A stretch of DNA of 47,517 bases from the IMG/VR virus record IMGVR_UViG_3300037316_000124, positions 1 through 47,517 of that record. One strand, written 5' to 3'. Made by a program: the position numbers and the translations under genes. Positions within the stretch are counted from its first letter, which is position 1, and every line of letters starts with the position of its first letter. This document shows, piece after piece, positions 1-47,517 of the stretch. Under the pieces are notes generated by a model. It ran no database searches. It was not told the origin of the DNA and was given only the letters and a program-made list of their open reading frames with translations. This DNA is from a virus.

Positions 1-127
1 CGCCGATACTTTTCACGCCCCGCAGCCATGCGGTATCCTCGCCTGTGGCGCCTCTGGCCTTCGGCAGCGCCTCGAACGGGCGGCGTTCCCAGGTGGCACG
101 CCAGTAGGCGAGGGATGAGCCGAGGCA
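1..127. repeat. Terminal direct repeat, left copy
   Basis: These 127 bases are identical to 47391-47517. An exact 127-base overlap at both ends is what a de Bruijn assembler using k=127 leaves when it closes a circle. The glycosyltransferase reading frame crosses the join without a break. It is therefore an assembly overlap and not a biological terminal repeat. Confidence 0.95.
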
Positions 128-637
128 GTAGCGCGGGTCGTGGTTGGAATAGAGCCAGGCTTCGCCGGGATCCAGCTCATGGGGCTGTATTCCGATTTCA
201 TAATCCCGATGCGTGTATTCCGTAGGTTCCCGCCAGAAGAGCATCTCGCGGTAGCCTACCGCTTCCGCCCCGCTCGATTGCAGCAGTTCAACTTGTTCGG
301 CGATACGGGCGGGGCTACTCAGGTCGTCGTCGTCCCAGTGAATCAGGATGTCCGGATTGAACTCTTCGCAGGCATGCAGGTTGGCCGCGTTGCGCAGTTC
401 GCCTATGGTGCGGCCCTGCGCATCCGCTCCATGCGCGATGAGGCATCCCCACCGGTCGTTGACCGGCGAGAGCGCCGCCGGGTCGCTCCAGATGCTCTCG
501 TCGGTAACCTTCCCGGTGTCGTAGACCAGCAGGAAACGCGGCGTGTACGTCTGCCGCCGGAAGCACTCCACGGCCCGCTTCGCCATCGCGGGGCGGTCGG
601 CGGTTAACATCACGCAAACAACAGTAGGCTCAGGCAT
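1..637 (-). CDS. Family 2-like glycosyltransferase, N-terminal 212 codons (gene crosses the circular junction)
   Basis: Joining this part to 47390-47212 gives one 271-residue protein. The N-terminus (PTVVCVMLTADRP) is a typical GT-A first strand. Residues 98-106 (LIHWDDDDL) are the acidic DxD-type site that binds the metal and nucleotide sugar, and they are followed by a helix starting SSPARIAEQ. The acceptor is not predictable. The ATG at 637-635 overlaps the stop of the HNH gene by 8 bases, which implies translational coupling. It is the first of four GT-like genes in this block. No membrane segment is visible, so it should act in the cytoplasm, on phage or host components before assembly or export. 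Confidence 0.88.
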   Translation of the reverse strand, partial: MPEPTVVCVMLTADRPAMAKRAVECFRRQTYTPRFLLVYDTGKVTDESIWSDPAALSPVNDRWGCLIAHGADAQGRTIGELRNAANLHACEEFNPDILIHWDDDDLSSPARIAEQVELLQSSGAEAVGYREMLFWREPTEYTHRDYEIGIQPHELDPGEAWLYSNHDPRYCLGSSLAYWRATWERRPFEALPKARGATGEDTAWLRGVKSIG

Positions 638-1079
638 ACTTGCGATGCTCTTTCTTATGGCATGCCGCACATAACCACTTCACCTCAAGCTTTTTGGAAT
701 AGTCTTCGTGGTGAGCCTGTGATTGTTCACTGCCACACGATTCACATGGCTGTCGCACTAAATGCCCTTTGCGAACGGCATATTGAACAGCTTGGTGAGC
801 AGCCCGTTTTACCGGATTCGCTTTTGCCCATGCAACAGTCTTCGCAAGTGCCTTCTGTGGAGGAATCTTGTGTATTACTCGGTGGCCGCTGGAAGCATAA
901 TCCCTGAGCCTTATCGCCCTGCACGGCTTACAGGGACTGGATGGTTTACCGCGATAGCCGACCTGGAAATGATCGGGAGTCTTGTTTTCTCCGCAGTCAT
1001 AACAGTGAACCATGCCAGCGGGAGGCTTGACTAACTTATGGCTTCGACGTTTCACGCAGCACACGGCGGGCGGGGTCAT
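630..1079 (-). CDS. HNH-type zinc-binding protein
   Basis: This 149-residue basic protein has two metal-binding parts: an N-terminal zinc ribbon (CYDCGENKTPDHF, then CKPC) and a C-terminal HNH-like core (CESCG, QAHHEDY, CAACHKKEH). HNH proteins beside the terminase help packaging nicking in HK97-like phages; others are homing nucleases. The start was chosen at 1079 because its ATGA overlaps the upstream stop; an in-frame extension to 1133 looks like shadow translation. The gene is visibly more AT-rich than its neighbours, which suggests separate acquisition. Function as a packaging accessory or as a free-standing endonuclease is unresolved. Confidence 0.75.
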   Translation of the reverse strand: MTPPAVCCVKRRSHKLVKPPAGMVHCYDCGENKTPDHFQVGYRGKPSSPCKPCRAIRLRDYASSGHRVIHKIPPQKALAKTVAWAKANPVKRAAHQAVQYAVRKGHLVRQPCESCGSEQSQAHHEDYSKKLEVKWLCAACHKKEHRKYA

Positions 1080-1387
1080 GCGCGGCCCTCCGCTTCGGCG
1101 ATGGCCGCACGCACCCAGTCGAGGACCGGGCAATGGCCGATGGGATGAATGTGCCTGTTGTGGATCTCATCCGCGAGATGCCCCTCGGCCCGCTTCAGTG
1201 CGTCGAGTAGATCCGGTGCGGCGGCGATCAGGCGCGCGTTGGCGTTCCGCCCCCCCATTGAGACATAGTTCAGGACCGGGTGAACCGATGCGATTTTCAG
1301 GTTCGAGCCGTCTTTGGCTTCAGCCCAGACCGCCCCGCTTTCGACATACCACGGTCCAGGCGTGTGCTCAGATGGCCGAAATGACAT
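1076..1387 (-). CDS. Conserved small phage protein (HTPGPW...ARLIAAAPDLLDAL type)
   Basis: This 103-residue protein has the recognisable pattern of a widespread uncharacterised phage family: an N-terminal HTPGPWYVE, a middle NANARLIAAAPDLLDALKRAE helix, and an acidic helical tail. Family function is unknown. It overlaps the end of the large terminase gene by 20 bases and the HNH start by 4, so it is read from the same transcript. No catalytic motif is visible. Confidence 0.75.
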   Translation of the reverse strand: MSFRPSEHTPGPWYVESGAVWAEAKDGSNLKIASVHPVLNYVSMGGRNANARLIAAAPDLLDALKRAEGHLADEIHNRHIHPIGHCPVLDWVRAAIAEAEGRA

Positions 1388-2849
1388 AGCTTCCCTCCCC
1401 GCCCAGCACCGCCGTCTGTTCCCTCGGGACCACGCGCATGAACGAAAAAATCAGCGCCTCGGCCCGGTCGGGCGACGGCACGCCCAGCTTGCGCATGTCT
1501 TCCTTCGACCGGATCTCGGTCAGCCCGCGCGCCGTCTCCCGATACAGCATCGTCGAAAGCTGCGCCTCACACTCCTCGTCTGCAAGCCCCGATACCTCGC
1601 CCGCCTTGAAATACCCGCGCGTGGCGAAGTAAGCCTCCGACTTCCCGTTGAGGAACTGCTCCGCATCCATGGCCCGCTGCTGCGCATTGAAGCCGTAGAC
1701 GTCGAAGCCCAGCTCGACGATCCGCCGCGCGAAGTGGTAGCCGATGCCCGTGATATCGACCACGACGGTGCCGAGGCGGTACAACGGATACCGGCGCAGC
1801 GTGTGCAGCACGGCCACGACGCTGCCGAGCGGGTCCGGTTCGTGCCAGGCGTGCTGCTCGAGGATAATGCCCGCCACCCGGGCGCATAGTGTCGTTTCGT
1901 CGTCGCCCGGGCCCGCCACGTCGATCCCCACCTGGATCGGGAAGCGCCGCGAGGCTTCGAGTTCCAGCGGGCTGGGGTCGCGTTTGGCCCGCTCGATCCA
2001 GGCCAGCTCGAAAACACTGTAGGGCGATTGCGTGGGGAACTCGGCCATCACGCGCGAGAGGAACTTCGGATGCTTCGGGCCCCAGGCGATGTAGCGCTCT
2101 TTCACCCAGCGGCGCGTGATCAGAAACGGCAGCAGCGCCCAGTCGAGCAGTTCTTCGGGCAGGCTCATCAGCTCCTCGAACGTGAGCGGCAGGCCCGTCG
2201 CCGGGTTCTGTAAATTGGGCGTATCGAAGGCCGAGATCGAAATGCAGTTGTGGATGGCCCGCCCGCGGTGGAAGGCGTCGAAGAACTCGCCCACCGGGAT
2301 AACGGGGTTGCCCAGCTTCAGCACGCGCACCCGGCCGCCGGCGCGGATGCCTTCGATGGCGTCCCAGATTTCTGGTTCGATACCCGGCGCTTCGTCGGCT
2401 ATGATCAGCACGTCGTTGCCGTGCAGGCCCTGCACGTTGACGCCGCGCGAACTGCTGGCTCCGATGGCGTAGCGCTCGTCGTTGACTTTGAGCGCGGTCG
2501 TCGTCGGCTCCGGCAGCAGGTGTTTCACGTGGCTCGTCGAACGGGCTATGGCAATTTCGCCCCAGAACGTTTTCACCTGCCTCAGTGTGGGCGCGGTGAT
2601 GAACGCTTTGCCCTGCGTGTGGCGCACCAGCCAGTAGAGCGGCAGGCCGGAAGCGACGAACGTCTTGCCGCTCGCGTGACAACCTTTGACGGCTGTAAGC
2701 GGGTGCTGAACCACCGAGCGCGCGATCTCCCGCTGCTTCGCCCACAGGCGGCGGCAGAGGATGGCGTCACTGAACAAGTCGGGCTGCAGGAAGTACTCCG
2801 CCCTGCGCCCGGCCGTCGGCTTCGGCAACGATGCGGTCGATGTCGGCAA
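1368..2849 (-). CDS. terL: Terminase large subunit
   Basis: The packaging motor ATPase and nuclease, 493 residues. The Walker A motif is GCHASGKT (56-63), Walker B is VLIIADE (147-153), and a coupling-type segment KLGNP follows at about 178-182. The RNase H-like nuclease domain shows VGIDVAGPGDD (D310) and VVVDITGIG (D365). The TTG start at 2849 gives an 83-base overlap with terS. In-frame TTG (2777) or CTG codons could start a shorter protein, and a GGAG lies just upstream of the CTG, so the exact start is uncertain. It is placed between terS and an HNH gene, as in many cos or pac phages. Confidence 0.95.
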   Translation of the reverse strand: MPTSTASLPKPTAGRRAEYFLQPDLFSDAILCRRLWAKQREIARSVVQHPLTAVKGCHASGKTFVASGLPLYWLVRHTQGKAFITAPTLRQVKTFWGEIAIARSTSHVKHLLPEPTTTALKVNDERYAIGASSSRGVNVQGLHGNDVLIIADEAPGIEPEIWDAIEGIRAGGRVRVLKLGNPVIPVGEFFDAFHRGRAIHNCISISAFDTPNLQNPATGLPLTFEELMSLPEELLDWALLPFLITRRWVKERYIAWGPKHPKFLSRVMAEFPTQSPYSVFELAWIERAKRDPSPLELEASRRFPIQVGIDVAGPGDDETTLCARVAGIILEQHAWHEPDPLGSVVAVLHTLRRYPLYRLGTVVVDITGIGYHFARRIVELGFDVYGFNAQQRAMDAEQFLNGKSEAYFATRGYFKAGEVSGLADEECEAQLSTMLYRETARGLTEIRSKEDMRKLGVPSPDRAEALIFSFMRVVPREQTAVLGGEGSYVISAI

Positions 2850-3219
2850 GATTGAAATTCCGGTCCTTTCCGTCGATATCCACGAAGCGGTGATCCGAGG
2901 TTTCGCGCCACCCGAGGCGCGTCTTGGCGTAGAAGCAGAGCGCCCATGCCTGGCCTTCCTGCATGGCCTTCGCGATCCCGGTCATGCAGATGCCGTCCAG
3001 TTTGTCTTTGGCGATGCGCAGTTCGCGGGCAAAGTGCCTGCGTATACTGGCGTCCGAAAGGCCCTTTTCGCCGATGCAGCCGCCAATCTGATGCTGATCC
3101 TTGCCGCACGCGGCCATCACGGTCACGGTCGCCCTGTCGGCATCGGTGGGGCGGTAGGGCTTCGGCCCGGAATTGGGGCGCGCGCCGCCGCGTTTGCTTT
3201 TATAGCGCGAAGTGTTCAA
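2767..3219 (-). CDS. terS: Terminase small subunit (putative)
   Basis: This 150-residue protein should recognise the packaging site and load TerL. The N-terminus RGGARPNSGPKPYRPTD is the GGARxxxGRKP-like opening typical of phage small terminases. It is followed by a helix-turn-helix region (KDQHQIGGCIG, then SDASIRRHF) at about residues 40-65. It starts at a TTG that overlaps the stop of the preceding gene (TTGA). Position immediately before terL supports the call. Confidence 0.8.
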   Translation of the reverse strand: MNTSRYKSKRGGARPNSGPKPYRPTDADRATVTVMAACGKDQHQIGGCIGEKGLSDASIRRHFARELRIAKDKLDGICMTGIAKAMQEGQAWALCFYAKTRLGWRETSDHRFVDIDGKDRNFNLADIDRIVAEADGRAQGGVLPAARLVQ

Positions 3220-3368
3220 ACCCGCGCCTCCCGCTTCAGCTTCTCCAGTTTGGCTTTTTTACCGTCCAATGCCTGATCGTTCTTCCGCGGGTTGCGCTCG
3301 TAGGGCTTCAGCCGCGCAATGGGCCAGTACTCGATGTGCATGCGGGGCGGGGCTGGTTTCTTACGCAT
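3216..3368 (-). CDS. Short ParB-like N-terminal fragment
   Basis: A 50-residue protein. The core IEYWPIARLKPYERNPRKND matches the first strand and helix of ParB/Srx-like nuclease domains that often begin phage ParB-methyltransferase fusions. Here it ends after a lysine-rich helix (KKAKLEKLKREARV), so the rest of the ParB fold is absent. It is in an intact overlapping operon (8-base overlap upstream, TTGA overlap downstream) and so is probably translated. It may be a remnant, or a small DNA-binding peptide. Confidence 0.6.
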   Translation of the reverse strand: MRKKPAPPRMHIEYWPIARLKPYERNPRKNDQALDGKKAKLEKLKREARV

Positions 3369-3537
3369 GGGCACTCACTGCGCGCCCGGTTTCGCGCTGG
3401 GGCGGGATCTTCGCCAGATCCGCGCCGCCCGGTTTGATATCGGCGAGTTCCCGCAGCGCCCATTCCACGAGTTCAGGCTCTCTGTGACCGCAATCGGCGC
3501 TGTTCGAACCACAGATCCAACAACTCCAGATGGGCAT
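3361..3537 (-). CDS. Small cysteine-containing protein
   Basis: A 58-residue protein with CWICGSNSADCGH near its N-terminus, a plausible zinc knuckle, followed by a helix (EPELVEWALRELADI). The ATG at 3537 lies 3 bases past the upstream stop, and its end overlaps the ParB-like fragment by 8 bases. No family recognised. Confidence 0.5.
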   Translation of the reverse strand: MPIWSCWICGSNSADCGHREPELVEWALRELADIKPGGADLAKIPPQRETGRAVSAHA

Positions 3538-3539
3538 GG

Positions 3540-4166
3540 CTAGGCGACCACCTCCGCATTGCCCGCCAGAATGGCCCGCGTCTCTTCGTTCGCCGCACTG
3601 GCCGCCTGCAGCCGTTTGATGCGTTCGATCTCTTCCGCGGTTGCCGGCTTCGGCTGCCTGCCGCGGTCGGCCTGCCGCGTCTCGGCAATCGCCCGTATCA
3701 GCGCCGCTACTTCCGTTTCGTCGCTGCGCACGACCGTGGGAGCCAGCGGGAATCCCCGGACCGCGTTGAGATCCTTGCCCGCGAAAGACGCGAGCGCGAT
3801 TTCGTTCGCTTCCGCATCCGCGCTTACCTCGCCCGCGGCGAGCCGGAGCACCGGCGCGGCCGGAAGCGCTTTCATGCCGGGATTCAGCTGCTCGCGGGTC
3901 ATGCCGTCCGGATAGATCGCCGAAGCGCATTCGATTCCGTCCCGCGGCCTGAATTTCATGCAGAACACGGCGCGCAGTTCGCCCGGGCCTTCCCACTTCG
4001 AAAAAGCCCCGCTGGTCATCGCCGACACGAGCCAGCGGACCTGCTCTTCGTTATGCGCCATATCGCCGACCATGCGCACAACCGCAAGCCTGGCTCCGGG
4101 TTCCGATGGATAAAACGGCAGAATTGCCAGCTCGGAAACAAGCTCGTTAATCACTTCGAAATTCAT
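3540..4166 (-). CDS. Hypothetical protein next to the replication gene
   Basis: A 208-residue protein without a recognised family. The N-terminal half is compact and mixed (FEVINELVSELAILPFYPSEP, with W and F positions). The C-terminal 60 residues form a charged helical region (ATAEEIERIKRLQAASAANEE) likely to coil. It overlaps the end of the replisome-organiser-like gene by 4 bases, so it may act with it, for example as a loader partner, but nothing in the sequence proves this. Confidence 0.6.
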   Translation of the reverse strand: MNFEVINELVSELAILPFYPSEPGARLAVVRMVGDMAHNEEQVRWLVSAMTSGAFSKWEGPGELRAVFCMKFRPRDGIECASAIYPDGMTREQLNPGMKALPAAPVLRLAAGEVSADAEANEIALASFAGKDLNAVRGFPLAPTVVRSDETEVAALIRAIAETRQADRGRQPKPATAEEIERIKRLQAASAANEETRAILAGNAEVVA

Positions 4167-4999
4167 AACGGCGATCTCCCTTCCGCGATACGCTTTTTCA
4201 CCAGGTTCCGAACACTTTCGGCAACGCCTTCCTTTCGCTGAACCGGCGCCCGGGTTCCGTTCCGGTAGCCGTTCACGTCCACCGCGCGTTTGTAATCCTC
4301 ACGCAGCCAGTAGCCGAGCGTGGTCGAGGTCTGCAGCCCGGCCTCGACCCGTTCGCGCAGGCACCCGATTGCGCGCTGCTTTTGAGCGGCGTCGAGCCCC
4401 GTCCAGTGCTTGTAATTCCGCGCGAAATCCTCGTCGATGGCGTCGTGTTTGTGCTGGCGCCATGCGGCCACGAGCGGCGCATAGGATTCGTCGACCTGCC
4501 AGTCCGGCTGGCTTTTCGGGGTTGAAATCGGGAGGGGAACCGGCGGCGGCGGAGGCGGCGGGTTTTCGTTTGCCGGCTCCGGCTCCGCTACCTCAGAAGC
4601 TTCTCCACCACCACCACTCTGCTCTCTATCTCTATCTCTATCTCCCTCTGCTCTCCCTCTCCCTCTTGGTCCGGACTTTTTTGTGTATTCGTCCTTATAT
4701 TTCATTATGTTAGGGACTTCAATCTTGATTCTTCCGTCGTCCATTGGCACTACATTGAGCAGTTTGCGGCCGAGTAAAGTCAACAATGGAGTCACAGTGC
4801 GGTGGTGAAGACGGAACAATGCGCACCACTTGGAGAGCGAATGAATCGCGTATGGTTCCATCTTTCCCGGCTCCATCGATGCGGCAATGTCCTCGACAAT
4901 GAGCCAGTAAATGCCGTATGCGACAGGGCCCGCCGTCTCGATAATCAGGTCCACTTCCCGGTCTGCGTGCGCCATCGAAAGATGCTTCAGCCATCGCAT
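4163..4999 (-). CDS. Replisome organiser-like replication protein (Lin1244/Lin1753-type N-terminus)
   Basis: A 278-residue protein. The first ~110 residues, with GPVAYGIYWLIVEDI and a following winged-helix pattern, resemble the DUF4373/Lin1244 N-terminal domain of phage replication initiators. Residues ~110-165 are low-complexity: an RDRDRDRE run from CT-rich simple-sequence DNA near 4615-4670, then a proline run. The C-terminal helical domain (DEDFARNYKHWTGL) resembles the part of such proteins that contacts the helicase. It probably marks the replication origin region, although no iteron array was found. Integrase and attP lie just upstream. Confidence 0.65.
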   Translation of the reverse strand: MRWLKHLSMAHADREVDLIIETAGPVAYGIYWLIVEDIAASMEPGKMEPYAIHSLSKWCALFRLHHRTVTPLLTLLGRKLLNVVPMDDGRIKIEVPNIMKYKDEYTKKSGPRGRGRAEGDRDRDREQSGGGGEASEVAEPEPANENPPPPPPPVPLPISTPKSQPDWQVDESYAPLVAAWRQHKHDAIDEDFARNYKHWTGLDAAQKQRAIGCLRERVEAGLQTSTTLGYWLREDYKRAVDVNGYRNGTRAPVQRKEGVAESVRNLVKKRIAEGRSPL

Positions 5000-5002
5000 G
5001 CT

Positions 5003-5224
5003 TTACGCCACCTCCGCTTTCGAAACCGCCGTCTGCATCCCGGTACGCCGCCATTGCCGCGCCTCAAGCCGGGGGTTCAGTTTCCAGTAGGCGTCCGCCC
5101 AGGCCTTCCGTTCGCCTGGGTCGAAGATCCGACCGGGATTGTTGACGAGAACGTGCACTATCCAGTCCTTCCACTTCAGGGGCTGGCTAACAGGCACGGT
5201 CTGCGAGCGGGGGCGGTCAGCCAT
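5003..5224 (-). CDS. Small hypothetical protein
   Basis: A 73-residue tryptophan-rich protein (KWKDWIVHVL, ERKAWADAYWKLNP). It overlaps its upstream neighbour by 8 bases and ends 3 bases before the replication gene, so it belongs to the early operon. No known domain recognised. Confidence 0.55.
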   Translation of the reverse strand: MADRPRSQTVPVSQPLKWKDWIVHVLVNNPGRIFDPGERKAWADAYWKLNPRLEARQWRRTGMQTAVSKAEVA

Positions 5225-5429
5225 GAACCGCCCGTTTCTTCGCCGGCGCCGGTTTCACCGCCCGCAGCATCCGGTTGCCGCAGCGGTGCTCAAGGCCCGG
5301 GGTTATACCCGCATGGCACCGCGGGCAGAGGATCTGCAGATTGGACGAGACGACCGCGCCCTGGTCGTCCCACTCCATTGCGATACGGGTGTAGCTCTGG
5401 CGGTTGGCGCGCAGCGGGGGCTCAGGCAT
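5217..5429 (-). CDS. Small zinc-ribbon-like protein
   Basis: A 70-residue protein with CPRCHAG and a later HRCGNR, giving a possible four-ligand Zn site, and a basic proline/lysine tail. It is the first gene after the attP gap on the minus strand. No family recognised. It may be a nucleic-acid-binding accessory. Confidence 0.5.
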   Translation of the reverse strand: MPEPPLRANRQSYTRIAMEWDDQGAVVSSNLQILCPRCHAGITPGLEHRCGNRMLRAVKPAPAKKRAVHG

Positions 5430-5465
5430 AAAGCGCCTCCGCGGGGTTATGACGCCGCCGACGAT

Positions 5466-5488
5466 TGTGTGTACTTTGTGTGTACTTT
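5466..5488 (+). repeat. Integrase arm-type repeats, left side (two direct copies)
   Basis: Two copies of TGTGTGTACTTT start 11 bases apart, at 5466 and 5477. The same element occurs on the other side of the attP core at 5696-5719. Direct repeats flanking a core on both sides, about one helical turn apart, fit integrase arm-binding sites. Confidence 0.65.
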
Positions 5489-5590
5489 GCCGAAAAGGCC
5501 ACGGTCCTATACGTAACGGTACCGGTAGCTAAGTTATTGTTTCTACAATGATGTGTAAGCCTGAGATGACATGGTTTAGCGCCCTGAAAT

Positions 5591-5637
5591 GGCTTCGAAC
5601 CAGTAGGCCGGGAGTTCGAGTCTCTCCGGGCGCACCA
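5591..5637 (+). other. attP: attP core: 3' half of tRNA-Arg(UCG)
   Basis: The bases fold as a tRNA 3' half. The anticodon loop (5593-5599) has anticodon TCG at 5595-5597. A 5-base variable region is followed by a T-arm (5610-5614 paired with 5622-5626, loop TTCGAGT). The acceptor 3' strand is CGGGCGC (5627-5633), then A and CCA (5634-5637). Such a fragment next to an integrase gene restores the host tRNA after integration. There is no D-arm. However, GCGCCC at 5579-5584 can pair with GGGCGC at 5628-5633. Confidence 0.88.
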
Positions 5638-5657
5638 CTTAACTGTTTTACAATCAA

Positions 5658-6746
5658 TCAATTAACAACCTCACCAGATTTCGCCTTGCCAGGATTGTGT
5701 GTATTGCTGTGTGTACTTTTGGCCTGCTCCGCGAGATACGCCTCCATCTTGCGCCCGGCCTCGTGAACGTCGCGCTCGTCGATGATGTTGTAGCGGTCGA
5801 GCATAGAGCGCGTCCGGTGCCCTGAGATCAGCATGGCCTGCTTCTCGGGAATGCCCGCCCGGATCATGTTGCGGATGGCCGTGCGGCGCAGGTCATGGAC
5901 ATACAAACCGGGCACTCCCGCGCGGACGCATGCGCTGTTCCAGGCGGTCCTGGTCTGGACGATTTTCTTGCCCTGCCACGAGACAATCGTGATCCCGCGG
6001 GCCGAGTCCGCACAGGCCATATCGAGCCACGCGCGAAGCTCCCCGTAGAGCGGAGCGGTGCGCGCCTGTTTGCTTTTCGTCTGGCGCTTCTCAAGGCGGA
6101 TCGTATTGGCGGCCCAGTCCACCTGATCCCAGCGCAGCCCGAGAATCTCTCCGCTGCGCATCCCGAGGTGGTAGCCGATGACAAGAATCAACCGCTGATG
6201 AGGGGGCAGCTCGTCGCGCAGCTTCACATACTGATCCGGCAACAGGAAACCCTCGCGCACATTGTCGGACTCGTCAAGCATGGGGATCTTCGGAATCTCG
6301 GCCACAAGGCGCGGCCGGTTCTCGAAGCCCAGCACGTAAGCCCGGTGAAGCCCTTCCAGCCAGCGGTTGACCGAGGCATTGGTGCGTCCCAGAATCTTCT
6401 TCTGTTCGACGAATGCCGTGATCAGTTTCGTCGTAAGACGGCTCGCTGGAATCTTCCCGAACGCGGGGCGCAGGTGCAGCCGTACATACGTTTCCGCATC
6501 GTAGTAGCCCTTCGTGTTGCGCTTGGCGGCAAGATAGAGGTCAAGCAGATGACCGATGGTGGCTTTACCCGGAACGATCTGGCCGGTGTCCACTTCGGCG
6601 CGGCGCGCGTTGAGCAGTTTAATGGCGTCGCTCTTGCTGGCTGAGCCCGACGATTCGCGCCGCTCCTCGCCCCCGACGTAATAACTGATCCACCAGATTT
6701 TCCCGCGCAGGAACGGCCTGGCTGTGCCGCGTTCACCCTTGGGCAT
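5658..6746 (-). CDS. int: Tyrosine recombinase (phage integrase)
   Basis: A 362-residue enzyme that integrates and excises the phage at tRNA-Arg. The N-terminal arm-binding region (RGKIWWISYYVGG, residues 14-26) and SAM-like core-binding domain (~60-150) are followed by the catalytic domain. The catalytic residues are R197 (GMRSGEILGLRW), K224, H284 and R287 (HDLRRTAIRNM), H310 (ISGHRT) and nucleophile Y319 (LDRYN). It starts directly after the excisionase stop. Its last ~25 codons contain two of the arm-type repeats, so protein coding and site function overlap. The 3' end lies 20 bases from the attP core. Confidence 0.95.
   Translation of the reverse strand: MPKGERGTARPFLRGKIWWISYYVGGEERRESSGSASKSDAIKLLNARRAEVDTGQIVPGKATIGHLLDLYLAAKRNTKGYYDAETYVRLHLRPAFGKIPASRLTTKLITAFVEQKKILGRTNASVNRWLEGLHRAYVLGFENRPRLVAEIPKIPMLDESDNVREGFLLPDQYVKLRDELPPHQRLILVIGYHLGMRSGEILGLRWDQVDWAANTIRLEKRQTKSKQARTAPLYGELRAWLDMACADSARGITIVSWQGKKIVQTRTAWNSACVRAGVPGLYVHDLRRTAIRNMIRAGIPEKQAMLISGHRTRSMLDRYNIIDERDVHEAGRKMEAYLAEQAKSTHSNTHNPGKAKSGEVVN
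5696..5719 (+). repeat. Integrase arm-type repeats, right side (inside int)
   Basis: One perfect TGTGTGTACTTT copy (5708-5719) and one partial copy (from 5696, TGTGTGTA then TTG) are spaced 12 bases apart. They have the same orientation as the pair at 5466-5488. They lie in the last codons of int. Confidence 0.6.
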
Positions 6747-7001
6747 CTATACTCCTTCCCGCGGAGCCCGGTCTATATACCGGTCGAGGTCGCGGCGGTC
6801 GAAGCGGTGCTTGGCGTCGATCTTCACGACCGGCACTTCACCCACGGCCACTTTATGCCGGAGCGCGACCGAAGTCATGCCGAGATATTGGGCGGCCTGA
6901 TCGATATCGAGCAGCCGCTGGTTGCATCCCGCCATCTTCTCCAGCCTCAGGGCCACTGCATCGGCGATGGCATCGACCAGAGCATCTCCCGCGCCGTTCA
7001 T
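6747..7001 (-). CDS. xis: Excisionase-like helix-turn-helix protein
   Basis: An 84-residue protein with a MerR/excisionase-type winged HTH: LLDIDQAAQYLGMTSVALRHK (helices at ~30-52), then a wing and the specificity segment KIDAKHRFDRRDLDRYI. Its stop abuts the integrase start with no gap, the classic xis-int arrangement. It likely binds attP DNA to direct excision, though a purely regulatory role is possible. Confidence 0.75.
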   Translation of the reverse strand: MNGAGDALVDAIADAVALRLEKMAGCNQRLLDIDQAAQYLGMTSVALRHKVAVGEVPVVKIDAKHRFDRRDLDRYIDRAPREGV

Positions 7002-7008
7002 ATCATTC

Positions 7009-7482
7009 TCAACCTTTCACTGAAGCCAGCAAATCCAGCTGACCCCTTGCCATATCGCCCGAATGCAGCCAGCCGAACTCCCGGTCGTACTGCTCAATGA
7101 ACCACCCCAGATCGTCCACGCCCGACCACACAACCCCGCCGCGGGCCCGCTCCCGCGTCTGCCAGGCCTTCTGGTCGCAGAAGGTGCAGCGCTTGCGTGT
7201 GCCCCGGTTCTGGAGGCAACGGCAGGCCATCCTCGCGCGGGGCTTCTTCAGCTCAACCCAGAGCGCGAGGGTGACAGCGTAATTATGGGGGTTGGGCAGG
7301 AAATACAGAAACAGGAAATCCGCCATGCCGGGCTCGCAGGTCGAGAACTGCCCGGGCACGATGGTCCGCTGCATTCTGATCGCACGCCAGCCGCGGGACT
7401 CCATCAGCGACCTTATCTGCGAGGTGATGTCGGTCTCACTGAGAGGCAGAGCGGGCGCGGCGAAACGTATGGCGAGGCTCAT
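7009..7482 (-). CDS. VRR-NUC family nuclease with a cysteine cluster
   Basis: A 157-residue endonuclease of the PD-(D/E)xK type. Catalytic elements are GMADFLFL (D55), WVELKKP (E77, K79) and a QKAW helix (Q104). A CRC...CTFC cluster (C87, C89, C99, C102) sits between the ExK strand and the QKAW helix and probably binds zinc; this makes the protein longer than minimal VRR-NUC proteins. The family resolves branched DNA in replication and recombination, which fits its place after the recombination genes. It overlaps the upstream gene by 4 bases. Confidence 0.8.
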   Translation of the reverse strand: MSLAIRFAAPALPLSETDITSQIRSLMESRGWRAIRMQRTIVPGQFSTCEPGMADFLFLYFLPNPHNYAVTLALWVELKKPRARMACRCLQNRGTRKRCTFCDQKAWQTRERARGGVVWSGVDDLGWFIEQYDREFGWLHSGDMARGQLDLLASVKG

Positions 7483-7979
7483 TCCTCCACCGCGATTCGA
7501 TCTGACTCCTCTTTGAGCGATCCCCTGTCAATCAGGAAATCGGTCTCGGCATCGAGCGCATTGGCATGAACGAGCTTCGCGTGCGATTCACTGCGCAAAC
7601 GGGCGCTGTTACGTCTGCGCTCGGCGCATGTCAGGTTTTCGCGCAGCACATATACTTCATCAACTTCATCGTCTTCAGCCCTTTTCCGGGTCGCCGGATA
7701 CCGCTGCTGGAGCCTGAACTCAAACAGATCGCCCTGTTCGGATTCCCTCTCGCCTTCTTCCTGACGCTTACGGCAAACCATTCTCGCCATCTGGCGAAGT
7801 TCGAGAATCGCCGCGTGGCTAACCAGAAAAGGCGCTTCTTTATCCGGGTCGATTTTATTAAGCACCACCACCGCCAGATCCCGCGGCGAAATCTCAACCA
7901 TCCCTGCGTCGTTGAGCTCGCCGTATTTTACGCGCATGATCCCGGTGAGCTGTTCCGAGTTAAGCTGCTCGTCCATCAC
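7479..7979 (-). CDS. Hypothetical charged early protein
   Basis: A 166-residue protein with no recognised domain. The N-terminal half is mixed alpha/beta (SPRDLAVVVLNKIDPDKEAPF). The middle is strongly charged and helical (RKRQEEGERESEQGD), and the tail is acidic. It is coupled by overlap at both ends (20 bases upstream, 4 downstream). Possibly a DNA-metabolism accessory by context only. Confidence 0.55.
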   Translation of the reverse strand: MMDEQLNSEQLTGIMRVKYGELNDAGMVEISPRDLAVVVLNKIDPDKEAPFLVSHAAILELRQMARMVCRKRQEEGERESEQGDLFEFRLQQRYPATRKRAEDDEVDEVYVLRENLTCAERRRNSARLRSESHAKLVHANALDAETDFLIDRGSLKEESDRIAVEE

Positions 7980-8607
7980 AAGCGACCTCCTTCAATTCAA
8001 CGAGTAACGTTAGCGCCATGGGCAGAAGACGCCGACAGTCCTGGCGCATTGGGTTTGTCATAGTGACGAACAATTCGCTGAGATCCCGGTCGAAAATTCC
8101 ACTGCGCTCGAAATCCTTGAGGTGCCCCCATAGCCACAGGGCATCCATATCGACCTTTGGCATTGGATTCTCGCGCAGAGTATTAGCGTTGATGATCCCT
8201 TCGGTTGTCGGCTTCGGGCCGTCGCCATTGACGGCGCGCTCGAATTCTTCCTCCGGCACGTTGGCTAGTTGCTGCCACTTTGAGGACTGGTCGCGGGTGA
8301 TGCCGAGATCCACCAAAGTCGTGCCGCTCGATTTTGGAGAGATATTTGCTTTGGATCGCCCTGCGTCTCCGGGCTTCAGCCTTTGTCCCGTTGCGGCCAT
8401 ATCGCGCAGCAATTCACCGGCGCGGCGCTCCGCACGGATGCGTACCTCACAGCACTTCCGCTCCGCTTCCACGTTTCGCGCCTGCTGGGCATAGACTTCG
8501 AGGGCCTTGGCTTTGTCGCGAAGATCCTTAACCTCGTCAACACTGCAACAGACAGCAATGGCCGTACACATGGCGTCATAGCGGATAAGCCCGAGCGGCG
8601 CGCTCAC
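7960..8607 (-). CDS. Conserved phage helical protein (LIRYDAMCTAI...VDEVKDLRDKAKAL type)
   Basis: A 215-residue protein starting at GTG 8607 (GTGA overlap with the upstream gene). The N-terminus LIRYDAMCTAIAVC, then VDEVKDLRDKAKALEVYAQQARN and IRAERRAGELLRDM, is a pattern common in phage early regions. It is predicted to be long helices. The middle has SSGTTLVDLGITRDQSSKWQ, a helix-turn-helix-like stretch. Function of the family is not known to me; a role in DNA binding or partition is a guess. Confidence 0.7.
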   Translation of the reverse strand: MSAPLGLIRYDAMCTAIAVCCSVDEVKDLRDKAKALEVYAQQARNVEAERKCCEVRIRAERRAGELLRDMAATGQRLKPGDAGRSKANISPKSSGTTLVDLGITRDQSSKWQQLANVPEEEFERAVNGDGPKPTTEGIINANTLRENPMPKVDMDALWLWGHLKDFERSGIFDRDLSELFVTMTNPMRQDCRRLLPMALTLLVELKEVACDGRAA

Positions 8608-8756
8608 TCGTAGTACTCCCGATCTTCCTTGCCGGCCGGCGGATTCTTCGGCTTCGGATGCAGCCATTCGGCACGGTCGCGCTCTTCGGTCCACCAGACA
8701 ACCGCGAGGATCGCCAGCCAGGCGGCCACCGCAGCGATGTAATACCACGGATGCAT
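8604..8756 (-). CDS. Single-pass small membrane protein
   Basis: A 50-residue protein with one hydrophobic helix (YYIAAVAAWLAILAVVWW, residues 5-22) and a charged, proline-rich tail. It begins 3 bases after the upstream stop and its stop overlaps the next GTG (GTGA). Coupling on both sides argues that it is real. Function unknown. Confidence 0.65.
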   Translation of the reverse strand: MHPWYYIAAVAAWLAILAVVWWTEERDRAEWLHPKPKNPPAGKEDREYYE

Positions 8757-8759
8757 AAC

Positions 8760-9257
8760 CTACTCGACCGCTGCCGCCGTCCGGCTGCGCAAAGCCTTCT
8801 TCACCCCGGCCTCAGTGATTTCAAGCGGCAGCTCCTCCTGCTTCGTGTAGCTGACCTTCAGCACCCCCTGGTGCTCGCCGATCTGCCGGATATAGCCGTC
8901 CACCAGCCCCGCCGTATCCGCTGCCGAGGACCGCACGACGAAGCGCAGCTCGCGCCGTTTCGTCTCGTCCTTCTCGACGCTGACCATTTTGAAATCGCCC
9001 ACGTCCCGGATGTCGAACTGGATCTCTCGCGCGCGCAGCTCTTTGTGGCCCGGCGTCAGAACCAGGTGCGTGGCGTGCAGCTCGCCCGACAGCTTGGCAT
9101 CGGTCACGCTGCCGCCGGGGTCTTCCCAGCCCATCTCCTCCATGACCGGCGTCGTGAACTCGGAGGTGAAATGCACTCTGACAAAAGCGCCTCCTTCCTC
9201 CTGGCGACCGTCATAATATCTGACGTAGGCACCGCGAAATACGATCGACTCTGCCAT
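8760..9257 (-). CDS. Hypothetical protein between Gp157 and small early genes
   Basis: A 165-residue protein. The start at 9257 was chosen because the residues before it (to 9371) are shadow-like and overlap gp157. It is largely beta (IVFRGAYVRYYDG, AFVRVHF, ELRFVVRSS) with a C-terminal helix. It lies with RecT and Gp157, so a single-strand-DNA-related role is possible but unproven. Confidence 0.65.
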   Translation of the reverse strand: MAESIVFRGAYVRYYDGRQEEGGAFVRVHFTSEFTTPVMEEMGWEDPGGSVTDAKLSGELHATHLVLTPGHKELRAREIQFDIRDVGDFKMVSVEKDETKRRELRFVVRSSAADTAGLVDGYIRQIGEHQGVLKVSYTKQEELPLEITEAGVKKALRSRTAAAVE

Positions 9258-9270
9258 AGCTGCTCCTCGG

Positions 9271-9801
9271 TTACTTCCGCACCAGCGTCTGTTTCCCCAT
9301 CGACAGGTCGGCGCCCTCGACATCCCGGCCGCTGTCGATGGCCTTCTTGATGGCCCGCTTGTCCACGGCAATCGTCACCGTAGTGCGCTTGAATTCCTCC
9401 GGGATGGCGGCTTCGTCCGTGATCACGACTGAAGCCGGAACCGCGCGCAGCAGGAAGGTGGCGGTGCGGCCCTCGAGCTTTTTGTCGCCGAACCGCTCCA
9501 TCACACCCTGCACGTACTTCCGCACGCGGTCTTCGCGCGATTCCCATGCCGAGCACCGGGCGTGCAGCCGCTCGATCTCGGCCTTCGCCGCGTTCTGCTG
9601 GGCCTCGCACTGGGCCAGATACCCGGCGATGCCGTCCACTTTCCTGGTTTCGGCCTCGAGGTAGCGGGCGATATCCGCCTCGGCTTCCGCCTTCAGCTCC
9701 GGCGAATCAATCATCTCCAGGCTATCGAAGAGGGCCTGCAAATGGTCGGTGATCTCAAAAAGCGTACCCGCCGGAATCAGTTCGGCCACCGCGCTCGCCA
9801 T
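9271..9801 (-). CDS. Gp157-like siphovirus protein
   Basis: A 176-residue protein matching the Siphovirus Gp157 pattern: LEAETRKVDGIAGYLAQCE, a helical AKAEIERLHAR stretch, then YVQGVMERFGDKKLEGRTATFLLR and a beta-rich C-terminus ending KRAIKKAIDSGRDVEGADL. The family typically accompanies phage recombinases. The ATG at 9801 shares one base with the RecT-like stop (TGATG). Confidence 0.8.
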   Translation of the reverse strand: MASAVAELIPAGTLFEITDHLQALFDSLEMIDSPELKAEAEADIARYLEAETRKVDGIAGYLAQCEAQQNAAKAEIERLHARCSAWESREDRVRKYVQGVMERFGDKKLEGRTATFLLRAVPASVVITDEAAIPEEFKRTTVTIAVDKRAIKKAIDSGRDVEGADLSMGKQTLVRK

Positions 9802-10793
9802 CAGCTTGCCTCCGTAGCGGACCATTCGTCCGGCAGGGCATCGTTGCCAACCGTCGCCGGCTGTTCCCCCGCCCGGACCGCCTCCAGCATTTCGAGGGCG
9901 GCCATGCGCGCGGGCTTCGTCGATTTGAACTCGTTCGCGTGCTCGACGCCCTGTCTGCCGAGGGCGCTGTAATAGCAGCGCGCACCGCCGTCGTCGCCGA
10001 ACAGCGACATCAGATTCTTTTTGAGGTTCGCGAAGACCTTCAGCGTGCTCTTGATGTCGGTCATTTGTGCGAACATCTTCTGCGCGTCCGCATCGGCGAA
10101 GACCGCGACAACCGGCTGCGGCTCCTGCTTCGGCGGATCGGCGATGGCGCGCTTCACGGCCTCCGGCACCGCGGCCCGCTTCATCTCCGTTATCCTGCGC
10201 TGTGCCACATAGTCAGCCGCGGCCTGTGTGCCGACCGGGTGGCCGCCGGTATCGATCTCGCCGGTGGACATATCCACGGTCACGCGCCGCGCTTCGCTTA
10301 CGCTGTCGATCTCCGACTCGTCGAGGAACCCGAGGCCGCAAAGAGAAAGAGTCACGCGCCGCTTGGCCTTCGTCTCGGCCTTCATGATGCAGTTTGCCCG
10401 GGCTTCGCCCTGCACCTTGTCGATAGGGACCGCGCCGGTCGATTCGTCGGTACGGCCCGCGGCGGTTCTGGCCTCGGCCGTCACGATGTATACGCCGTCG
10501 ATCACTTCCTTCGCGACCAGCTTGATCGAGATCGAATCGCGCGCCCGCAGCTGGTCCGTGCAGTTCTTGGTGGCATACAGGGTCAGCTTGCTGTTGAGCG
10601 AGATGTAATCGAAAGGCTTGGTCAGCGGGTTGAGCCGCAGCGATTCGCACACCGCCCCGTAGTAGCTGATGCGCTGCGGGGGCGTCAGTTTAGCCAGATC
10701 GCCGGCCATCAGCACCGCCTCCATGATGTCCGGCATCGGGACCGGGTTCGCCGGGGCTGTGCGCGCCACTTCCGTAATTCCGTTAACGCTCAT
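9801..10793 (-). CDS. RecT-like single-strand annealing protein
   Basis: A 330-residue protein. MAGDLAKLTPPQRISYYGAV, SLRLNPLTKPFDYI and KAETKAKRRVTLSLCGLGFLDESE are the landmarks of the phage RecT-type annealing proteins, which anneal single strands during replication and recombination. A C-terminal ~120-residue region (MFAQMTDIKSTLKVFANLKK) may be species-specific. Gp157 follows directly. No partner RecE/Exo exonuclease is obvious, although the VRR-NUC protein is a candidate nuclease. Confidence 0.75.
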   Translation of the reverse strand: MSVNGITEVARTAPANPVPMPDIMEAVLMAGDLAKLTPPQRISYYGAVCESLRLNPLTKPFDYISLNSKLTLYATKNCTDQLRARDSISIKLVAKEVIDGVYIVTAEARTAAGRTDESTGAVPIDKVQGEARANCIMKAETKAKRRVTLSLCGLGFLDESEIDSVSEARRVTVDMSTGEIDTGGHPVGTQAAADYVAQRRITEMKRAAVPEAVKRAIADPPKQEPQPVVAVFADADAQKMFAQMTDIKSTLKVFANLKKNLMSLFGDDGGARCYYSALGRQGVEHANEFKSTKPARMAALEMLEAVRAGEQPATVGNDALPDEWSATEAS

Positions 10794-10830
10794 AACTGTT
10801 CACTTCTCCCTTTTGAAAATTCACCGGGCA

Positions 10831-11169
10831 TCAGGCTTCCACCCCGTCGAGGTCCATCGCGGCATCGAGGATGGCGGCCACCGGCTGCGGCGCGTCGTCC
10901 TCCCAGGCCATCTCCGGCGTGCCCCCTGAAATGGAATTGATGAACGACCGGAAAGGATCGGCCACCTGCGCATTACGCTCGGGCGCCCTGTTCCGCCACG
11001 TTTCGCAGCCCCGGCAGGCGCAGCCCGCGATCCCCGTGTCGTCGCCCGCCCTGCGCCGTCTGTAGTGCCGGATGGCCATAGTACCGTGGGTACTAATGCG
11101 CTGAGGCGGTACTTTCGGGCTATTGACAGAAGTTAATACAGGTGTAGAAGATTTCATTTGGCGGTCCAT
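10831..11169 (-). CDS. Hypothetical early protein with a CxxC pair
   Basis: A 112-residue protein whose ATG at 11169 overlaps the stop of the RHH gene (TAATG), favouring this start over an internal ATG at 11079. It has a CACRGC cluster near residue 50 and an acidic C-terminus (ILDAAMDLDGVEA). An inverted repeat (11080-11094) lies inside its coding part. No family recognised. Confidence 0.55.
   Translation of the reverse strand: MDRQMKSSTPVLTSVNSPKVPPQRISTHGTMAIRHYRRRRAGDDTGIAGCACRGCETWRNRAPERNAQVADPFRSFINSISGGTPEMAWEDDAPQPVAAILDAAMDLDGVEA
11080..11094. promoter_or_regulatory. Inverted repeat AGTACC-N3-GGTACT (candidate operator)
   Basis: A perfect 6-base inverted repeat around GTG. Its half site GGTACT also ends the palindromic GTACCGGTAC elements at 12125 and 12412, and a near match occurs beside attP at 5518-5527. 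A recurring half site near regulatory genes suggests a phage repressor target. It lies within a coding region. Confidence 0.4.
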
Positions 11170-11345
11170 TATGACGGTCTCGCAGTCAAGTATCTCTGTA
11201 TGGCCAGCGTTGCCGCTTCGTGCAGTGCGAGCCCGTCAACGGCGCATTTGATTTTCAGCTGGCGATGCAGATCGGACGGAATCCGCACATTGACATGCTC
11301 CCTCTGCCCTTCTGCCTCCGACCGCTCAGTGATAGTCTGATTCAT
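11169..11345 (-). CDS. Ribbon-helix-helix DNA-binding protein
   Basis: A 58-residue protein with REHVNVRIPSDLHRQLKIKC (strand plus helix A) and ALHEAATLAIQRYL (helix B): the CopG/Arc-type fold, binding DNA as a dimer. It is the first gene behind the strong early promoter and is divergent from the plus-strand cluster. It could be the switch regulator, either autorepressing its promoter or acting as an antirepressor. Confidence 0.8.
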   Translation of the reverse strand: MNQTITERSEAEGQREHVNVRIPSDLHRQLKIKCAVDGLALHEAATLAIQRYLTARPS

Positions 11346-11374
11346 GATGTTTTGCTCATTTGCTCCACGAACAG

Positions 11375-11403
11375 ATTATGGGCTAACTAGGTAATCGTGT
11401 CAA
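11375..11403 (-). promoter_or_regulatory. Sigma-70-type early promoter
   Basis: On the minus strand, TTGACA (11403-11398), a 17-base spacer and CATAAT (11380-11375) give a near-consensus promoter. The RHH ATG is 30 bases beyond the -10. A short inverted repeat GCAA-T-TTGC (11407-11415), just upstream and in the divergent gap, could be an operator. This promoter probably starts the early/replication operon. Confidence 0.8.
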
Positions 11404-11439
11404 TAGGCAATTTGCTAATTATTGGGAAGGGTGGCGCAC

Positions 11440-11979
11440 TTGAAAGATAAGTGGCCGAGATGGTCTCCGGATAAAGATATCGCTGATCGATGGGAGAAAT
11501 TCGTTGCCGCCACCGAGACACGGGAGCGACGCAAGAACCTGGGAAATCGCCTTGTTAATGAGGCGATTAGAGCGTACTTGAAAGCACAGTCTGAAGGAGA
11601 AGATGCGACCGGCAAAAATTCCGGCAAAAATTCAGTTTTGTCGGATAAAGTGATGTATTATTCCATTCATATCGCCCGCGCAATAGATTATTCCGCGCAA
11701 TTGGCCAGCATTCTTGGTGAGGCATTGACCGAGCTGAGGATCGTAACCGGCGATACGAGAGGAAGCGATGCCTTTATCAAACGTCACCCCAGCCCGTTCA
11801 TCGAATCTGCGCCGGATGCCGCCAGCGAAAGCGTCAGAGCTGCTGAGGCAGCCTATAATGCCTGGCGCGAATCCGGTCAGCCTACTGCTGGATCTGCCGA
11901 CCGTGAACTGGGACCGGCTGGAGACAATTCTGCACCTAAGAAACGCAATCGTCCGGGATCATCTGGCGGGGCTGCTTGA
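11440..11979 (+). CDS. Putative lysogeny regulator, divergent from the early promoter
   Basis: A 179-residue protein if it starts at TTG 11440, which has a GGGAAGG ribosome site about 10 bases upstream; TTG 11422 and GTG 11431 are alternatives. The N-terminus DRWEKFVAATETRERRKNLGNRL then VNEAIRAYLKAQ looks like an RHH-related or helical DNA-binding segment. The middle has a helix IHIARAIDYSAQLASILGEAL. Position opposite the early promoter is where a repressor is expected, but there is no classic CI/LexA domain. The last ~40 residues are low-complexity and overlap the next gene. Confidence 0.55.
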   Translation: MKDKWPRWSPDKDIADRWEKFVAATETRERRKNLGNRLVNEAIRAYLKAQSEGEDATGKNSGKNSVLSDKVMYYSIHIARAIDYSAQLASILGEALTELRIVTGDTRGSDAFIKRHPSPFIESAPDAASESVRAAEAAYNAWRESGQPTAGSADRELGPAGDNSAPKKRNRPGSSGGAA

Positions 11980-12094
11980 CACGGGCGGTCACGATGTGCA
12001 AGTGCGCCGGGAGAGAATTCGCGGCGAAATCCGGGATGTGCTGGTGGTCGACGGCGAGAGCTTTGGGGGGGGGGGGGGGGTGCTGAAAACATAA
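11858..12094 (+). CDS. Small protein ending in a poly-G tract
   Basis: A 78-residue protein in another frame, overlapping the preceding gene by 122 bases. It looks protein-like (LPTVNWDRLETILHLRNAIV, then VRRERIRGEIRDVLVVDGESF) and ends GGGGGVLKT because of 16 consecutive G bases. A length change in this tract would alter the C-terminus: 15 G gives an immediate stop, while 17 G gives a different eight-residue or so tail. Function unknown. Confidence 0.5.
   Translation: MPGANPVSLLLDLPTVNWDRLETILHLRNAIVRDHLAGLLDTGGHDVQVRRERIRGEIRDVLVVDGESFGGGGGVLKT
12065..12080. repeat. Homopolymer tract of 16 G
   Basis: Sixteen uninterrupted G in the last codons of the 11858-12094 gene. Tracts this long are hypermutable by strand slippage and are used for phase variation in bacteria. 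Read-through errors could also affect the exact length. Confidence 0.9.
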
Positions 12095-12124
12095 CCGCGG
12101 CGGCATGACTCCGGCCGCACGCTG

Positions 12125-12182
12125 GTACCGGTACTCATGCTCTGTTAAGCGCCGGTCTTTTGGCGCACACTGACCGTATGAA
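12125..12182 (+). promoter_or_regulatory. Regulatory module copy A
   Basis: The palindrome GTACCGGTAC (12125-12134), a 26-base spacer and a 22-base element starting TGGCGCACACTGACC and ending on the ATGAA start codons of the next gene. The same two elements with the same spacing recur at 12412-12469. This is likely a shared operator and translation-start region. Confidence 0.6.
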
Positions 12183-12402
12183 GGCCAGATGGATCTTGGT
12201 TGCGGTATTCCTTCTCATTGTCTATATGTCTTCGACATACAAGGACAGAGTTTCGCCCGAAGAGCAGGTGCAGTCCAACCGCGTCGTATTGGAATACAAT
12301 TGCCGAGGACTGAGAATTAAAGCGGTCGGCAGCATGAGCCCCGACGATTTCACGGAAATCAATCGGTGTCGGATTGCCGGGTTATGGAAGAAAGAGTCCT
12401 AG
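12178..12402 (+). CDS. Membrane-anchored small protein
   Basis: A 74-residue protein with an N-terminal hydrophobic helix (WILVAVFLLIVYMSS, ~4-18) and a soluble tail containing two cysteines (YNCRGL, NRCRIAG) that could form a disulphide outside the cytoplasm. The ATG at 12178 sits in the conserved module; an in-frame extension upstream is part of the repeat and unlikely. Probably a moron expressed in the lysogen. No family recognised. Confidence 0.6.
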   Translation: MKARWILVAVFLLIVYMSSTYKDRVSPEEQVQSNRVVLEYNCRGLRIKAVGSMSPDDFTEINRCRIAGLWKKES

Positions 12403-12411
12403 CGCACCCTC

Positions 12412-12469
12412 GTACCGGTACTTCCGGCCTTTCAAAACACCGTACACTGGCGCACACTGACCGTATGAA
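12412..12469 (+). promoter_or_regulatory. Regulatory module copy B
   Basis: GTACCGGTAC (12412-12421), again 26 bases, then the 22-base element (12448-12469) that ends on the start codons of the secreted-protein gene. The spacer sequence is unrelated to that of copy A, so the two outer elements and their distance have been conserved or recently duplicated. Confidence 0.6.
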
Positions 12470-13229
12470 ACGGTTTGCAGCGGCACTTATAACGGCGGTA
12501 CTCGTCAGCGGTTCGGGGATGGCCGGGGAGCCAAAGCGTTTGTTTGTCGATCCTGCTCCGCAATGGGAGAGCGACGGCTTGGCGACGCGGTCGGAATTCA
12601 CGAGCGCGGTGGTGAAGTCCTGCCCGGCGATTGTCAGCCTCACGGACAGCCGTGAATCGGCCGACTACTCCGTTGAAGTTTTCCGGACTCCGGATTCCGG
12701 TGATTCGGCTGTTGTTTACTTTAACGGACACGCTGCATATTCATTCGCCCACAGTACGCTCGGCATAATAGCCGAAAAGGTATGCGATTACATCGAGAGG
12801 GAAAACAGGACGGTGGCGCCCGTCGTGGTAACGGGGGGCAATACCTCGTCTGCGTACGACCGGAATGTGATGCTGGCAGGCAAGTACCAGCTACCGCAAG
12901 GCACCCCCGGGCAGGTGGTTTTCTTCAATTTCAATCCCGGCATTAGCGGCGTTTACGGCGTCACTGTTTATTGCGATGGCTCGGAACTGGTACGACTTAA
13001 GGAGCATCGAAAATACTCCTGGACTGCGATGCCAGGCAGTCACGAATGTTACGACAAAAACGATGCAAAACGGCATATGCAACCGCTCCGGATAGTCGTG
13101 AATGCAGGGGAGACAGTATATGTCATAGTTCAGCAGAGCGGCTTTCCTATTCATACCGAAATGAGCCTCTACGACATCGACATCAACAGCCCAGATTTCC
13201 GTTCGCTGAGGCCGGTAACGGACCGATGA
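12465..13229 (+). CDS. Secreted protein with DUF2846-like C-terminal region
   Basis: A 254-residue protein. Residues 1-20 (KRFAAALITAVLVSGSGMAG) form a Sec signal peptide. The N-terminal domain (~25-110) has conserved-looking beta strands around YSVEVFRTPDSGDSAVVYF. The C-terminal ~100 residues (VVFFNFNPGISGVYGVTVYCDGS, then WTAMPGSHECY and VYVIVQQSG) resemble the DUF2846 beta-sandwich of exported bacterial proteins. It is likely a lysogenic conversion protein in the periplasm or at the surface. The target is unknown. Confidence 0.65.
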   Translation: MKRFAAALITAVLVSGSGMAGEPKRLFVDPAPQWESDGLATRSEFTSAVVKSCPAIVSLTDSRESADYSVEVFRTPDSGDSAVVYFNGHAAYSFAHSTLGIIAEKVCDYIERENRTVAPVVVTGGNTSSAYDRNVMLAGKYQLPQGTPGQVVFFNFNPGISGVYGVTVYCDGSELVRLKEHRKYSWTAMPGSHECYDKNDAKRHMQPLRIVVNAGETVYVIVQQSGFPIHTEMSLYDIDINSPDFRSLRPVTDR

Positions 13230-13263
13230 ACCTGCCCGCGTTGTACGACTGCAAGGAGGGCAA

Positions 13264-13476
13264 ATGAACAACTGGGGACCGGCGCTTATCGTTCTGCTCG
13301 GCATCGCGGGCGGTGTTCTCTACTCGAACTCGCGGATCACGGATCTGAAAGACGCTATGACGAAGCGGTCCGACGATCTGAAGGACTCGATGAACAAGCG
13401 CTTCGACGATCTGCGGGACCTGCTCAAGTCGGAAGTCAAACGGCTGGAAGAACGCATCGCCCACACCCGGGTCTGA
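13264..13476 (+). CDS. Membrane-anchored coiled-coil protein 1
   Basis: A 70-residue protein with an N-terminal membrane helix (ALIVLLGIAGGVLY, 7-20), then a heptad coiled coil containing the repeats ITDLKDAMTKRSDDLKDSM and NKRFDDLRDLLKSEVKRLEE. It is the first of three tandem proteins with the same layout. Preceded by an AAGGAGG ribosome site. Candidates are holin-like, exclusion or membrane scaffold roles. Confidence 0.65.
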   Translation: MNNWGPALIVLLGIAGGVLYSNSRITDLKDAMTKRSDDLKDSMNKRFDDLRDLLKSEVKRLEERIAHTRV

Positions 13477-13483
13477 AGCGCCG

Positions 13484-13723
13484 ATGGATAACAACGTCCT
13501 CATAGCCCTGATCGGCGCGTCCAGCTCGGGCCTCGTGGCCATCACGGCCCTGCTGCTGAACTACCGCGGGTTCGCCTCGCTCGACGCCCGTCTCCTCGCG
13601 CTTGAAACCCGCGTCGATAACCGGCTGAACATGATGCAGGGCGACATGAAAGCCATGAACAAAACCATGACCGCGATTGAAATCGACGTTGCGAGGCTGA
13701 AGAACAAGGCCGGTATTTCGTGA
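13484..13723 (+). CDS. Membrane-anchored coiled-coil protein 2
   Basis: A 79-residue protein: membrane helix (LIALIGASSSGLVAITALLL, 6-25), then a coiled coil (DARLLALETRVDNRLNMMQGD, ending IEIDVARLKNKAG). It starts 8 bases after protein 1 and overlaps the next gene by 4 bases. The shared layout suggests paralogy or joint complex formation. Confidence 0.65.
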   Translation: MDNNVLIALIGASSSGLVAITALLLNYRGFASLDARLLALETRVDNRLNMMQGDMKAMNKTMTAIEIDVARLKNKAGIS

Positions 13724-14004
13724 CCGACATTCAGCTGTATCTGGCGATCGGGCTGCCGGCCCTGATGGCGCTTCTGAGCATCGGGGTAAACGTGGCTCTC
13801 TACCTCCACGTGAGCTCGACTCTGACCTCGACCAATGCGACCCTCAGCTCGACGCTGACATCGAACGTCGCGACTCTGACCGCCACCATGAACAACCGGT
13901 TCGATGCAATCGACCGCCGGTTTGAATCCATCGAACGGCGTCTGGAGCTAATCCAGGGCGACTGCCACCAGATGGACATCCGCCTGACGAAGCTGGAGAA
14001 ATAA
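13720..14004 (+). CDS. Membrane-anchored coiled-coil protein 3
   Basis: A 94-residue protein starting at GTG 13720 (GTGA overlap). It has a membrane helix (LYLAIGLPALMALLSIGVNVALYL), a Ser/Thr-rich linker with a TSTNATLSSTLTSNVATLTAT repeat, then a coiled coil (FDAIDRRFESIERRLELIQ). It ends 7 bases before a convergent minus-strand gene. No intrinsic terminator was found between them. Confidence 0.65.
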   Translation: MTDIQLYLAIGLPALMALLSIGVNVALYLHVSSTLTSTNATLSSTLTSNVATLTATMNNRFDAIDRRFESIERRLELIQGDCHQMDIRLTKLEK

Positions 14005-14011
14005 CAAGCCT

Positions 14012-14248
14012 TTACTGGGGTGCGGACTGGCTTGCGAGTTCCGCGGCGACGGTGCCGGCGAGACCGGAAAGCTGACCGGCCTCGGCCGCGTTCCCGGGCG
14101 AGGCGATCGTCACCACGGCGGGCGCGACAGTGGCTGCCACTTCGAGGATTTTCAGCAGGACGCCCCAGTTGAATCCGCTCCAGAAGGGATGCGACTGGTG
14201 CGCGAGCGGGATCGCCTGCGGAAGCGGCGGTGCAGTGACGGAGGCCAT
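14012..14248 (-). CDS. Small hydrophobic protein at the end of the tail operon
   Basis: A 78-residue protein with a moderately hydrophobic segment (GVLLKILEVAATVAPAVVTIA) and alanine-rich C-terminus. It is the last gene of the late operon. It could be a membrane protein or a minor structural protein. No family recognised. Confidence 0.5.
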   Translation of the reverse strand: MASVTAPPLPQAIPLAHQSHPFWSGFNWGVLLKILEVAATVAPAVVTIASPGNAAEAGQLSGLAGTVAAELASQSAPQ

Positions 14249-14272
14249 GAATCCACGTTACACCAGTGCCTG

Positions 14273-14416
14273 CTATGTGATCACGAACATTATCGGCTGT
14301 ATGGCAGTTGTATCGAGCACTGCGTAGACGACGGTTTTTGAGATATCCACTCCTTCAGGCGGCGAAGCGACCGCATATTCCGTCGTCTTCGAAACATCGA
14401 CGCCCGTGGCCGGCAA
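14273..14416 (-). CDS. Short repeat-containing phage protein
   Basis: A 47-residue protein starting at TTG 14416, 1 base... directly after the upstream TAA. It holds an imperfect internal repeat: GVDVSKTTEYAVASPPE followed by GVDISKTVVYAVLD. Small proteins with SKxxxYAV units occur near distal tail genes in some phages; the role is unknown. Confidence 0.5.
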   Translation of the reverse strand: MPATGVDVSKTTEYAVASPPEGVDISKTVVYAVLDTTAIQPIMFVIT

Positions 14417-15382
14417 TTAGCTGCTCCTGAGATTGACCTGTAATGCGTTTATTTCCGCTGTCGTGAATGCAATACCGGTAACGGGATTTACCAGCATCAG
14501 CCGTTCATACGTCGCAAATGCCGTCGTAAGCCCCGCCGGCGAGCCCGCATCGACCGATCCGCCCGAATTGATGCCGAGCGCCACGTCCGTTGCGGCAGCG
14601 CCCGCCGTGTTTGCTGCGCGCATGGCTTCCTTCACGGCTTTGATCGCAAACGCGCCCGAGGGAAGATCGGTCAGATTGAACTGTTCGTCCTGCGTTGCCG
14701 TGTTGGTGCTGACCACGGTCGCGTCGTTGACTGTGGTCTCGTTTACATCGGTGAAAGCGCCCGTCCAGTTATCGGTTGTCCCGGCGGCGTTCGGAGCCAG
14801 CGTCACCAGCGAGAACGCGCGCGTATCCTGATCGGCGATAACGACCTCGGAAATAACGGTGCTGGTCGCGCCCGAGTTCCCCGTCTGCGCCGCCTGGTCG
14901 ATATCGGTCATATCCGGAACTGCCGCGTTCCCGCTGAACGCAATAACCGCTGCGCCGTTCCAGAAGACGGTGACGGCAGCACTGGCGCCATAGTTAACGA
15001 CCTCGACGTCGAGCTTGCCGGTTACATTTCCGGCCGCCCACGAATTCAGGGTTTCGGCGGCCAGTTCCGTGGCCGTGGCTGTCACTCCGTAGTATTTGAT
15101 GAGCGCGATTTTAGTGGCACTGGCCGCGGACGAACCGACCCACAGACCCGAATTGGCGCCGGAGTTCATCAGCCCGAACATGCGGACCGACGCGGCGAGA
15201 TTGTTTCCGGAAACCTGCATGCTCATCCACAAAGACGTCAGAGGTCCGAACGCGACCGAGCGCATCGTTCCCGCGGACGCGCTGAGCGAGCAGCGCGCGT
15301 AGCCCGCCCGGAATCCGCTCAGACCGACCAATGGATTCGTCGGGAAATCGATATCCTCGCCGCCGCACCACAGAATCGCCAT
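14417..15382 (-). CDS. Distal tail/structural beta-sandwich protein
   Basis: A 321-residue protein. The first ~180 residues (RCSLSASAGTMRSVAFG, SLWMSMQVSG, ALIKYYGVTATATELA, KLDVEVVNYGASAAVTVFWNG) show the strand pattern of a concanavalin/LamG-like jelly roll seen in phage tail or receptor-binding proteins. The C-terminus (NALQVNLRSS) is short. It follows the tail-tip gene by 2 bases. The call rests on fold pattern and position. Confidence 0.6.
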   Translation of the reverse strand: MAILWCGGEDIDFPTNPLVGLSGFRAGYARCSLSASAGTMRSVAFGPLTSLWMSMQVSGNNLAASVRMFGLMNSGANSGLWVGSSAASATKIALIKYYGVTATATELAAETLNSWAAGNVTGKLDVEVVNYGASAAVTVFWNGAAVIAFSGNAAVPDMTDIDQAAQTGNSGATSTVISEVVIADQDTRAFSLVTLAPNAAGTTDNWTGAFTDVNETTVNDATVVSTNTATQDEQFNLTDLPSGAFAIKAVKEAMRAANTAGAAATDVALGINSGGSVDAGSPAGLTTAFATYERLMLVNPVTGIAFTTAEINALQVNLRSS

Positions 15383-15384
15383 GT

Positions 15385-18300
15385 TTATCTGGCCCCCGCA
15401 AACGTAATCGCCACATCCGCCAGGGTCGCGTCCGCGCTCGATGGCGCGATCACCTGCATCCGGTCGCCCGCCGCGAAAGTCTGCGCCGCCCCGCTTGTCG
15501 TTGTGAATGTCACGACGCCCCCGGTCGATACAACGACTGTCCCGATGGACGAGCCGTTTTGTTTGACCGTGTAAGTCGCTGTTGCCGTCGGGTTAACGCC
15601 CGCCGTGCCATGCGAGCCCCCGAAGTTTCCGGCGAACGAAACCGCGCGGTTGAAAGTCAGGATGAGGACCGTTTGCGCGGCGGCGGGAAGTCCCGTAAGC
15701 GAGCACACTACGTCATAGGGAGAGCCGGTATCAATGGACGGCCCGGTCGCGCCGATGACGCCGACCGATCCGCCTCCGCCGCCTCCGCCGGCCATCTGTT
15801 CCCAGAACGCGAGATAGCTTTCGACCTGAGAGGTATTGATGACCGTGACCGTGTACTGGTAATGGCCGCCCCCCGGCACGCCCGCCTGGTCCATGTAAGG
15901 CTGCGCCGGGACGATCTCCGCCGCCACTTCCTGGACTACGTAATCGCCGTCGATCTGCTGCGACATGGCGATGGCCGTGGGCGCCACGATGGAATAGGAA
16001 AGCCCGGAGAAGCCGCCCGGATTGCGCGAAGTTTCGACGACCGTGCCGCTGTCGAATACCGTAATCGGGAACGGCCCGGTATGGCCCGAAAGGGTCATCG
16101 GCTGGCCGACCATATCCGCCGTGAATAAATCGCCCGATACCCACTGAATCAGGTACGGGCCGCCGATGCCGCCGACGATGGTATTGACCACGCCCGTGAA
16201 GGTGCGCAGCGCCGCGAGATGAATCGTCAGCTGCTGGCCCGGCGCAATACCCGGCTTCCAGGCGATGAACGAGAACGAAACCGGGATGGTCGAATAGGCC
16301 GCCAGGATCGCCTGAACTTGCTGGAGTCCCAGCGTGTTCGATGTATTCGAGGTATCCGAAACAAGCTGCTGATATTTGCCCGTGCCGTTCTCGATGGCCG
16401 AACGCACAGCCACCTGCCCGGTGTCCTCGACCGCGATGACATCCCCCGCAGCGCGCTTGTACTGGATCTGGATATACCAGCCGGAGCCCGATGGCGTGGT
16501 CGGCAGGGAGGCGAGCGAGACTGAAATCTGGCCCGGGTTGTAATAGACGTTCGATGAATTCGAGGAACCGACCGAGGCCACGCCTAACAGCACCGTACCG
16601 CCCGATGTGGAGCCGCCCGTGGTTACCGCGCTCGACCATGACATAGCACTCCCGGTTGCCGTCAGCGCCGCCTTGTAATCCTGCCCCGCGTTCTTGTTTT
16701 TTACTTCGACCGCCGCTCCGCCGGCTATCTCCGCATTCACGAGCGGGTTTTCCCAGGTGGGCCAGGAATAGACATTGCCCACATAAAGCTGGTTCCGGTC
16801 CGCGTTGATCGCAACGCACAGATTGAAGGCGCAGTCGAAGGCCGTGAGACCGAGCAGCACCTGGCCCCATTCGCGATTGTCCAACGCATCGACGAAGGTG
16901 TAGATCGCAGCGCCGAGGCCGCCCGGTTCCGAGACGCCGAGATCCTGCCAGATGATCAGATGGTCCGTCGTCGTGCCGCCGGTATCGTTCCACACCGGCT
17001 GTGTCGATCCGCTGATATCGGTCACAGAGCCGCCGGGCGAATTGCCCACTGTGCATTTCTGGACGTGGTTCGCCGGATCGATAACGATCTGGCCCGTGTA
17101 GTAGGGCGCGTTCGGCTGCCAGTTGTAAATGCTTCCCGACTGCGGGTAAGAGACTGTTACCGTATCGCCCGGAGCCGGTATCCCGCTGAATGTCAGCGTG
17201 GCCGTGTTCTGCGTGTTCTTCGTGAGCCACGCGAAGGTGACGGACTCCACCGCCCGCAGCATAATGAACGTTGCCGGGAGCCCGGTGTACGGGAACAGTT
17301 CCGCGGACTGGCTAAAGGCATCAAGCGAGATTCTGACGGCCTGAAAGTTGCGGTAATCCTGCCGGTTCTGCTGCCAGGTGGCCGAACCATATAAGACCTG
17401 TTCGGCCATCACCGTGTAAGGCGAGGCCAGTACATTGGGCGCATGCAGATAAACGCTCAGTGTCGGTAAGTCGATGCCCCACACGCACTCCGCAAGCTGC
17501 GCAATCTGGTTGAAGAGATCCGATAACCGCTCCCAGTTGCAGGTGAATGTGTTGATGACGAACGGCGCAACGATGGAGCCTCCGACTATCGGCACGCCCT
17601 GCGCCACGGTCGAAAGCAGATCGAGAAAGATATCCTCCGCCGCGGTGTAGAAGTAAGTCCGCGGCGAAACCAGAAGCGCATCGTAGACCTGCTCAAATGA
17701 AACCGCGCTCAGTGTTACTATCCGGTCCCCGAGCGTGCCGAGCCACGAGATCGTCAGTTTATCCACCGTGCCCGCGAAGACGAGCACGGGGCCGGCAGGC
17801 GGCTGATCGTAGAGATAAACCTGCACTCCTTCGGTTGGCATGTACGGATCGCCGGCCGCGATATACATGGGGATTTCCGCCGTGCCCCTCGAACGCAGCG
17901 TCATCGTCCAGGAATGCTTCGACTGTCCGTCTCCGATATGCAGGTAGTTGGTGCGGTCGGTGTAGCCGAGGCCCTGCTCGTTGAGCATCAGCCAGGAGAA
18001 AGCCGGAGTCGTCGGGGAATATTGAAGTTTGAACGCGACGAGCGTGCATCCGAAATGCCAGACAGGAATCGAGACGCCGGATACGATGGCGAAGTTGATT
18101 GCCGCCGGATGCGCCAGCGTCAGGAGGAAATCGAACGAATGAACCGTAAGCAGCGGGCTGCCGCCGTATTCGCGCGGATAGTACGGGATGAACTGCCCGC
18201 CTACAAGGTTGAGCCCCGGCGCGCCAAGCGATCCGGCGAAGCCGTGAAGCTGTTCGAGATCGTAACCGGTCGTGATGTTGGCCGAGGCTTGATTAGGCGT

Positions 18301-18693
18301 GGCAACCGTAGCCGTCCCGTGCGTATCGACCGGCGAGGCATGCAGGATTCCGGCGTATTCGTGGAATGCCACAGCCATCGAATCCCATCCCGACGTTCCG
18401 GTGAAAGCCACGGTGATCGTGTCCGGCGCATAGGTCTGGACGATGTTCGGCGCATACCAGCACTCCCCGACGACCGATGAACCGAAGCTGTCCTGCGTGA
18501 TGCGGGTCCATGCGTTGCCGTCCGAATCGAACATCGATACGGCGCCCGAGGCTCCGGTGTGGAGCTTATAGGCCAGATCGACCACAAGCGTATTGCCCGG
18601 AGCGCAGGGATTCGGGAGCGCAAGCGTGATCGAAGTCAGGAAGCCGCCGAATGCGGCATCCTGTCCCGTCGATGCGCTCTGAACGTAAGCCAT
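15385..18693 (-). CDS. Tail tip/baseplate hub protein (large)
   Basis: A 1102-residue protein directly after the tape measure gene. Residues 1-~160 form a beta domain (GNTLVVDLAYKLHTG, DSDGNAWTRIT, DTITVAFTG) like lectin-like modules of bacterial surface proteins. Residues ~230-480 (HSWTMTLRSRG, VYLYDQPPAGPVLVFAGTVDKL) resemble hub proteins that cap the tail. The C-terminal third has fibronectin-like strands and a GGGGGGG linker. It probably closes the tail and contacts the host. No J-type motif is certain. Confidence 0.75.
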   Translation of the reverse strand: MAYVQSASTGQDAAFGGFLTSITLALPNPCAPGNTLVVDLAYKLHTGASGAVSMFDSDGNAWTRITQDSFGSSVVGECWYAPNIVQTYAPDTITVAFTGTSGWDSMAVAFHEYAGILHASPVDTHGTATVATPNQASANITTGYDLEQLHGFAGSLGAPGLNLVGGQFIPYYPREYGGSPLLTVHSFDFLLTLAHPAAINFAIVSGVSIPVWHFGCTLVAFKLQYSPTTPAFSWLMLNEQGLGYTDRTNYLHIGDGQSKHSWTMTLRSRGTAEIPMYIAAGDPYMPTEGVQVYLYDQPPAGPVLVFAGTVDKLTISWLGTLGDRIVTLSAVSFEQVYDALLVSPRTYFYTAAEDIFLDLLSTVAQGVPIVGGSIVAPFVINTFTCNWERLSDLFNQIAQLAECVWGIDLPTLSVYLHAPNVLASPYTVMAEQVLYGSATWQQNRQDYRNFQAVRISLDAFSQSAELFPYTGLPATFIMLRAVESVTFAWLTKNTQNTATLTFSGIPAPGDTVTVSYPQSGSIYNWQPNAPYYTGQIVIDPANHVQKCTVGNSPGGSVTDISGSTQPVWNDTGGTTTDHLIIWQDLGVSEPGGLGAAIYTFVDALDNREWGQVLLGLTAFDCAFNLCVAINADRNQLYVGNVYSWPTWENPLVNAEIAGGAAVEVKNKNAGQDYKAALTATGSAMSWSSAVTTGGSTSGGTVLLGVASVGSSNSSNVYYNPGQISVSLASLPTTPSGSGWYIQIQYKRAAGDVIAVEDTGQVAVRSAIENGTGKYQQLVSDTSNTSNTLGLQQVQAILAAYSTIPVSFSFIAWKPGIAPGQQLTIHLAALRTFTGVVNTIVGGIGGPYLIQWVSGDLFTADMVGQPMTLSGHTGPFPITVFDSGTVVETSRNPGGFSGLSYSIVAPTAIAMSQQIDGDYVVQEVAAEIVPAQPYMDQAGVPGGGHYQYTVTVINTSQVESYLAFWEQMAGGGGGGGSVGVIGATGPSIDTGSPYDVVCSLTGLPAAAQTVLILTFNRAVSFAGNFGGSHGTAGVNPTATATYTVKQNGSSIGTVVVSTGGVVTFTTTSGAAQTFAAGDRMQVIAPSSADATLADVAITFAGAR

Positions 18694-18696
18694 GCC

Positions 18697-21600
18697 TTAT
18701 CGCGATGCCGGGGAATAACCAGGCCATGTGGACTTCAAAAGCGCCGGGATCTGGCGCACGAGGTCGCGCGCGTTCTGGACCCCGTAAACGTGAAACGTAT
18801 TGTTCATGCTGCTCGTCTGCGAGCTGATCGATGAAGACACGGCAGGCATATCGAGGCCCGCGCCGCCGAATTTGCCCGCCGCGACGATCTGGCCCGCCTG
18901 ATCGGGGATAAACAGTTCCGGCCCCTTTTCCCCGACGATCGAAGCCACGCCGACCGGAGGTCTTCCGCCCGAGGCGAAACCAAACAGACCGGCGAGCCCA
19001 TTCAGGGGCGACAGAGGGCTGGTCGAAACGATATTGACATCGACCGGCTTCGACGATCCGCCGAATCCGAGGATCGATGCCAGGAAGCCGAACATGCCAT
19101 CCTGCGACGCACCGCCGGAGGCGGGGAGGGCCGTGGCTGCCGGCGCCGGAACTCCCGAAGTAACCGGGCCGCCGGTTCCCGACACGGTTCCGTGCAGCGC
19201 CTGTACCGCCGCCGTGGTCCCGTGGATGGCAGTGACTATCTGCCGGTCGCCGATTAACGACATGACGCCCGAGATGACGCCGCCGATGATGCCCCCGGCC
19301 GCCGCGATCAGAGGGCCGACGAGACCCGTTGCCGCGGATGATGCCGCGCCGCCTGCCGCACCGGCCGCGCCGCCAGCCGCGCCTGCTATCCCTCCGCCTG
19401 CTCCTGCCGCCCCGCCGGCTGCGCTCAGCGCCGCCGCCGCCTGCTGCTTGATCAGCAGCCCGTTAAGGATGACGAGCTGCGCGGTGTTGAGCGACACGGC
19501 CGTTGTCTGAGTACTCCCGAACCAGGTGAATATCGCTCCCAGAACGGTATGGGCGGCAATTTCTTTAACGATCTCCCCAATCAATTCCCTGAAGATCGTG
19601 CCGGCCAGCTGCTGGCCGACGTTCTTCAGGGAATCGGTGATCTGCTTGCCGATGTCCATCCCCTGCTTGCCGGAATTGAACAGGCCGCCAGCCACGGCTC
19701 CGCCGATGGCTCCGGGAACCGCTTCGCCCGCCTTGACGAAAGCGGCTTTCAGTTTGTACTCGAGCGTCTGTTTCTGGATCAGTTCAAGGATCTTCGTCTG
19801 GGCGGCAATCTGGGCGTTATCGGATTTGGCCGTCTCTTCGGCAATCTGGTTTACCAGCCGCGCAACTTCTTCTTTGGCCGCAATCTGCTTTTCGGTGCCG
19901 CCCGCAGCCAGCACATCGACCTGAGCCAGCCTTAACTGTTCGTTTAAATCGGTGATCTTTGCCGCGCGTTCGCGGGCGTCGAATGCCGCGAGCTGCTGTG
20001 CATAGGCGACCTGCTGCGCTCCCGTATGAATAACCTGAAGGCCATAAGCCTGTTCTGCCTGGAGCTTCTGTTTTTCGATTGCCGCCGAATCCGCCGGACC
20101 TTTGCCTTTGGCCTGGACTTCGGCGACACGCTGCGCCGCCAGAACCGCATAAGCGCCCGGTGCGTTCTCCTCTTCAAAAGTGTGCTGGGCGTCCTTCCGG
20201 ATTGCCGCGAACGCCTTCTCCCACTCGCGCGTAACCTGTTCAGCCCAACCGCGCTGGGCTTCGACTCCCTTGATCCCGGTATCGCCCTCGGCTTTCGCCA
20301 GATCGGAATCCAGTTTTTGCCGCTCCGCCGCGTACTTCGCATCGGCAGCCTGTTTGAGTCCGGCGATGGTGGTCTGCACCTCGGCAGCAGCAGCAGCAGC
20401 TCTGGTCGGGTCCTGGTCCGCTTCGTACTTTCCGGCGAGTTCGGGGCCGATCCGCTGGCTCAGCAGTTGTATTGCGCGGTCGTGCTGCGCCTTGTCGATG
20501 GCTCCGATCTGTTCGGCTTTCTCTTTCTCTACCCGGACACGCTCTGCAGCCGATGCAACAGCCCGCGTCCCGGCATCCGTATTGGCGTCGATCTCAGCCC
20601 GCCGGACCTGGTGGTCCAGTTCGATCTGAGTGTTCGCAGCCGCCCTTGCCAGTTCCGATGTCTGTTCGTTTTCACGCTCCGCATTGGCAATCCGGGCGAG
20701 CGTATTGGCGGCCTGCTCTTTGGCGTGGAGCTTCGCGGCCACGCCCTGCGCATCGAAAACGGCTTTGGCCGCGCCGATCGGCCCGAAGCCGGAGCCCTCT
20801 TCGGGAAGCACGCCAAGAGGAGCCGCCGCCTTTGGCTGCGATGCGCGGGACACTTCCTCGTAGCTTTTGCCATGACTGGCGGCTTCAATCAGGTTTTTCA
20901 GGGAATCGACACCTGCTTTATTGCTGAACGTGTCTCTGAGAAAATTGCCCGTGGTCTGGGCGAACCGCTCCATAAAACCGATGGCCGGCGCGGAGTTCTC
21001 TCCGATTTCGGCGAACAATTCGTGGAACGTATTTTTGACAACGATCCAGGCGCCGGAAATGGTTCCCGCTCCGGCTGCAGCCGTTCCCTTGAACTTTTCG
21101 AGCGCCACCGTGAGAGCGGCGATGCGGTCTTCTTCCGGAAGAGCTTTGAATACGCCTTTTAATTCCTGTTCGCTCACGCCCAGTGCGCGCGCCAGGTCTT
21201 CGGAAGAGAGCCCGAGCTCCCGCAGCATTCGCGGCATTGCCATGCCCGACAGAGCAAGTCCCGCCATGCGCGCTGAAACAACCTCGATGCTTTCGCCGAG
21301 CGCCCAGGAAGCATTACCCGCCGCCGCCATCGCAGGCACGACCTGATTGATGGAGAAACCCATCGCAATCATGCGCTGCGCGGCGGGAAGAAGCTGCGGG
21401 AATGCCAGCGCCTGCGACGTGGCGAGCGCTTCCATCTGCTCCACGACTTCGTTTGTCTTCTCCGCGCTGCCGGTAAGGGCGGTCAGTGTAACGGTCAGCT
21501 TCTGGACTTCGGCATAGACGCCGAACGCCTCCTTTACCGCTTCAAGCGCGCCTAACGTGATGCCCAGTTCCGTCGCCAGCTCAAACGCTTTTTCGCCGAG

Positions 21601-22011
21601 AGCGGCATAGGCGCTTTTCGCTTCGCCGGCAACTCTGCCGGATTCTTTGGTAGCCGCAGCCAGCGCCATGTTTCGCTGGATGCTGAGCGAGAGTGCGGCA
21701 TTCTCGTTGCCGATAGCCTGAATGAGACGGTCTATATCGGCGCTGAAAGACTTCGTCTGGCCGGCCAGGGCCGCGAACGGCACTGCAGCGGATTGCGCGG
21801 CGGCTCCGGATTCCTTGATCGCCAGGCCGAACTTTTCGACTGCTCCGGATGCGCCTGCGACTGCCGGGGCCATGCCCGCCGTCAGCCCGGTCGCGATCCC
21901 AGCCCCGGCCCTCGTGGCCAGCGCCTGCGCCGCCAGGAAGTCGGCCTGCAGCTTCGAGTAATCCCCGCTGATGATGATGCCGACGCCGCCTATGGTGATG
22001 TCGCTTGCCAT
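18697..22011 (-). CDS. Tape measure protein
   Basis: A 1104-residue protein that sets tail length and is ejected with the DNA. The N-terminus (SDITIGGVGIIISGDYSKLQ) and first ~400 residues are helical with TMP-type MAxMGFS segments. A long coiled coil follows (~430-780, rich in A/E/K/Q). Near ~800-990 there are hydrophobic and Gly/Ala-rich membrane-active segments (GLVGPLIAAAGGIIGGVISG). At about 0.15 nm per residue the tail would be near 165 nm, typical of a siphovirus. It lies between the G/GT and tail-tip genes. Confidence 0.92.
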   Translation of the reverse strand: MASDITIGGVGIIISGDYSKLQADFLAAQALATRAGAGIATGLTAGMAPAVAGASGAVEKFGLAIKESGAAAQSAAVPFAALAGQTKSFSADIDRLIQAIGNENAALSLSIQRNMALAAATKESGRVAGEAKSAYAALGEKAFELATELGITLGALEAVKEAFGVYAEVQKLTVTLTALTGSAEKTNEVVEQMEALATSQALAFPQLLPAAQRMIAMGFSINQVVPAMAAAGNASWALGESIEVVSARMAGLALSGMAMPRMLRELGLSSEDLARALGVSEQELKGVFKALPEEDRIAALTVALEKFKGTAAAGAGTISGAWIVVKNTFHELFAEIGENSAPAIGFMERFAQTTGNFLRDTFSNKAGVDSLKNLIEAASHGKSYEEVSRASQPKAAAPLGVLPEEGSGFGPIGAAKAVFDAQGVAAKLHAKEQAANTLARIANAERENEQTSELARAAANTQIELDHQVRRAEIDANTDAGTRAVASAAERVRVEKEKAEQIGAIDKAQHDRAIQLLSQRIGPELAGKYEADQDPTRAAAAAAEVQTTIAGLKQAADAKYAAERQKLDSDLAKAEGDTGIKGVEAQRGWAEQVTREWEKAFAAIRKDAQHTFEEENAPGAYAVLAAQRVAEVQAKGKGPADSAAIEKQKLQAEQAYGLQVIHTGAQQVAYAQQLAAFDARERAAKITDLNEQLRLAQVDVLAAGGTEKQIAAKEEVARLVNQIAEETAKSDNAQIAAQTKILELIQKQTLEYKLKAAFVKAGEAVPGAIGGAVAGGLFNSGKQGMDIGKQITDSLKNVGQQLAGTIFRELIGEIVKEIAAHTVLGAIFTWFGSTQTTAVSLNTAQLVILNGLLIKQQAAAALSAAGGAAGAGGGIAGAAGGAAGAAGGAASSAATGLVGPLIAAAGGIIGGVISGVMSLIGDRQIVTAIHGTTAAVQALHGTVSGTGGPVTSGVPAPAATALPASGGASQDGMFGFLASILGFGGSSKPVDVNIVSTSPLSPLNGLAGLFGFASGGRPPVGVASIVGEKGPELFIPDQAGQIVAAGKFGGAGLDMPAVSSSISSQTSSMNNTFHVYGVQNARDLVRQIPALLKSTWPGYSPASR

Positions 22012-22012
22012 A

Positions 22013-22713
22013 TCAGTTCACCGTCTCCTTCGCCCACTCCGGGATCCCGTCCGCCGTGATGCCGGGCTTCATGGCCCCGAGCTTCGCGTTCATCCGCAGC
22101 ACTTCCATCCGCTCCCTGGTCCGGTCGCGCTGCCGCTTCTCCCGGTCGCCTCTGCCGAGCAAATCTTCCGCCGTCCACGGCAGGCCCTTGTTGTCGAAGT
22201 GCGCGTTATAGAGCGTGGCCTGAATCGAAGCGTGCATGTAAGCCATGCGGTCGATGCCGCTCAGCCAGACTTCGCGCAATGCGTGGAACTCCCGCGGAGT
22301 AAGCGACCAGAGAGATTCGGCGCTGAGCGCTAAGCCGTGGACGGAAGTGGCAAAGGCCCAGAGATCGAGCCATCGGCTGCTGTCGTCATGGGCGTCTCCG
22401 GAACCGGCCGCGCCGAGACTGCCAGCTCCGGGTAAGCTTTTTTTACGGCGTCGATCACCGCCTCGATCACGGCCGCTTCGTCGCCCGGCATCATCAGATC
22501 GGCGAAATGGATCGATTTCTCGAAGCCCTCCGATTTCCACTTGCCGTCGGGTGTGAACGCGCCCGCGCACGCCGCCGCGATTTCGACGGCTGTGGCATCG
22601 GCAAGCGTCCTGCCCCAGCGGGTCAGCTGGTACTGCGCGGCATAAGAAAATCTGAGAGTGAATTTACGGCCCGAGACGGTAATCTCCGGCCACTGAATCG
22701 CCTGTGGTGTCAT
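22013..22713 (-). CDS. Tail assembly chaperone GT (product of -1 frameshift)
   Basis: A 233-residue fusion: residues 1-92 of G, then 141 residues read in the -1 frame after A AAA AAA at 22444-22438, beginning SLPGAGSLG and ending WAKETVN. The downstream part has no good start of its own. As in lambda gpG/gpGT, the T part (WLDLWAFATSVHGLAL, then a charged coil EKRQRDRTRERMEVLRM) recruits the tube protein to the tape measure. It ends 1 base before the tape measure start. Confidence 0.88.
22330..22713 (-). CDS. Tail assembly chaperone G (unshifted product)
   Basis: A 127-residue protein (GRKFTLRFSYAAQYQLTRWG, then PGDEAAVIEAVIDAVKK). Most ribosomes finish this frame; a minority slip to make GT. 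It starts 20 bases after the tube gene stop, as expected of a lambda G-like gene. Confidence 0.85.
   Translation of the reverse strand: MTPQAIQWPEITVSGRKFTLRFSYAAQYQLTRWGRTLADATAVEIAAACAGAFTPDGKWKSEGFEKSIHFADLMMPGDEAAVIEAVIDAVKKAYPELAVSARPVPETPMTTAADGSISGPLPLPSTA
22438..22444 (-). promoter_or_regulatory. Programmed -1 frameshift slippery site A AAA AAA
   Basis: In the zero frame the codons are GTA AAA AAA GCT, giving the heptamer A AAA AAA in the correct phase. Slipping back one base joins the G frame to the T frame precisely. The site lies in the 3' part of G, as in most siphoviruses. Confidence 0.9.
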
Positions 22714-22732
22714 AGCTCGTTACCAGCTGGCC

Positions 22733-23203
22733 TCAGACCAGGCTCGGCCCGCCCGTGTTGGCGGTCAGCTCTATGGTCGCGTCGAAAGTGCCCGCCACCT
22801 TGCCCGTGATCTGGAAGCCCGTGACATAAGCCGAGAAGGCGTCGGTCGAGTTGTTGCCGTCGGGATAGATCACCTGCCAGTCGCGCAGCAGCTGATTGAT
22901 CCACAGATAGCGCAGCCCGACGGCCACGGCCCCGCCGCCCGCCTGGTTGCGGTGCGTCGGCTCTTCCATCACCCAGAAGACCTTCAACGTGATTTTGCCA
23001 AAGCTCAGCAGCGTGGGAATCATGCGTTCCCACTTGTCGCCCACATTGGTAATGTCGGTCGTCTTCGATGTCATGGGCAGCGTGAAATCGCTCACGTTGC
23101 AGATGGTGAAAAAGGCATCGGGCGAGGTGCCGGAATTGGAGACCTGCAGCAGCAGCCCTTCCACCGCAATCGCGGCGGCAATACTTGAAGTGGAACCTGG
23201 CAT
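22733..23203 (-). CDS. Major tail tube protein
   Basis: A 156-residue beta-rich protein: GLLLQVSNSGTSPDAFFTI, VSDFTLPMTSKTTDITNVGDKWERMIPTL and FSAYVTGFQITGKVAGTFDATIEL are typical of siphovirus tube subunits that polymerise around the tape measure. A strong AGGGAGG ribosome site precedes the ATG. It lies between the tail terminator and G. Confidence 0.88.
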   Translation of the reverse strand: MPGSTSSIAAAIAVEGLLLQVSNSGTSPDAFFTICNVSDFTLPMTSKTTDITNVGDKWERMIPTLLSFGKITLKVFWVMEEPTHRNQAGGGAVAVGLRYLWINQLLRDWQVIYPDGNNSTDAFSAYVTGFQITGKVAGTFDATIELTANTGGPSLV

Positions 23204-23222
23204 TTTTATTTCCTCCCTGAAA

Positions 23223-23648
23223 TCAAACCGTATCGTTCGAGAAAATCATGGCGTCCAGAATCCGCATGTAAGTCAGCGGCTGCGTGGCGGCCTGCCCCGC
23301 GTCCCGGTCGCCCACCAACTGGCATGGATAAACCGCAAGGCCCGGTATGCCGATGGCATTGAACGTCCCGAGAAAGTTCACGAGCGCCTGCGCCACCGCG
23401 TCCGCGTTCTCGCTCGAGGGGCCCAGCCCGAAGATGGTGAACTGCACGCGCGCCCAGCCGGTCGGCATGCGGCCGGCCATGACGTAGGTGCGCGGGTTAC
23501 TAACAAGCAAGACTTCAACTGCCGGGAATGCGGAGCCCTGACGGAGCTGCACGTCATACCAACGGAACGGCGCGCTGCCGAGCAATGCGGCCAGGCCCGC
23601 ATCGAGTTCCGCGGCGGCGAACAGTTTCGCTTTGAGCGAGGTACTCAC
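23223..23648 (-). CDS. Tail terminator (minor tail U-like) protein
   Basis: A 141-residue protein starting at GTG 23648 (GTGA overlap). LKAKLFAAAELDAGLAALLG, then FRWYDVQLRQGSAFPAVEVLL and RVQFTIFGLGPSSENADAVAQALVNFL fit the gpU/tail-completion fold that caps the tube and joins it to the head. An extension to 23843 is shadow translation. Confidence 0.75.
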   Translation of the reverse strand: MSTSLKAKLFAAAELDAGLAALLGSAPFRWYDVQLRQGSAFPAVEVLLVSNPRTYVMAGRMPTGWARVQFTIFGLGPSSENADAVAQALVNFLGTFNAIGIPGLAVYPCQLVGDRDAGQAATQPLTYMRILDAMIFSNDTV

Positions 23649-23830
23649 GGGTCGATGACCTCCGCGAATTCCCCTTCGGCATAGAAGCCGCGGCCGTCGC
23701 CCTCGATGAACGTGCGGCCCTGCCAGACGATCCGGCGCGGTGCCTCTTGCTTCGCGCGCGGCGGGAGAATCAACTCGCCCACCTGCCGGTTGGCCCAGTC
23801 GAACAGTTTCACCGGGCGCGGATCTCCCAT
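23645..23830 (-). CDS. Small neck-region protein
   Basis: A 61-residue beta-rich protein (VGELILPPRAKQEAPRRIVWQGRTF, then GFYAEGEFAEV). The ATG at 23830 shares a base with the preceding stop (TGATG). It sits between the head-closure and tail-terminator genes, so a structural role at the neck is likely. Confidence 0.6.
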   Translation of the reverse strand: MGDPRPVKLFDWANRQVGELILPPRAKQEAPRRIVWQGRTFIEGDGRGFYAEGEFAEVIDP

Positions 23831-24234
23831 CACAGGCTCGCAAGCTGCAGCTCCATCCGGGTCTGCGTTCGCTGGGAGTCGGCTTCGGCCCCGAGAATGT
23901 CGTACGCCGTGCCGTCGATCAGGACCCGCCAGCCCTGCCGCCAGCCGGCGATCACTGCGGGGTAATAGCCGTTCAGCGCCACATGGCGCAGCCCTTTGGC
24001 CAGGATGTCGGCCACGCTTCTTTCCTCGAGAGCCCGGATAAACATCATCGAACTCGGCGCGTCCATGCACGGGATATTCACAAGCCCGTCCACGGGCGTG
24101 TAAGCGCCGCTCGGCTCACCCGTCGGCCCCTGCGTTCCGTCCGGCTGCTGGAAGGTGGCGAGCGAGCGGTAGAGGCCGGTAGCCGCAGCCTGCGGCATGA
24201 CCTGGGAGATTTCGGACTGGAGGGACTGGTTCAT
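23830..24234 (-). CDS. Head closure/head-tail joining protein (putative)
   Basis: A 134-residue protein. SLATFQQPDGTQGPTGEPSGAY and the final GWRVLIDGTAYDILGAEADSQRTQTRMEL resemble SPP1 gp16-type stopper proteins (small beta barrel seen in neck proteins). The start at 24234 removes an arginine-rich shadow extension. Confidence 0.65.
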   Translation of the reverse strand: MNQSLQSEISQVMPQAAATGLYRSLATFQQPDGTQGPTGEPSGAYTPVDGLVNIPCMDAPSSMMFIRALEERSVADILAKGLRHVALNGYYPAVIAGWRQGWRVLIDGTAYDILGAEADSQRTQTRMELQLASL

Positions 24235-24239
24235 TTGCG

Positions 24240-25244
24240 CTACGGGCCGACCACGACGTAGTTCACGCCCACAGTCAGCGTGCCGTCTCCGCCCGAATAT
24301 CCCTGGATCGAATTGACGTTGATCTGTAAGCCGCCGCCGAGCGCAGTGGTGTTGACGGTCAGCCCGGTACCCATCCCGCTTATGGCCGTTGTGGTCATCC
24401 CGGTCGCGGCGGCGCATGTGCCGCCCACGCGAGTGAGAGCCAGGGCGGTCACAGACCCTGCAGTGGCTGTAACGGTCAGGACGCTGGCGCTGCATCCGTC
24501 GGCTGAAACCGTGTCGCCTGTGACATAGCCGGAACCCGGCGCATTGACGACTGCGGTTCTGAGTCCCCTGTCGTTTGAGGTCGAGCTGATACTGTCGGGA
24601 ACAAAAGTCAGGGCCGGACCGACGGCATAATCGGCGCCCTGCGAAGTCAGGTGATAGGTTGCGACCACGCCGGATGCTGCGGTATCGACAACGCCGGCAG
24701 CAAAGACTGCACCGCCGCTGTTGTTGACGGTGAAAACGTCTCCCGCCTGAAATCCCGTGCCTCCCGCAGCCAGCGATGAACCGCTGACCCGCCCGCAGAC
24801 GGAATTTACGACAATCGGCTGATTGTCATAAGACGAAGTCTGGCCGCCGAGCACCTGGGCAGCCAATACCTGGCCACCGATCAGCGGCGTCAATGAGGTC
24901 AGCGATCCAAAATTGGAACCGATAAGCGGAGATAAAACGATTCCAAGAAACCCGAACTGCAAACCGCAGTCGCCGTACGCTGTGAAAGCCGTCGTGCCGG
25001 GATTGTAGAACATGTAACTTCCCGTGGGATCGATCACCTTGCCGGCGCCCGGCGCGGGAATTATCGTTACCGGGGCGTTGGTCGTGCTGTTCAACTGTGC
25101 GGCGCTGACGACGGTGCGGCTGGTGATTACTACGCCTGCGGGGAGCGCGCCGCCGGATGGAGGCTGATACTGGGCCAGCAGGCAGTGCGCGGTCTGCGCC
25201 GAAAGCAGGAGAATCGAAAACGAGAATGCAAAAGGCAGTTTCAT
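24240..25244 (-). CDS. Exported fibre-like protein with signal peptide (3)
   Basis: A 334-residue protein. Residues 1-~24 are a Sec signal (KLPFAFSFSILLLSAQTAHC), followed by LAQYQPPSGGALPAG and a long, repetitive beta region rich in G, T, V and A (GTGFQAGDVFTVNNSGG, VNAPGSGYVTGDTVSADG) like bacterial adhesin or phage fibre repeats. It overlaps its neighbour by one codon (TAATG). It lies in the head-tail operon between connector and neck genes. How a signal peptide fits a virion protein is unexplained. Confidence 0.65.
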   Translation of the reverse strand: MKLPFAFSFSILLLSAQTAHCLLAQYQPPSGGALPAGVVITSRTVVSAAQLNSTTNAPVTIIPAPGAGKVIDPTGSYMFYNPGTTAFTAYGDCGLQFGFLGIVLSPLIGSNFGSLTSLTPLIGGQVLAAQVLGGQTSSYDNQPIVVNSVCGRVSGSSLAAGGTGFQAGDVFTVNNSGGAVFAAGVVDTAASGVVATYHLTSQGADYAVGPALTFVPDSISSTSNDRGLRTAVVNAPGSGYVTGDTVSADGCSASVLTVTATAGSVTALALTRVGGTCAAATGMTTTAISGMGTGLTVNTTALGGGLQINVNSIQGYSGGDGTLTVGVNYVVVGP

Positions 25245-26782
25245 TAGTAACCAAGGCAGCCGAAACTGACCACATCCCCGCTCAGAGCGCCTGTGGGAAT
25301 ATTGATCGACGCTGTGGTGGTCGTGCTTGCGGATTGATCGACCAGAGCCGTCAGCAGCGACCGGTCGCTTCCCCAGCACGACCAGCCCGTAGGTGCCGTG
25401 GCTGTATTCCCCATCGTGACAACAACGGTTCCGGGACCGTTGGCTCCAAGAGCGAAGGTTCCTGCCGTGGCCCCGCCGACGAGGGTTCCGACCGACAGGC
25501 CGGTTGCGGTGAATGTTGTTCCACCGGATATCAGAGCCGAGGCTTTCAATGCCCGGTAGTTGGCAGCGGTTGTTCCCGGCGCTCCGGACTGCACGCCAAG
25601 CACGCCTGCCGCGTCGCGGTCGAGCGTTACATCTCCAGTCTGGATTGACCCGGCGAATCCGGAGCCCCACATCAGGCCGGTCACGTTCGACAGCACCATT
25701 CCGTTAACGTTGAAATTTTCTCTTGCCGAGTAGTTGCTGAATACGCCGAATGTGCCTGCGGCATTGACTGGTCCGAACCCGTTTCCGCCGCCGTTACCTG
25801 GGCCGTTACCGTTACAGTCGCCGGCTGCGGGCGTAGATGCGGTGCCATCCAGAATGATCGTCGCTCCAACCGTATTCACGTTTACCCCGCAAAAGTGCGG
25901 GGCCGTCTGCGCCGTGCCGTTTACAGTGGGTATAAACGCGAGTGTGACTGCCGGTGTCGTCGTGCTCTGGTTCGGCTGGGCAAACACATCCCACTTGACG
26001 GTCTGGCTGGCTGCCGTTGCCGTGGTCTTCCAGCCCTGTCCGATCAGTTCGACAGGCGGGGAGTATTGCTGCGCTCCGGCTGCCGCCGCCGTGGTGTTCT
26101 GGGCGATGTAACCTCCTGCCGGGGTTGTTCCCAGTGCGCTGTTGGTCAGGGTGTTGCTCGTAGTCGTGACAAGGGTCACAATCGTCGGGCTGGTCGAGAG
26201 CGCCGGATTCCCCGTTCCGGTCGGCGTCGAGGCCACCGCGTTGCCCGCCCCGTCGCCCAGCAGGACCGTGGTTGTGCTGGCGATGGTGCCCCCTGCCGCC
26301 GGCAGAACCCCCAGATCGACCGGCGCCGATCCTGCCCCGCCCCACCCCATGACATGATTGACGGTTCCAGCGGCGCTGGATGCCCATGTGGAAGCGCTTG
26401 AAAAATAGGGAATGCCGCCGCTGGTCCCGGCTACCGTGAAGGCGGGCGTGGTGGTCGGCGTGGCAACCGACAGCAGTCCCCCGGTAAAACCGGCGCTGGT
26501 GACTGTGCCCGGTCCCTTCGCGTTGATCTGAGTCTGGATGGAACTGGTGGCATCGAGAAACCCGAACGTCGCGGGAGAAACTCCGTCCACCGTTTTGCCG
26601 GTCAGCGTTGCTGGTATATCTCCATTGACCAGCGCTACGCCGGGGTTGGGATACGTTCCGCTTAACGAACCGCCGGCGGCTCCCGACGGAGCGCCACCGC
26701 CACCACCGCCGCCCGAGGGGGGGTGATACTGCGCCGGCAGGCAGGCAGCCGAAAGCAGCGCAACTAAGACGCAGTGCCTCAT
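25244..26782 (-). CDS. Exported tail-fibre-like protein with signal peptide (2)
   Basis: A 512-residue protein. A short signal (MRHCVLVALLSAACLPAQ) precedes QYHPPSGG, a glycine run and GSLSGTYPNPGVALVNGD. The LSGTYPNP motif is common in phage fibres and exported repeats. It continues as a T/A/G-rich beta structure (LLGDGAGNAVASTPTGTGNPALS) and ends GWSCWGSDRSLLTALVDQS, a possible receptor-binding tip. Its ATGA overlap with the upstream gene shows co-translation. Confidence 0.7.
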   Translation of the reverse strand: MRHCVLVALLSAACLPAQYHPPSGGGGGGGAPSGAAGGSLSGTYPNPGVALVNGDIPATLTGKTVDGVSPATFGFLDATSSIQTQINAKGPGTVTSAGFTGGLLSVATPTTTPAFTVAGTSGGIPYFSSASTWASSAAGTVNHVMGWGGAGSAPVDLGVLPAAGGTIASTTTVLLGDGAGNAVASTPTGTGNPALSTSPTIVTLVTTTSNTLTNSALGTTPAGGYIAQNTTAAAAGAQQYSPPVELIGQGWKTTATAASQTVKWDVFAQPNQSTTTPAVTLAFIPTVNGTAQTAPHFCGVNVNTVGATIILDGTASTPAAGDCNGNGPGNGGGNGFGPVNAAGTFGVFSNYSARENFNVNGMVLSNVTGLMWGSGFAGSIQTGDVTLDRDAAGVLGVQSGAPGTTAANYRALKASALISGGTTFTATGLSVGTLVGGATAGTFALGANGPGTVVVTMGNTATAPTGWSCWGSDRSLLTALVDQSASTTTTASINIPTGALSGDVVSFGCLGY

Positions 26783-27147
26783 TTGGCCCAGCTCACGTCG
26801 ATCTTGTCGCCCGAGGCGATCCACACATAGATCTGCGCCGTCGAATAGCCCGGCTGTCCGCTCGGCAGCACCGGCAGCATATAGCCCCCGCCTGGCGGTA
26901 TCGGTATGCCCCGGGTCGCGCTCACGTTCGCATCCCCCACGCGAGGGCAGGCCGTGATATCGGCGGCGACACAGTGCGTGGCGGAGTTGCTCAGAGGCGC
27001 GACGAACTGAATCCAGCGGGCCACTTCGGTGGCGTTCAGCTGCACAGCAACGCCCGTGCCGCTGATCTCGGCGGGTGAGGTAATGCGCGTCTGCGCAGCC
27101 AGCAGCACTGCGATTGCGAGGAGGAAGAGTACCCGTTTCAGCGTCAT
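26779..27147 (-). CDS. Exported protein with signal peptide (1)
   Basis: A 122-residue protein. Residues 1-~19 (TLKRVLFLLAIAVLLAAQ) are a clear signal peptide. The mature part is beta-rich with two cysteines (HCVAADITACPR) that could form a disulphide, and ends QIYVWIASGDKIDVSWAK. The first of three adjacent genes with signal peptides. It overlaps both neighbours by 4 bases, so it is not a stray insertion. Confidence 0.7.
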   Translation of the reverse strand: MTLKRVLFLLAIAVLLAAQTRITSPAEISGTGVAVQLNATEVARWIQFVAPLSNSATHCVAADITACPRVGDANVSATRGIPIPPGGGYMLPVLPSGQPGYSTAQIYVWIASGDKIDVSWAK

Positions 27148-27401
27148 AAAGTAACTCCCGCCTGCACCGCCTTCGGCATCGCGGCGAGCAGCGCGCGTGC
27201 CGTTTCAAGGCCCATCAGATAACCCGCCAGCATGCGGTCGGCGGAATCCTCCGAAGCCCGCGCCGCTTCGGTGCAGATCTCCGCGAGGCGGGCCGGGCCG
27301 AGCGAGCGGAATTCCTTCGCCTCTCTTGCGAGCATCGCCGAATCGCGGGTGCGCAACATGTCCATAGCCATCTCGATAAACATCACGCCGGGGATTGTCA
27401 C
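27144..27401 (-). CDS. Small helical protein next to the connector
   Basis: An 85-residue alpha-helical protein (REAKEFRSLGPARLAEICTEAARASED, YLMGLETARALLAAMPKAV). It overlaps both neighbours by 4 bases. Position suggests a head-tail or assembly accessory. No family recognised. Confidence 0.55.
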   Translation of the reverse strand: MTIPGVMFIEMAMDMLRTRDSAMLAREAKEFRSLGPARLAEICTEAARASEDSADRMLAGYLMGLETARALLAAMPKAVQAGVTL

Positions 27402-27871
27402 AGGACCGCCGCCTGCCGCTGAACCTGGCGAAAGAACCGGTCGCGAAAAGAGAAAGTGTCCGAGACGGTCTCGATCACGACGAAGGCCCCGGAGTTCTCG
27501 TCGAGGTCGATATAGCTCTGCGCCGTCTCGCGGAGCTGAATGGCAGCATCGGACGAGTCCAGCTTCACGTCGAGGATCTGCTTGATCGAAGCGAGGCGCG
27601 CCTTGTTCGACGCGAGCGAGAACAGCATGGCTGCCGCGATCCGGTAGTAATTCGTTGGCGAGTTGGGCAGCGTGGCGATGCCGCCTGTGCCGCCGTAGAA
27701 CTGGGAGGACTGCCAGACATTCGATGTGATAGCGCTGAATGCCTGTATCTCGGCGTCGTGAAAGACAAAAATCGGGGTAATGCCGTCGGGCCCGAACTGC
27801 TGGGTATCGGCGATCAAAACCCTGGGGAAATCGATTGGGGGATTAGATCCAAACCCATAGCTGAAAGACAT
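27398..27871 (-). CDS. Head-tail connector (adaptor)-like protein
   Basis: A 157-residue protein; YYRIAAAMLFSLASNKARLASIKQILDVKLDSSDAAIQLRETAQSYI shows the helix bundle of gp6-type adaptors that seat below the portal. It should follow the capsid gene; here a homing endonuclease gene on the other strand has come between them. Confidence 0.7.
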   Translation of the reverse strand: MSFSYGFGSNPPIDFPRVLIADTQQFGPDGITPIFVFHDAEIQAFSAITSNVWQSSQFYGGTGGIATLPNSPTNYYRIAAAMLFSLASNKARLASIKQILDVKLDSSDAAIQLRETAQSYIDLDENSGAFVVIETVSDTFSFRDRFFRQVQRQAAVL

Positions 27872-27904
27872 ACTAGGATGCCTCCAGCGCGGTAAAATAG
27901 AAGC

Positions 27905-27938
27905 GGGTCACAACAGCACTCGCAATGCTGCGTGACCC
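27905..27938. other. Strong inverted repeat beside the HNH element
   Basis: GGGTCAC (27905-27911) pairs with GTGACCC (27932-27938), and inside it CAGCA (27914-27918) pairs with TGCTG (27926-27930), leaving a 7-base loop. It lies between the connector start and the plus-strand HNH start. On the minus strand it is followed by a mildly T-rich stretch, so it might act as a terminator, a leader structure or a mark of the insertion. Confidence 0.6.
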
Positions 27939-27965
27939 TGACCAATGCGACTGGAAAGGAGTCAC

Positions 27966-29030
27966 ATGGCTACGGGCAATTATAAGCGTCCGCTTCTCGA
28001 CAGGTTCACCGAAAAACTGATTGTCTTGCCCGACACCGGCTGCTGGCTCTGGACCGGGGCCGTTGGAAATCACGGCTACGGAGCGCTGTGGGATCAGGAC
28101 CGGAAGAAGGTTCGCCTCGCTCACCACATCGCCTGGGAGTTGCATATAGGCGCGATCCCGCAAGGTTGCGTCATCGATCACATCTGCCGCGTCCGAAGAT
28201 GCGTCAACCCCGCCCACCTTGAGCCGGTGACGCTGGTCGAAAATGGCAGGCGCACACTTGTTCGCGGCGTTCTGGCAGCGCAGCCCAACGTCCCGGTTTA
28301 TAAACTGCCTGCGATTCCCGCTGGCGTTCGATTCCGCGGGAAAAACGTTTGGAGGCACGGTTCGCTGCTCGACCGGTTCATGCGCCAGGTTTCCCCGGAA
28401 CCGTTCAGTGGGTGCTGGCTGTTCAGTGGCTTCACGGTTCGCGGTTACGGAATAACTACGGACCAGTATCGGCGGTCGAGGCAAGCCCACTGCGTTAGCT
28501 ACGAACTCTTCATAGGACCGATCCCCGAAGGTCTCGACCTTGACCACCTTTGCCGTGTCCGGTGCTGCGTGAATCCCCGGCACCTGGAAGCCGTTACCCG
28601 TGGCGAGAATCTGCGACGCGGAATAAAAGCGGGATTCGGCAGTCTTGTCGGATCGCACAAGGCCGCTGAAATGCAGCGCGCCAAGACTCATTGCAAGCGC
28701 GGACACGAGTACACACACGAAAACACCCGGATTTATCGCGGCAAGCGCCATTGCAGGAAATGTCATGTGATCGGGGTGTTGGCGAGTCATCGTCGAAAAC
28801 ATCCGGAGACGCCTGAAGTATTGGCAAAACGAAAAATCAGAAGGACTGAGTGCCAGGCGATAGCAACCAGAGCGGCCAACGCCAGCGCGCGATCCAAGAC
28901 GCACTGCAAACGCGGCCATGAGTTCAGTGAAGAGAACACGCGCTGGCGCAACGGGAAACGCCAGTGTCGACGATGCGCTCGCTACACCGCTAAACAACGT
29001 CGCAGACATAGCGCAACAGGGACCAGCTAA
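27966..29030 (+). CDS. Homing endonuclease with duplicated HNH and zinc modules
   Basis: A 354-residue protein, opposite in strand to all neighbours. Two HNH_3-type cores are seen: residues ~26-95 (CWLWTG, then IDHICRVRRCVNPAHLE) and ~150-218 (CWLFSG, then LDHLCRVRCCVNPRHLE). Two zinc modules follow: ~240-266 and ~311-337 (both KTHCKRGHE, then CRxC). An excellent GGAAAGGAG ribosome site supports ATG 27966. Its 3' end overlaps the capsid gene end by 4 bases. Likely a selfish mobile gene that cuts phages lacking it at this locus. Confidence 0.85.
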   Translation: MATGNYKRPLLDRFTEKLIVLPDTGCWLWTGAVGNHGYGALWDQDRKKVRLAHHIAWELHIGAIPQGCVIDHICRVRRCVNPAHLEPVTLVENGRRTLVRGVLAAQPNVPVYKLPAIPAGVRFRGKNVWRHGSLLDRFMRQVSPEPFSGCWLFSGFTVRGYGITTDQYRRSRQAHCVSYELFIGPIPEGLDLDHLCRVRCCVNPRHLEAVTRGENLRRGIKAGFGSLVGSHKAAEMQRAKTHCKRGHEYTHENTRIYRGKRHCRKCHVIGVLASHRRKHPETPEVLAKRKIRRTECQAIATRAANASARSKTHCKRGHEFSEENTRWRNGKRQCRRCARYTAKQRRRHSATGTS

Positions 29031-30310
29031 GTCCCTTGTCCTGTGCTACTTACAGTAGCCTTGCCATCCAGCTGTATGCCCCCAAAACACATCAACGCTT
29101 TAAATTCCGTGCTCATCGACCGGAAGTCGCCCAGCGTCGGCTCCACGCCCCCGCCCACGCGCATCGTGTTCGGCACTTTCTCGTAAAGCTGCGGTGTGTC
29201 AAAGCCCCTTAAATCGCCCACTTCGATCGCGGGCCGCCCCTGGCTCGACGGGTCGGCGAAGATATACCACTGGGTCAGCTTCGTGCCCGCCGTCGTGGTG
29301 ACGATCGGCAGGTATGGGTCCATGATCACGGTGAGGTTGCCGATGATCCAGTTGTCCACCCGCACCTTCTGCGCATTGAACATCGTCTGCGTGGCGCCGG
29401 AACCGGATAACTGAGTGGTGCCGCCCGCCACGTTCACGTCGACCGACAGCTGGTGCATGACGTTCTGCGCGGTCACATAGAGCGAAGGCCCGACCGCCAG
29501 AAACAGCTTGCCGGGGATCTCGATCGGATCGCCGCCGGTATCCACCTGGTTCATAAGCACGGTCATGGCGTCCGAGAGCGCGGCCACGCTGAAGGCGGGG
29601 TTGTTCGACGCCGCTCCGTTGGCGGTGATGATCTGGTTGTGATTGCCCGAGGTGTAAAGCAGGGTGTTCGGGCCGGTAGCGCTCGAATAAAGGCCCGTGA
29701 TGAACTTGTGTTTGGTGCGCCGCGCGCCGCGGGCCAGCCGCTGCGAGAGGTCGCGGAAGATGCCCAGATCGTCGTTGATGACGGCTTCCCACGAAATCCT
29801 GGCGCCCTTCTCGTACTTCAATGGCGCGTAGGTAATCGGGGTCCGCTGGCTCAGATCGCCGAGCGGCAGGTCCTGCAGTTCGGCCACCGACGAGAACGGC
29901 GTTTCGAGGCCGTCCATGATGAAGAGTTTCTTCGATCGGAAATCGTTCAGCGTGGCCGATTTAACGATGGGCATGATGGGGATCGGCACTTCCGTGTAAT
30001 CGCCCAGCAGCTCGCGGTCGAGCACATCCACGGTCAGCGCGTTGAAATCCGAGGTGGTCATCGTTTCGCGGAAGACCATCGGATATTTATGGCAGAGCAG
30101 ATCGAACGCCCCGCCCTCGGTCGGGTTGAACGCCTGCCGCATGTAGAAGGGGTCGAGCCGCCCTTCGCGGAAGTCGGCCCAGATTTCGGCCGCCCCGAGT
30201 ACGCGGGCCTGATGGCGCGCGCCTGCCTGCCGCGTGACGGCGTTAAAGCCCGGCACATCGACGGCACTGCCCGTGATCGGAGATCCTGTATAAAGGTCGT
30301 TTTCAGTCAT
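29027..30310 (-). CDS. Major capsid protein (HK97 fold)
   Basis: A 427-residue protein. The N-terminal ~60 residues are a scaffold-like arm. KSATLNDFRSKKLFIMDGLE, KYEKGARISWEAVINDDLGIFRDLSQRLARGARR and FITGLYSSATGPNTLLYTSG resemble Mu gpT-type major head subunits. Near the C-terminus is RVDNWIIGNLTVIMDPYL, then YIFADPSSQGRPAIEVGDLRG. A strong ribosome site and its location after cement and protease genes support the call. Confidence 0.92.
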   Translation of the reverse strand: MTENDLYTGSPITGSAVDVPGFNAVTRQAGARHQARVLGAAEIWADFREGRLDPFYMRQAFNPTEGGAFDLLCHKYPMVFRETMTTSDFNALTVDVLDRELLGDYTEVPIPIMPIVKSATLNDFRSKKLFIMDGLETPFSSVAELQDLPLGDLSQRTPITYAPLKYEKGARISWEAVINDDLGIFRDLSQRLARGARRTKHKFITGLYSSATGPNTLLYTSGNHNQIITANGAASNNPAFSVAALSDAMTVLMNQVDTGGDPIEIPGKLFLAVGPSLYVTAQNVMHQLSVDVNVAGGTTQLSGSGATQTMFNAQKVRVDNWIIGNLTVIMDPYLPIVTTTAGTKLTQWYIFADPSSQGRPAIEVGDLRGFDTPQLYEKVPNTMRVGGGVEPTLGDFRSMSTEFKALMCFGGIQLDGKATVSSTGQGT

Positions 30311-30316
30311 TGGGTT

Positions 30317-30322
30317 CCTCCT
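30317..30322 (-). promoter_or_regulatory. Strong ribosome binding site of the capsid gene
   Basis: AGGAGG with 6 bases to the ATG at 30310. This is a perfect match to the anti-Shine-Dalgarno, matching the need for high capsid expression. Confidence 0.8.
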
Positions 30323-30337
30323 GTTACAGGTCTCCCG

Positions 30338-30763
30338 CTACGGGGCGTAGGGTCCGCTGCCGCCGCCCTTGAGGCGCACGATGCAGGTGGTGCTGGTGAC
30401 GCCCGAGGCCACCGCGCTGAGCGAGTTGCCGAAAGGCGTGTTGCCCAGCGTCTTGTCGATCGTGAGGTTGTAAGTCACGTTCGTCGTGGCATCGTAAGTG
30501 CCGCCGGCAAAGAGTTCGTCGCCCGGCTTGATGGCCAGTGCCGATACCGGCGACTGGGTGGAGTTGCCCGCCACCGTGAGAAAGTAACAGTCGTCGCCGG
30601 TGTCGATGGTGGCACTGACGGGAGAGAGCGGACTCGGGATCGGCTGCAGGGCCAGCACCACGCCTGAGAGCGCGCCCACCAGCACCGGCATGCCGACAGT
30701 TACTGCCGAAGGCACGGGTACGTTGATGCGCCAGCGCCCGTCGATTGCCTGATTAGTCGCCAT
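30338..30763 (-). CDS. Capsid cement/decoration protein (DUF2190-like)
   Basis: A 141-residue beta-rich protein. INVPVPSAVTVGMPVLVGALSGVV, then SATIDTGDDCYFLTVAG and KPGDELFAGGTYDATTN match the DUF2190-type capsid decoration proteins that stabilise the shell. It lies directly before the capsid gene. Confidence 0.75.
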   Translation of the reverse strand: MATNQAIDGRWRINVPVPSAVTVGMPVLVGALSGVVLALQPIPSPLSPVSATIDTGDDCYFLTVAGNSTQSPVSALAIKPGDELFAGGTYDATTNVTYNLTIDKTLGNTPFGNSLSAVASGVTSTTCIVRLKGGGSGPYAP

Positions 30764-31037
30764 CGAATTTCACCTCTTTGGGTTTCGCGGTCTTCGCGCC
30801 CGGAGCGGTCGGCACCGGCTGCGATTTCGGCGCGGGCGGGTCCTGGACTTCTGCCTTGACCACCTGCCGGGTATTGAGATTCAGCAGCGTCGTGGTCGTG
30901 TTCTCGGGCGGCATCGGGTGCTCGAGATCGATTGCGACGTTATGGTATTCGTCGGTGGGCGCAAGGCCCGTGACGACGCCGGGGATCACCACCCGGTCGC
31001 CGATCTGCAGCTTCGTGCCGTGCTTGTCGTGCGCCAT
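30753..31037 (-). CDS. Small head-region protein
   Basis: A 94-residue protein: an SH3-like beta start (LQIGDRVVIPGVVTGLAP, VAIDLEHPMPP) and a disordered Pro/Lys/Ala tail. The tail overlaps the cement gene by 11 bases. Likely a minor head protein or an accessory of unknown role. Confidence 0.6.
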   Translation of the reverse strand: MAHDKHGTKLQIGDRVVIPGVVTGLAPTDEYHNVAIDLEHPMPPENTTTTLLNLNTRQVVKAEVQDPPAPKSQPVPTAPGAKTAKPKEVKFDGD

Positions 31038-32209
31038 TACGCGGCCCTTCCTTTCACGGCAGCCTTCGCGGCGGATTCCGAGAGGCCGAGACGCCTGAAG
31101 ATTTCGACCGAGCGCGCGTTGATTTCTTCGGGCTTCAGGGTTTCTTTGACCTCGACCGGAGCGGCCACGCCCATACCGGTGACGCGACCCGCGTGGGTCA
31201 GGCCGGCCACATAGGCGCCTTCGCGTTTGGCTTCGGCAGCGACGGCTTCGGCAAATTTCACGGTGTCGAGTTCGCCCGCTGCCGTGACCGGAATGGCCTC
31301 GCGCAGCACGCTTTCGATCACGCGCTGCTTCGATGCTTCGGGCAGGGTGACCGACGCCAGCGCACGGGCGGCTTCGATCAGGGCGTCGCCGCGCAGGGCG
31401 CGCTGTTTCAGCGGTCCCACTGCGGCAGCCACAGCATCGGTTACCGCTTTGGCCGAGGCCGCCTCGACCAGCTTCTGAACTTCTTCGGTGGTCATCTGTG
31501 TCTCCTGTAGAGTTGCGGCGCCCGCCGCGGATTCGGTGAGGATCATTCCGCCTGCGCCCGCCCGTGTCACCACGTCCACGGATTCGGCAGAGGTAAGAGC
31601 TTTGAGAATGGGCAGGCCGTCGCGCTTCGTGCCGGATTCGGCCATGCCGCTGGCGCGGATGGACATACCGACGTGCGCGGCTTTTTCCTCGACCATCTGG
31701 CCGTGATCGGCGAACACCTTCATGCGCCCGTAGAGGCCGGGGCCTTTGGCGTGCGTTTCGTGATAGACGGCATTCGTGGTGAGCACGCCCGCGAGGTTCT
31801 TGACATCGCCCTCGGGCCTTGCCGCTTCCTCTGCCGCAGTGGCGTGATTTAAGTAGACGTGTGTCCCGGCGACAAACGTCTTCGGCCCGTCGCGCTTCAG
31901 CACTTCAGCCGGATAGAACGCGCTGGAGCCCTTGCCGGGAGCGATGAGTTTTATCTCGTAGTCGGCCTTCGCTTCGCGGATCACGATGGCTTCAAGCGGG
32001 GTAGCCGACTCGAACAGCTTCAGCTCCAGGGCTTCGCCCGCGGATGCAGTCCGGGCCGCTTCGCTCGATTCGGTTGCCGCGTCCGGGTCCGCCGCCGCAC
32101 AGGTCGCGCCCATGGCGCAGGCGTGATCGTGGATGGCCTGGAGCTTCTGCAGATCGGCTTTGGAGTTGCGCGCGCCTGCCTCGGTTACAACTACTTCCGC
32201 TTCGGGCAT
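31037..32209 (-). CDS. Prohead protease with scaffold-like tail
   Basis: A 390-residue protein. The N-terminal ~230 residues form a phage serine-protease domain with YLNHATAAEEA (H122) and HVGMSIRASG (S183), then SAESVDVVTRAGAGG, as in Mu/Bcep-type head proteases. From ~235 onward it is an Ala/Glu/Lys coil (EEVQKLVEAASAKAVTDAV) typical of an internal scaffold released by cleavage. It shares a base with the next gene. Confidence 0.85.
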   Translation of the reverse strand: MPEAEVVVTEAGARNSKADLQKLQAIHDHACAMGATCAAADPDAATESSEAARTASAGEALELKLFESATPLEAIVIREAKADYEIKLIAPGKGSSAFYPAEVLKRDGPKTFVAGTHVYLNHATAAEEAARPEGDVKNLAGVLTTNAVYHETHAKGPGLYGRMKVFADHGQMVEEKAAHVGMSIRASGMAESGTKRDGLPILKALTSAESVDVVTRAGAGGMILTESAAGAATLQETQMTTEEVQKLVEAASAKAVTDAVAAAVGPLKQRALRGDALIEAARALASVTLPEASKQRVIESVLREAIPVTAAGELDTVKFAEAVAAEAKREGAYVAGLTHAGRVTGMGVAAPVEVKETLKPEEINARSVEIFRRLGLSESAAKAAVKGRAA

Positions 32210-32281
32210 CTTGCCATGACGTTAGGTGTTACGGTGCCATGGGGTCAATAAAACGGGCTATTATCTTACTAATATCGAATC

Positions 32282-32578
32282 ATGGGGAAAGCGGCCGTTT
32301 CCGATATCGGGACGCTGATCTGCACCAGGACCGGCTGCGGAAATCCGCGCGCCGGAACGAAGCCGTGGTGTCTCGAGCACCTCGCCGGATACCAGCGCGA
32401 GTACTGGGCGATGAAGGCCAAGCGCGAAGCCGTCAGGAACTTCAATCAGGGCGTCGATATCGCGCGCCGCATGCTCGCCTGGGAGTTCGCGCGGCACGGC
32501 AGGCGGGCGTTCACGGGAGCGGAGATCGTTTACGCCATCGAGAACGCTCCGCGGCCTGTTTATCAGGCGGGGGAGTAG
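32282..32578 (+). CDS. Small zinc-finger-like protein (plus-strand island)
   Basis: A 98-residue protein with CTRTGCGNPRAGTKPWCLEH (three cysteines plus a histidine; probable zinc site) and a basic helix (YWAMKAKREAVRNFNQGVDIARRML). It runs against the late operon. A TATTAT at 32259-32264 could serve as its -10; a good -35 is not visible. The 72-base gap upstream holds nothing else clear. Confidence 0.6.
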   Translation: MGKAAVSDIGTLICTRTGCGNPRAGTKPWCLEHLAGYQREYWAMKAKREAVRNFNQGVDIARRMLAWEFARHGRRAFTGAEIVYAIENAPRPVYQAGE

Positions 32579-32587
32579 AATATCTGA

Positions 32588-32830
32588 GTGATCCGCATTG
32601 CAATCCGTGGCTACATCGGCGGCGTGAAGCAGTTCGAGGAGCTTGTAGACGGCGATGCTGCCGATGTCGAAGCGCTCGCTGAAAATTACTCCGCGAGGCT
32701 GCTTGCTCTCCCGGGCGGCGACCGGCACGCGATCGAGATCGAATTCCCCGATCTTGTGGAAATCCGCGCCGGACGGGCATTCCTCGGTAAGCGGATCTTT
32801 ACGCCGCCAGCGGCAGCGTCCCGCCCCTGA
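32588..32830 (+). CDS. Small hypothetical protein (plus-strand island)
   Basis: An 80-residue protein starting at GTG 32588, 9 bases after the previous stop. It begins IRIAIRGYIGGVKQFEELVDG and is compact alpha/beta with HAIEIEFPDLVEI. Its 3' end overlaps the convergent gp10-like gene by 32 bases. Function unknown; probably expressed with the zinc protein. Confidence 0.55.
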   Translation: MIRIAIRGYIGGVKQFEELVDGDAADVEALAENYSARLLALPGGDRHAIEIEFPDLVEIRAGRAFLGKRIFTPPAAASRP

Positions 32831-33272
32831 CCGCATCGCCCACGGCCTGCTGAATAATGCCGATGACGTTCTCTCGGTTATTGTCCAGGGAACTTCTCAT
32901 AAACGGCTGTGCAACGGCCCCTGGCCTGTCGCCATACGGCCCCGGCCCGGCACCGGCAGACGCCGCGCCGCGCTGGCCATAGCCATACTCGACATAGGCC
33001 GCATAACTTTTGTGCGGCGAAATCACCGCCTGCACCGTGAACAGCCCCGCCGCAAGCGCCGCATCGGAACCCGTCACCGCATTGACGCCCCGCGTAATCA
33101 CGGTATCGATCGATGCCTGCAGCGCCCCCGTATCGACCGGGCAGAGCGTCTTCGCCTCGCCCTCGACCAGCGCCGCGGCTTCGGCGACCCCGGCATAGAG
33201 GCCGGCGGCTACCTTGGCGAGAAGGCCCGCCATGCTGGCCGGTTTGAAAGTGGCAGTGGCGCGCAGGGTCAT
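32799..33272 (-). CDS. HK97 gp10-like neck/tail-completion protein
   Basis: A 157-residue protein. GLLAKVAAGLYAGVAEAAALVEGEAKTLCPVDTGALQASI is the hallmark of HK97 gp10-type proteins, followed by AAYVEYGYGQRG and PFMRSSLDNNRENV. These proteins act at the head-tail joint or tail completion. It lies unusually far upstream, between the gpF-like gene and the protease. Confidence 0.8.
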   Translation of the reverse strand: MTLRATATFKPASMAGLLAKVAAGLYAGVAEAAALVEGEAKTLCPVDTGALQASIDTVITRGVNAVTGSDAALAAGLFTVQAVISPHKSYAAYVEYGYGQRGAASAGAGPGPYGDRPGAVAQPFMRSSLDNNRENVIGIIQQAVGDAVRGGTLPLAA

Positions 33273-33937
33273 GGCTTGGGAAACTTCGTGTGGCGCAGAT
33301 CCTCCAGCAGTTCAAATGTCGAATCCCGCAAATCGATAATTGCCAGGCTCAATACATTTCCATCCACGCGGATGGCAGCGGACCTGACCGCGCCCTGCAT
33401 CGCTCCCCACGCAGAGTCGAATACCGCATCGGCCACCTCCCCCCAGCCGGATTCCCATATTTCACCCCATTCGGCTCCTGCAGCGCTCTCGGATGAATGC
33501 CATATGCCATTCCAGACACCATCCAGCCCGGCCTTACCGACAGCCGCCCATACAGCGTCAATAGTCGTATCGCCGAACGTATCCCTGGCGGCAAACAGAG
33601 AAGCATCGTTCACGGATTTAAGCGTTTTCAGTGCACGCTCCGCCGACGCCCGATCGCAGATCGCGGAAACAGCCCGCACGCATTCGGCCTGTTCGGATAA
33701 CAGAGCGAGATCCAGCCAGACCGGCAATTGTCTATGCACAAGCCAGTCGATCGCCATCCATACGCGCCATTCGTCCTCACCATCCCATGCGGTTCCGGCC
33801 GCACTGACGCCATAAGAATCTATCTTTCGCCTGGTGCTATCGTCCGCATCCGCGTTCCAGGGCTCAAGAACGGCTGTCAATACCGGCGATATAGAGGAGA
33901 GGGCGGACGGTTTGGCTGGCGAGTCTCGAAATCCCAT
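33269..33937 (-). CDS. Hypothetical tryptophan-rich protein
   Basis: A 222-residue protein, helical and rich in Trp and Ala, with near-repeats of about 10-14 residues (AVWAAVGKAGLDGVWNGIW, AEWGEIWESGWGEVADAVF, SAWGAMQGAVRSAA), like a short helical-repeat fold. It overlaps the gp10-like gene by 4 bases. No known domain; an internal head protein or an accessory enzyme are both possible. Confidence 0.55.
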   Translation of the reverse strand: MGFRDSPAKPSALSSISPVLTAVLEPWNADADDSTRRKIDSYGVSAAGTAWDGEDEWRVWMAIDWLVHRQLPVWLDLALLSEQAECVRAVSAICDRASAERALKTLKSVNDASLFAARDTFGDTTIDAVWAAVGKAGLDGVWNGIWHSSESAAGAEWGEIWESGWGEVADAVFDSAWGAMQGAVRSAAIRVDGNVLSLAIIDLRDSTFELLEDLRHTKFPKP

Positions 33938-33946
33938 GCAATCATT

Positions 33947-34816
33947 CTATGGCAGCACGATACTCAGCGAGCAGTTGCAGCGCGGATGCCCGGGCGGAGC
34001 TTCATCTAACGATGGGAAGAATTCATCTATCCCGATAGGGCCAGCCTCCTCGTTCGGGATACAAATTTCCTCGCACGCTTCCCCGTCCGTAGCCCACTCC
34101 TTCATCACGCCGGGGCCAGGGATCTCCTTCGCCGAACTCAGGATCGCCTGGTTGTAGGCGTCCGCGATCTCCGTCTGGGCGATGGTCTCGGCCCGGAAGT
34201 CCGTCGCCTCATTGAACGCGCCCTTGATCGCCTTCACGGCATCCCCGTAGCTCCCGCCCTCGGCATAAGTATCGGCCACGGCGTCGGCGATGCGCGTCTT
34301 CGTCGTCTCGTCCACGTCGGCCGCCAGCCGTTTAAACCCGCTGTCACGAAGGTAAGTCATGGCGAAGCGGTTGCCCGCGTTCTTCGCCGCATCGATGCCG
34401 GTCTGCACGGCCAGCGTCTCGATGGCCCCCTGCGCGGCGATTTCCACGATGGCGTCATAGGCCGCCGAGTCCTCGTGGGTGACGCCCGAATCGAGCACCG
34501 CCCCGGCGGCGATCTGCTGGGCTACCGTAGCCTGGAGCTTCCGGCGCAGGTCGTCCGGGGTGGCGTCGGCTTCGGAATAGCCCTCGCTGAGGGAATACTG
34601 CGCCGCCATGTGCTTCAGCCACGGGCGGGCGTGGCGCAGGAACAGGATGCGCTGGCGGGTGAACCGCCGCCGCCACAGTCTGCGCAGCTTCTCACGGAGC
34701 GGGGCTACGGTCGGGGAGTGCGGCGGGGCATGCAGGGATTCGCACAGCGCGCGGGCGAGGCTGTTGGCGGCCTGGACGAGTTCAGCTTCGGGCGTCATGC
34801 TTCTATCCTGCGCCAA
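33947..34816 (-). CDS. Mu gpF-like minor head protein
   Basis: A 289-residue head morphogenesis protein. The C-terminal half has the Phage_Mu_F signature: ETIAQTEIADAYNQAIL, then WATDGEACEEICIPNEEAGPI and GHPRCNCSLSIVL, with its conserved Cys/His cluster. The N-terminal helices (RFTRQRILFLRHARPWLKHM) are basic. It lies after the portal gene as expected for a SPP1 gp7-type minor head protein. Confidence 0.88.
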   Translation of the reverse strand: MAQDRSMTPEAELVQAANSLARALCESLHAPPHSPTVAPLREKLRRLWRRRFTRQRILFLRHARPWLKHMAAQYSLSEGYSEADATPDDLRRKLQATVAQQIAAGAVLDSGVTHEDSAAYDAIVEIAAQGAIETLAVQTGIDAAKNAGNRFAMTYLRDSGFKRLAADVDETTKTRIADAVADTYAEGGSYGDAVKAIKGAFNEATDFRAETIAQTEIADAYNQAILSSAKEIPGPGVMKEWATDGEACEEICIPNEEAGPIGIDEFFPSLDEAPPGHPRCNCSLSIVLP

Positions 34817-35090
34817 TACGCGCCATGCGATATTCGGCGGCTGTGATCCATTCCCACATCTCCTGATTGGCGCAGCCCCAGTAATTGCCTCTGACGGGAA
34901 TGATGAGGAAGGTCACAGGCGGGGCAAGCTCAAGCGTATCGGCGAGATCCAGGCACGTCATAACGGGGGAATCAATCATCCACTTACCCGGCTCGATGAG
35001 ATAACGGCTGTCCTTTTCGATGCCGGATGCAACCGCAGCCCCAATCGCGGGTTCCGCGTCGTTTAATGCGATCAGCAGAAAGAGTGCCAT
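34803..35090 (-). CDS. Small hypothetical protein upstream of gpF
   Basis: A 95-residue protein from ATG 35090: MALFLLIALNDAEPAIG, then MIDSPVMTCLDLADTLELAPPVTFLIIPVRGNYWGC. It resembles compact alpha/beta proteins of the kind (SAM/ferredoxin-like) that carry single-domain functions, but no family is recognised. An extended start at 35135 overlaps an inverted-repeat region and is less likely. Confidence 0.5.
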   Translation of the reverse strand: MALFLLIALNDAEPAIGAAVASGIEKDSRYLIEPGKWMIDSPVMTCLDLADTLELAPPVTFLIIPVRGNYWGCANQEMWEWITAAEYRMARIGAG

Positions 35091-35104
35091 GATGTGACGC
35101 CGCC

Positions 35105-35166
35105 CCTCTGAGGCCAGGCTCGTAACCGAGCGCATGGCATGCAGGGCCAGCTTTCGCCGTCAGAGG
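35105..35166. other. Nested inverted repeats (possible structured element)
   Basis: CCTCTGA (35105-35111) pairs with TCAGAGG (35160-35166). Inside it GCTCG (35118-35122) pairs with CGAGC (35127-35131). The gap between 35090 and 35227 separates divergent genes and so may hold their control region. There is no T-tract to mark a terminator. Confidence 0.4.
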
Positions 35167-35226
35167 AGCGGCTGCGACTACTATTGTATAGGGTAATGGT
35201 GTATTATTCGGGAATCACAGTCAAAT

Positions 35227-35448
35227 ATGGCCCCATCACTTTTGACCGACTATCTGAGAAACGATGTTGAAGTCGCCGAATACTTCGGAGTGAAGGTTGC
35301 CACGGTGCGGAAGTGGCGGGTTCTCGGACAGGGGCCGCGATGGATAAAAATCGGCCATTGCGTAAGATACCGCCCCGAGGGTCTGCTGGCGTTTCTCAAT
35401 TCCTGCCCCGTAAAAGGCTCCGGACAGCCAGCCGCAAACGGGAAATGA
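35227..35448 (+). CDS. Helix-turn-helix protein (MerR/AlpA-like)
   Basis: A 73-residue protein with VEVAEYFGVKVATVRKWRVLG, a winged HTH, then PRWIKIGHCVRYRPEGLLAFL, the family's wing and specificity segment. It is on the plus strand, inside the late operon, and may control a local promoter or be a spare excisionase-like factor. AT-rich DNA with TATTAT lies upstream. Confidence 0.75.
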   Translation: MAPSLLTDYLRNDVEVAEYFGVKVATVRKWRVLGQGPRWIKIGHCVRYRPEGLLAFLNSCPVKGSGQPAANGK

Positions 35449-35462
35449 CCTAACGGTGGGCG

Positions 35463-35894
35463 TCACGGCCGGAACACCTCGATCATGGGCACCGGCTGCC
35501 AGCTTTTGATATCGCCCACCATGATCGCCCGGAACTCACAGCCGCACCGCTGGCAGGTCCATTTATCGACTACTTCAAGCCTGCCCGATGCGGCGGCCTT
35601 CGTCAGATGCGGCCCGCAGCACTCGTCCGGTTCGAAGGAATGCAGCGTACTGCTTTCCGGGCTGATAACACCGGGCGTTTCTGCAGTTGCCGTTCTTTCC
35701 TGCCGCACGGCCCGGCGGAAACTCAGATTCTCGCGCACCCAGCGGCTTTTCGTCGGGCTGGCCATGAGCGCCGCGTGTTCCGCCGGCGTGGCCTCATAGT
35801 CATAGACTGCGCCGCTCCGGAACTCAATGCGCAGGACGCCGTAGCTGTAACCGATGCGGGCGATGTTCGACGATTCAACCGGGACGGTTTCCAT
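35463..35894 (-). CDS. KTSC-domain protein with zinc ribbon
   Basis: A 143-residue protein. VESSNIARIGYSYGVLRIEFRSGAVYDY then EHAALMASPTKSRWVRENL is the KTSC domain (~60 residues, named after the lysine tRNA synthetase-like fusion). Its C-terminal part has CCGPH and CQRCGCEF, a zinc ribbon. KTSC proteins are common in phages near portal genes, with unknown role. It starts 3 bases after the portal stop. Confidence 0.8.
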   Translation of the reverse strand: METVPVESSNIARIGYSYGVLRIEFRSGAVYDYEATPAEHAALMASPTKSRWVRENLSFRRAVRQERTATAETPGVISPESSTLHSFEPDECCGPHLTKAAASGRLEVVDKWTCQRCGCEFRAIMVGDIKSWQPVPMIEVFRP

Positions 35895-35897
35895 TTC

Positions 35898-37862
35898 TCA
35901 CGCCGCGTCGTCCTCGTACACCTTCAGCGCCTTGCTCAATCGCGCCAGCGCTTCCTTCACCTTCGGCTGCGCGGGCGGCGGCTGCTGCTTCCCGCCGGGC
36001 AGCTGAGGCGCGCCGCCGGGCGATAATGCCGCCTTCGGGATAGGCGGAGGCTCGACTTCCTTCGTCCGGTCGGCATCGTATTCGCCGTCCGGATACATTT
36101 CCTCCAGCACCTCCTGCACGTTCTCCACGCCGAACTGCTCCAGCATCAGGCCCACGCCCACGCGCTCGTCGATCCCCACCACCTGGCCGCCGTGATTGGC
36201 GAGCGTCATGGCGGTCGAAATGGCCGTCACCATTGCCGGGATGTCCGACTCGATGATGGTGGGGAACGTTACCCGCACTTCGATCTGTTCGGGCTTCGGG
36301 GCTTTCAGGGCTTCGTAATGCCACGTGCCGTCCTTCGCGATCCGGCGCGCGCCTTCGAGGATGACGACTTTGCCGGTATCGACGCTGCGCCGGTTCAGGG
36401 CTTCCCGCAGCTGCCCGCCGGCGGCGCCCATGCTGACCTCGAGCACGAACCGGGCGATGGTGGTCAGGTCCTCGCGCCACGCTTCCTGCTTCTCCAAAAA
36501 GTTCAGCTGCGTGGGGCGGTCGAGCGACGTGGCCGTGGCCAGATTCGAGGTGTTCATATCCGAAAAAAATGACTCGGGAAGCCCGAACACCATCGCCACC
36601 TGGATCTTGTACTGCCGGACTTCATCGGGATCGCCGCCGCCGCCCTTGTTGAAAACCTCCATCTTGCTGCCGGGTCCCATGCCGACGATGGAGCCCGCGA
36701 CCGGCGGCGGGTTGGTGTCCCACAGCGAATTGGGCGGCCCGACCGAGGTCTGCATCTGCTGCTTCACACCCTCAATGGCCTGCTGGCCGCCCTTGGTCGT
36801 ATAGGTTATGGCGACCGATGCCAGGCACTGTTTCACCGTCGCGCACGCTTCCAGAAACTTCTTTGCGGCCTTGGCCCAGTCGAGCGCCGCATAGACCAGC
36901 GGGCAGCCGAAGTGCCACTTCGATACCGCCCCGCATTTGCGGTGCAGGACCGGCGTGTCCCACATCACCGGAACGTCGTTGATCGCAGCCACGCGGGCAC
37001 GCGGCGGAACCTGCTCTTCGGGTTCGTACCCCAGCGCCGGGTACCAGGCCTGTGCGGTTGCCGTGCTGGTCTGGCCCGTCGCATCGTCGAAGTCGCGCCG
37101 GGTCCACTGGCGGCGGTAAAGCCACGGCTCGTCGGTATCCTCCGGGTTGGTCACGATGTCCATGACTTCGGTCGCGTCGATGGTGCGCACCGAAACGGCG
37201 CCCTTGTCTTTGGTGTCCGCAAAGAAGGCGAAGAACAGGTTGCCGTCGTAGTATTTGCGCCGCTCAAGGTCGGTCAGCGCGATCTGCCCGAGCGTCGATT
37301 TGTTCCGCTCGAAGAATTCTTTCAGCACGTCGTTCGCGTCCTGGTCGGGCGAACTCACCTCCACGCCGCGGCCGAACACGTAATGCGCCGCCACGTTGAC
37401 GCCGCGCTGGATCAGCGGGTTCTTGATGTAGTAGAGGCGCGAAATGAGGATGATCTGCTGAATGCCCCAGCGCGAGAATTCAAGCCACGAGAGATTGACT
37501 TCGCGCCGCCATTCGACGGTCGAAAGCATCAGGTCGATTTCGCCCAGCGAGCCGATGCTTGAAAGCGCGCTCGATTCGCGCAGCTTCCCCGATTTCTCGT
37601 TCACCGAGCCGCGGGATTCGGCCACCAGCCAGGGGCCCGCCCCCGCCATCTGCCGGGCTTCGATCAGCTCCGCCGAGCGCTCGATGTATTCGGCGCGCAT
37701 GCGGGCCTGTGGCGCGGAGGCTTCGGCGAGTTCTTCGGAGGTGCGTCTGAGGGCGGCGGAAAGATCGCGGACAAGCGCCGCCTGATCGGGCTTCGGTGCC
37801 AGCCGGCGGAAGGCGCGGATCGCCAGATGCTGCAGGTACGCTCGGATTCCGTTCGCGCTCAT
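35898..37862 (-). CDS. Portal protein
   Basis: A 654-residue portal that forms the DNA entry ring. YIKNPLIQRGVNVAAHYVFG, RKYYDGNLFFAFFAD, then the long central helix region (YKIQVAMVFGLPESFFSDMNTSNLATATSLDRPTQL) are typical. The C-terminus is proline-rich and coiled (PKVKEALARLSKALKVYE). It is the first large gene of the structural operon, preceded by a stem-loop and small membrane-protein genes. Confidence 0.92.
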   Translation of the reverse strand: MSANGIRAYLQHLAIRAFRRLAPKPDQAALVRDLSAALRRTSEELAEASAPQARMRAEYIERSAELIEARQMAGAGPWLVAESRGSVNEKSGKLRESSALSSIGSLGEIDLMLSTVEWRREVNLSWLEFSRWGIQQIILISRLYYIKNPLIQRGVNVAAHYVFGRGVEVSSPDQDANDVLKEFFERNKSTLGQIALTDLERRKYYDGNLFFAFFADTKDKGAVSVRTIDATEVMDIVTNPEDTDEPWLYRRQWTRRDFDDATGQTSTATAQAWYPALGYEPEEQVPPRARVAAINDVPVMWDTPVLHRKCGAVSKWHFGCPLVYAALDWAKAAKKFLEACATVKQCLASVAITYTTKGGQQAIEGVKQQMQTSVGPPNSLWDTNPPPVAGSIVGMGPGSKMEVFNKGGGGDPDEVRQYKIQVAMVFGLPESFFSDMNTSNLATATSLDRPTQLNFLEKQEAWREDLTTIARFVLEVSMGAAGGQLREALNRRSVDTGKVVILEGARRIAKDGTWHYEALKAPKPEQIEVRVTFPTIIESDIPAMVTAISTAMTLANHGGQVVGIDERVGVGLMLEQFGVENVQEVLEEMYPDGEYDADRTKEVEPPPIPKAALSPGGAPQLPGGKQQPPPAQPKVKEALARLSKALKVYEDDAA

Positions 37863-37904
37863 TGCGTTGATTGTAGTCTGATTTCACGGGCCGGTGAGGT
37901 CAAA

Positions 37905-37959
37905 GACAAGCGTGGGTAATTGTTCGGCTTGGGCTTCTAAAGATACCCGCGCCTTTGTC
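37905..37959. other. Stem-loop in the portal leader
   Basis: GACAAGCGTGGGTA (37905-37918) pairs imperfectly with TACCCGCGCCTTTGTC (37944-37959), loop ~25 bases. It lies in the 99-base gap between the small gene ending at 37962 and the portal start. It could be a processing site or leader. No T-tract follows on either side. Confidence 0.5.
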
Positions 37960-37961
37960 CT

Positions 37962-38105
37962 TTAGTCCAGAGCGAATTCGTAGACACCCTCAAGCCACTG
38001 TTTTGGGCGCACCGACTGTGAGCAAATGTGCCGGAAGAAGATCAGTACGCCCCACTCTGCCGGGCCGTCCTCATTCGCTTCGAACAGATGTTTGTAAACG
38101 ATCAT
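37962..38105 (-). CDS. Small hypothetical protein before the portal
   Basis: A 47-residue protein: MIVYKHLFEANEDGPAEW, then WLEGVYEFALD. Reasonable composition and starts 7 bases after the previous stop. No family recognised. Confidence 0.45.
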   Translation of the reverse strand: MIVYKHLFEANEDGPAEWGVLIFFRHICSQSVRPKQWLEGVYEFALD

Positions 38106-38112
38106 GCTTCAG

Positions 38113-38262
38113 CTAAATATATCCGCGCCCGAAAAACAGCACCAGGACGATCACCAGCAGCAGTATCCCGAGGCCGCCGGGCGGACCCCAGCTCTGGTAA
38201 CCATAGTACGAGCCCCCGCCGCCCAGCAGGAGAATCAGCAGAACGAGAACGATCAGGCCCAT
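38113..38262 (-). CDS. Two-helix small membrane protein (DUF3309-like)
   Basis: A 49-residue protein: helix 1 (LIVLVLLILLLGGGG), a short YYGYQSWGPPGG turn, helix 2 (ILLLVIVLVLFFG). The pattern matches the DUF3309-type small membrane proteins. It overlaps the upstream gene by 10 bases. A holin-like role is possible from position and size but unproven. Confidence 0.65.
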   Translation of the reverse strand: MGLIVLVLLILLLGGGGSYYGYQSWGPPGGLGILLLVIVLVLFFGRGYI

Positions 38263-38465
38263 GCTGTTTCACCAGTGCCGGCTACCAAGTCGTCGTCTGT
38301 TGGCATATATCCCGGCGGAGGCAGCCCCGAGCCGCCGATATGGTTTCCGGTGTGGCCTTTTTCTAATTTACATCTGTAACCACAAACGAGATTATTCGGC
38401 GCAACGAACGATTTGAAATACTCGCATTGTTCGGACGTATTGGATGTTGGCATGATCAGGCCCAT
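38253..38465 (-). CDS. Small cysteine/histidine protein
   Basis: A 70-residue protein with ECEYF-type Cys and CGYRCKLEKGHTGNH, a likely zinc site, and a disordered acidic C-terminus. Start at ATG 38465, inside a 3-residue overlap with the membrane-protein gene. Function unknown. Confidence 0.5.
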   Translation of the reverse strand: MGLIMPTSNTSEQCEYFKSFVAPNNLVCGYRCKLEKGHTGNHIGGSGLPPPGYMPTDDDLVAGTGETAWA

Positions 38466-38467
38466 GG

Positions 38468-38629
38468 CTATTTCACCAGCACCGGCCACAACTGTGACAG
38501 CGCCCAGAAGAACAGGCCGATGCACAGGAAAGCCGGATAATACGGCTGTGCCGACGGCCACCAGCGGGACCAGGCCCCCAGCGCGAAAACGATCACGGCG
38601 ATTACGAGAAACAAAACGGCTATCGACAT
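38468..38629 (-). CDS. Two-helix membrane protein (possible holin)
   Basis: A 53-residue protein: helix 1 (IAVLFLVIAVIVFALGAW), a loop RWWPSAQPYY, helix 2 (FLCIGLFFWALSQLW), and a single basic residue at the C-terminus. Two short helices with small size and place before the structural genes fit a holin or antiholin, but no family is recognised. Confidence 0.6.
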   Translation of the reverse strand: MSIAVLFLVIAVIVFALGAWSRWWPSAQPYYPAFLCIGLFFWALSQLWPVLVK

Positions 38630-38630
38630 T

Positions 38631-39269
38631 TCACAAATCCTTCCAGTCCACGCTCTTCTTCTTCGTCCCGTCGATCAGCGCAGTGATGGTGGCGAGCTTC
38701 TCGTCGGTCTCCTGTTTCACCGTCTCCATCTCCTCCTGCCTCCGCTTCTCGGCTTCAAGTGCCCAGCGGTGATTGCGCCGTTCGTGCAGATCGCTGCGGA
38801 TGAAGCCGAGCACGACCGTCAGCAGCACCACGCCCTGCGAAACCAGCGCCTCGGTCAGCGTCTTCGAGGATTCCTCTTTGGCCCGGTCCAGTTTTTCGCT
38901 CACCAGCGCCGCCGCCACCGCTGCCGCCGTTGCCGCCTTCTGCGCCATCTCCGCGTTGGCTGCCGCCTGCGAGACCTGCGCGGCCACGGCATCGCCCGTC
39001 TCGGTCACTTTGGCTATGGTGTCGAGGTGCTGCCGGGTGGCAAGCGAGGCCGAAGGTCCTTTGGCCGCCCCGAGGCCCGCGGCATAGGTCAGCCGCTCGA
39101 TCTGGTTCCGCTGCTCGTTGAGCGCCCGGTCGCGCTGGTTGATCTCGTCGCGCAGCTCCTGTTCCGTCTGCACCGCGGGAACGGTTGCCGGGGCCAGCGG
39201 AAAGGTCAGCGGAAACAAAGCCGCCCCGAGGCATAAAGCCAGAGAGCGGCCCTGTCGTTGGAGAATCAC
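38631..39269 (-). CDS. Exported or membrane coiled-coil protein (possible lysis/spanin role)
   Basis: A 212-residue protein. Residues ~8-30 are a signal or anchor (LALCLGAALFPLTFPLAPA), a coiled coil (~34-62, ELRDEINQRDRALNEQRNQIERL), a helix-rich Ala region (~95-125), a second membrane helix (~142-157, VVLLTVVLGFI) and a charged C-terminal coil (EKRRQEEMETVKQETDEKL). The mix of membrane helices and coils recalls spanin-type or lysis regulators; there is no enzyme motif. Confidence 0.5.
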   Translation of the reverse strand: MILQRQGRSLALCLGAALFPLTFPLAPATVPAVQTEQELRDEINQRDRALNEQRNQIERLTYAAGLGAAKGPSASLATRQHLDTIAKVTETGDAVAAQVSQAAANAEMAQKAATAAAVAAALVSEKLDRAKEESSKTLTEALVSQGVVLLTVVLGFIRSDLHERRNHRWALEAEKRRQEEMETVKQETDEKLATITALIDGTKKKSVDWKDL

Positions 39270-39286
39270 GCGCGCGTCCGGTCTGT

Positions 39287-39637
39287 TTACGAGGTTACCG
39301 CCGGCGCGGCCACCGCAACGGGCGGCGCGGGGATGGTATTGGCCGCGGTGGCGAGCGAGGCCGAAGTGGCCGCAATCGAGTCGAGCGCCGCCTGATCGGC
39401 CGCCGACAGCGTGCCGGGCGAGCTCTGGAAATTCTGGATCAGGGTATCGAGAGCGGTAATGCCGGTATGGATGGATGCGAGGGCCGTGGCTTCTTTGGCG
39501 GCCCAGTCGGAAATCTGCGACATGGTGTTTTCTCCCTGGTTTTTCAAGTCTGCGAGAGCGCGCTCGATCCGCGCGAATACTGCCAGCATGCGGGCATCCG
39601 GCGGGAAATGAACGTTCAGATCGATTGAGACCGTCAT
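39287..39637 (-). CDS. Small helical protein, first larger gene of the late operon
   Basis: A 116-residue protein (IDLNVHFPPDARMLAVFARIERALADLKNQG, then AALDSIAATSASLATAANTI), helical and repetitive, like the small tail- or capsid-associated proteins of other phages. The C-terminus is PPVAVAAP-rich. Function unknown. Confidence 0.5.
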   Translation of the reverse strand: MTVSIDLNVHFPPDARMLAVFARIERALADLKNQGENTMSQISDWAAKEATALASIHTGITALDTLIQNFQSSPGTLSAADQAALDSIAATSASLATAANTIPAPPVAVAAPAVTS

Positions 39638-39679
39638 GCGCTCCGTTGTCCGAGTATCGCCCCGCGGAGCCGCGGATGT

Positions 39680-39778
39680 CTACGGCGCGGCCTGGGATTC
39701 GACGAGCGCCCGGAGGCGGGCGATGATGCGGTTCAGTTCGGCGAGATAGTCCTGCATCGCGCGGAGCCAGTCTTCCAT
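39680..39778 (-). CDS. Very small helical protein
   Basis: A 32-residue protein (MEDWLRAMQDYLAELNRI, then RLRALVESQ), an amphipathic helix. It is the first ORF after the candidate late promoter and has a GGGAAAAAGAG-type ribosome site. Likely but not certain to be real. Confidence 0.4.
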   Translation of the reverse strand: MEDWLRAMQDYLAELNRIIARLRALVESQAAP

Positions 39779-39833
39779 GGACTCTTTTTCCCGCTCTGTG
39801 AGCCGTTGCAATCGCGCCCCTGCCTGCCTGGAT

Positions 39834-39863
39834 ATTTTACCCGAAAGCGCGGCGGTGCGTCAT
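39834..39863 (-). promoter_or_regulatory. Candidate late promoter
   Basis: On the minus strand, ATGACG (39863-39858), an 18-base spacer and TAAAAT (39839-39834). The -35 matches TTGACA in four of six positions. It sits directly downstream of the terminator at 39865-39895, a sensible place to start the lysis/structural operon. Confidence 0.4.
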
Positions 39864-39864
39864 G

Positions 39865-39895
39865 AAAAAAGGCCGCCTCTTCCACAAGGCGGCCT
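39865..39895 (-). terminator. Rho-independent terminator
   Basis: AGGCCGCC (39870-39877) pairs with GGCGGCCT (39888-39895) over a 10-base loop. On the minus strand the stem is followed by six T (39870-39865). It closes the accessory transcript that ends with the DUF29 unit. Confidence 0.9.
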
Positions 39896-39964
39896 GGCTG
39901 AAAAGGCAATGCACTCAAGTGAGTTCAGGTTAGCCGGGAACGGCGGGGCGGTCAAGAGCGGAAC

Positions 39965-40171
39965 TTACTGGACCCCGGACGACTCACGGATGTAAGTGGC
40001 GAAGGTATCCGGCGTGCCGAGATACAGCATCTCGACGCCGTCATTTCGAGTGACCCAGAAGTGAGTGATATCAACATCGTCATCAGCAGGGAAGACGACC
40101 TGATTGAATTCGAGGATGAGGCCTTTTAGCTGCTCCTCAGTCTCGGCCAGTCCTTCGCGCAGGATTTCCAT
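39965..40171 (-). CDS. Small acidic protein paired with DUF29
   Basis: A 68-residue protein from ATG 40171: EILREGLAETEEQLKGLILEF, then VDITHFWVTRNDGVEML. It begins 4 bases after the DUF29 stop. Upstream extension to 40261 would overlap DUF29 and is a shadow. Function unknown; possibly a partner of DUF29. Confidence 0.55.
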   Translation of the reverse strand: MEILREGLAETEEQLKGLILEFNQVVFPADDDVDITHFWVTRNDGVEMLYLGTPDTFATYIRESSGVQ

Positions 40172-40175
40172 AAGT

Positions 40176-40613
40176 TCACAGGTCCAGTGATTCCTCAAGC
40201 GCGCACTCGAACGTCCATGGGCATTCGGTGGGGAACTTATCCTCGAAAATCGTCGTTTCAAGCGCCGCCTTCATGACTGCGAGCTTATAAGCGCGCTGCA
40301 TGTCTGCGGCGATCCGGGGGCGGAAACTCGGGCTGTCGGCCACGATGGCCTGGATGTCTTCGCGCTGCGTGTGGATGGTCGAGAGCCAGCTTCGCGAACG
40401 CCTGTCAGGCTGGTACCGCCATTTGAGCAGATGAGTCAGCAGAACCCGCATCCGGCTTTTTAACCCGCGATAGTCCCGCTTGCCCATGCTCTCGATTTCC
40501 TCCGCCAGTGCTTCCCAATCGAGAGCCGCAAGGTCGCGCTCGCGCAGCCTGCGCGCCATGTCCTGCGTCCAGATGTAGAAATCGGTGTCGTAAAGCTGCT
40601 CGGCGTCGACCAT
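40176..40613 (-). CDS. DUF29 family protein
   Basis: A 145-residue protein. YDTDFYIWTQDMARRLRERDLAALDWEALAEEIESMGKRDYRGLKSRMRVLLTHLLKW is a near-complete DUF29 signature. The family is common in cyanobacteria and some others; function unknown. The stop of the GIY-YIG-like gene touches its start. The unit (hairpin leader, three genes, terminator) looks like a mobile cassette. Confidence 0.85.
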   Translation of the reverse strand: MVDAEQLYDTDFYIWTQDMARRLRERDLAALDWEALAEEIESMGKRDYRGLKSRMRVLLTHLLKWRYQPDRRSRSWLSTIHTQREDIQAIVADSPSFRPRIAADMQRAYKLAVMKAALETTIFEDKFPTECPWTFECALEESLDL

Positions 40614-41417
40614 TTAATCCCCCTCGGAACTACGAAATTGGATTCTGCGGTTTCCCGTGAGGTACCGAATAAACTGAATAGTTTGGACCAGATGTTTGCA
40701 GCGCGCGTACGGAGACCCCCGGCCTCGATTAGATTCATCCCAGGACTTGATTGCGGCGGTGTCCTCGGGTGAAAACGTCAGGGCTAGAGAACCATCATCA
40801 TTGAGAACCCAGCCGATGATTTTTACGCACTTCCGAACCCTATAGTCCATCCGCTCTATTTCGATCATCCGCTCAATGTGTTTCCTGACTTGGTCGGCAG
40901 GCATCGTGGCGAGACGCTCTGCCATTCCTTTCAGTTCCTCTGCCTCATACCGCTCTTTGGCGATTCTCTTTTTCTCGCGCAGGTTTTCATTTCGATCAGA
41001 TGGCTCTTGAAGGGCTGCCTGTACGGCTGCCGTAACCGCTGCTGGCGGGACTGGCACAGCCACCTGTACCGTAAACGATAATGCCTCAACCGGCTGAAAG
41101 TCGCTGACTCCGAGTAATGTTTTATGCGAGGCAACAAATTGCCGCACGCTTTCGAGACAATCCACAGAGAACCACTCGGTGCAGCCGTCTCCGGACGGCT
41201 TCGATGCGATCCTCATCTCACTGAACATCAGATGAATTGCCTGCTCGACAGATCGCGGACGCTTCGAACAGTCCACGTAGAAACTGGCTGACAGGTCTAT
41301 CCGTTCGCGCAACTGCCGGACGCGCTGGATGATGTCCTTGCTGATTCCGATCTTGAAGAATGGCTGATCCCTGTCCCGCAGGAAGTACAGCCTGGCGCTG
41401 CTTTGTTCTGCCGTCAC
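40614..41417 (-). CDS. GIY-YIG superfamily-like protein (T5orf172/MUG113 type)
   Basis: A 267-residue protein. LYFLRDRDQPFFKIGISKDIIQRVRQL, then VDCSKRPRSVEQAIHLMFSEMRI and TEWFSVDCLESVRQF fit the GIY-YIG-related fold seen in T5orf172/Meiotically-up-regulated gene 113 proteins, which may nick or bind DNA. The C-terminal ~120 residues are a charged coil and a novel domain (KCVKIIGWVLNDDGSLALTF). GTG start at 41417. More AT-rich than the neighbours. A moron or homing-type gene. Confidence 0.7.
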   Translation of the reverse strand: MTAEQSSARLYFLRDRDQPFFKIGISKDIIQRVRQLRERIDLSASFYVDCSKRPRSVEQAIHLMFSEMRIASKPSGDGCTEWFSVDCLESVRQFVASHKTLLGVSDFQPVEALSFTVQVAVPVPPAAVTAAVQAALQEPSDRNENLREKKRIAKERYEAEELKGMAERLATMPADQVRKHIERMIEIERMDYRVRKCVKIIGWVLNDDGSLALTFSPEDTAAIKSWDESNRGRGSPYARCKHLVQTIQFIRYLTGNRRIQFRSSEGD

Positions 41418-41419
41418 TT

Positions 41420-41480
41420 GGTGGCTCTCCTAAGCCGAGGATGAGCCACCGTAGGAGCGATGGCCCTTCGGTCCTCATCC
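41420..41480 (-). promoter_or_regulatory. Structured leader covering the start region of the GIY-YIG-like gene
   Basis: GGTGGCTC (41420-41427) pairs with GAGCCACC (41443-41450), ending 2 bases before the GTG. The AGGAG ribosome site lies in and next to its loop. GGATGAG (41439-41445), partly inside this stem, could instead pair with CTCATCC (41474-41480) and free the site. A TAAAAT (41513-41508) upstream may be the -10 of a promoter. Two exclusive folds suggest translational control. Confidence 0.5.
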
Positions 41481-41516
41481 GATGCGGGTAATTAGTCCGC
41501 GAAGATCATTTTACAC

Positions 41517-42452
41517 CTAAGCCACCCCGAATAAATCCAGTCCCGCAAACGCCGCCGCCCCGTGCTCCGCCACCAGCCGCCGCGACTCTTCCTCCTGCCA
41601 CGGCACCGCGTCCACATCGAGATACCGCAGCAGATCCCCGTACGGCTCCCACCACGACGCGGGCACGGTCTGAAAGGTAAAGGGGCCCGGCCAGTCTTCG
41701 GGCGGCTCGGGCCTGTCGAGCGCCAGGGCGATGGGCCCGGCTTTGTTCCAGCCGACAGCCGCCGTCCGGCTGTTGTAAATCGCCAGATTGTACTGCCCGT
41801 CGATCTCGCTCACCGGCTTCGCCGGCCAGCGCAGCCGCTCGGTGATCTTGTAGAGCGCATGCTTGGCCCGCAGCCGCCGCTCCGATGCGCCCCACAGGTG
41901 CAGGATGCCGCCTTCGCCCTGTGCAACCGGCCTTGACGGGCGCAGCGCCATGCCCTGGGGCTCCCGCGCATGGAAGCGGTCGCCCGACCAGCCGAGGCGC
42001 GGATCGTCCTGGAAGGCCGCGGAGAACCAGCGGTTCGCCCACACGCCGTTTGCGTGGTAACGGTCTATCGAGCCGCGCAGGTTGTAGCCGGGAAGCTGCA
42101 GGATGTGGCCGGGCGGAAGCTCTTCGATCCTGCGCCGGACAGTATCGAGCAGATTGCCGGTCAGGATTTCGTCGGCGTCCACGATGGCGATGTGGGTAGC
42201 GCCCATGTCCCGGGCGTCATTGAGCAAATATTGGCGATGCGCCATCTCATCCCATTGCGGATTGTCCTCGATGGTCCACGAAACACGGCGCGGGGCATAC
42301 TCCCGCTGAATGTCAGCGATGATCTGGAAGCTATTGTCGGTACAGGAGTGCAGCAGAATGCAGATGGCATCGCACCAGGCGAGCGCGGCGCGGGCGCTGA
42401 GGCCCAGCACCCAGGCTTCGTTGCGCACCGGCATGAGGGCGACCAGTTTCAT
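41517..42452 (-). CDS. Family 2-like glycosyltransferase
   Basis: A 311-residue protein starting ATG 42452 (ATGA overlap with the upstream gene). LVALMPVRNEAWVLGLSARAAL, then DNSFQIIADIQREYAP and AIVDADEILTGNLLDTVRRR (DxD at 92-94) mark a GT2-like enzyme. Later WSGDRFHAREPQGM and ILHLWGASERRLRAKHALYKI are the family's acceptor region. The last gene of the modification block. Confidence 0.85.
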   Translation of the reverse strand: MKLVALMPVRNEAWVLGLSARAALAWCDAICILLHSCTDNSFQIIADIQREYAPRRVSWTIEDNPQWDEMAHRQYLLNDARDMGATHIAIVDADEILTGNLLDTVRRRIEELPPGHILQLPGYNLRGSIDRYHANGVWANRWFSAAFQDDPRLGWSGDRFHAREPQGMALRPSRPVAQGEGGILHLWGASERRLRAKHALYKITERLRWPAKPVSEIDGQYNLAIYNSRTAAVGWNKAGPIALALDRPEPPEDWPGPFTFQTVPASWWEPYGDLLRYLDVDAVPWQEEESRRLVAEHGAAAFAGLDLFGVA

Positions 42453-42658
42453 TTCAGAGCCATAATCCGGGCCTGCAGTTCGGCCGCTGCCTTTTTCGCC
42501 CGTTCCTTCAGAATGTCCTCGACCTCGGTGCGCACGACCATCAGCGTTAACGTGAGTGCCACCGACCAGTGCGAATGCCTCCACACCGTCGCAATCAACG
42601 CCACTGCCAGGATTAAACGGACCAGCGTCTCCATCGCGATCAGCCTCGCTCTGCTCAT
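42449..42658 (-). CDS. Small membrane protein
   Basis: A 69-residue protein with two adjoining hydrophobic segments (LVRLILAVALIATVW, WSVALTLTLMVV) and a charged coil (EVEDILKERAKKAAAELQAR). Start at 42658 follows the upstream stop by 7 bases. Might anchor the neighbouring transferases at the membrane. Confidence 0.55.
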   Translation of the reverse strand: MSRARLIAMETLVRLILAVALIATVWRHSHWSVALTLTLMVVRTEVEDILKERAKKAAAELQARIMALK

Positions 42659-42665
42659 TTCAGTT

Positions 42666-42914
42666 TCAATCCGGGAACTCCACCCGTCCGAAACGGCGTT
42701 CGGTTGCCACGTCATTGCCTTCGGCGATGAATTGCCCTGCGTCGTCTTTGCGGTACAGCAGGACGCACTGGGTGCCGTCGTCCCAGCGCTCAATGCGGAA
42801 ACAGCGGTTCGTCACGTCGATGCCGTCCAAGAGCACCGGACCCATGGGGCCGCGGAACAGGTTGCCGGGCTTGCCGGTCGGATAGCGGGCATCCCAGAAC
42901 TCAAGGAGTTTCAT
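42666..42914 (-). CDS. Small hypothetical protein in the modification block
   Basis: An 82-residue beta-rich protein (LLEFWDARYPTGKPGN, then FRIERWDDGTQCVLLYRKDDAG). It overlaps the upstream GT-like gene by 4 bases. No family recognised. Confidence 0.55.
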   Translation of the reverse strand: MKLLEFWDARYPTGKPGNLFRGPMGPVLLDGIDVTNRCFRIERWDDGTQCVLLYRKDDAGQFIAEGNDVATERRFGRVEFPD

Positions 42915-43645
42915 ACGTAGCTGCCGTCCGCAATCAATATCGTCTTATCGCTCTCCCCGCCCTTGTATGCGAACACCTCCGGCGCACACGTCAGCCGCAT
43001 CCCCAGCCGCCATGCAATGACGCTCGCCGCCGTCTGATCGTGGCGATGGCCCCGCACATCCCCGGGGCCGCACGAATAGCATTTCATGGCCTGATACCGG
43101 TCTGGCGGCGCGTCGTCGCAATCCGGGTGATCGCGGTTGATCCACGGGCCGCAGAAGGCCTGGGTTTCGCTTGCCAGGCGGTAGTATTCGCCGAGGAACG
43201 CGCGGCCCGCCGGATGGCGCAGGGAAAGGCCGAACGCGGTAGCGACCACATGCGGGATATCGCGGTTAAGCATCCGGGCAGGGCCGATGGGCCCGCCGAA
43301 TAAATCCGCATAGGCGCTGTCGGCCGTCCACTCGTAATTCGACCAGCCGTAGTTGCGGGCAAACCAGTAGCCGTCGCGCTCGATCCGCTCCCAGAGCGGC
43401 GTCATGTCGGCTGCCGGCAGAATCGAGGCGTCGCACCAGAGGAGGGTGCCGAAGCTCTGCCGCGCCGCTTCCTGCAGGGCGTAGGCTTTGAAGGCGTAGG
43501 GCACAGCCTTATGCTCGGGCGAACCGGACGGCAGGCCGCCGAAGAGCATCTGGACGACGTTCTGCCGGTCGAGCTCCCGCGCCATGCGGGCCATGCCGCG
43601 CTTATAGCGGGAGGTGGTGGCGACGCAAACGACGGCGCGGGTCAT
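42911..43645 (-). CDS. Glycosyltransferase-like protein (nucleotide-sugar transferase fold)
   Basis: A 244-residue protein. AVVCVATTSRYKRGMARMA, then FGTLLWCDASILPAADMTPLW (D72) and ADLFGGPIGPARML suggest a GT-A-type nucleotide-sugar transferase that lacks a perfect DxD. CYSCGPGDVRGHRHDQTAASVIA near the end is the catalytic-His/Asp region of related enzymes. ATG 43645 with ATGA overlap. Family level is uncertain. Confidence 0.6.
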   Translation of the reverse strand: MTRAVVCVATTSRYKRGMARMARELDRQNVVQMLFGGLPSGSPEHKAVPYAFKAYALQEAARQSFGTLLWCDASILPAADMTPLWERIERDGYWFARNYGWSNYEWTADSAYADLFGGPIGPARMLNRDIPHVVATAFGLSLRHPAGRAFLGEYYRLASETQAFCGPWINRDHPDCDDAPPDRYQAMKCYSCGPGDVRGHRHDQTAASVIAWRLGMRLTCAPEVFAYKGGESDKTILIADGSYV

Positions 43646-44232
43646 GACCTGCTGATCACCAGATTCGTGCTGTTGCAAAGCACCGCCTTGTACCCGGCCC
43701 GCGTGGCCGCCTGCAGCAGCTCCGTCGTGCGCCCGTCATGCTCGACACAGCAGCAGTGCGGCTGGTAGCCCAGCGCCAGCATGCGCAGGAACAGGTCCGC
43801 CGAGCACCCCTCGGCGTCGATCGACCAGAAGTCCGCCCCGCCGAACTGCAGCACGATCTGTTCGAGCGTAATCGCCGGGACCATCAGCCTGCCGCGGAAT
43901 ACCGTTTGCCCCTTCCAGCGCTCGTACTCCTCGTCGCTCGACGTGCTCACGGCGTCGTCCGTGATGTGGAGCGAGATAATGCCGGGCTGCAGCCCCACCG
44001 CCGCCTGGATGATCGTGATGCGGGGCTCGTCGCCGTATTCGGCCAGCAGGTTGAGCACGGGGCGGGGCGAAGGTTCGATGCAGACGCCCGACCAGCCGAG
44101 CTGGTAGAGGGCGCGGGTGTTCGAGAAGCATTCGGGGTGGTAGGCGCCGATATCGAGGAAGCGGCCCGCTGGTTTGCCTTCGAAGGCGGCGAGGATGGCC
44201 TTCTGTTCGCCGTACTGGGAATAATCGGTCAT
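43642..44232 (-). CDS. FkbM-family methyltransferase
   Basis: A 196-residue SAM-dependent methyltransferase. GRFLDIGAYHPECFSNTRALYQLGW (SAM motif I, ~25-48), then VCIEPSPRPVLNLLAEY (motif II) and FWSIDAEGCSADLFLRML match FkbM proteins, which methylate sugars or hydroxyl groups. Starting ATG 44232 overlaps the MTase stop by 4 bases. Next to sugar transferases it would cap or decorate a glycan. Confidence 0.8.
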   Translation of the reverse strand: MTDYSQYGEQKAILAAFEGKPAGRFLDIGAYHPECFSNTRALYQLGWSGVCIEPSPRPVLNLLAEYGDEPRITIIQAAVGLQPGIISLHITDDAVSTSSDEEYERWKGQTVFRGRLMVPAITLEQIVLQFGGADFWSIDAEGCSADLFLRMLALGYQPHCCCVEHDGRTTELLQAATRAGYKAVLCNSTNLVISRS

Positions 44233-44855
44233 CGAATGGCTTCCTCGAAACACAGGACTTCCTGAGAGAGCCGTTTCGCCGCGATTTCGCAGTAGCGCTC
44301 GTTAATGTCGATGCCTACGCCCTTGCGGTTCAACTCCTTTGCGGCAAACAAAGTCGTTCCGCTTCCCATGAACGGATCGAGGATTGATGTCCCGCTGAAT
44401 CTTCCGATCAGCCAGCGCATCACGGCCTGAGGTTTCGGGCTTGGATGGTCGGGCTTGTATCCGCCGATTGTGCAATGGAAGAAATCCTGAGAATTGCAAT
44501 GCAGGCTTGCGCCCGCTATCCCGAAGACCATGCAGGGTATCCAGTTCCCGAATCCGAAAGCTCCCCGCGTCATGCCGTTGCTGATGTAGGCAGCCAATGT
44601 CCATTGATACTCAAGGTGCGCAATACGAGCCGGGACCTTCGCAAGGTTGGAAACGCCAGGCATGATAGCCAGAACATCGGTCAAACGAGCCGCTTCGAAC
44701 ATCCAATCCATCGGCAGGTACCCGTCCCATCCGGCCTTGTTTACTCCGTAGGGAGGATCGGAGATTATGAGATCGACACGCTCGAGCGTCGGCAGTATTT
44801 CCATGCAATTGCCGTGGTAGATCGTGATTCCGGCATGCTCGTAGTAGGGTTTCAC
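44229..44855 (-). CDS. DNA methyltransferase 1 (beta-class, N4/N6)
   Basis: A 208-residue enzyme. LIISDPPYGVNKAGWDG (motif IV, DPPY at 33-36) precedes SILDPFMGSGTTLFAAKELNRKGVGIDIN (motif I, ~158-184), an order typical of beta-class N6-adenine/N4-cytosine methyltransferases. The target domain is short. The C-terminal AAKRLSQEVLCFEEAI is nearly identical to that of MTase 2. It may protect phage DNA from host restriction. Confidence 0.88.
   Translation of the reverse strand: MKPYYEHAGITIYHGNCMEILPTLERVDLIISDPPYGVNKAGWDGYLPMDWMFEAARLTDVLAIMPGVSNLAKVPARIAHLEYQWTLAAYISNGMTRGAFGFGNWIPCMVFGIAGASLHCNSQDFFHCTIGGYKPDHPSPKPQAVMRWLIGRFSGTSILDPFMGSGTTLFAAKELNRKGVGIDINERYCEIAAKRLSQEVLCFEEAIR
44239..44264. 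repeat. 26-bp direct repeat in methyltransferase 3' end, copy 1
   Basis: These 26 bases (GCTTCCTCGAAACACAGG and following) recur exactly at 46290-46315, in the same orientation and coding frame of the paralogous methyltransferase. Similarity extends further with mismatches. Recombination between copies would delete ~2 kb. Confidence 0.9.
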
Positions 44856-45676
44856 GCAGTCGCCTCCGAGCCCGGAAACCCCGCCGCCCGCCGCGCCTCG
44901 AAGATGGCCTTCATCTTCCGCCAGTTCTCCGCACTGTTGGCATGCCGGAGGAACGCGGGCATGCGCTCGGCCTGCCCCAGCCGTTCGCCTTCACGCGGCC
45001 TGCCCCAGTGATTATGCAGGTGCGTCAGGTCGGGCCGCTGCCAGAAGACGCCCAGCTTCAGCGCCACGCACTGCAGTTCTTCGTCAACATACATGTGGTG
45101 ATACTCCGACCACATCGGCCCGTTGCCCCCATAGGCGCGGCGGCAGAATTCGCGGCCGATCCATGCCGAGCCCGCCACGCGGTCTATGTATGCTCCGTTC
45201 CGGTCGCCCCAGCGGTCGCCGGTCGGCTGCATCACGCCGAAGGTTCCCCGCAGGAGGTACGGTGCCTGTTCGCGAATATAGTCTGCGAAGCTCTCCGTAT
45301 CAGCCGGATCTTCGCGCTCCGTTTCGATAGTCACCGCACCGACTGTCACCACGTCGGCCGTCTTTATGCTCACGGGGGCGAAATGCGCGGAGCACTCCGC
45401 CGCGATCTCCTGCGCCGTATGGTTCGGATCGGGATCGGTGTCGTCGCCAGCGGCTATCGCCCACTCGCACTTCCGGTCCGTCTCCAGTACATGCCTGATG
45501 AGCGTATTCACGGCCACCGAATAGCCGGGATACCCGCCGACCATCACGCAGTCGGCTTCGACGGCGTCCGTATCGTCGCGCCACAGGGCGATCTTATAGC
45601 CCCGTGCGCGCCATCTGGCCACGGTGGCGTTGACCTCGGCCACGGGCCTTGCGGAGGGAATCGTCAGCCAGCTCAC
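44852..45676 (-). CDS. Glycosyltransferase-like protein with DxD motif
   Basis: A 274-residue protein. ARWRARGYKIALWRDDTD, VMVGGYPGYSVAVNTLI and EWAIAAGDDTDPDPNHTAQEI (D78, D79, D81) look like the nucleotide-sugar site of GT-A proteins. GVMQPTGDRWGDR, then VAGSAWIGREFCRRAYGG and YVDEELQCVAL resemble the acceptor side. It overlaps both neighbours by 4 bases. The donor sugar cannot be told. Confidence 0.7.
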   Translation of the reverse strand: MSWLTIPSARPVAEVNATVARWRARGYKIALWRDDTDAVEADCVMVGGYPGYSVAVNTLIRHVLETDRKCEWAIAAGDDTDPDPNHTAQEIAAECSAHFAPVSIKTADVVTVGAVTIETEREDPADTESFADYIREQAPYLLRGTFGVMQPTGDRWGDRNGAYIDRVAGSAWIGREFCRRAYGGNGPMWSEYHHMYVDEELQCVALKLGVFWQRPDLTHLHNHWGRPREGERLGQAERMPAFLRHANSAENWRKMKAIFEARRAAGFPGSEATA

Positions 45677-46167
45677 GGCTTCGCCTCCGGGATACGGGCG
45701 AGCGCCGCTTTGGCATTGACGGCAGCTTTGATCGATAACCGGTCCTCCAACAGGTCTGCGAGCGCCTTCCGCAGGAGGGCGTTCTCCGCGATTGCCTTCA
45801 GGTCTTCGTTGTACCGGTGCGTGAAGTGCGCTACGGCGACCAGCGCCCGTTCCATTTTGGCCTCCAGCGTTTCGTTGCGTTCCTTCAGGTCCGCGAGCGC
45901 CTTCCGCAGGAGGGCGTTCTCCGCACAGATATCCGATTCCGGGATCGGCACATCATGTTCGCCATTCACTACACGCTGTCCCCACTCCGCATCTATCGTG
46001 ATTCCATACTGGTCCGACACTCTCTTGACCAGATGGGAATACAGCTTCTGCAGCTGCTCGCCGTGCCGGGCGAGTATGGCGAGCCGGTCACGCTCCGCTT
46101 CCAGTTCCGCGATGCGGGCGCGGGCGGCGTCAAGATCGCGCGCCGTTTTAACCAGTGCCGTTGTCAT
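45673..46167 (-). CDS. Coiled-coil protein with an in-frame internal duplication
   Basis: A 164-residue protein: coiled coil ~8-40 (ARARIAELEAERDRLAILARHGEQL), and two copies of AENALLRKALADL spaced 45 residues apart, from a near-exact 39-base direct repeat in DNA. The segment between copies is also helical (ERNETLEAKMERALVAVAHF). Likely an oligomeric scaffold or regulator. Function unknown. Confidence 0.65.
   Translation of the reverse strand: MTTALVKTARDLDAARARIAELEAERDRLAILARHGEQLQKLYSHLVKRVSDQYGITIDAEWGQRVVNGEHDVPIPESDICAENALLRKALADLKERNETLEAKMERALVAVAHFTHRYNEDLKAIAENALLRKALADLLEDRLSIKAAVNAKAALARIPEAKP
45751..45789. repeat. 39-bp near-perfect direct repeat, copy 1 (copy 2 at 45886-45924)
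   Basis: The two copies differ by a single base (CAGGTCT versus CAGGTCC at their starts) and are 135 bases apart, exactly 45 codons. The 32 bases after the mismatch are identical. The spacing keeps the reading frame, so the unit can expand or contract in whole codons. Confidence 0.9.
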
Positions 46168-46283
46168 TCCCGCCCCTCCTCGTCCTTCCGCTCCGCGATC
46201 ACTGCCACTTTAAACAGAAACACCGCCGCGCCCGCCGCGGCCACGAGCAGCACCACAGCCACGGAAATCAGGCACGCTTTCAT
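46164..46283 (-). CDS. Very small single-helix membrane protein
   Basis: A 39-residue protein: MKACLISVAVVLLVAAAGAAVFLFKVAV and a charged tail ERKDEEGRE. It overlaps the methyltransferase by 4 bases and the coiled-coil gene by 4. Could be a minimal membrane anchor or regulator. Confidence 0.55.
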   Translation of the reverse strand: MKACLISVAVVLLVAAAGAAVFLFKVAVIAERKDEEGRE

Positions 46284-47035
46284 GGGATTGCTTCCTCGAA
46301 ACACAGGACTTCCTGGCTCAGCCGTTTGGCGGCGATCTCGCAGTAGCACTCCTCGATCTCGATGCCGATGGCTGCGCGGCCTAGTTGCTTTGCTGCAACG
46401 AGAGTTGACCCACTGCCCGAGAAAGGATCAACTACCAGTCCGCCCTCAGCCACCGAGTAGAAAATCAATCGCTCAAGAAGAGCGACTGGTTTCTGCGTCG
46501 GGTGGTTTGCGCCGAGAGGCGTATGGCAGTTCCTGACGTAAATAACGGACCGCTCCATTCTTAGCCCGTCATCCTGCCAAGGTGCTGTTGCGATTCCGCC
46601 ACGATGCGGTGTAGCGCCACGTTTCTCTGTCCGGTGCGAACGTTTCCATCCCGCTACCGACAAACGCGGTACTTCGTGGCGCAAGTCAGACCACATGCCG
46701 TTGTACCACTGGACCGCGATTTCATGGACTCGGTTGAATCGATCGACACAAAATCCGCTTCCGTTCTGTTTTTCCCAGATGATCTCCTGCCCAAACTTCC
46801 AGGCCTCAAATTCCCGACCACCCGAAAGAAAAAAGCGGAAGGAGCCAAAACACCACAGACAGTTCGCGGATAAGCATCGCAGCCAGCCGTTGCAGCGAGC
46901 GTCCCACTCCAAACTGGTTTCTCCGTATGGGGGATCGGCAATCACAGCATCGGCATTCCCGATTTGGGGCAGAATCTCCCGGCAGTCCCCGTGATAGATC
47001 GTGATCCCGCTATGGGGTCCGTAATACGGCTTCAT
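46280..47035 (-). CDS. DNA methyltransferase 2 (beta-class, N4/N6)
   Basis: A 251-residue enzyme from ATG 47035. AVIADPPYGETSLEWD (DPPY at 34-37) and GLVVDPFSGSGSTLVAAKQLGRAAIGIEIE (motif I near 205-232) are clear. NHPTQKPVALLERLI is typical of this class. The region between is longer than in MTase 1 and differs, so the two probably have different targets. N- and C-terminal ends (MKPYY, AAKRLSQEVLCFEEAI) match MTase 1. Confidence 0.88.
   Translation of the reverse strand: MKPYYGPHSGITIYHGDCREILPQIGNADAVIADPPYGETSLEWDARCNGWLRCLSANCLWCFGSFRFFLSGGREFEAWKFGQEIIWEKQNGSGFCVDRFNRVHEIAVQWYNGMWSDLRHEVPRLSVAGWKRSHRTEKRGATPHRGGIATAPWQDDGLRMERSVIYVRNCHTPLGANHPTQKPVALLERLIFYSVAEGGLVVDPFSGSGSTLVAAKQLGRAAIGIEIEECYCEIAAKRLSQEVLCFEEAIP
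46290..46315. repeat. 26-bp direct repeat in methyltransferase 3' end, copy 2
   Basis: Partner of 44239-44264; see there for sequence and consequence. It encodes the same C-terminal residues in MTase 2. Confidence 0.9.
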
Positions 47036-47039
47036 ATCG

Positions 47040-47219
47040 TCACCGGCGCGCCGCCACATACACCACGAGCGCCCAGCCGAGTCCCAGTCCCAGAGCGCAG
47101 ATCAGCCACACCAGAAGCGCCCACAGCCGCGAACGCCGCGAACGCAGATAACGCCGCGTCGGTTCGGGCCAGGCGGTGCGCCGGAACTCATGCTCTTCCC
47201 GTTCCCAGCGCTCAGACAC
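47040..47219 (-). CDS. Small single-helix membrane protein after the glycosyltransferase
   Basis: A 59-residue protein from GTG 47219: a charged basic start (ERWEREEHEFRRTAW, RRYLRSRRSRL) and a C-terminal membrane helix (WALLVWLICALGLGLGWALVVYVAA). The GTG overlaps the glycosyltransferase stop by 8 bases. A positive N-terminus before the helix suggests cytoplasmic N-terminus. Perhaps a membrane anchor for the modification enzymes. Confidence 0.6.
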   Translation of the reverse strand: MSERWEREEHEFRRTAWPEPTRRYLRSRRSRLWALLVWLICALGLGLGWALVVYVAARR

Positions 47220-47517
47220 GGGCGGCCTCCATCGCTTCTCTGCAGCGGTCGTCCCACTCGGGCGCGCGCTTCCACGAGGACGACCGCTCCAGCAGGTCCG
47301 CGCCGTAGTACTGCGTGTTCGCGCCGTGAATGGAGCAGATCATGGGGGGTTCCACGTGAATCAGACTTTCACTCACGCTGCAGCTTTTCACGCCGATACT
47401 TTTCACGCCCCGCAGCCATGCGGTATCCTCGCCTGTGGCGCCTCTGGCCTTCGGCAGCGCCTCGAACGGGCGGCGTTCCCAGGTGGCACGCCAGTAGGCG
47501 AGGGATGAGCCGAGGCA
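47212..47517 (-). CDS. Family 2-like glycosyltransferase, C-terminal part (continues at 637-1)
   Basis: The frame enters the window at the right edge and reads ...ATWERRPFEALPKARG, VKSIGVKSCSVSESLIHVE and QYYGADLLERSSSWKRAPEW to its stop at 47212. Bases 47391-47517 duplicate 1-127. Residues in this part include the acceptor-binding end of the enzyme. A GTG at 47406 is internal and not a start. Confidence 0.88.
   Translation of the reverse strand, partial: CLGSSLAYWRATWERRPFEALPKARGATGEDTAWLRGVKSIGVKSCSVSESLIHVEPPMICSIHGANTQYYGADLLERSSSWKRAPEWDDRCREAMEAARV
47391..47517. repeat. Terminal direct repeat, right copy
   Basis: Identical to 1-127. Together they show the contig is closed and circular, with 47,390 unique bases. 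Confidence 0.95.

Follow-up and report, generated by a model that had tools for sequence, protein, structure and literature searches.

Predicted export leaders on an accessory block of probable fibre-type proteins encoded inside a phage structural operon

Introduction

Why would a tailed phage encode proteins with export leaders among the genes for its own virion? The question is raised by the IMG/VR record of a soil phage (47,517 bases, GC content ~62%), referred to in its entirety as the window, in which three consecutive, translationally coupled minus-strand genes, S1, S2, and S3, separate a connector gene from a neck gene. The original prediction offered two readings: either the products are exported factors made late in infection, or the phage captured exported host repeats and retained their leaders.

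Exported accessory proteins of phages are already known. Lambda Lom, an outer-membrane beta-barrel, is an exported accessory moron protein encoded inside the tail-gene region; S1–S3 resemble it as predicted exported accessory proteins among tail and structural genes, and differ from it in being fibre-type and translationally coupled to late genes. T5 Llp is an exported lipoprotein that blocks the receptor during infection. S1–S3 are likened to Llp-type proteins only in their proposed receptor-blocking role, and they have no lipobox, the predicted cleavage exposing Gln rather than Cys. Phage proteins obeying the Q-rule are likewise known, from genes with signal peptides in the P. gingivalis phages of the proposed Nixviridae (PMC10367356). 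There, as in S1–S3, an N-terminal Gln is predicted to be exposed, which fits the export habit of the host; unlike S1–S3, these are five genes of unknown function in phages of Bacteroidota, and they are not described as fibres or as a block within a structural operon (PMC10367356).

Results

Three coupled genes with Sec-type leaders lie within the structural operon

The surroundings of S1–S3 were assigned by PHROG and Pfam matches together with synteny, several genes from position alone. The structural operon runs along the minus strand from the portal (35898-37862) through a head-morphogenesis gene (33947-34816), a protease (31037-32209), the major capsid protein (29027-30310), and a 378-aa protein to the connector-type gene (27398..27871), whose function is assigned by position only. 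A small 85-aa gene (27144..27401) coupled to S1 follows, then S1–S3, after which come the neck-type gene (23830..24234), a tail-completion-type gene, the major tail protein (22733-23203), a TAC-like gene, and the tape measure (18697-22011). Next are a leaderless 1102-aa tail protein (15385..18693) with a tail-fibre-like C-terminus (PHROG 7049 tail fiber, E=7e-13, residues 985-1097) and a further tail protein (14417-15382). The window phage thus has a fibre besides S1–S3. A tyrosine integrase is encoded at 5658-6746.

Two other regions of the window are worth recording. An opposite-strand 254-aa gene (12465-13229, plus strand) has a leader-like N-terminus (MKRFAAALITAVLVSGSGMA↓GEPK; here and below, the arrow marks the predicted cleavage), which makes it a further candidate exported protein; it gave no PHROG or NCBIfam match. 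A minus-strand cluster at 40614-47059 contains GIY-YIG-like (T5orf172), glycosyltransferase-like, and FkbM-type methyltransferase genes and two DNA methylase genes.

A check of open reading frames and N-termini, with leaders called by an n/h/c-region heuristic and by eye, agreed with the predicted positions, frames, and Sec-type leaders of all three genes. S1 (26779..27147, 122 aa) comprises a leader of ~18 aa (MTLKRVLFLLAIAVLLAA↓QTRIT, 27094..27147) and a mature part of ~104 aa with a cysteine pair (C59, C67). S2 (25244..26782, 512 aa) comprises a leader (MRHCVLVALLSAACLPA↓QYHPPSGG, 26732..26782), a Gly-rich linker, a GAAGGxLSGTYPNP fibre module, repeats, and a Cys-containing C-terminal domain. 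S3 (24240..25244, 334 aa) comprises a leader (MKLPFAFSFSILLLSAQTAHCLLA↓QYQPPSGG, 25173..25244), the QYQPPSGG linker, and GxGYxxGD-type repeats; a second possible cleavage site, LSA↓QTAHC, follows its residue 16. The claim that two of the three share a mature start was correct, the common form in S2 and S3 being QY[H/Q]PPSGG. By the heuristic and by eye, each leader has the features expected for Sec and signal peptidase I: a charged n-region, a hydrophobic h-region, a small-x-Ala site, and Gln at +1. Shuffled N-termini yielded an A↓Q leader in 3.7% (S1), 0.4% (S2), and 5.5% (S3) of trials, and the same crude test found A↓Q leaders in only 1 of 196 ORFs of the phages related by capsid protein; given these low rates, the A↓Q leaders of S1–S3 are beyond chance. 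No virion-anchoring N-terminal domain was recognised after any of the three leaders.

Overlaps of 1-4 bases with all neighbours had been proposed. They are present as a 4-nt ATGA between the 85-aa gene and S1 and between S1 and S2, and as a 1-nt overlap (TAATG) between S2 and S3, but S3 is separated from the neck-type gene by a 5-nt gap, the next ATG lying at 24234. The frames of S2 and S3 are open upstream (TTG 27208 and GTG 25670, respectively), but starts there would reach hundreds of bases into the gene before. No promoter-like site was found in window positions 23800-27900, and terminator-like matches were at chance level; S1–S3 were accordingly not grouped with the autonomous morons of the classical type.

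The leaders look real and match an acidobacterial host type

Predicted cleavage of the A↓Q type was seen in 11 of the 22 leader-like ORFs in 200 kb of plasmid segments from Granulicella (Acidobacteriota) and in none of the 11 in 100 kb of Sinorhizobium pSymB, percentages that are rough because the heuristic misplaces some cleavage sites. By a rough count, secreted proteins of the Granulicella tundricola plasmids (L087-L090) seem often to be Ala↓Gln-cut, like those following the Bacteroidetes Q-rule. The habit of placing Q at +1 has been described for Bacteroidota, in a text that does not mention acidobacteria (PMC5837995).

Even cysteine counts occurred in 21 of 25 mature A↓Q proteins (non-redundant, with cysteine) and in 140 of 317 ORFs that lack a leader (Fisher p=9e-5), a comparison that used a crude gene caller, whose leaderless class includes spurious ORFs and in which S3 scored odd. 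The mature proteins have two cysteines in S1, four in S2, and, in S3, four if cut at LLA↓QYQ or five if cut at LSA↓QTAHC. Such even counts would be fitting for disulfides formed outside the cytoplasm. On leader form, A↓Q type, and cysteine parity, the leaders of S1–S3 look real and host-matched.

The host genome of the window phage was not found in two genome-collection scans. The host is probably a member of the Acidobacteriota, judging from the A↓Q type and from a module that S2 shares with a protein of a phage cultured on an acidobacterium (see below), and a Bacteroidota host is less likely given the GC content.

S1–S3 are absent from close relatives of the window phage

Twelve viral contigs encode a capsid protein 64-78% identical to that of the window (77% in the closest phages). 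In all seven that cover the junction (L002, L005, L007, L008, L009, L010, and L011), the connector gene is followed directly by the neck gene, and S1, S2, S3, and the 85-aa gene are absent from this place. In six of them (all except L010), the connector-type gene is syntenic and 39-47% identical, and the adjoining neck-type gene is 34-52% identical. The predicted position of the block between connector and neck genes is therefore supported by synteny in relatives, the neck profile match itself being weak (Pfam Phage_HCP, E=0.025). Since the block is present in the window phage and missing at the same place in the closest phages, it is an accessory insertion, to which the 85-aa gene, also absent from relatives, probably belongs.

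L005 encodes a leader-bearing homologue of S1 (53% identical) between the head-morphogenesis region and the protease. The homologue is paired with a divergently oriented gene, P0005 (...SMSA↓QFTPPTFGG), which likewise bears a leader and after it encodes little beyond a tail-tip domain (Pfam K1-lyase_C, PF24146, E=6e-6). Against eight relatives whose backbone is 87-94% identical, L005 2483-3309 is a clean ~0.8 kb insertion containing essentially only these two genes. P0005 thus has its tip domain in common with K1-lyase_C tail spikes and fibres, and P0005-type proteins carry leaders; S1–S3 gave no match to this domain.

Leader-bearing fibre genes recur in other phages

Direct searches with S1, S2, and S3 in IMG/VR, phage, and plasmid collections returned nothing or one weak match, PDB sequence searches gave chance-level matches only, and AlphaFold2 models of S1 (pLDDT 48) and S3 (pLDDT 32) were too poor for a fold search. 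PHROG and Pfam profile searches found no fibre family match for S1 or S3. By blastp, mature S2 matched L072 (64% over 105 aa, E=1.5e-10), Tunturi 1 gp13 (61% over 49 aa, E=1.2e-8), L094 (33% over 129 aa, E=3e-6), and L079 (E=2e-5), and all four matches are leader-bearing and fibre-type; P0002 gave no match to the L094 record, although blastp of mature S2 finds it. S3 residues 144-270 weakly match a virion structural protein of cyanophage P-TIM40 (29%, E=4e-3), and residues 250-305 are 46% identical to a 1726-aa ORF in G031. For S1, hhalign (E=2.5e-5, prob 75%) gave a leaderless relative, L077:3521-3913, which immediately precedes a spike gene that has a leader; the two-cysteine loop of S1 falls in a gap of this alignment.

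Several candidates were discarded. An S1 motif scan hit, besides L005, one unrelated contig outside any S1-like gene, which was rejected as chance, and weak A1 matches in G007 and G009 were rejected, there being no S1-like ORF. Four of the five matches of an S2 C-terminal motif scan lay outside long reading frames; that in L094 is real.

The tip domain of P0005 occurs at 34 IMG/VR viral loci, some from near-identical contigs, mostly as the terminal part of longer proteins that resemble fibres or spikes. In ~28 of the 34, the gene encoding it opens with a leader, mostly of A↓Q type and in a few cases less clear-cut (for example, MKKLLWIFLLAAPLGA↓Q, MKRILAILALLASASAFA↓Q, and MRKFVLFLATFLVVLPALASA↓Q). 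Among the remaining loci, L067 has an ordinary leaderless N-terminus, frames are cut at contig ends in L074, L078, and L082, and L083 is not clear-cut. A short leaderless tip frame in L077 (5953-6261), just downstream of the leader-bearing spike gene, looks like a remnant or frameshifted end. Runs of such genes are present in several contigs. Eight consecutive genes with leader-like N-termini occupy L086 4805-12189 (IMGVR_UViG_3300025941_000040); one gene in that run (10908-11342) has collagen-like GPKGDKGDTGATG repeats. Leader genes share a contig with a capsid gene in L079 (PHROG 1357, E=7.5e-31) and with a portal gene in L058 (PHROG 156, E=1e-75).

The repeats of the leader-bearing fibre modules are also found in leaderless fibres adjoining the capsid gene of relatives, at 86-100% identity over 35 aa and 47-57% over ~180-265 aa. 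The leader-bearing and leaderless versions of these modules look as if a virion-attachment N-terminus had been swapped for a leader. The second of the original readings, capture of exported host repeats, is not supported by these observations: the modules are phage fibre modules, their repeats occur in leaderless fibres beside a capsid gene, and S1 has a leaderless phage relative.

Two cultured acidobacterial phages carry runs of leader-bearing genes

Tunturi 1-5 are the first phages isolated on acidobacteria (PMC11924767). Tunturi 1 and 2 (PP887698 and PP885685) are podoviruses with a known acidobacterial host, Tunturiibacter. Five of the six consecutive genes after the Tunturi 1 tail gene gp11 are leader-bearing (gp12, gp13, gp14, gp16, and gp17), four with A↓Q, and the run gp12-gp17 (L117 10371-23028) spans 12.7 kb, about a fifth of the genome. 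Tunturi 2 has the same arrangement. Like S1–S3, gp12-gp17 of both phages form a run of leader-bearing fibre-type genes inside a structural operon, and Tunturi 1 gp13 shares its 49-aa module (61%) with S2; they differ from the window phage in being podoviruses, in the make-up of the operon, and in that no large tailspike without a leader was seen (for Tunturi 2, in 40 kb). Deposited names among their leader-bearing proteins include "tail spike", "tail fiber", and "virion structural"; in Tunturi 2, gp13 is named tail fiber protein, gp14 pectin lyase, and gp17 virion structural protein. Tunturi 1 gp17 has CHB_HEX_C_1 and Fn3_assoc domains and a weak beta-helix match. Every large fibre-like ORF found by composition in Tunturi 1 and 2 (40 kb for the latter) has a leader-like N-terminus, and leaderless fibre-like ORFs number many in Tunturi 3 and one in Tunturi 4 (first 50 kb of each). 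The main text describing these phages does not mention signal peptides (PMC11924767).

In summary, many further soil phages, as well as two acidobacterial phages in culture, share the pairing of leader and fibre. In the open-licence literature, we found no description of a widespread leader-bearing fibre-type class inside structural operons with gene runs and cultured members.

Discussion

We propose that S1–S3 form an accessory cassette, acquired laterally, whose fibre-type products would be sent out of the cytoplasm. They would be made late, together with the structural operon, by translational coupling, as suggested by the ATGA and TAATG overlaps and the lack of a promoter-like site. Host Sec would export them and signal peptidase I would cut after A, exposing Q, a step suggested by the leaders themselves and by their likeness to those of proteins that acidobacteria secrete. 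The mature proteins would then form disulfides and assemble outside the cytoplasm, as even cysteine counts and fibre modules suggest. Late in infection they would most likely attach, from the outside, to a surface glycan or receptor of the host itself. Such masking or decoy activity would spare released progeny from loss to debris or already infected cells.

Judging from sequence, S1–S3 are very probably exported and processed. That they act outside the cytoplasm as accessory fibre-type proteins, rather than as fixed virion parts, is the reading towards which we lean; it is favoured by their accessory status, by the separate leaderless tail fibre in the window, and by the existence of the modules with and without leaders. 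Receptor masking as their specific role, drawn from domain type and location, is a tentative suggestion. The original prediction is upheld in part: the leaders appear genuine and of the host's type, S2 at least resembles a fibre, and both the even cysteine counts and the accessory block would suit exported late factors.

Beyond the two original readings there is a third, that processed, exported fibres join virions at lysis, and it is kept as a candidate because the combination of leader and fibre is common in one phage group that includes cultured acidobacterial podoviruses. S1–S3 and their leader-bearing counterparts would then be true tail or head fibres of the virion: export, cleavage, and disulfide bonding would take them through the periplasm at the time when capsids form in the cytoplasm. 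Nearly all fibre-like ORFs of Tunturi 1 and 2 and of G043 are leader-bearing, no leaderless large tailspike was seen in the two Tunturi phages, depositors named three Tunturi proteins tail spike, tail fiber, and virion structural protein, and leader genes directly follow large structural-type ORFs in several contigs or are close to a capsid gene (L079) or a portal gene (L058). In vitro, P22 heads accept added tailspikes, which makes attachment at a late stage chemically possible. However, both the window phage and L005 encode separate fibres without leaders, relatives can dispense with the cassette, and no virion-anchoring domain is recognised after the leader; we also know of no tailed phage that assembles fibres via the periplasm and joins them at lysis. 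For S1–S3, we consider this route unlikely while giving it real weight. The general proposal that some acidobacterial tailed phages make receptor-binding fibres through host Sec, with periplasmic processing and disulfides, and join them to DNA-filled particles at lysis seems to us slightly less likely again. Since every large fibre-like ORF found in Tunturi 1 and 2 has a leader, the virions of these two phages may themselves use the leader-bearing proteins to bind the receptor. Sec-routed virion fibres would be categorically new.

The predicted export, fibre-like character, and accessory status of S1–S3 could also suit lysogenic conversion, in which adhesins or surface proteins benefit the host of a temperate phage, and the window does encode a tyrosine integrase (5658-6746). 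Yet the genes are embedded and coupled in a late structural operon with no promoter-like site, and long runs of such genes are carried by Tunturi 1 and 2, which form clear plaques, integrase or recombinase genes being annotated only in Tunturi 3-5 (PMC11924767); we regard this explanation as improbable. More doubtful still is that the leaders go unused, as hydrophobic anchors or as N-termini trimmed during cytoplasmic assembly. In P. gingivalis phages, some capsid proteins do begin with signal-peptide-like sequences that the prohead protease is believed to remove (PMC10367356), but the presence of n-, h-, and c-regions, an A↓Q site of the host's type, and the even mature cysteine counts speak against it here, making it very unlikely. 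A single metagenomic contig could conceivably be an assembly chimera or contain host genes spliced into phage sequence; this was rejected as scarcely credible, since start and stop codons overlap within the operon and dozens of contigs, together with two cultured phages, show the same arrangement.

Leader-bearing fibre-type proteins in phages bear on how phage genes are recognised. Absence of a signal peptide has been taken to support the phage origin of hypervariable binding proteins (PMC6199706), and its presence as a mark of host surface proteins; a phage group with cultured members breaks this rule. The A↓Q leader type may also be of use in linking soil phages to hosts among the acidobacteria. 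Two alternatives present themselves for the phage group: large-scale export of surface-binding proteins, or the building of fibres outside the cytoplasm. As cultured, plaque-forming phages, Tunturi 1 and 2 make the question answerable, and the findings suggest that fibre proteins may leave the cell by a route not thought to be used by the proteins of phage particles.
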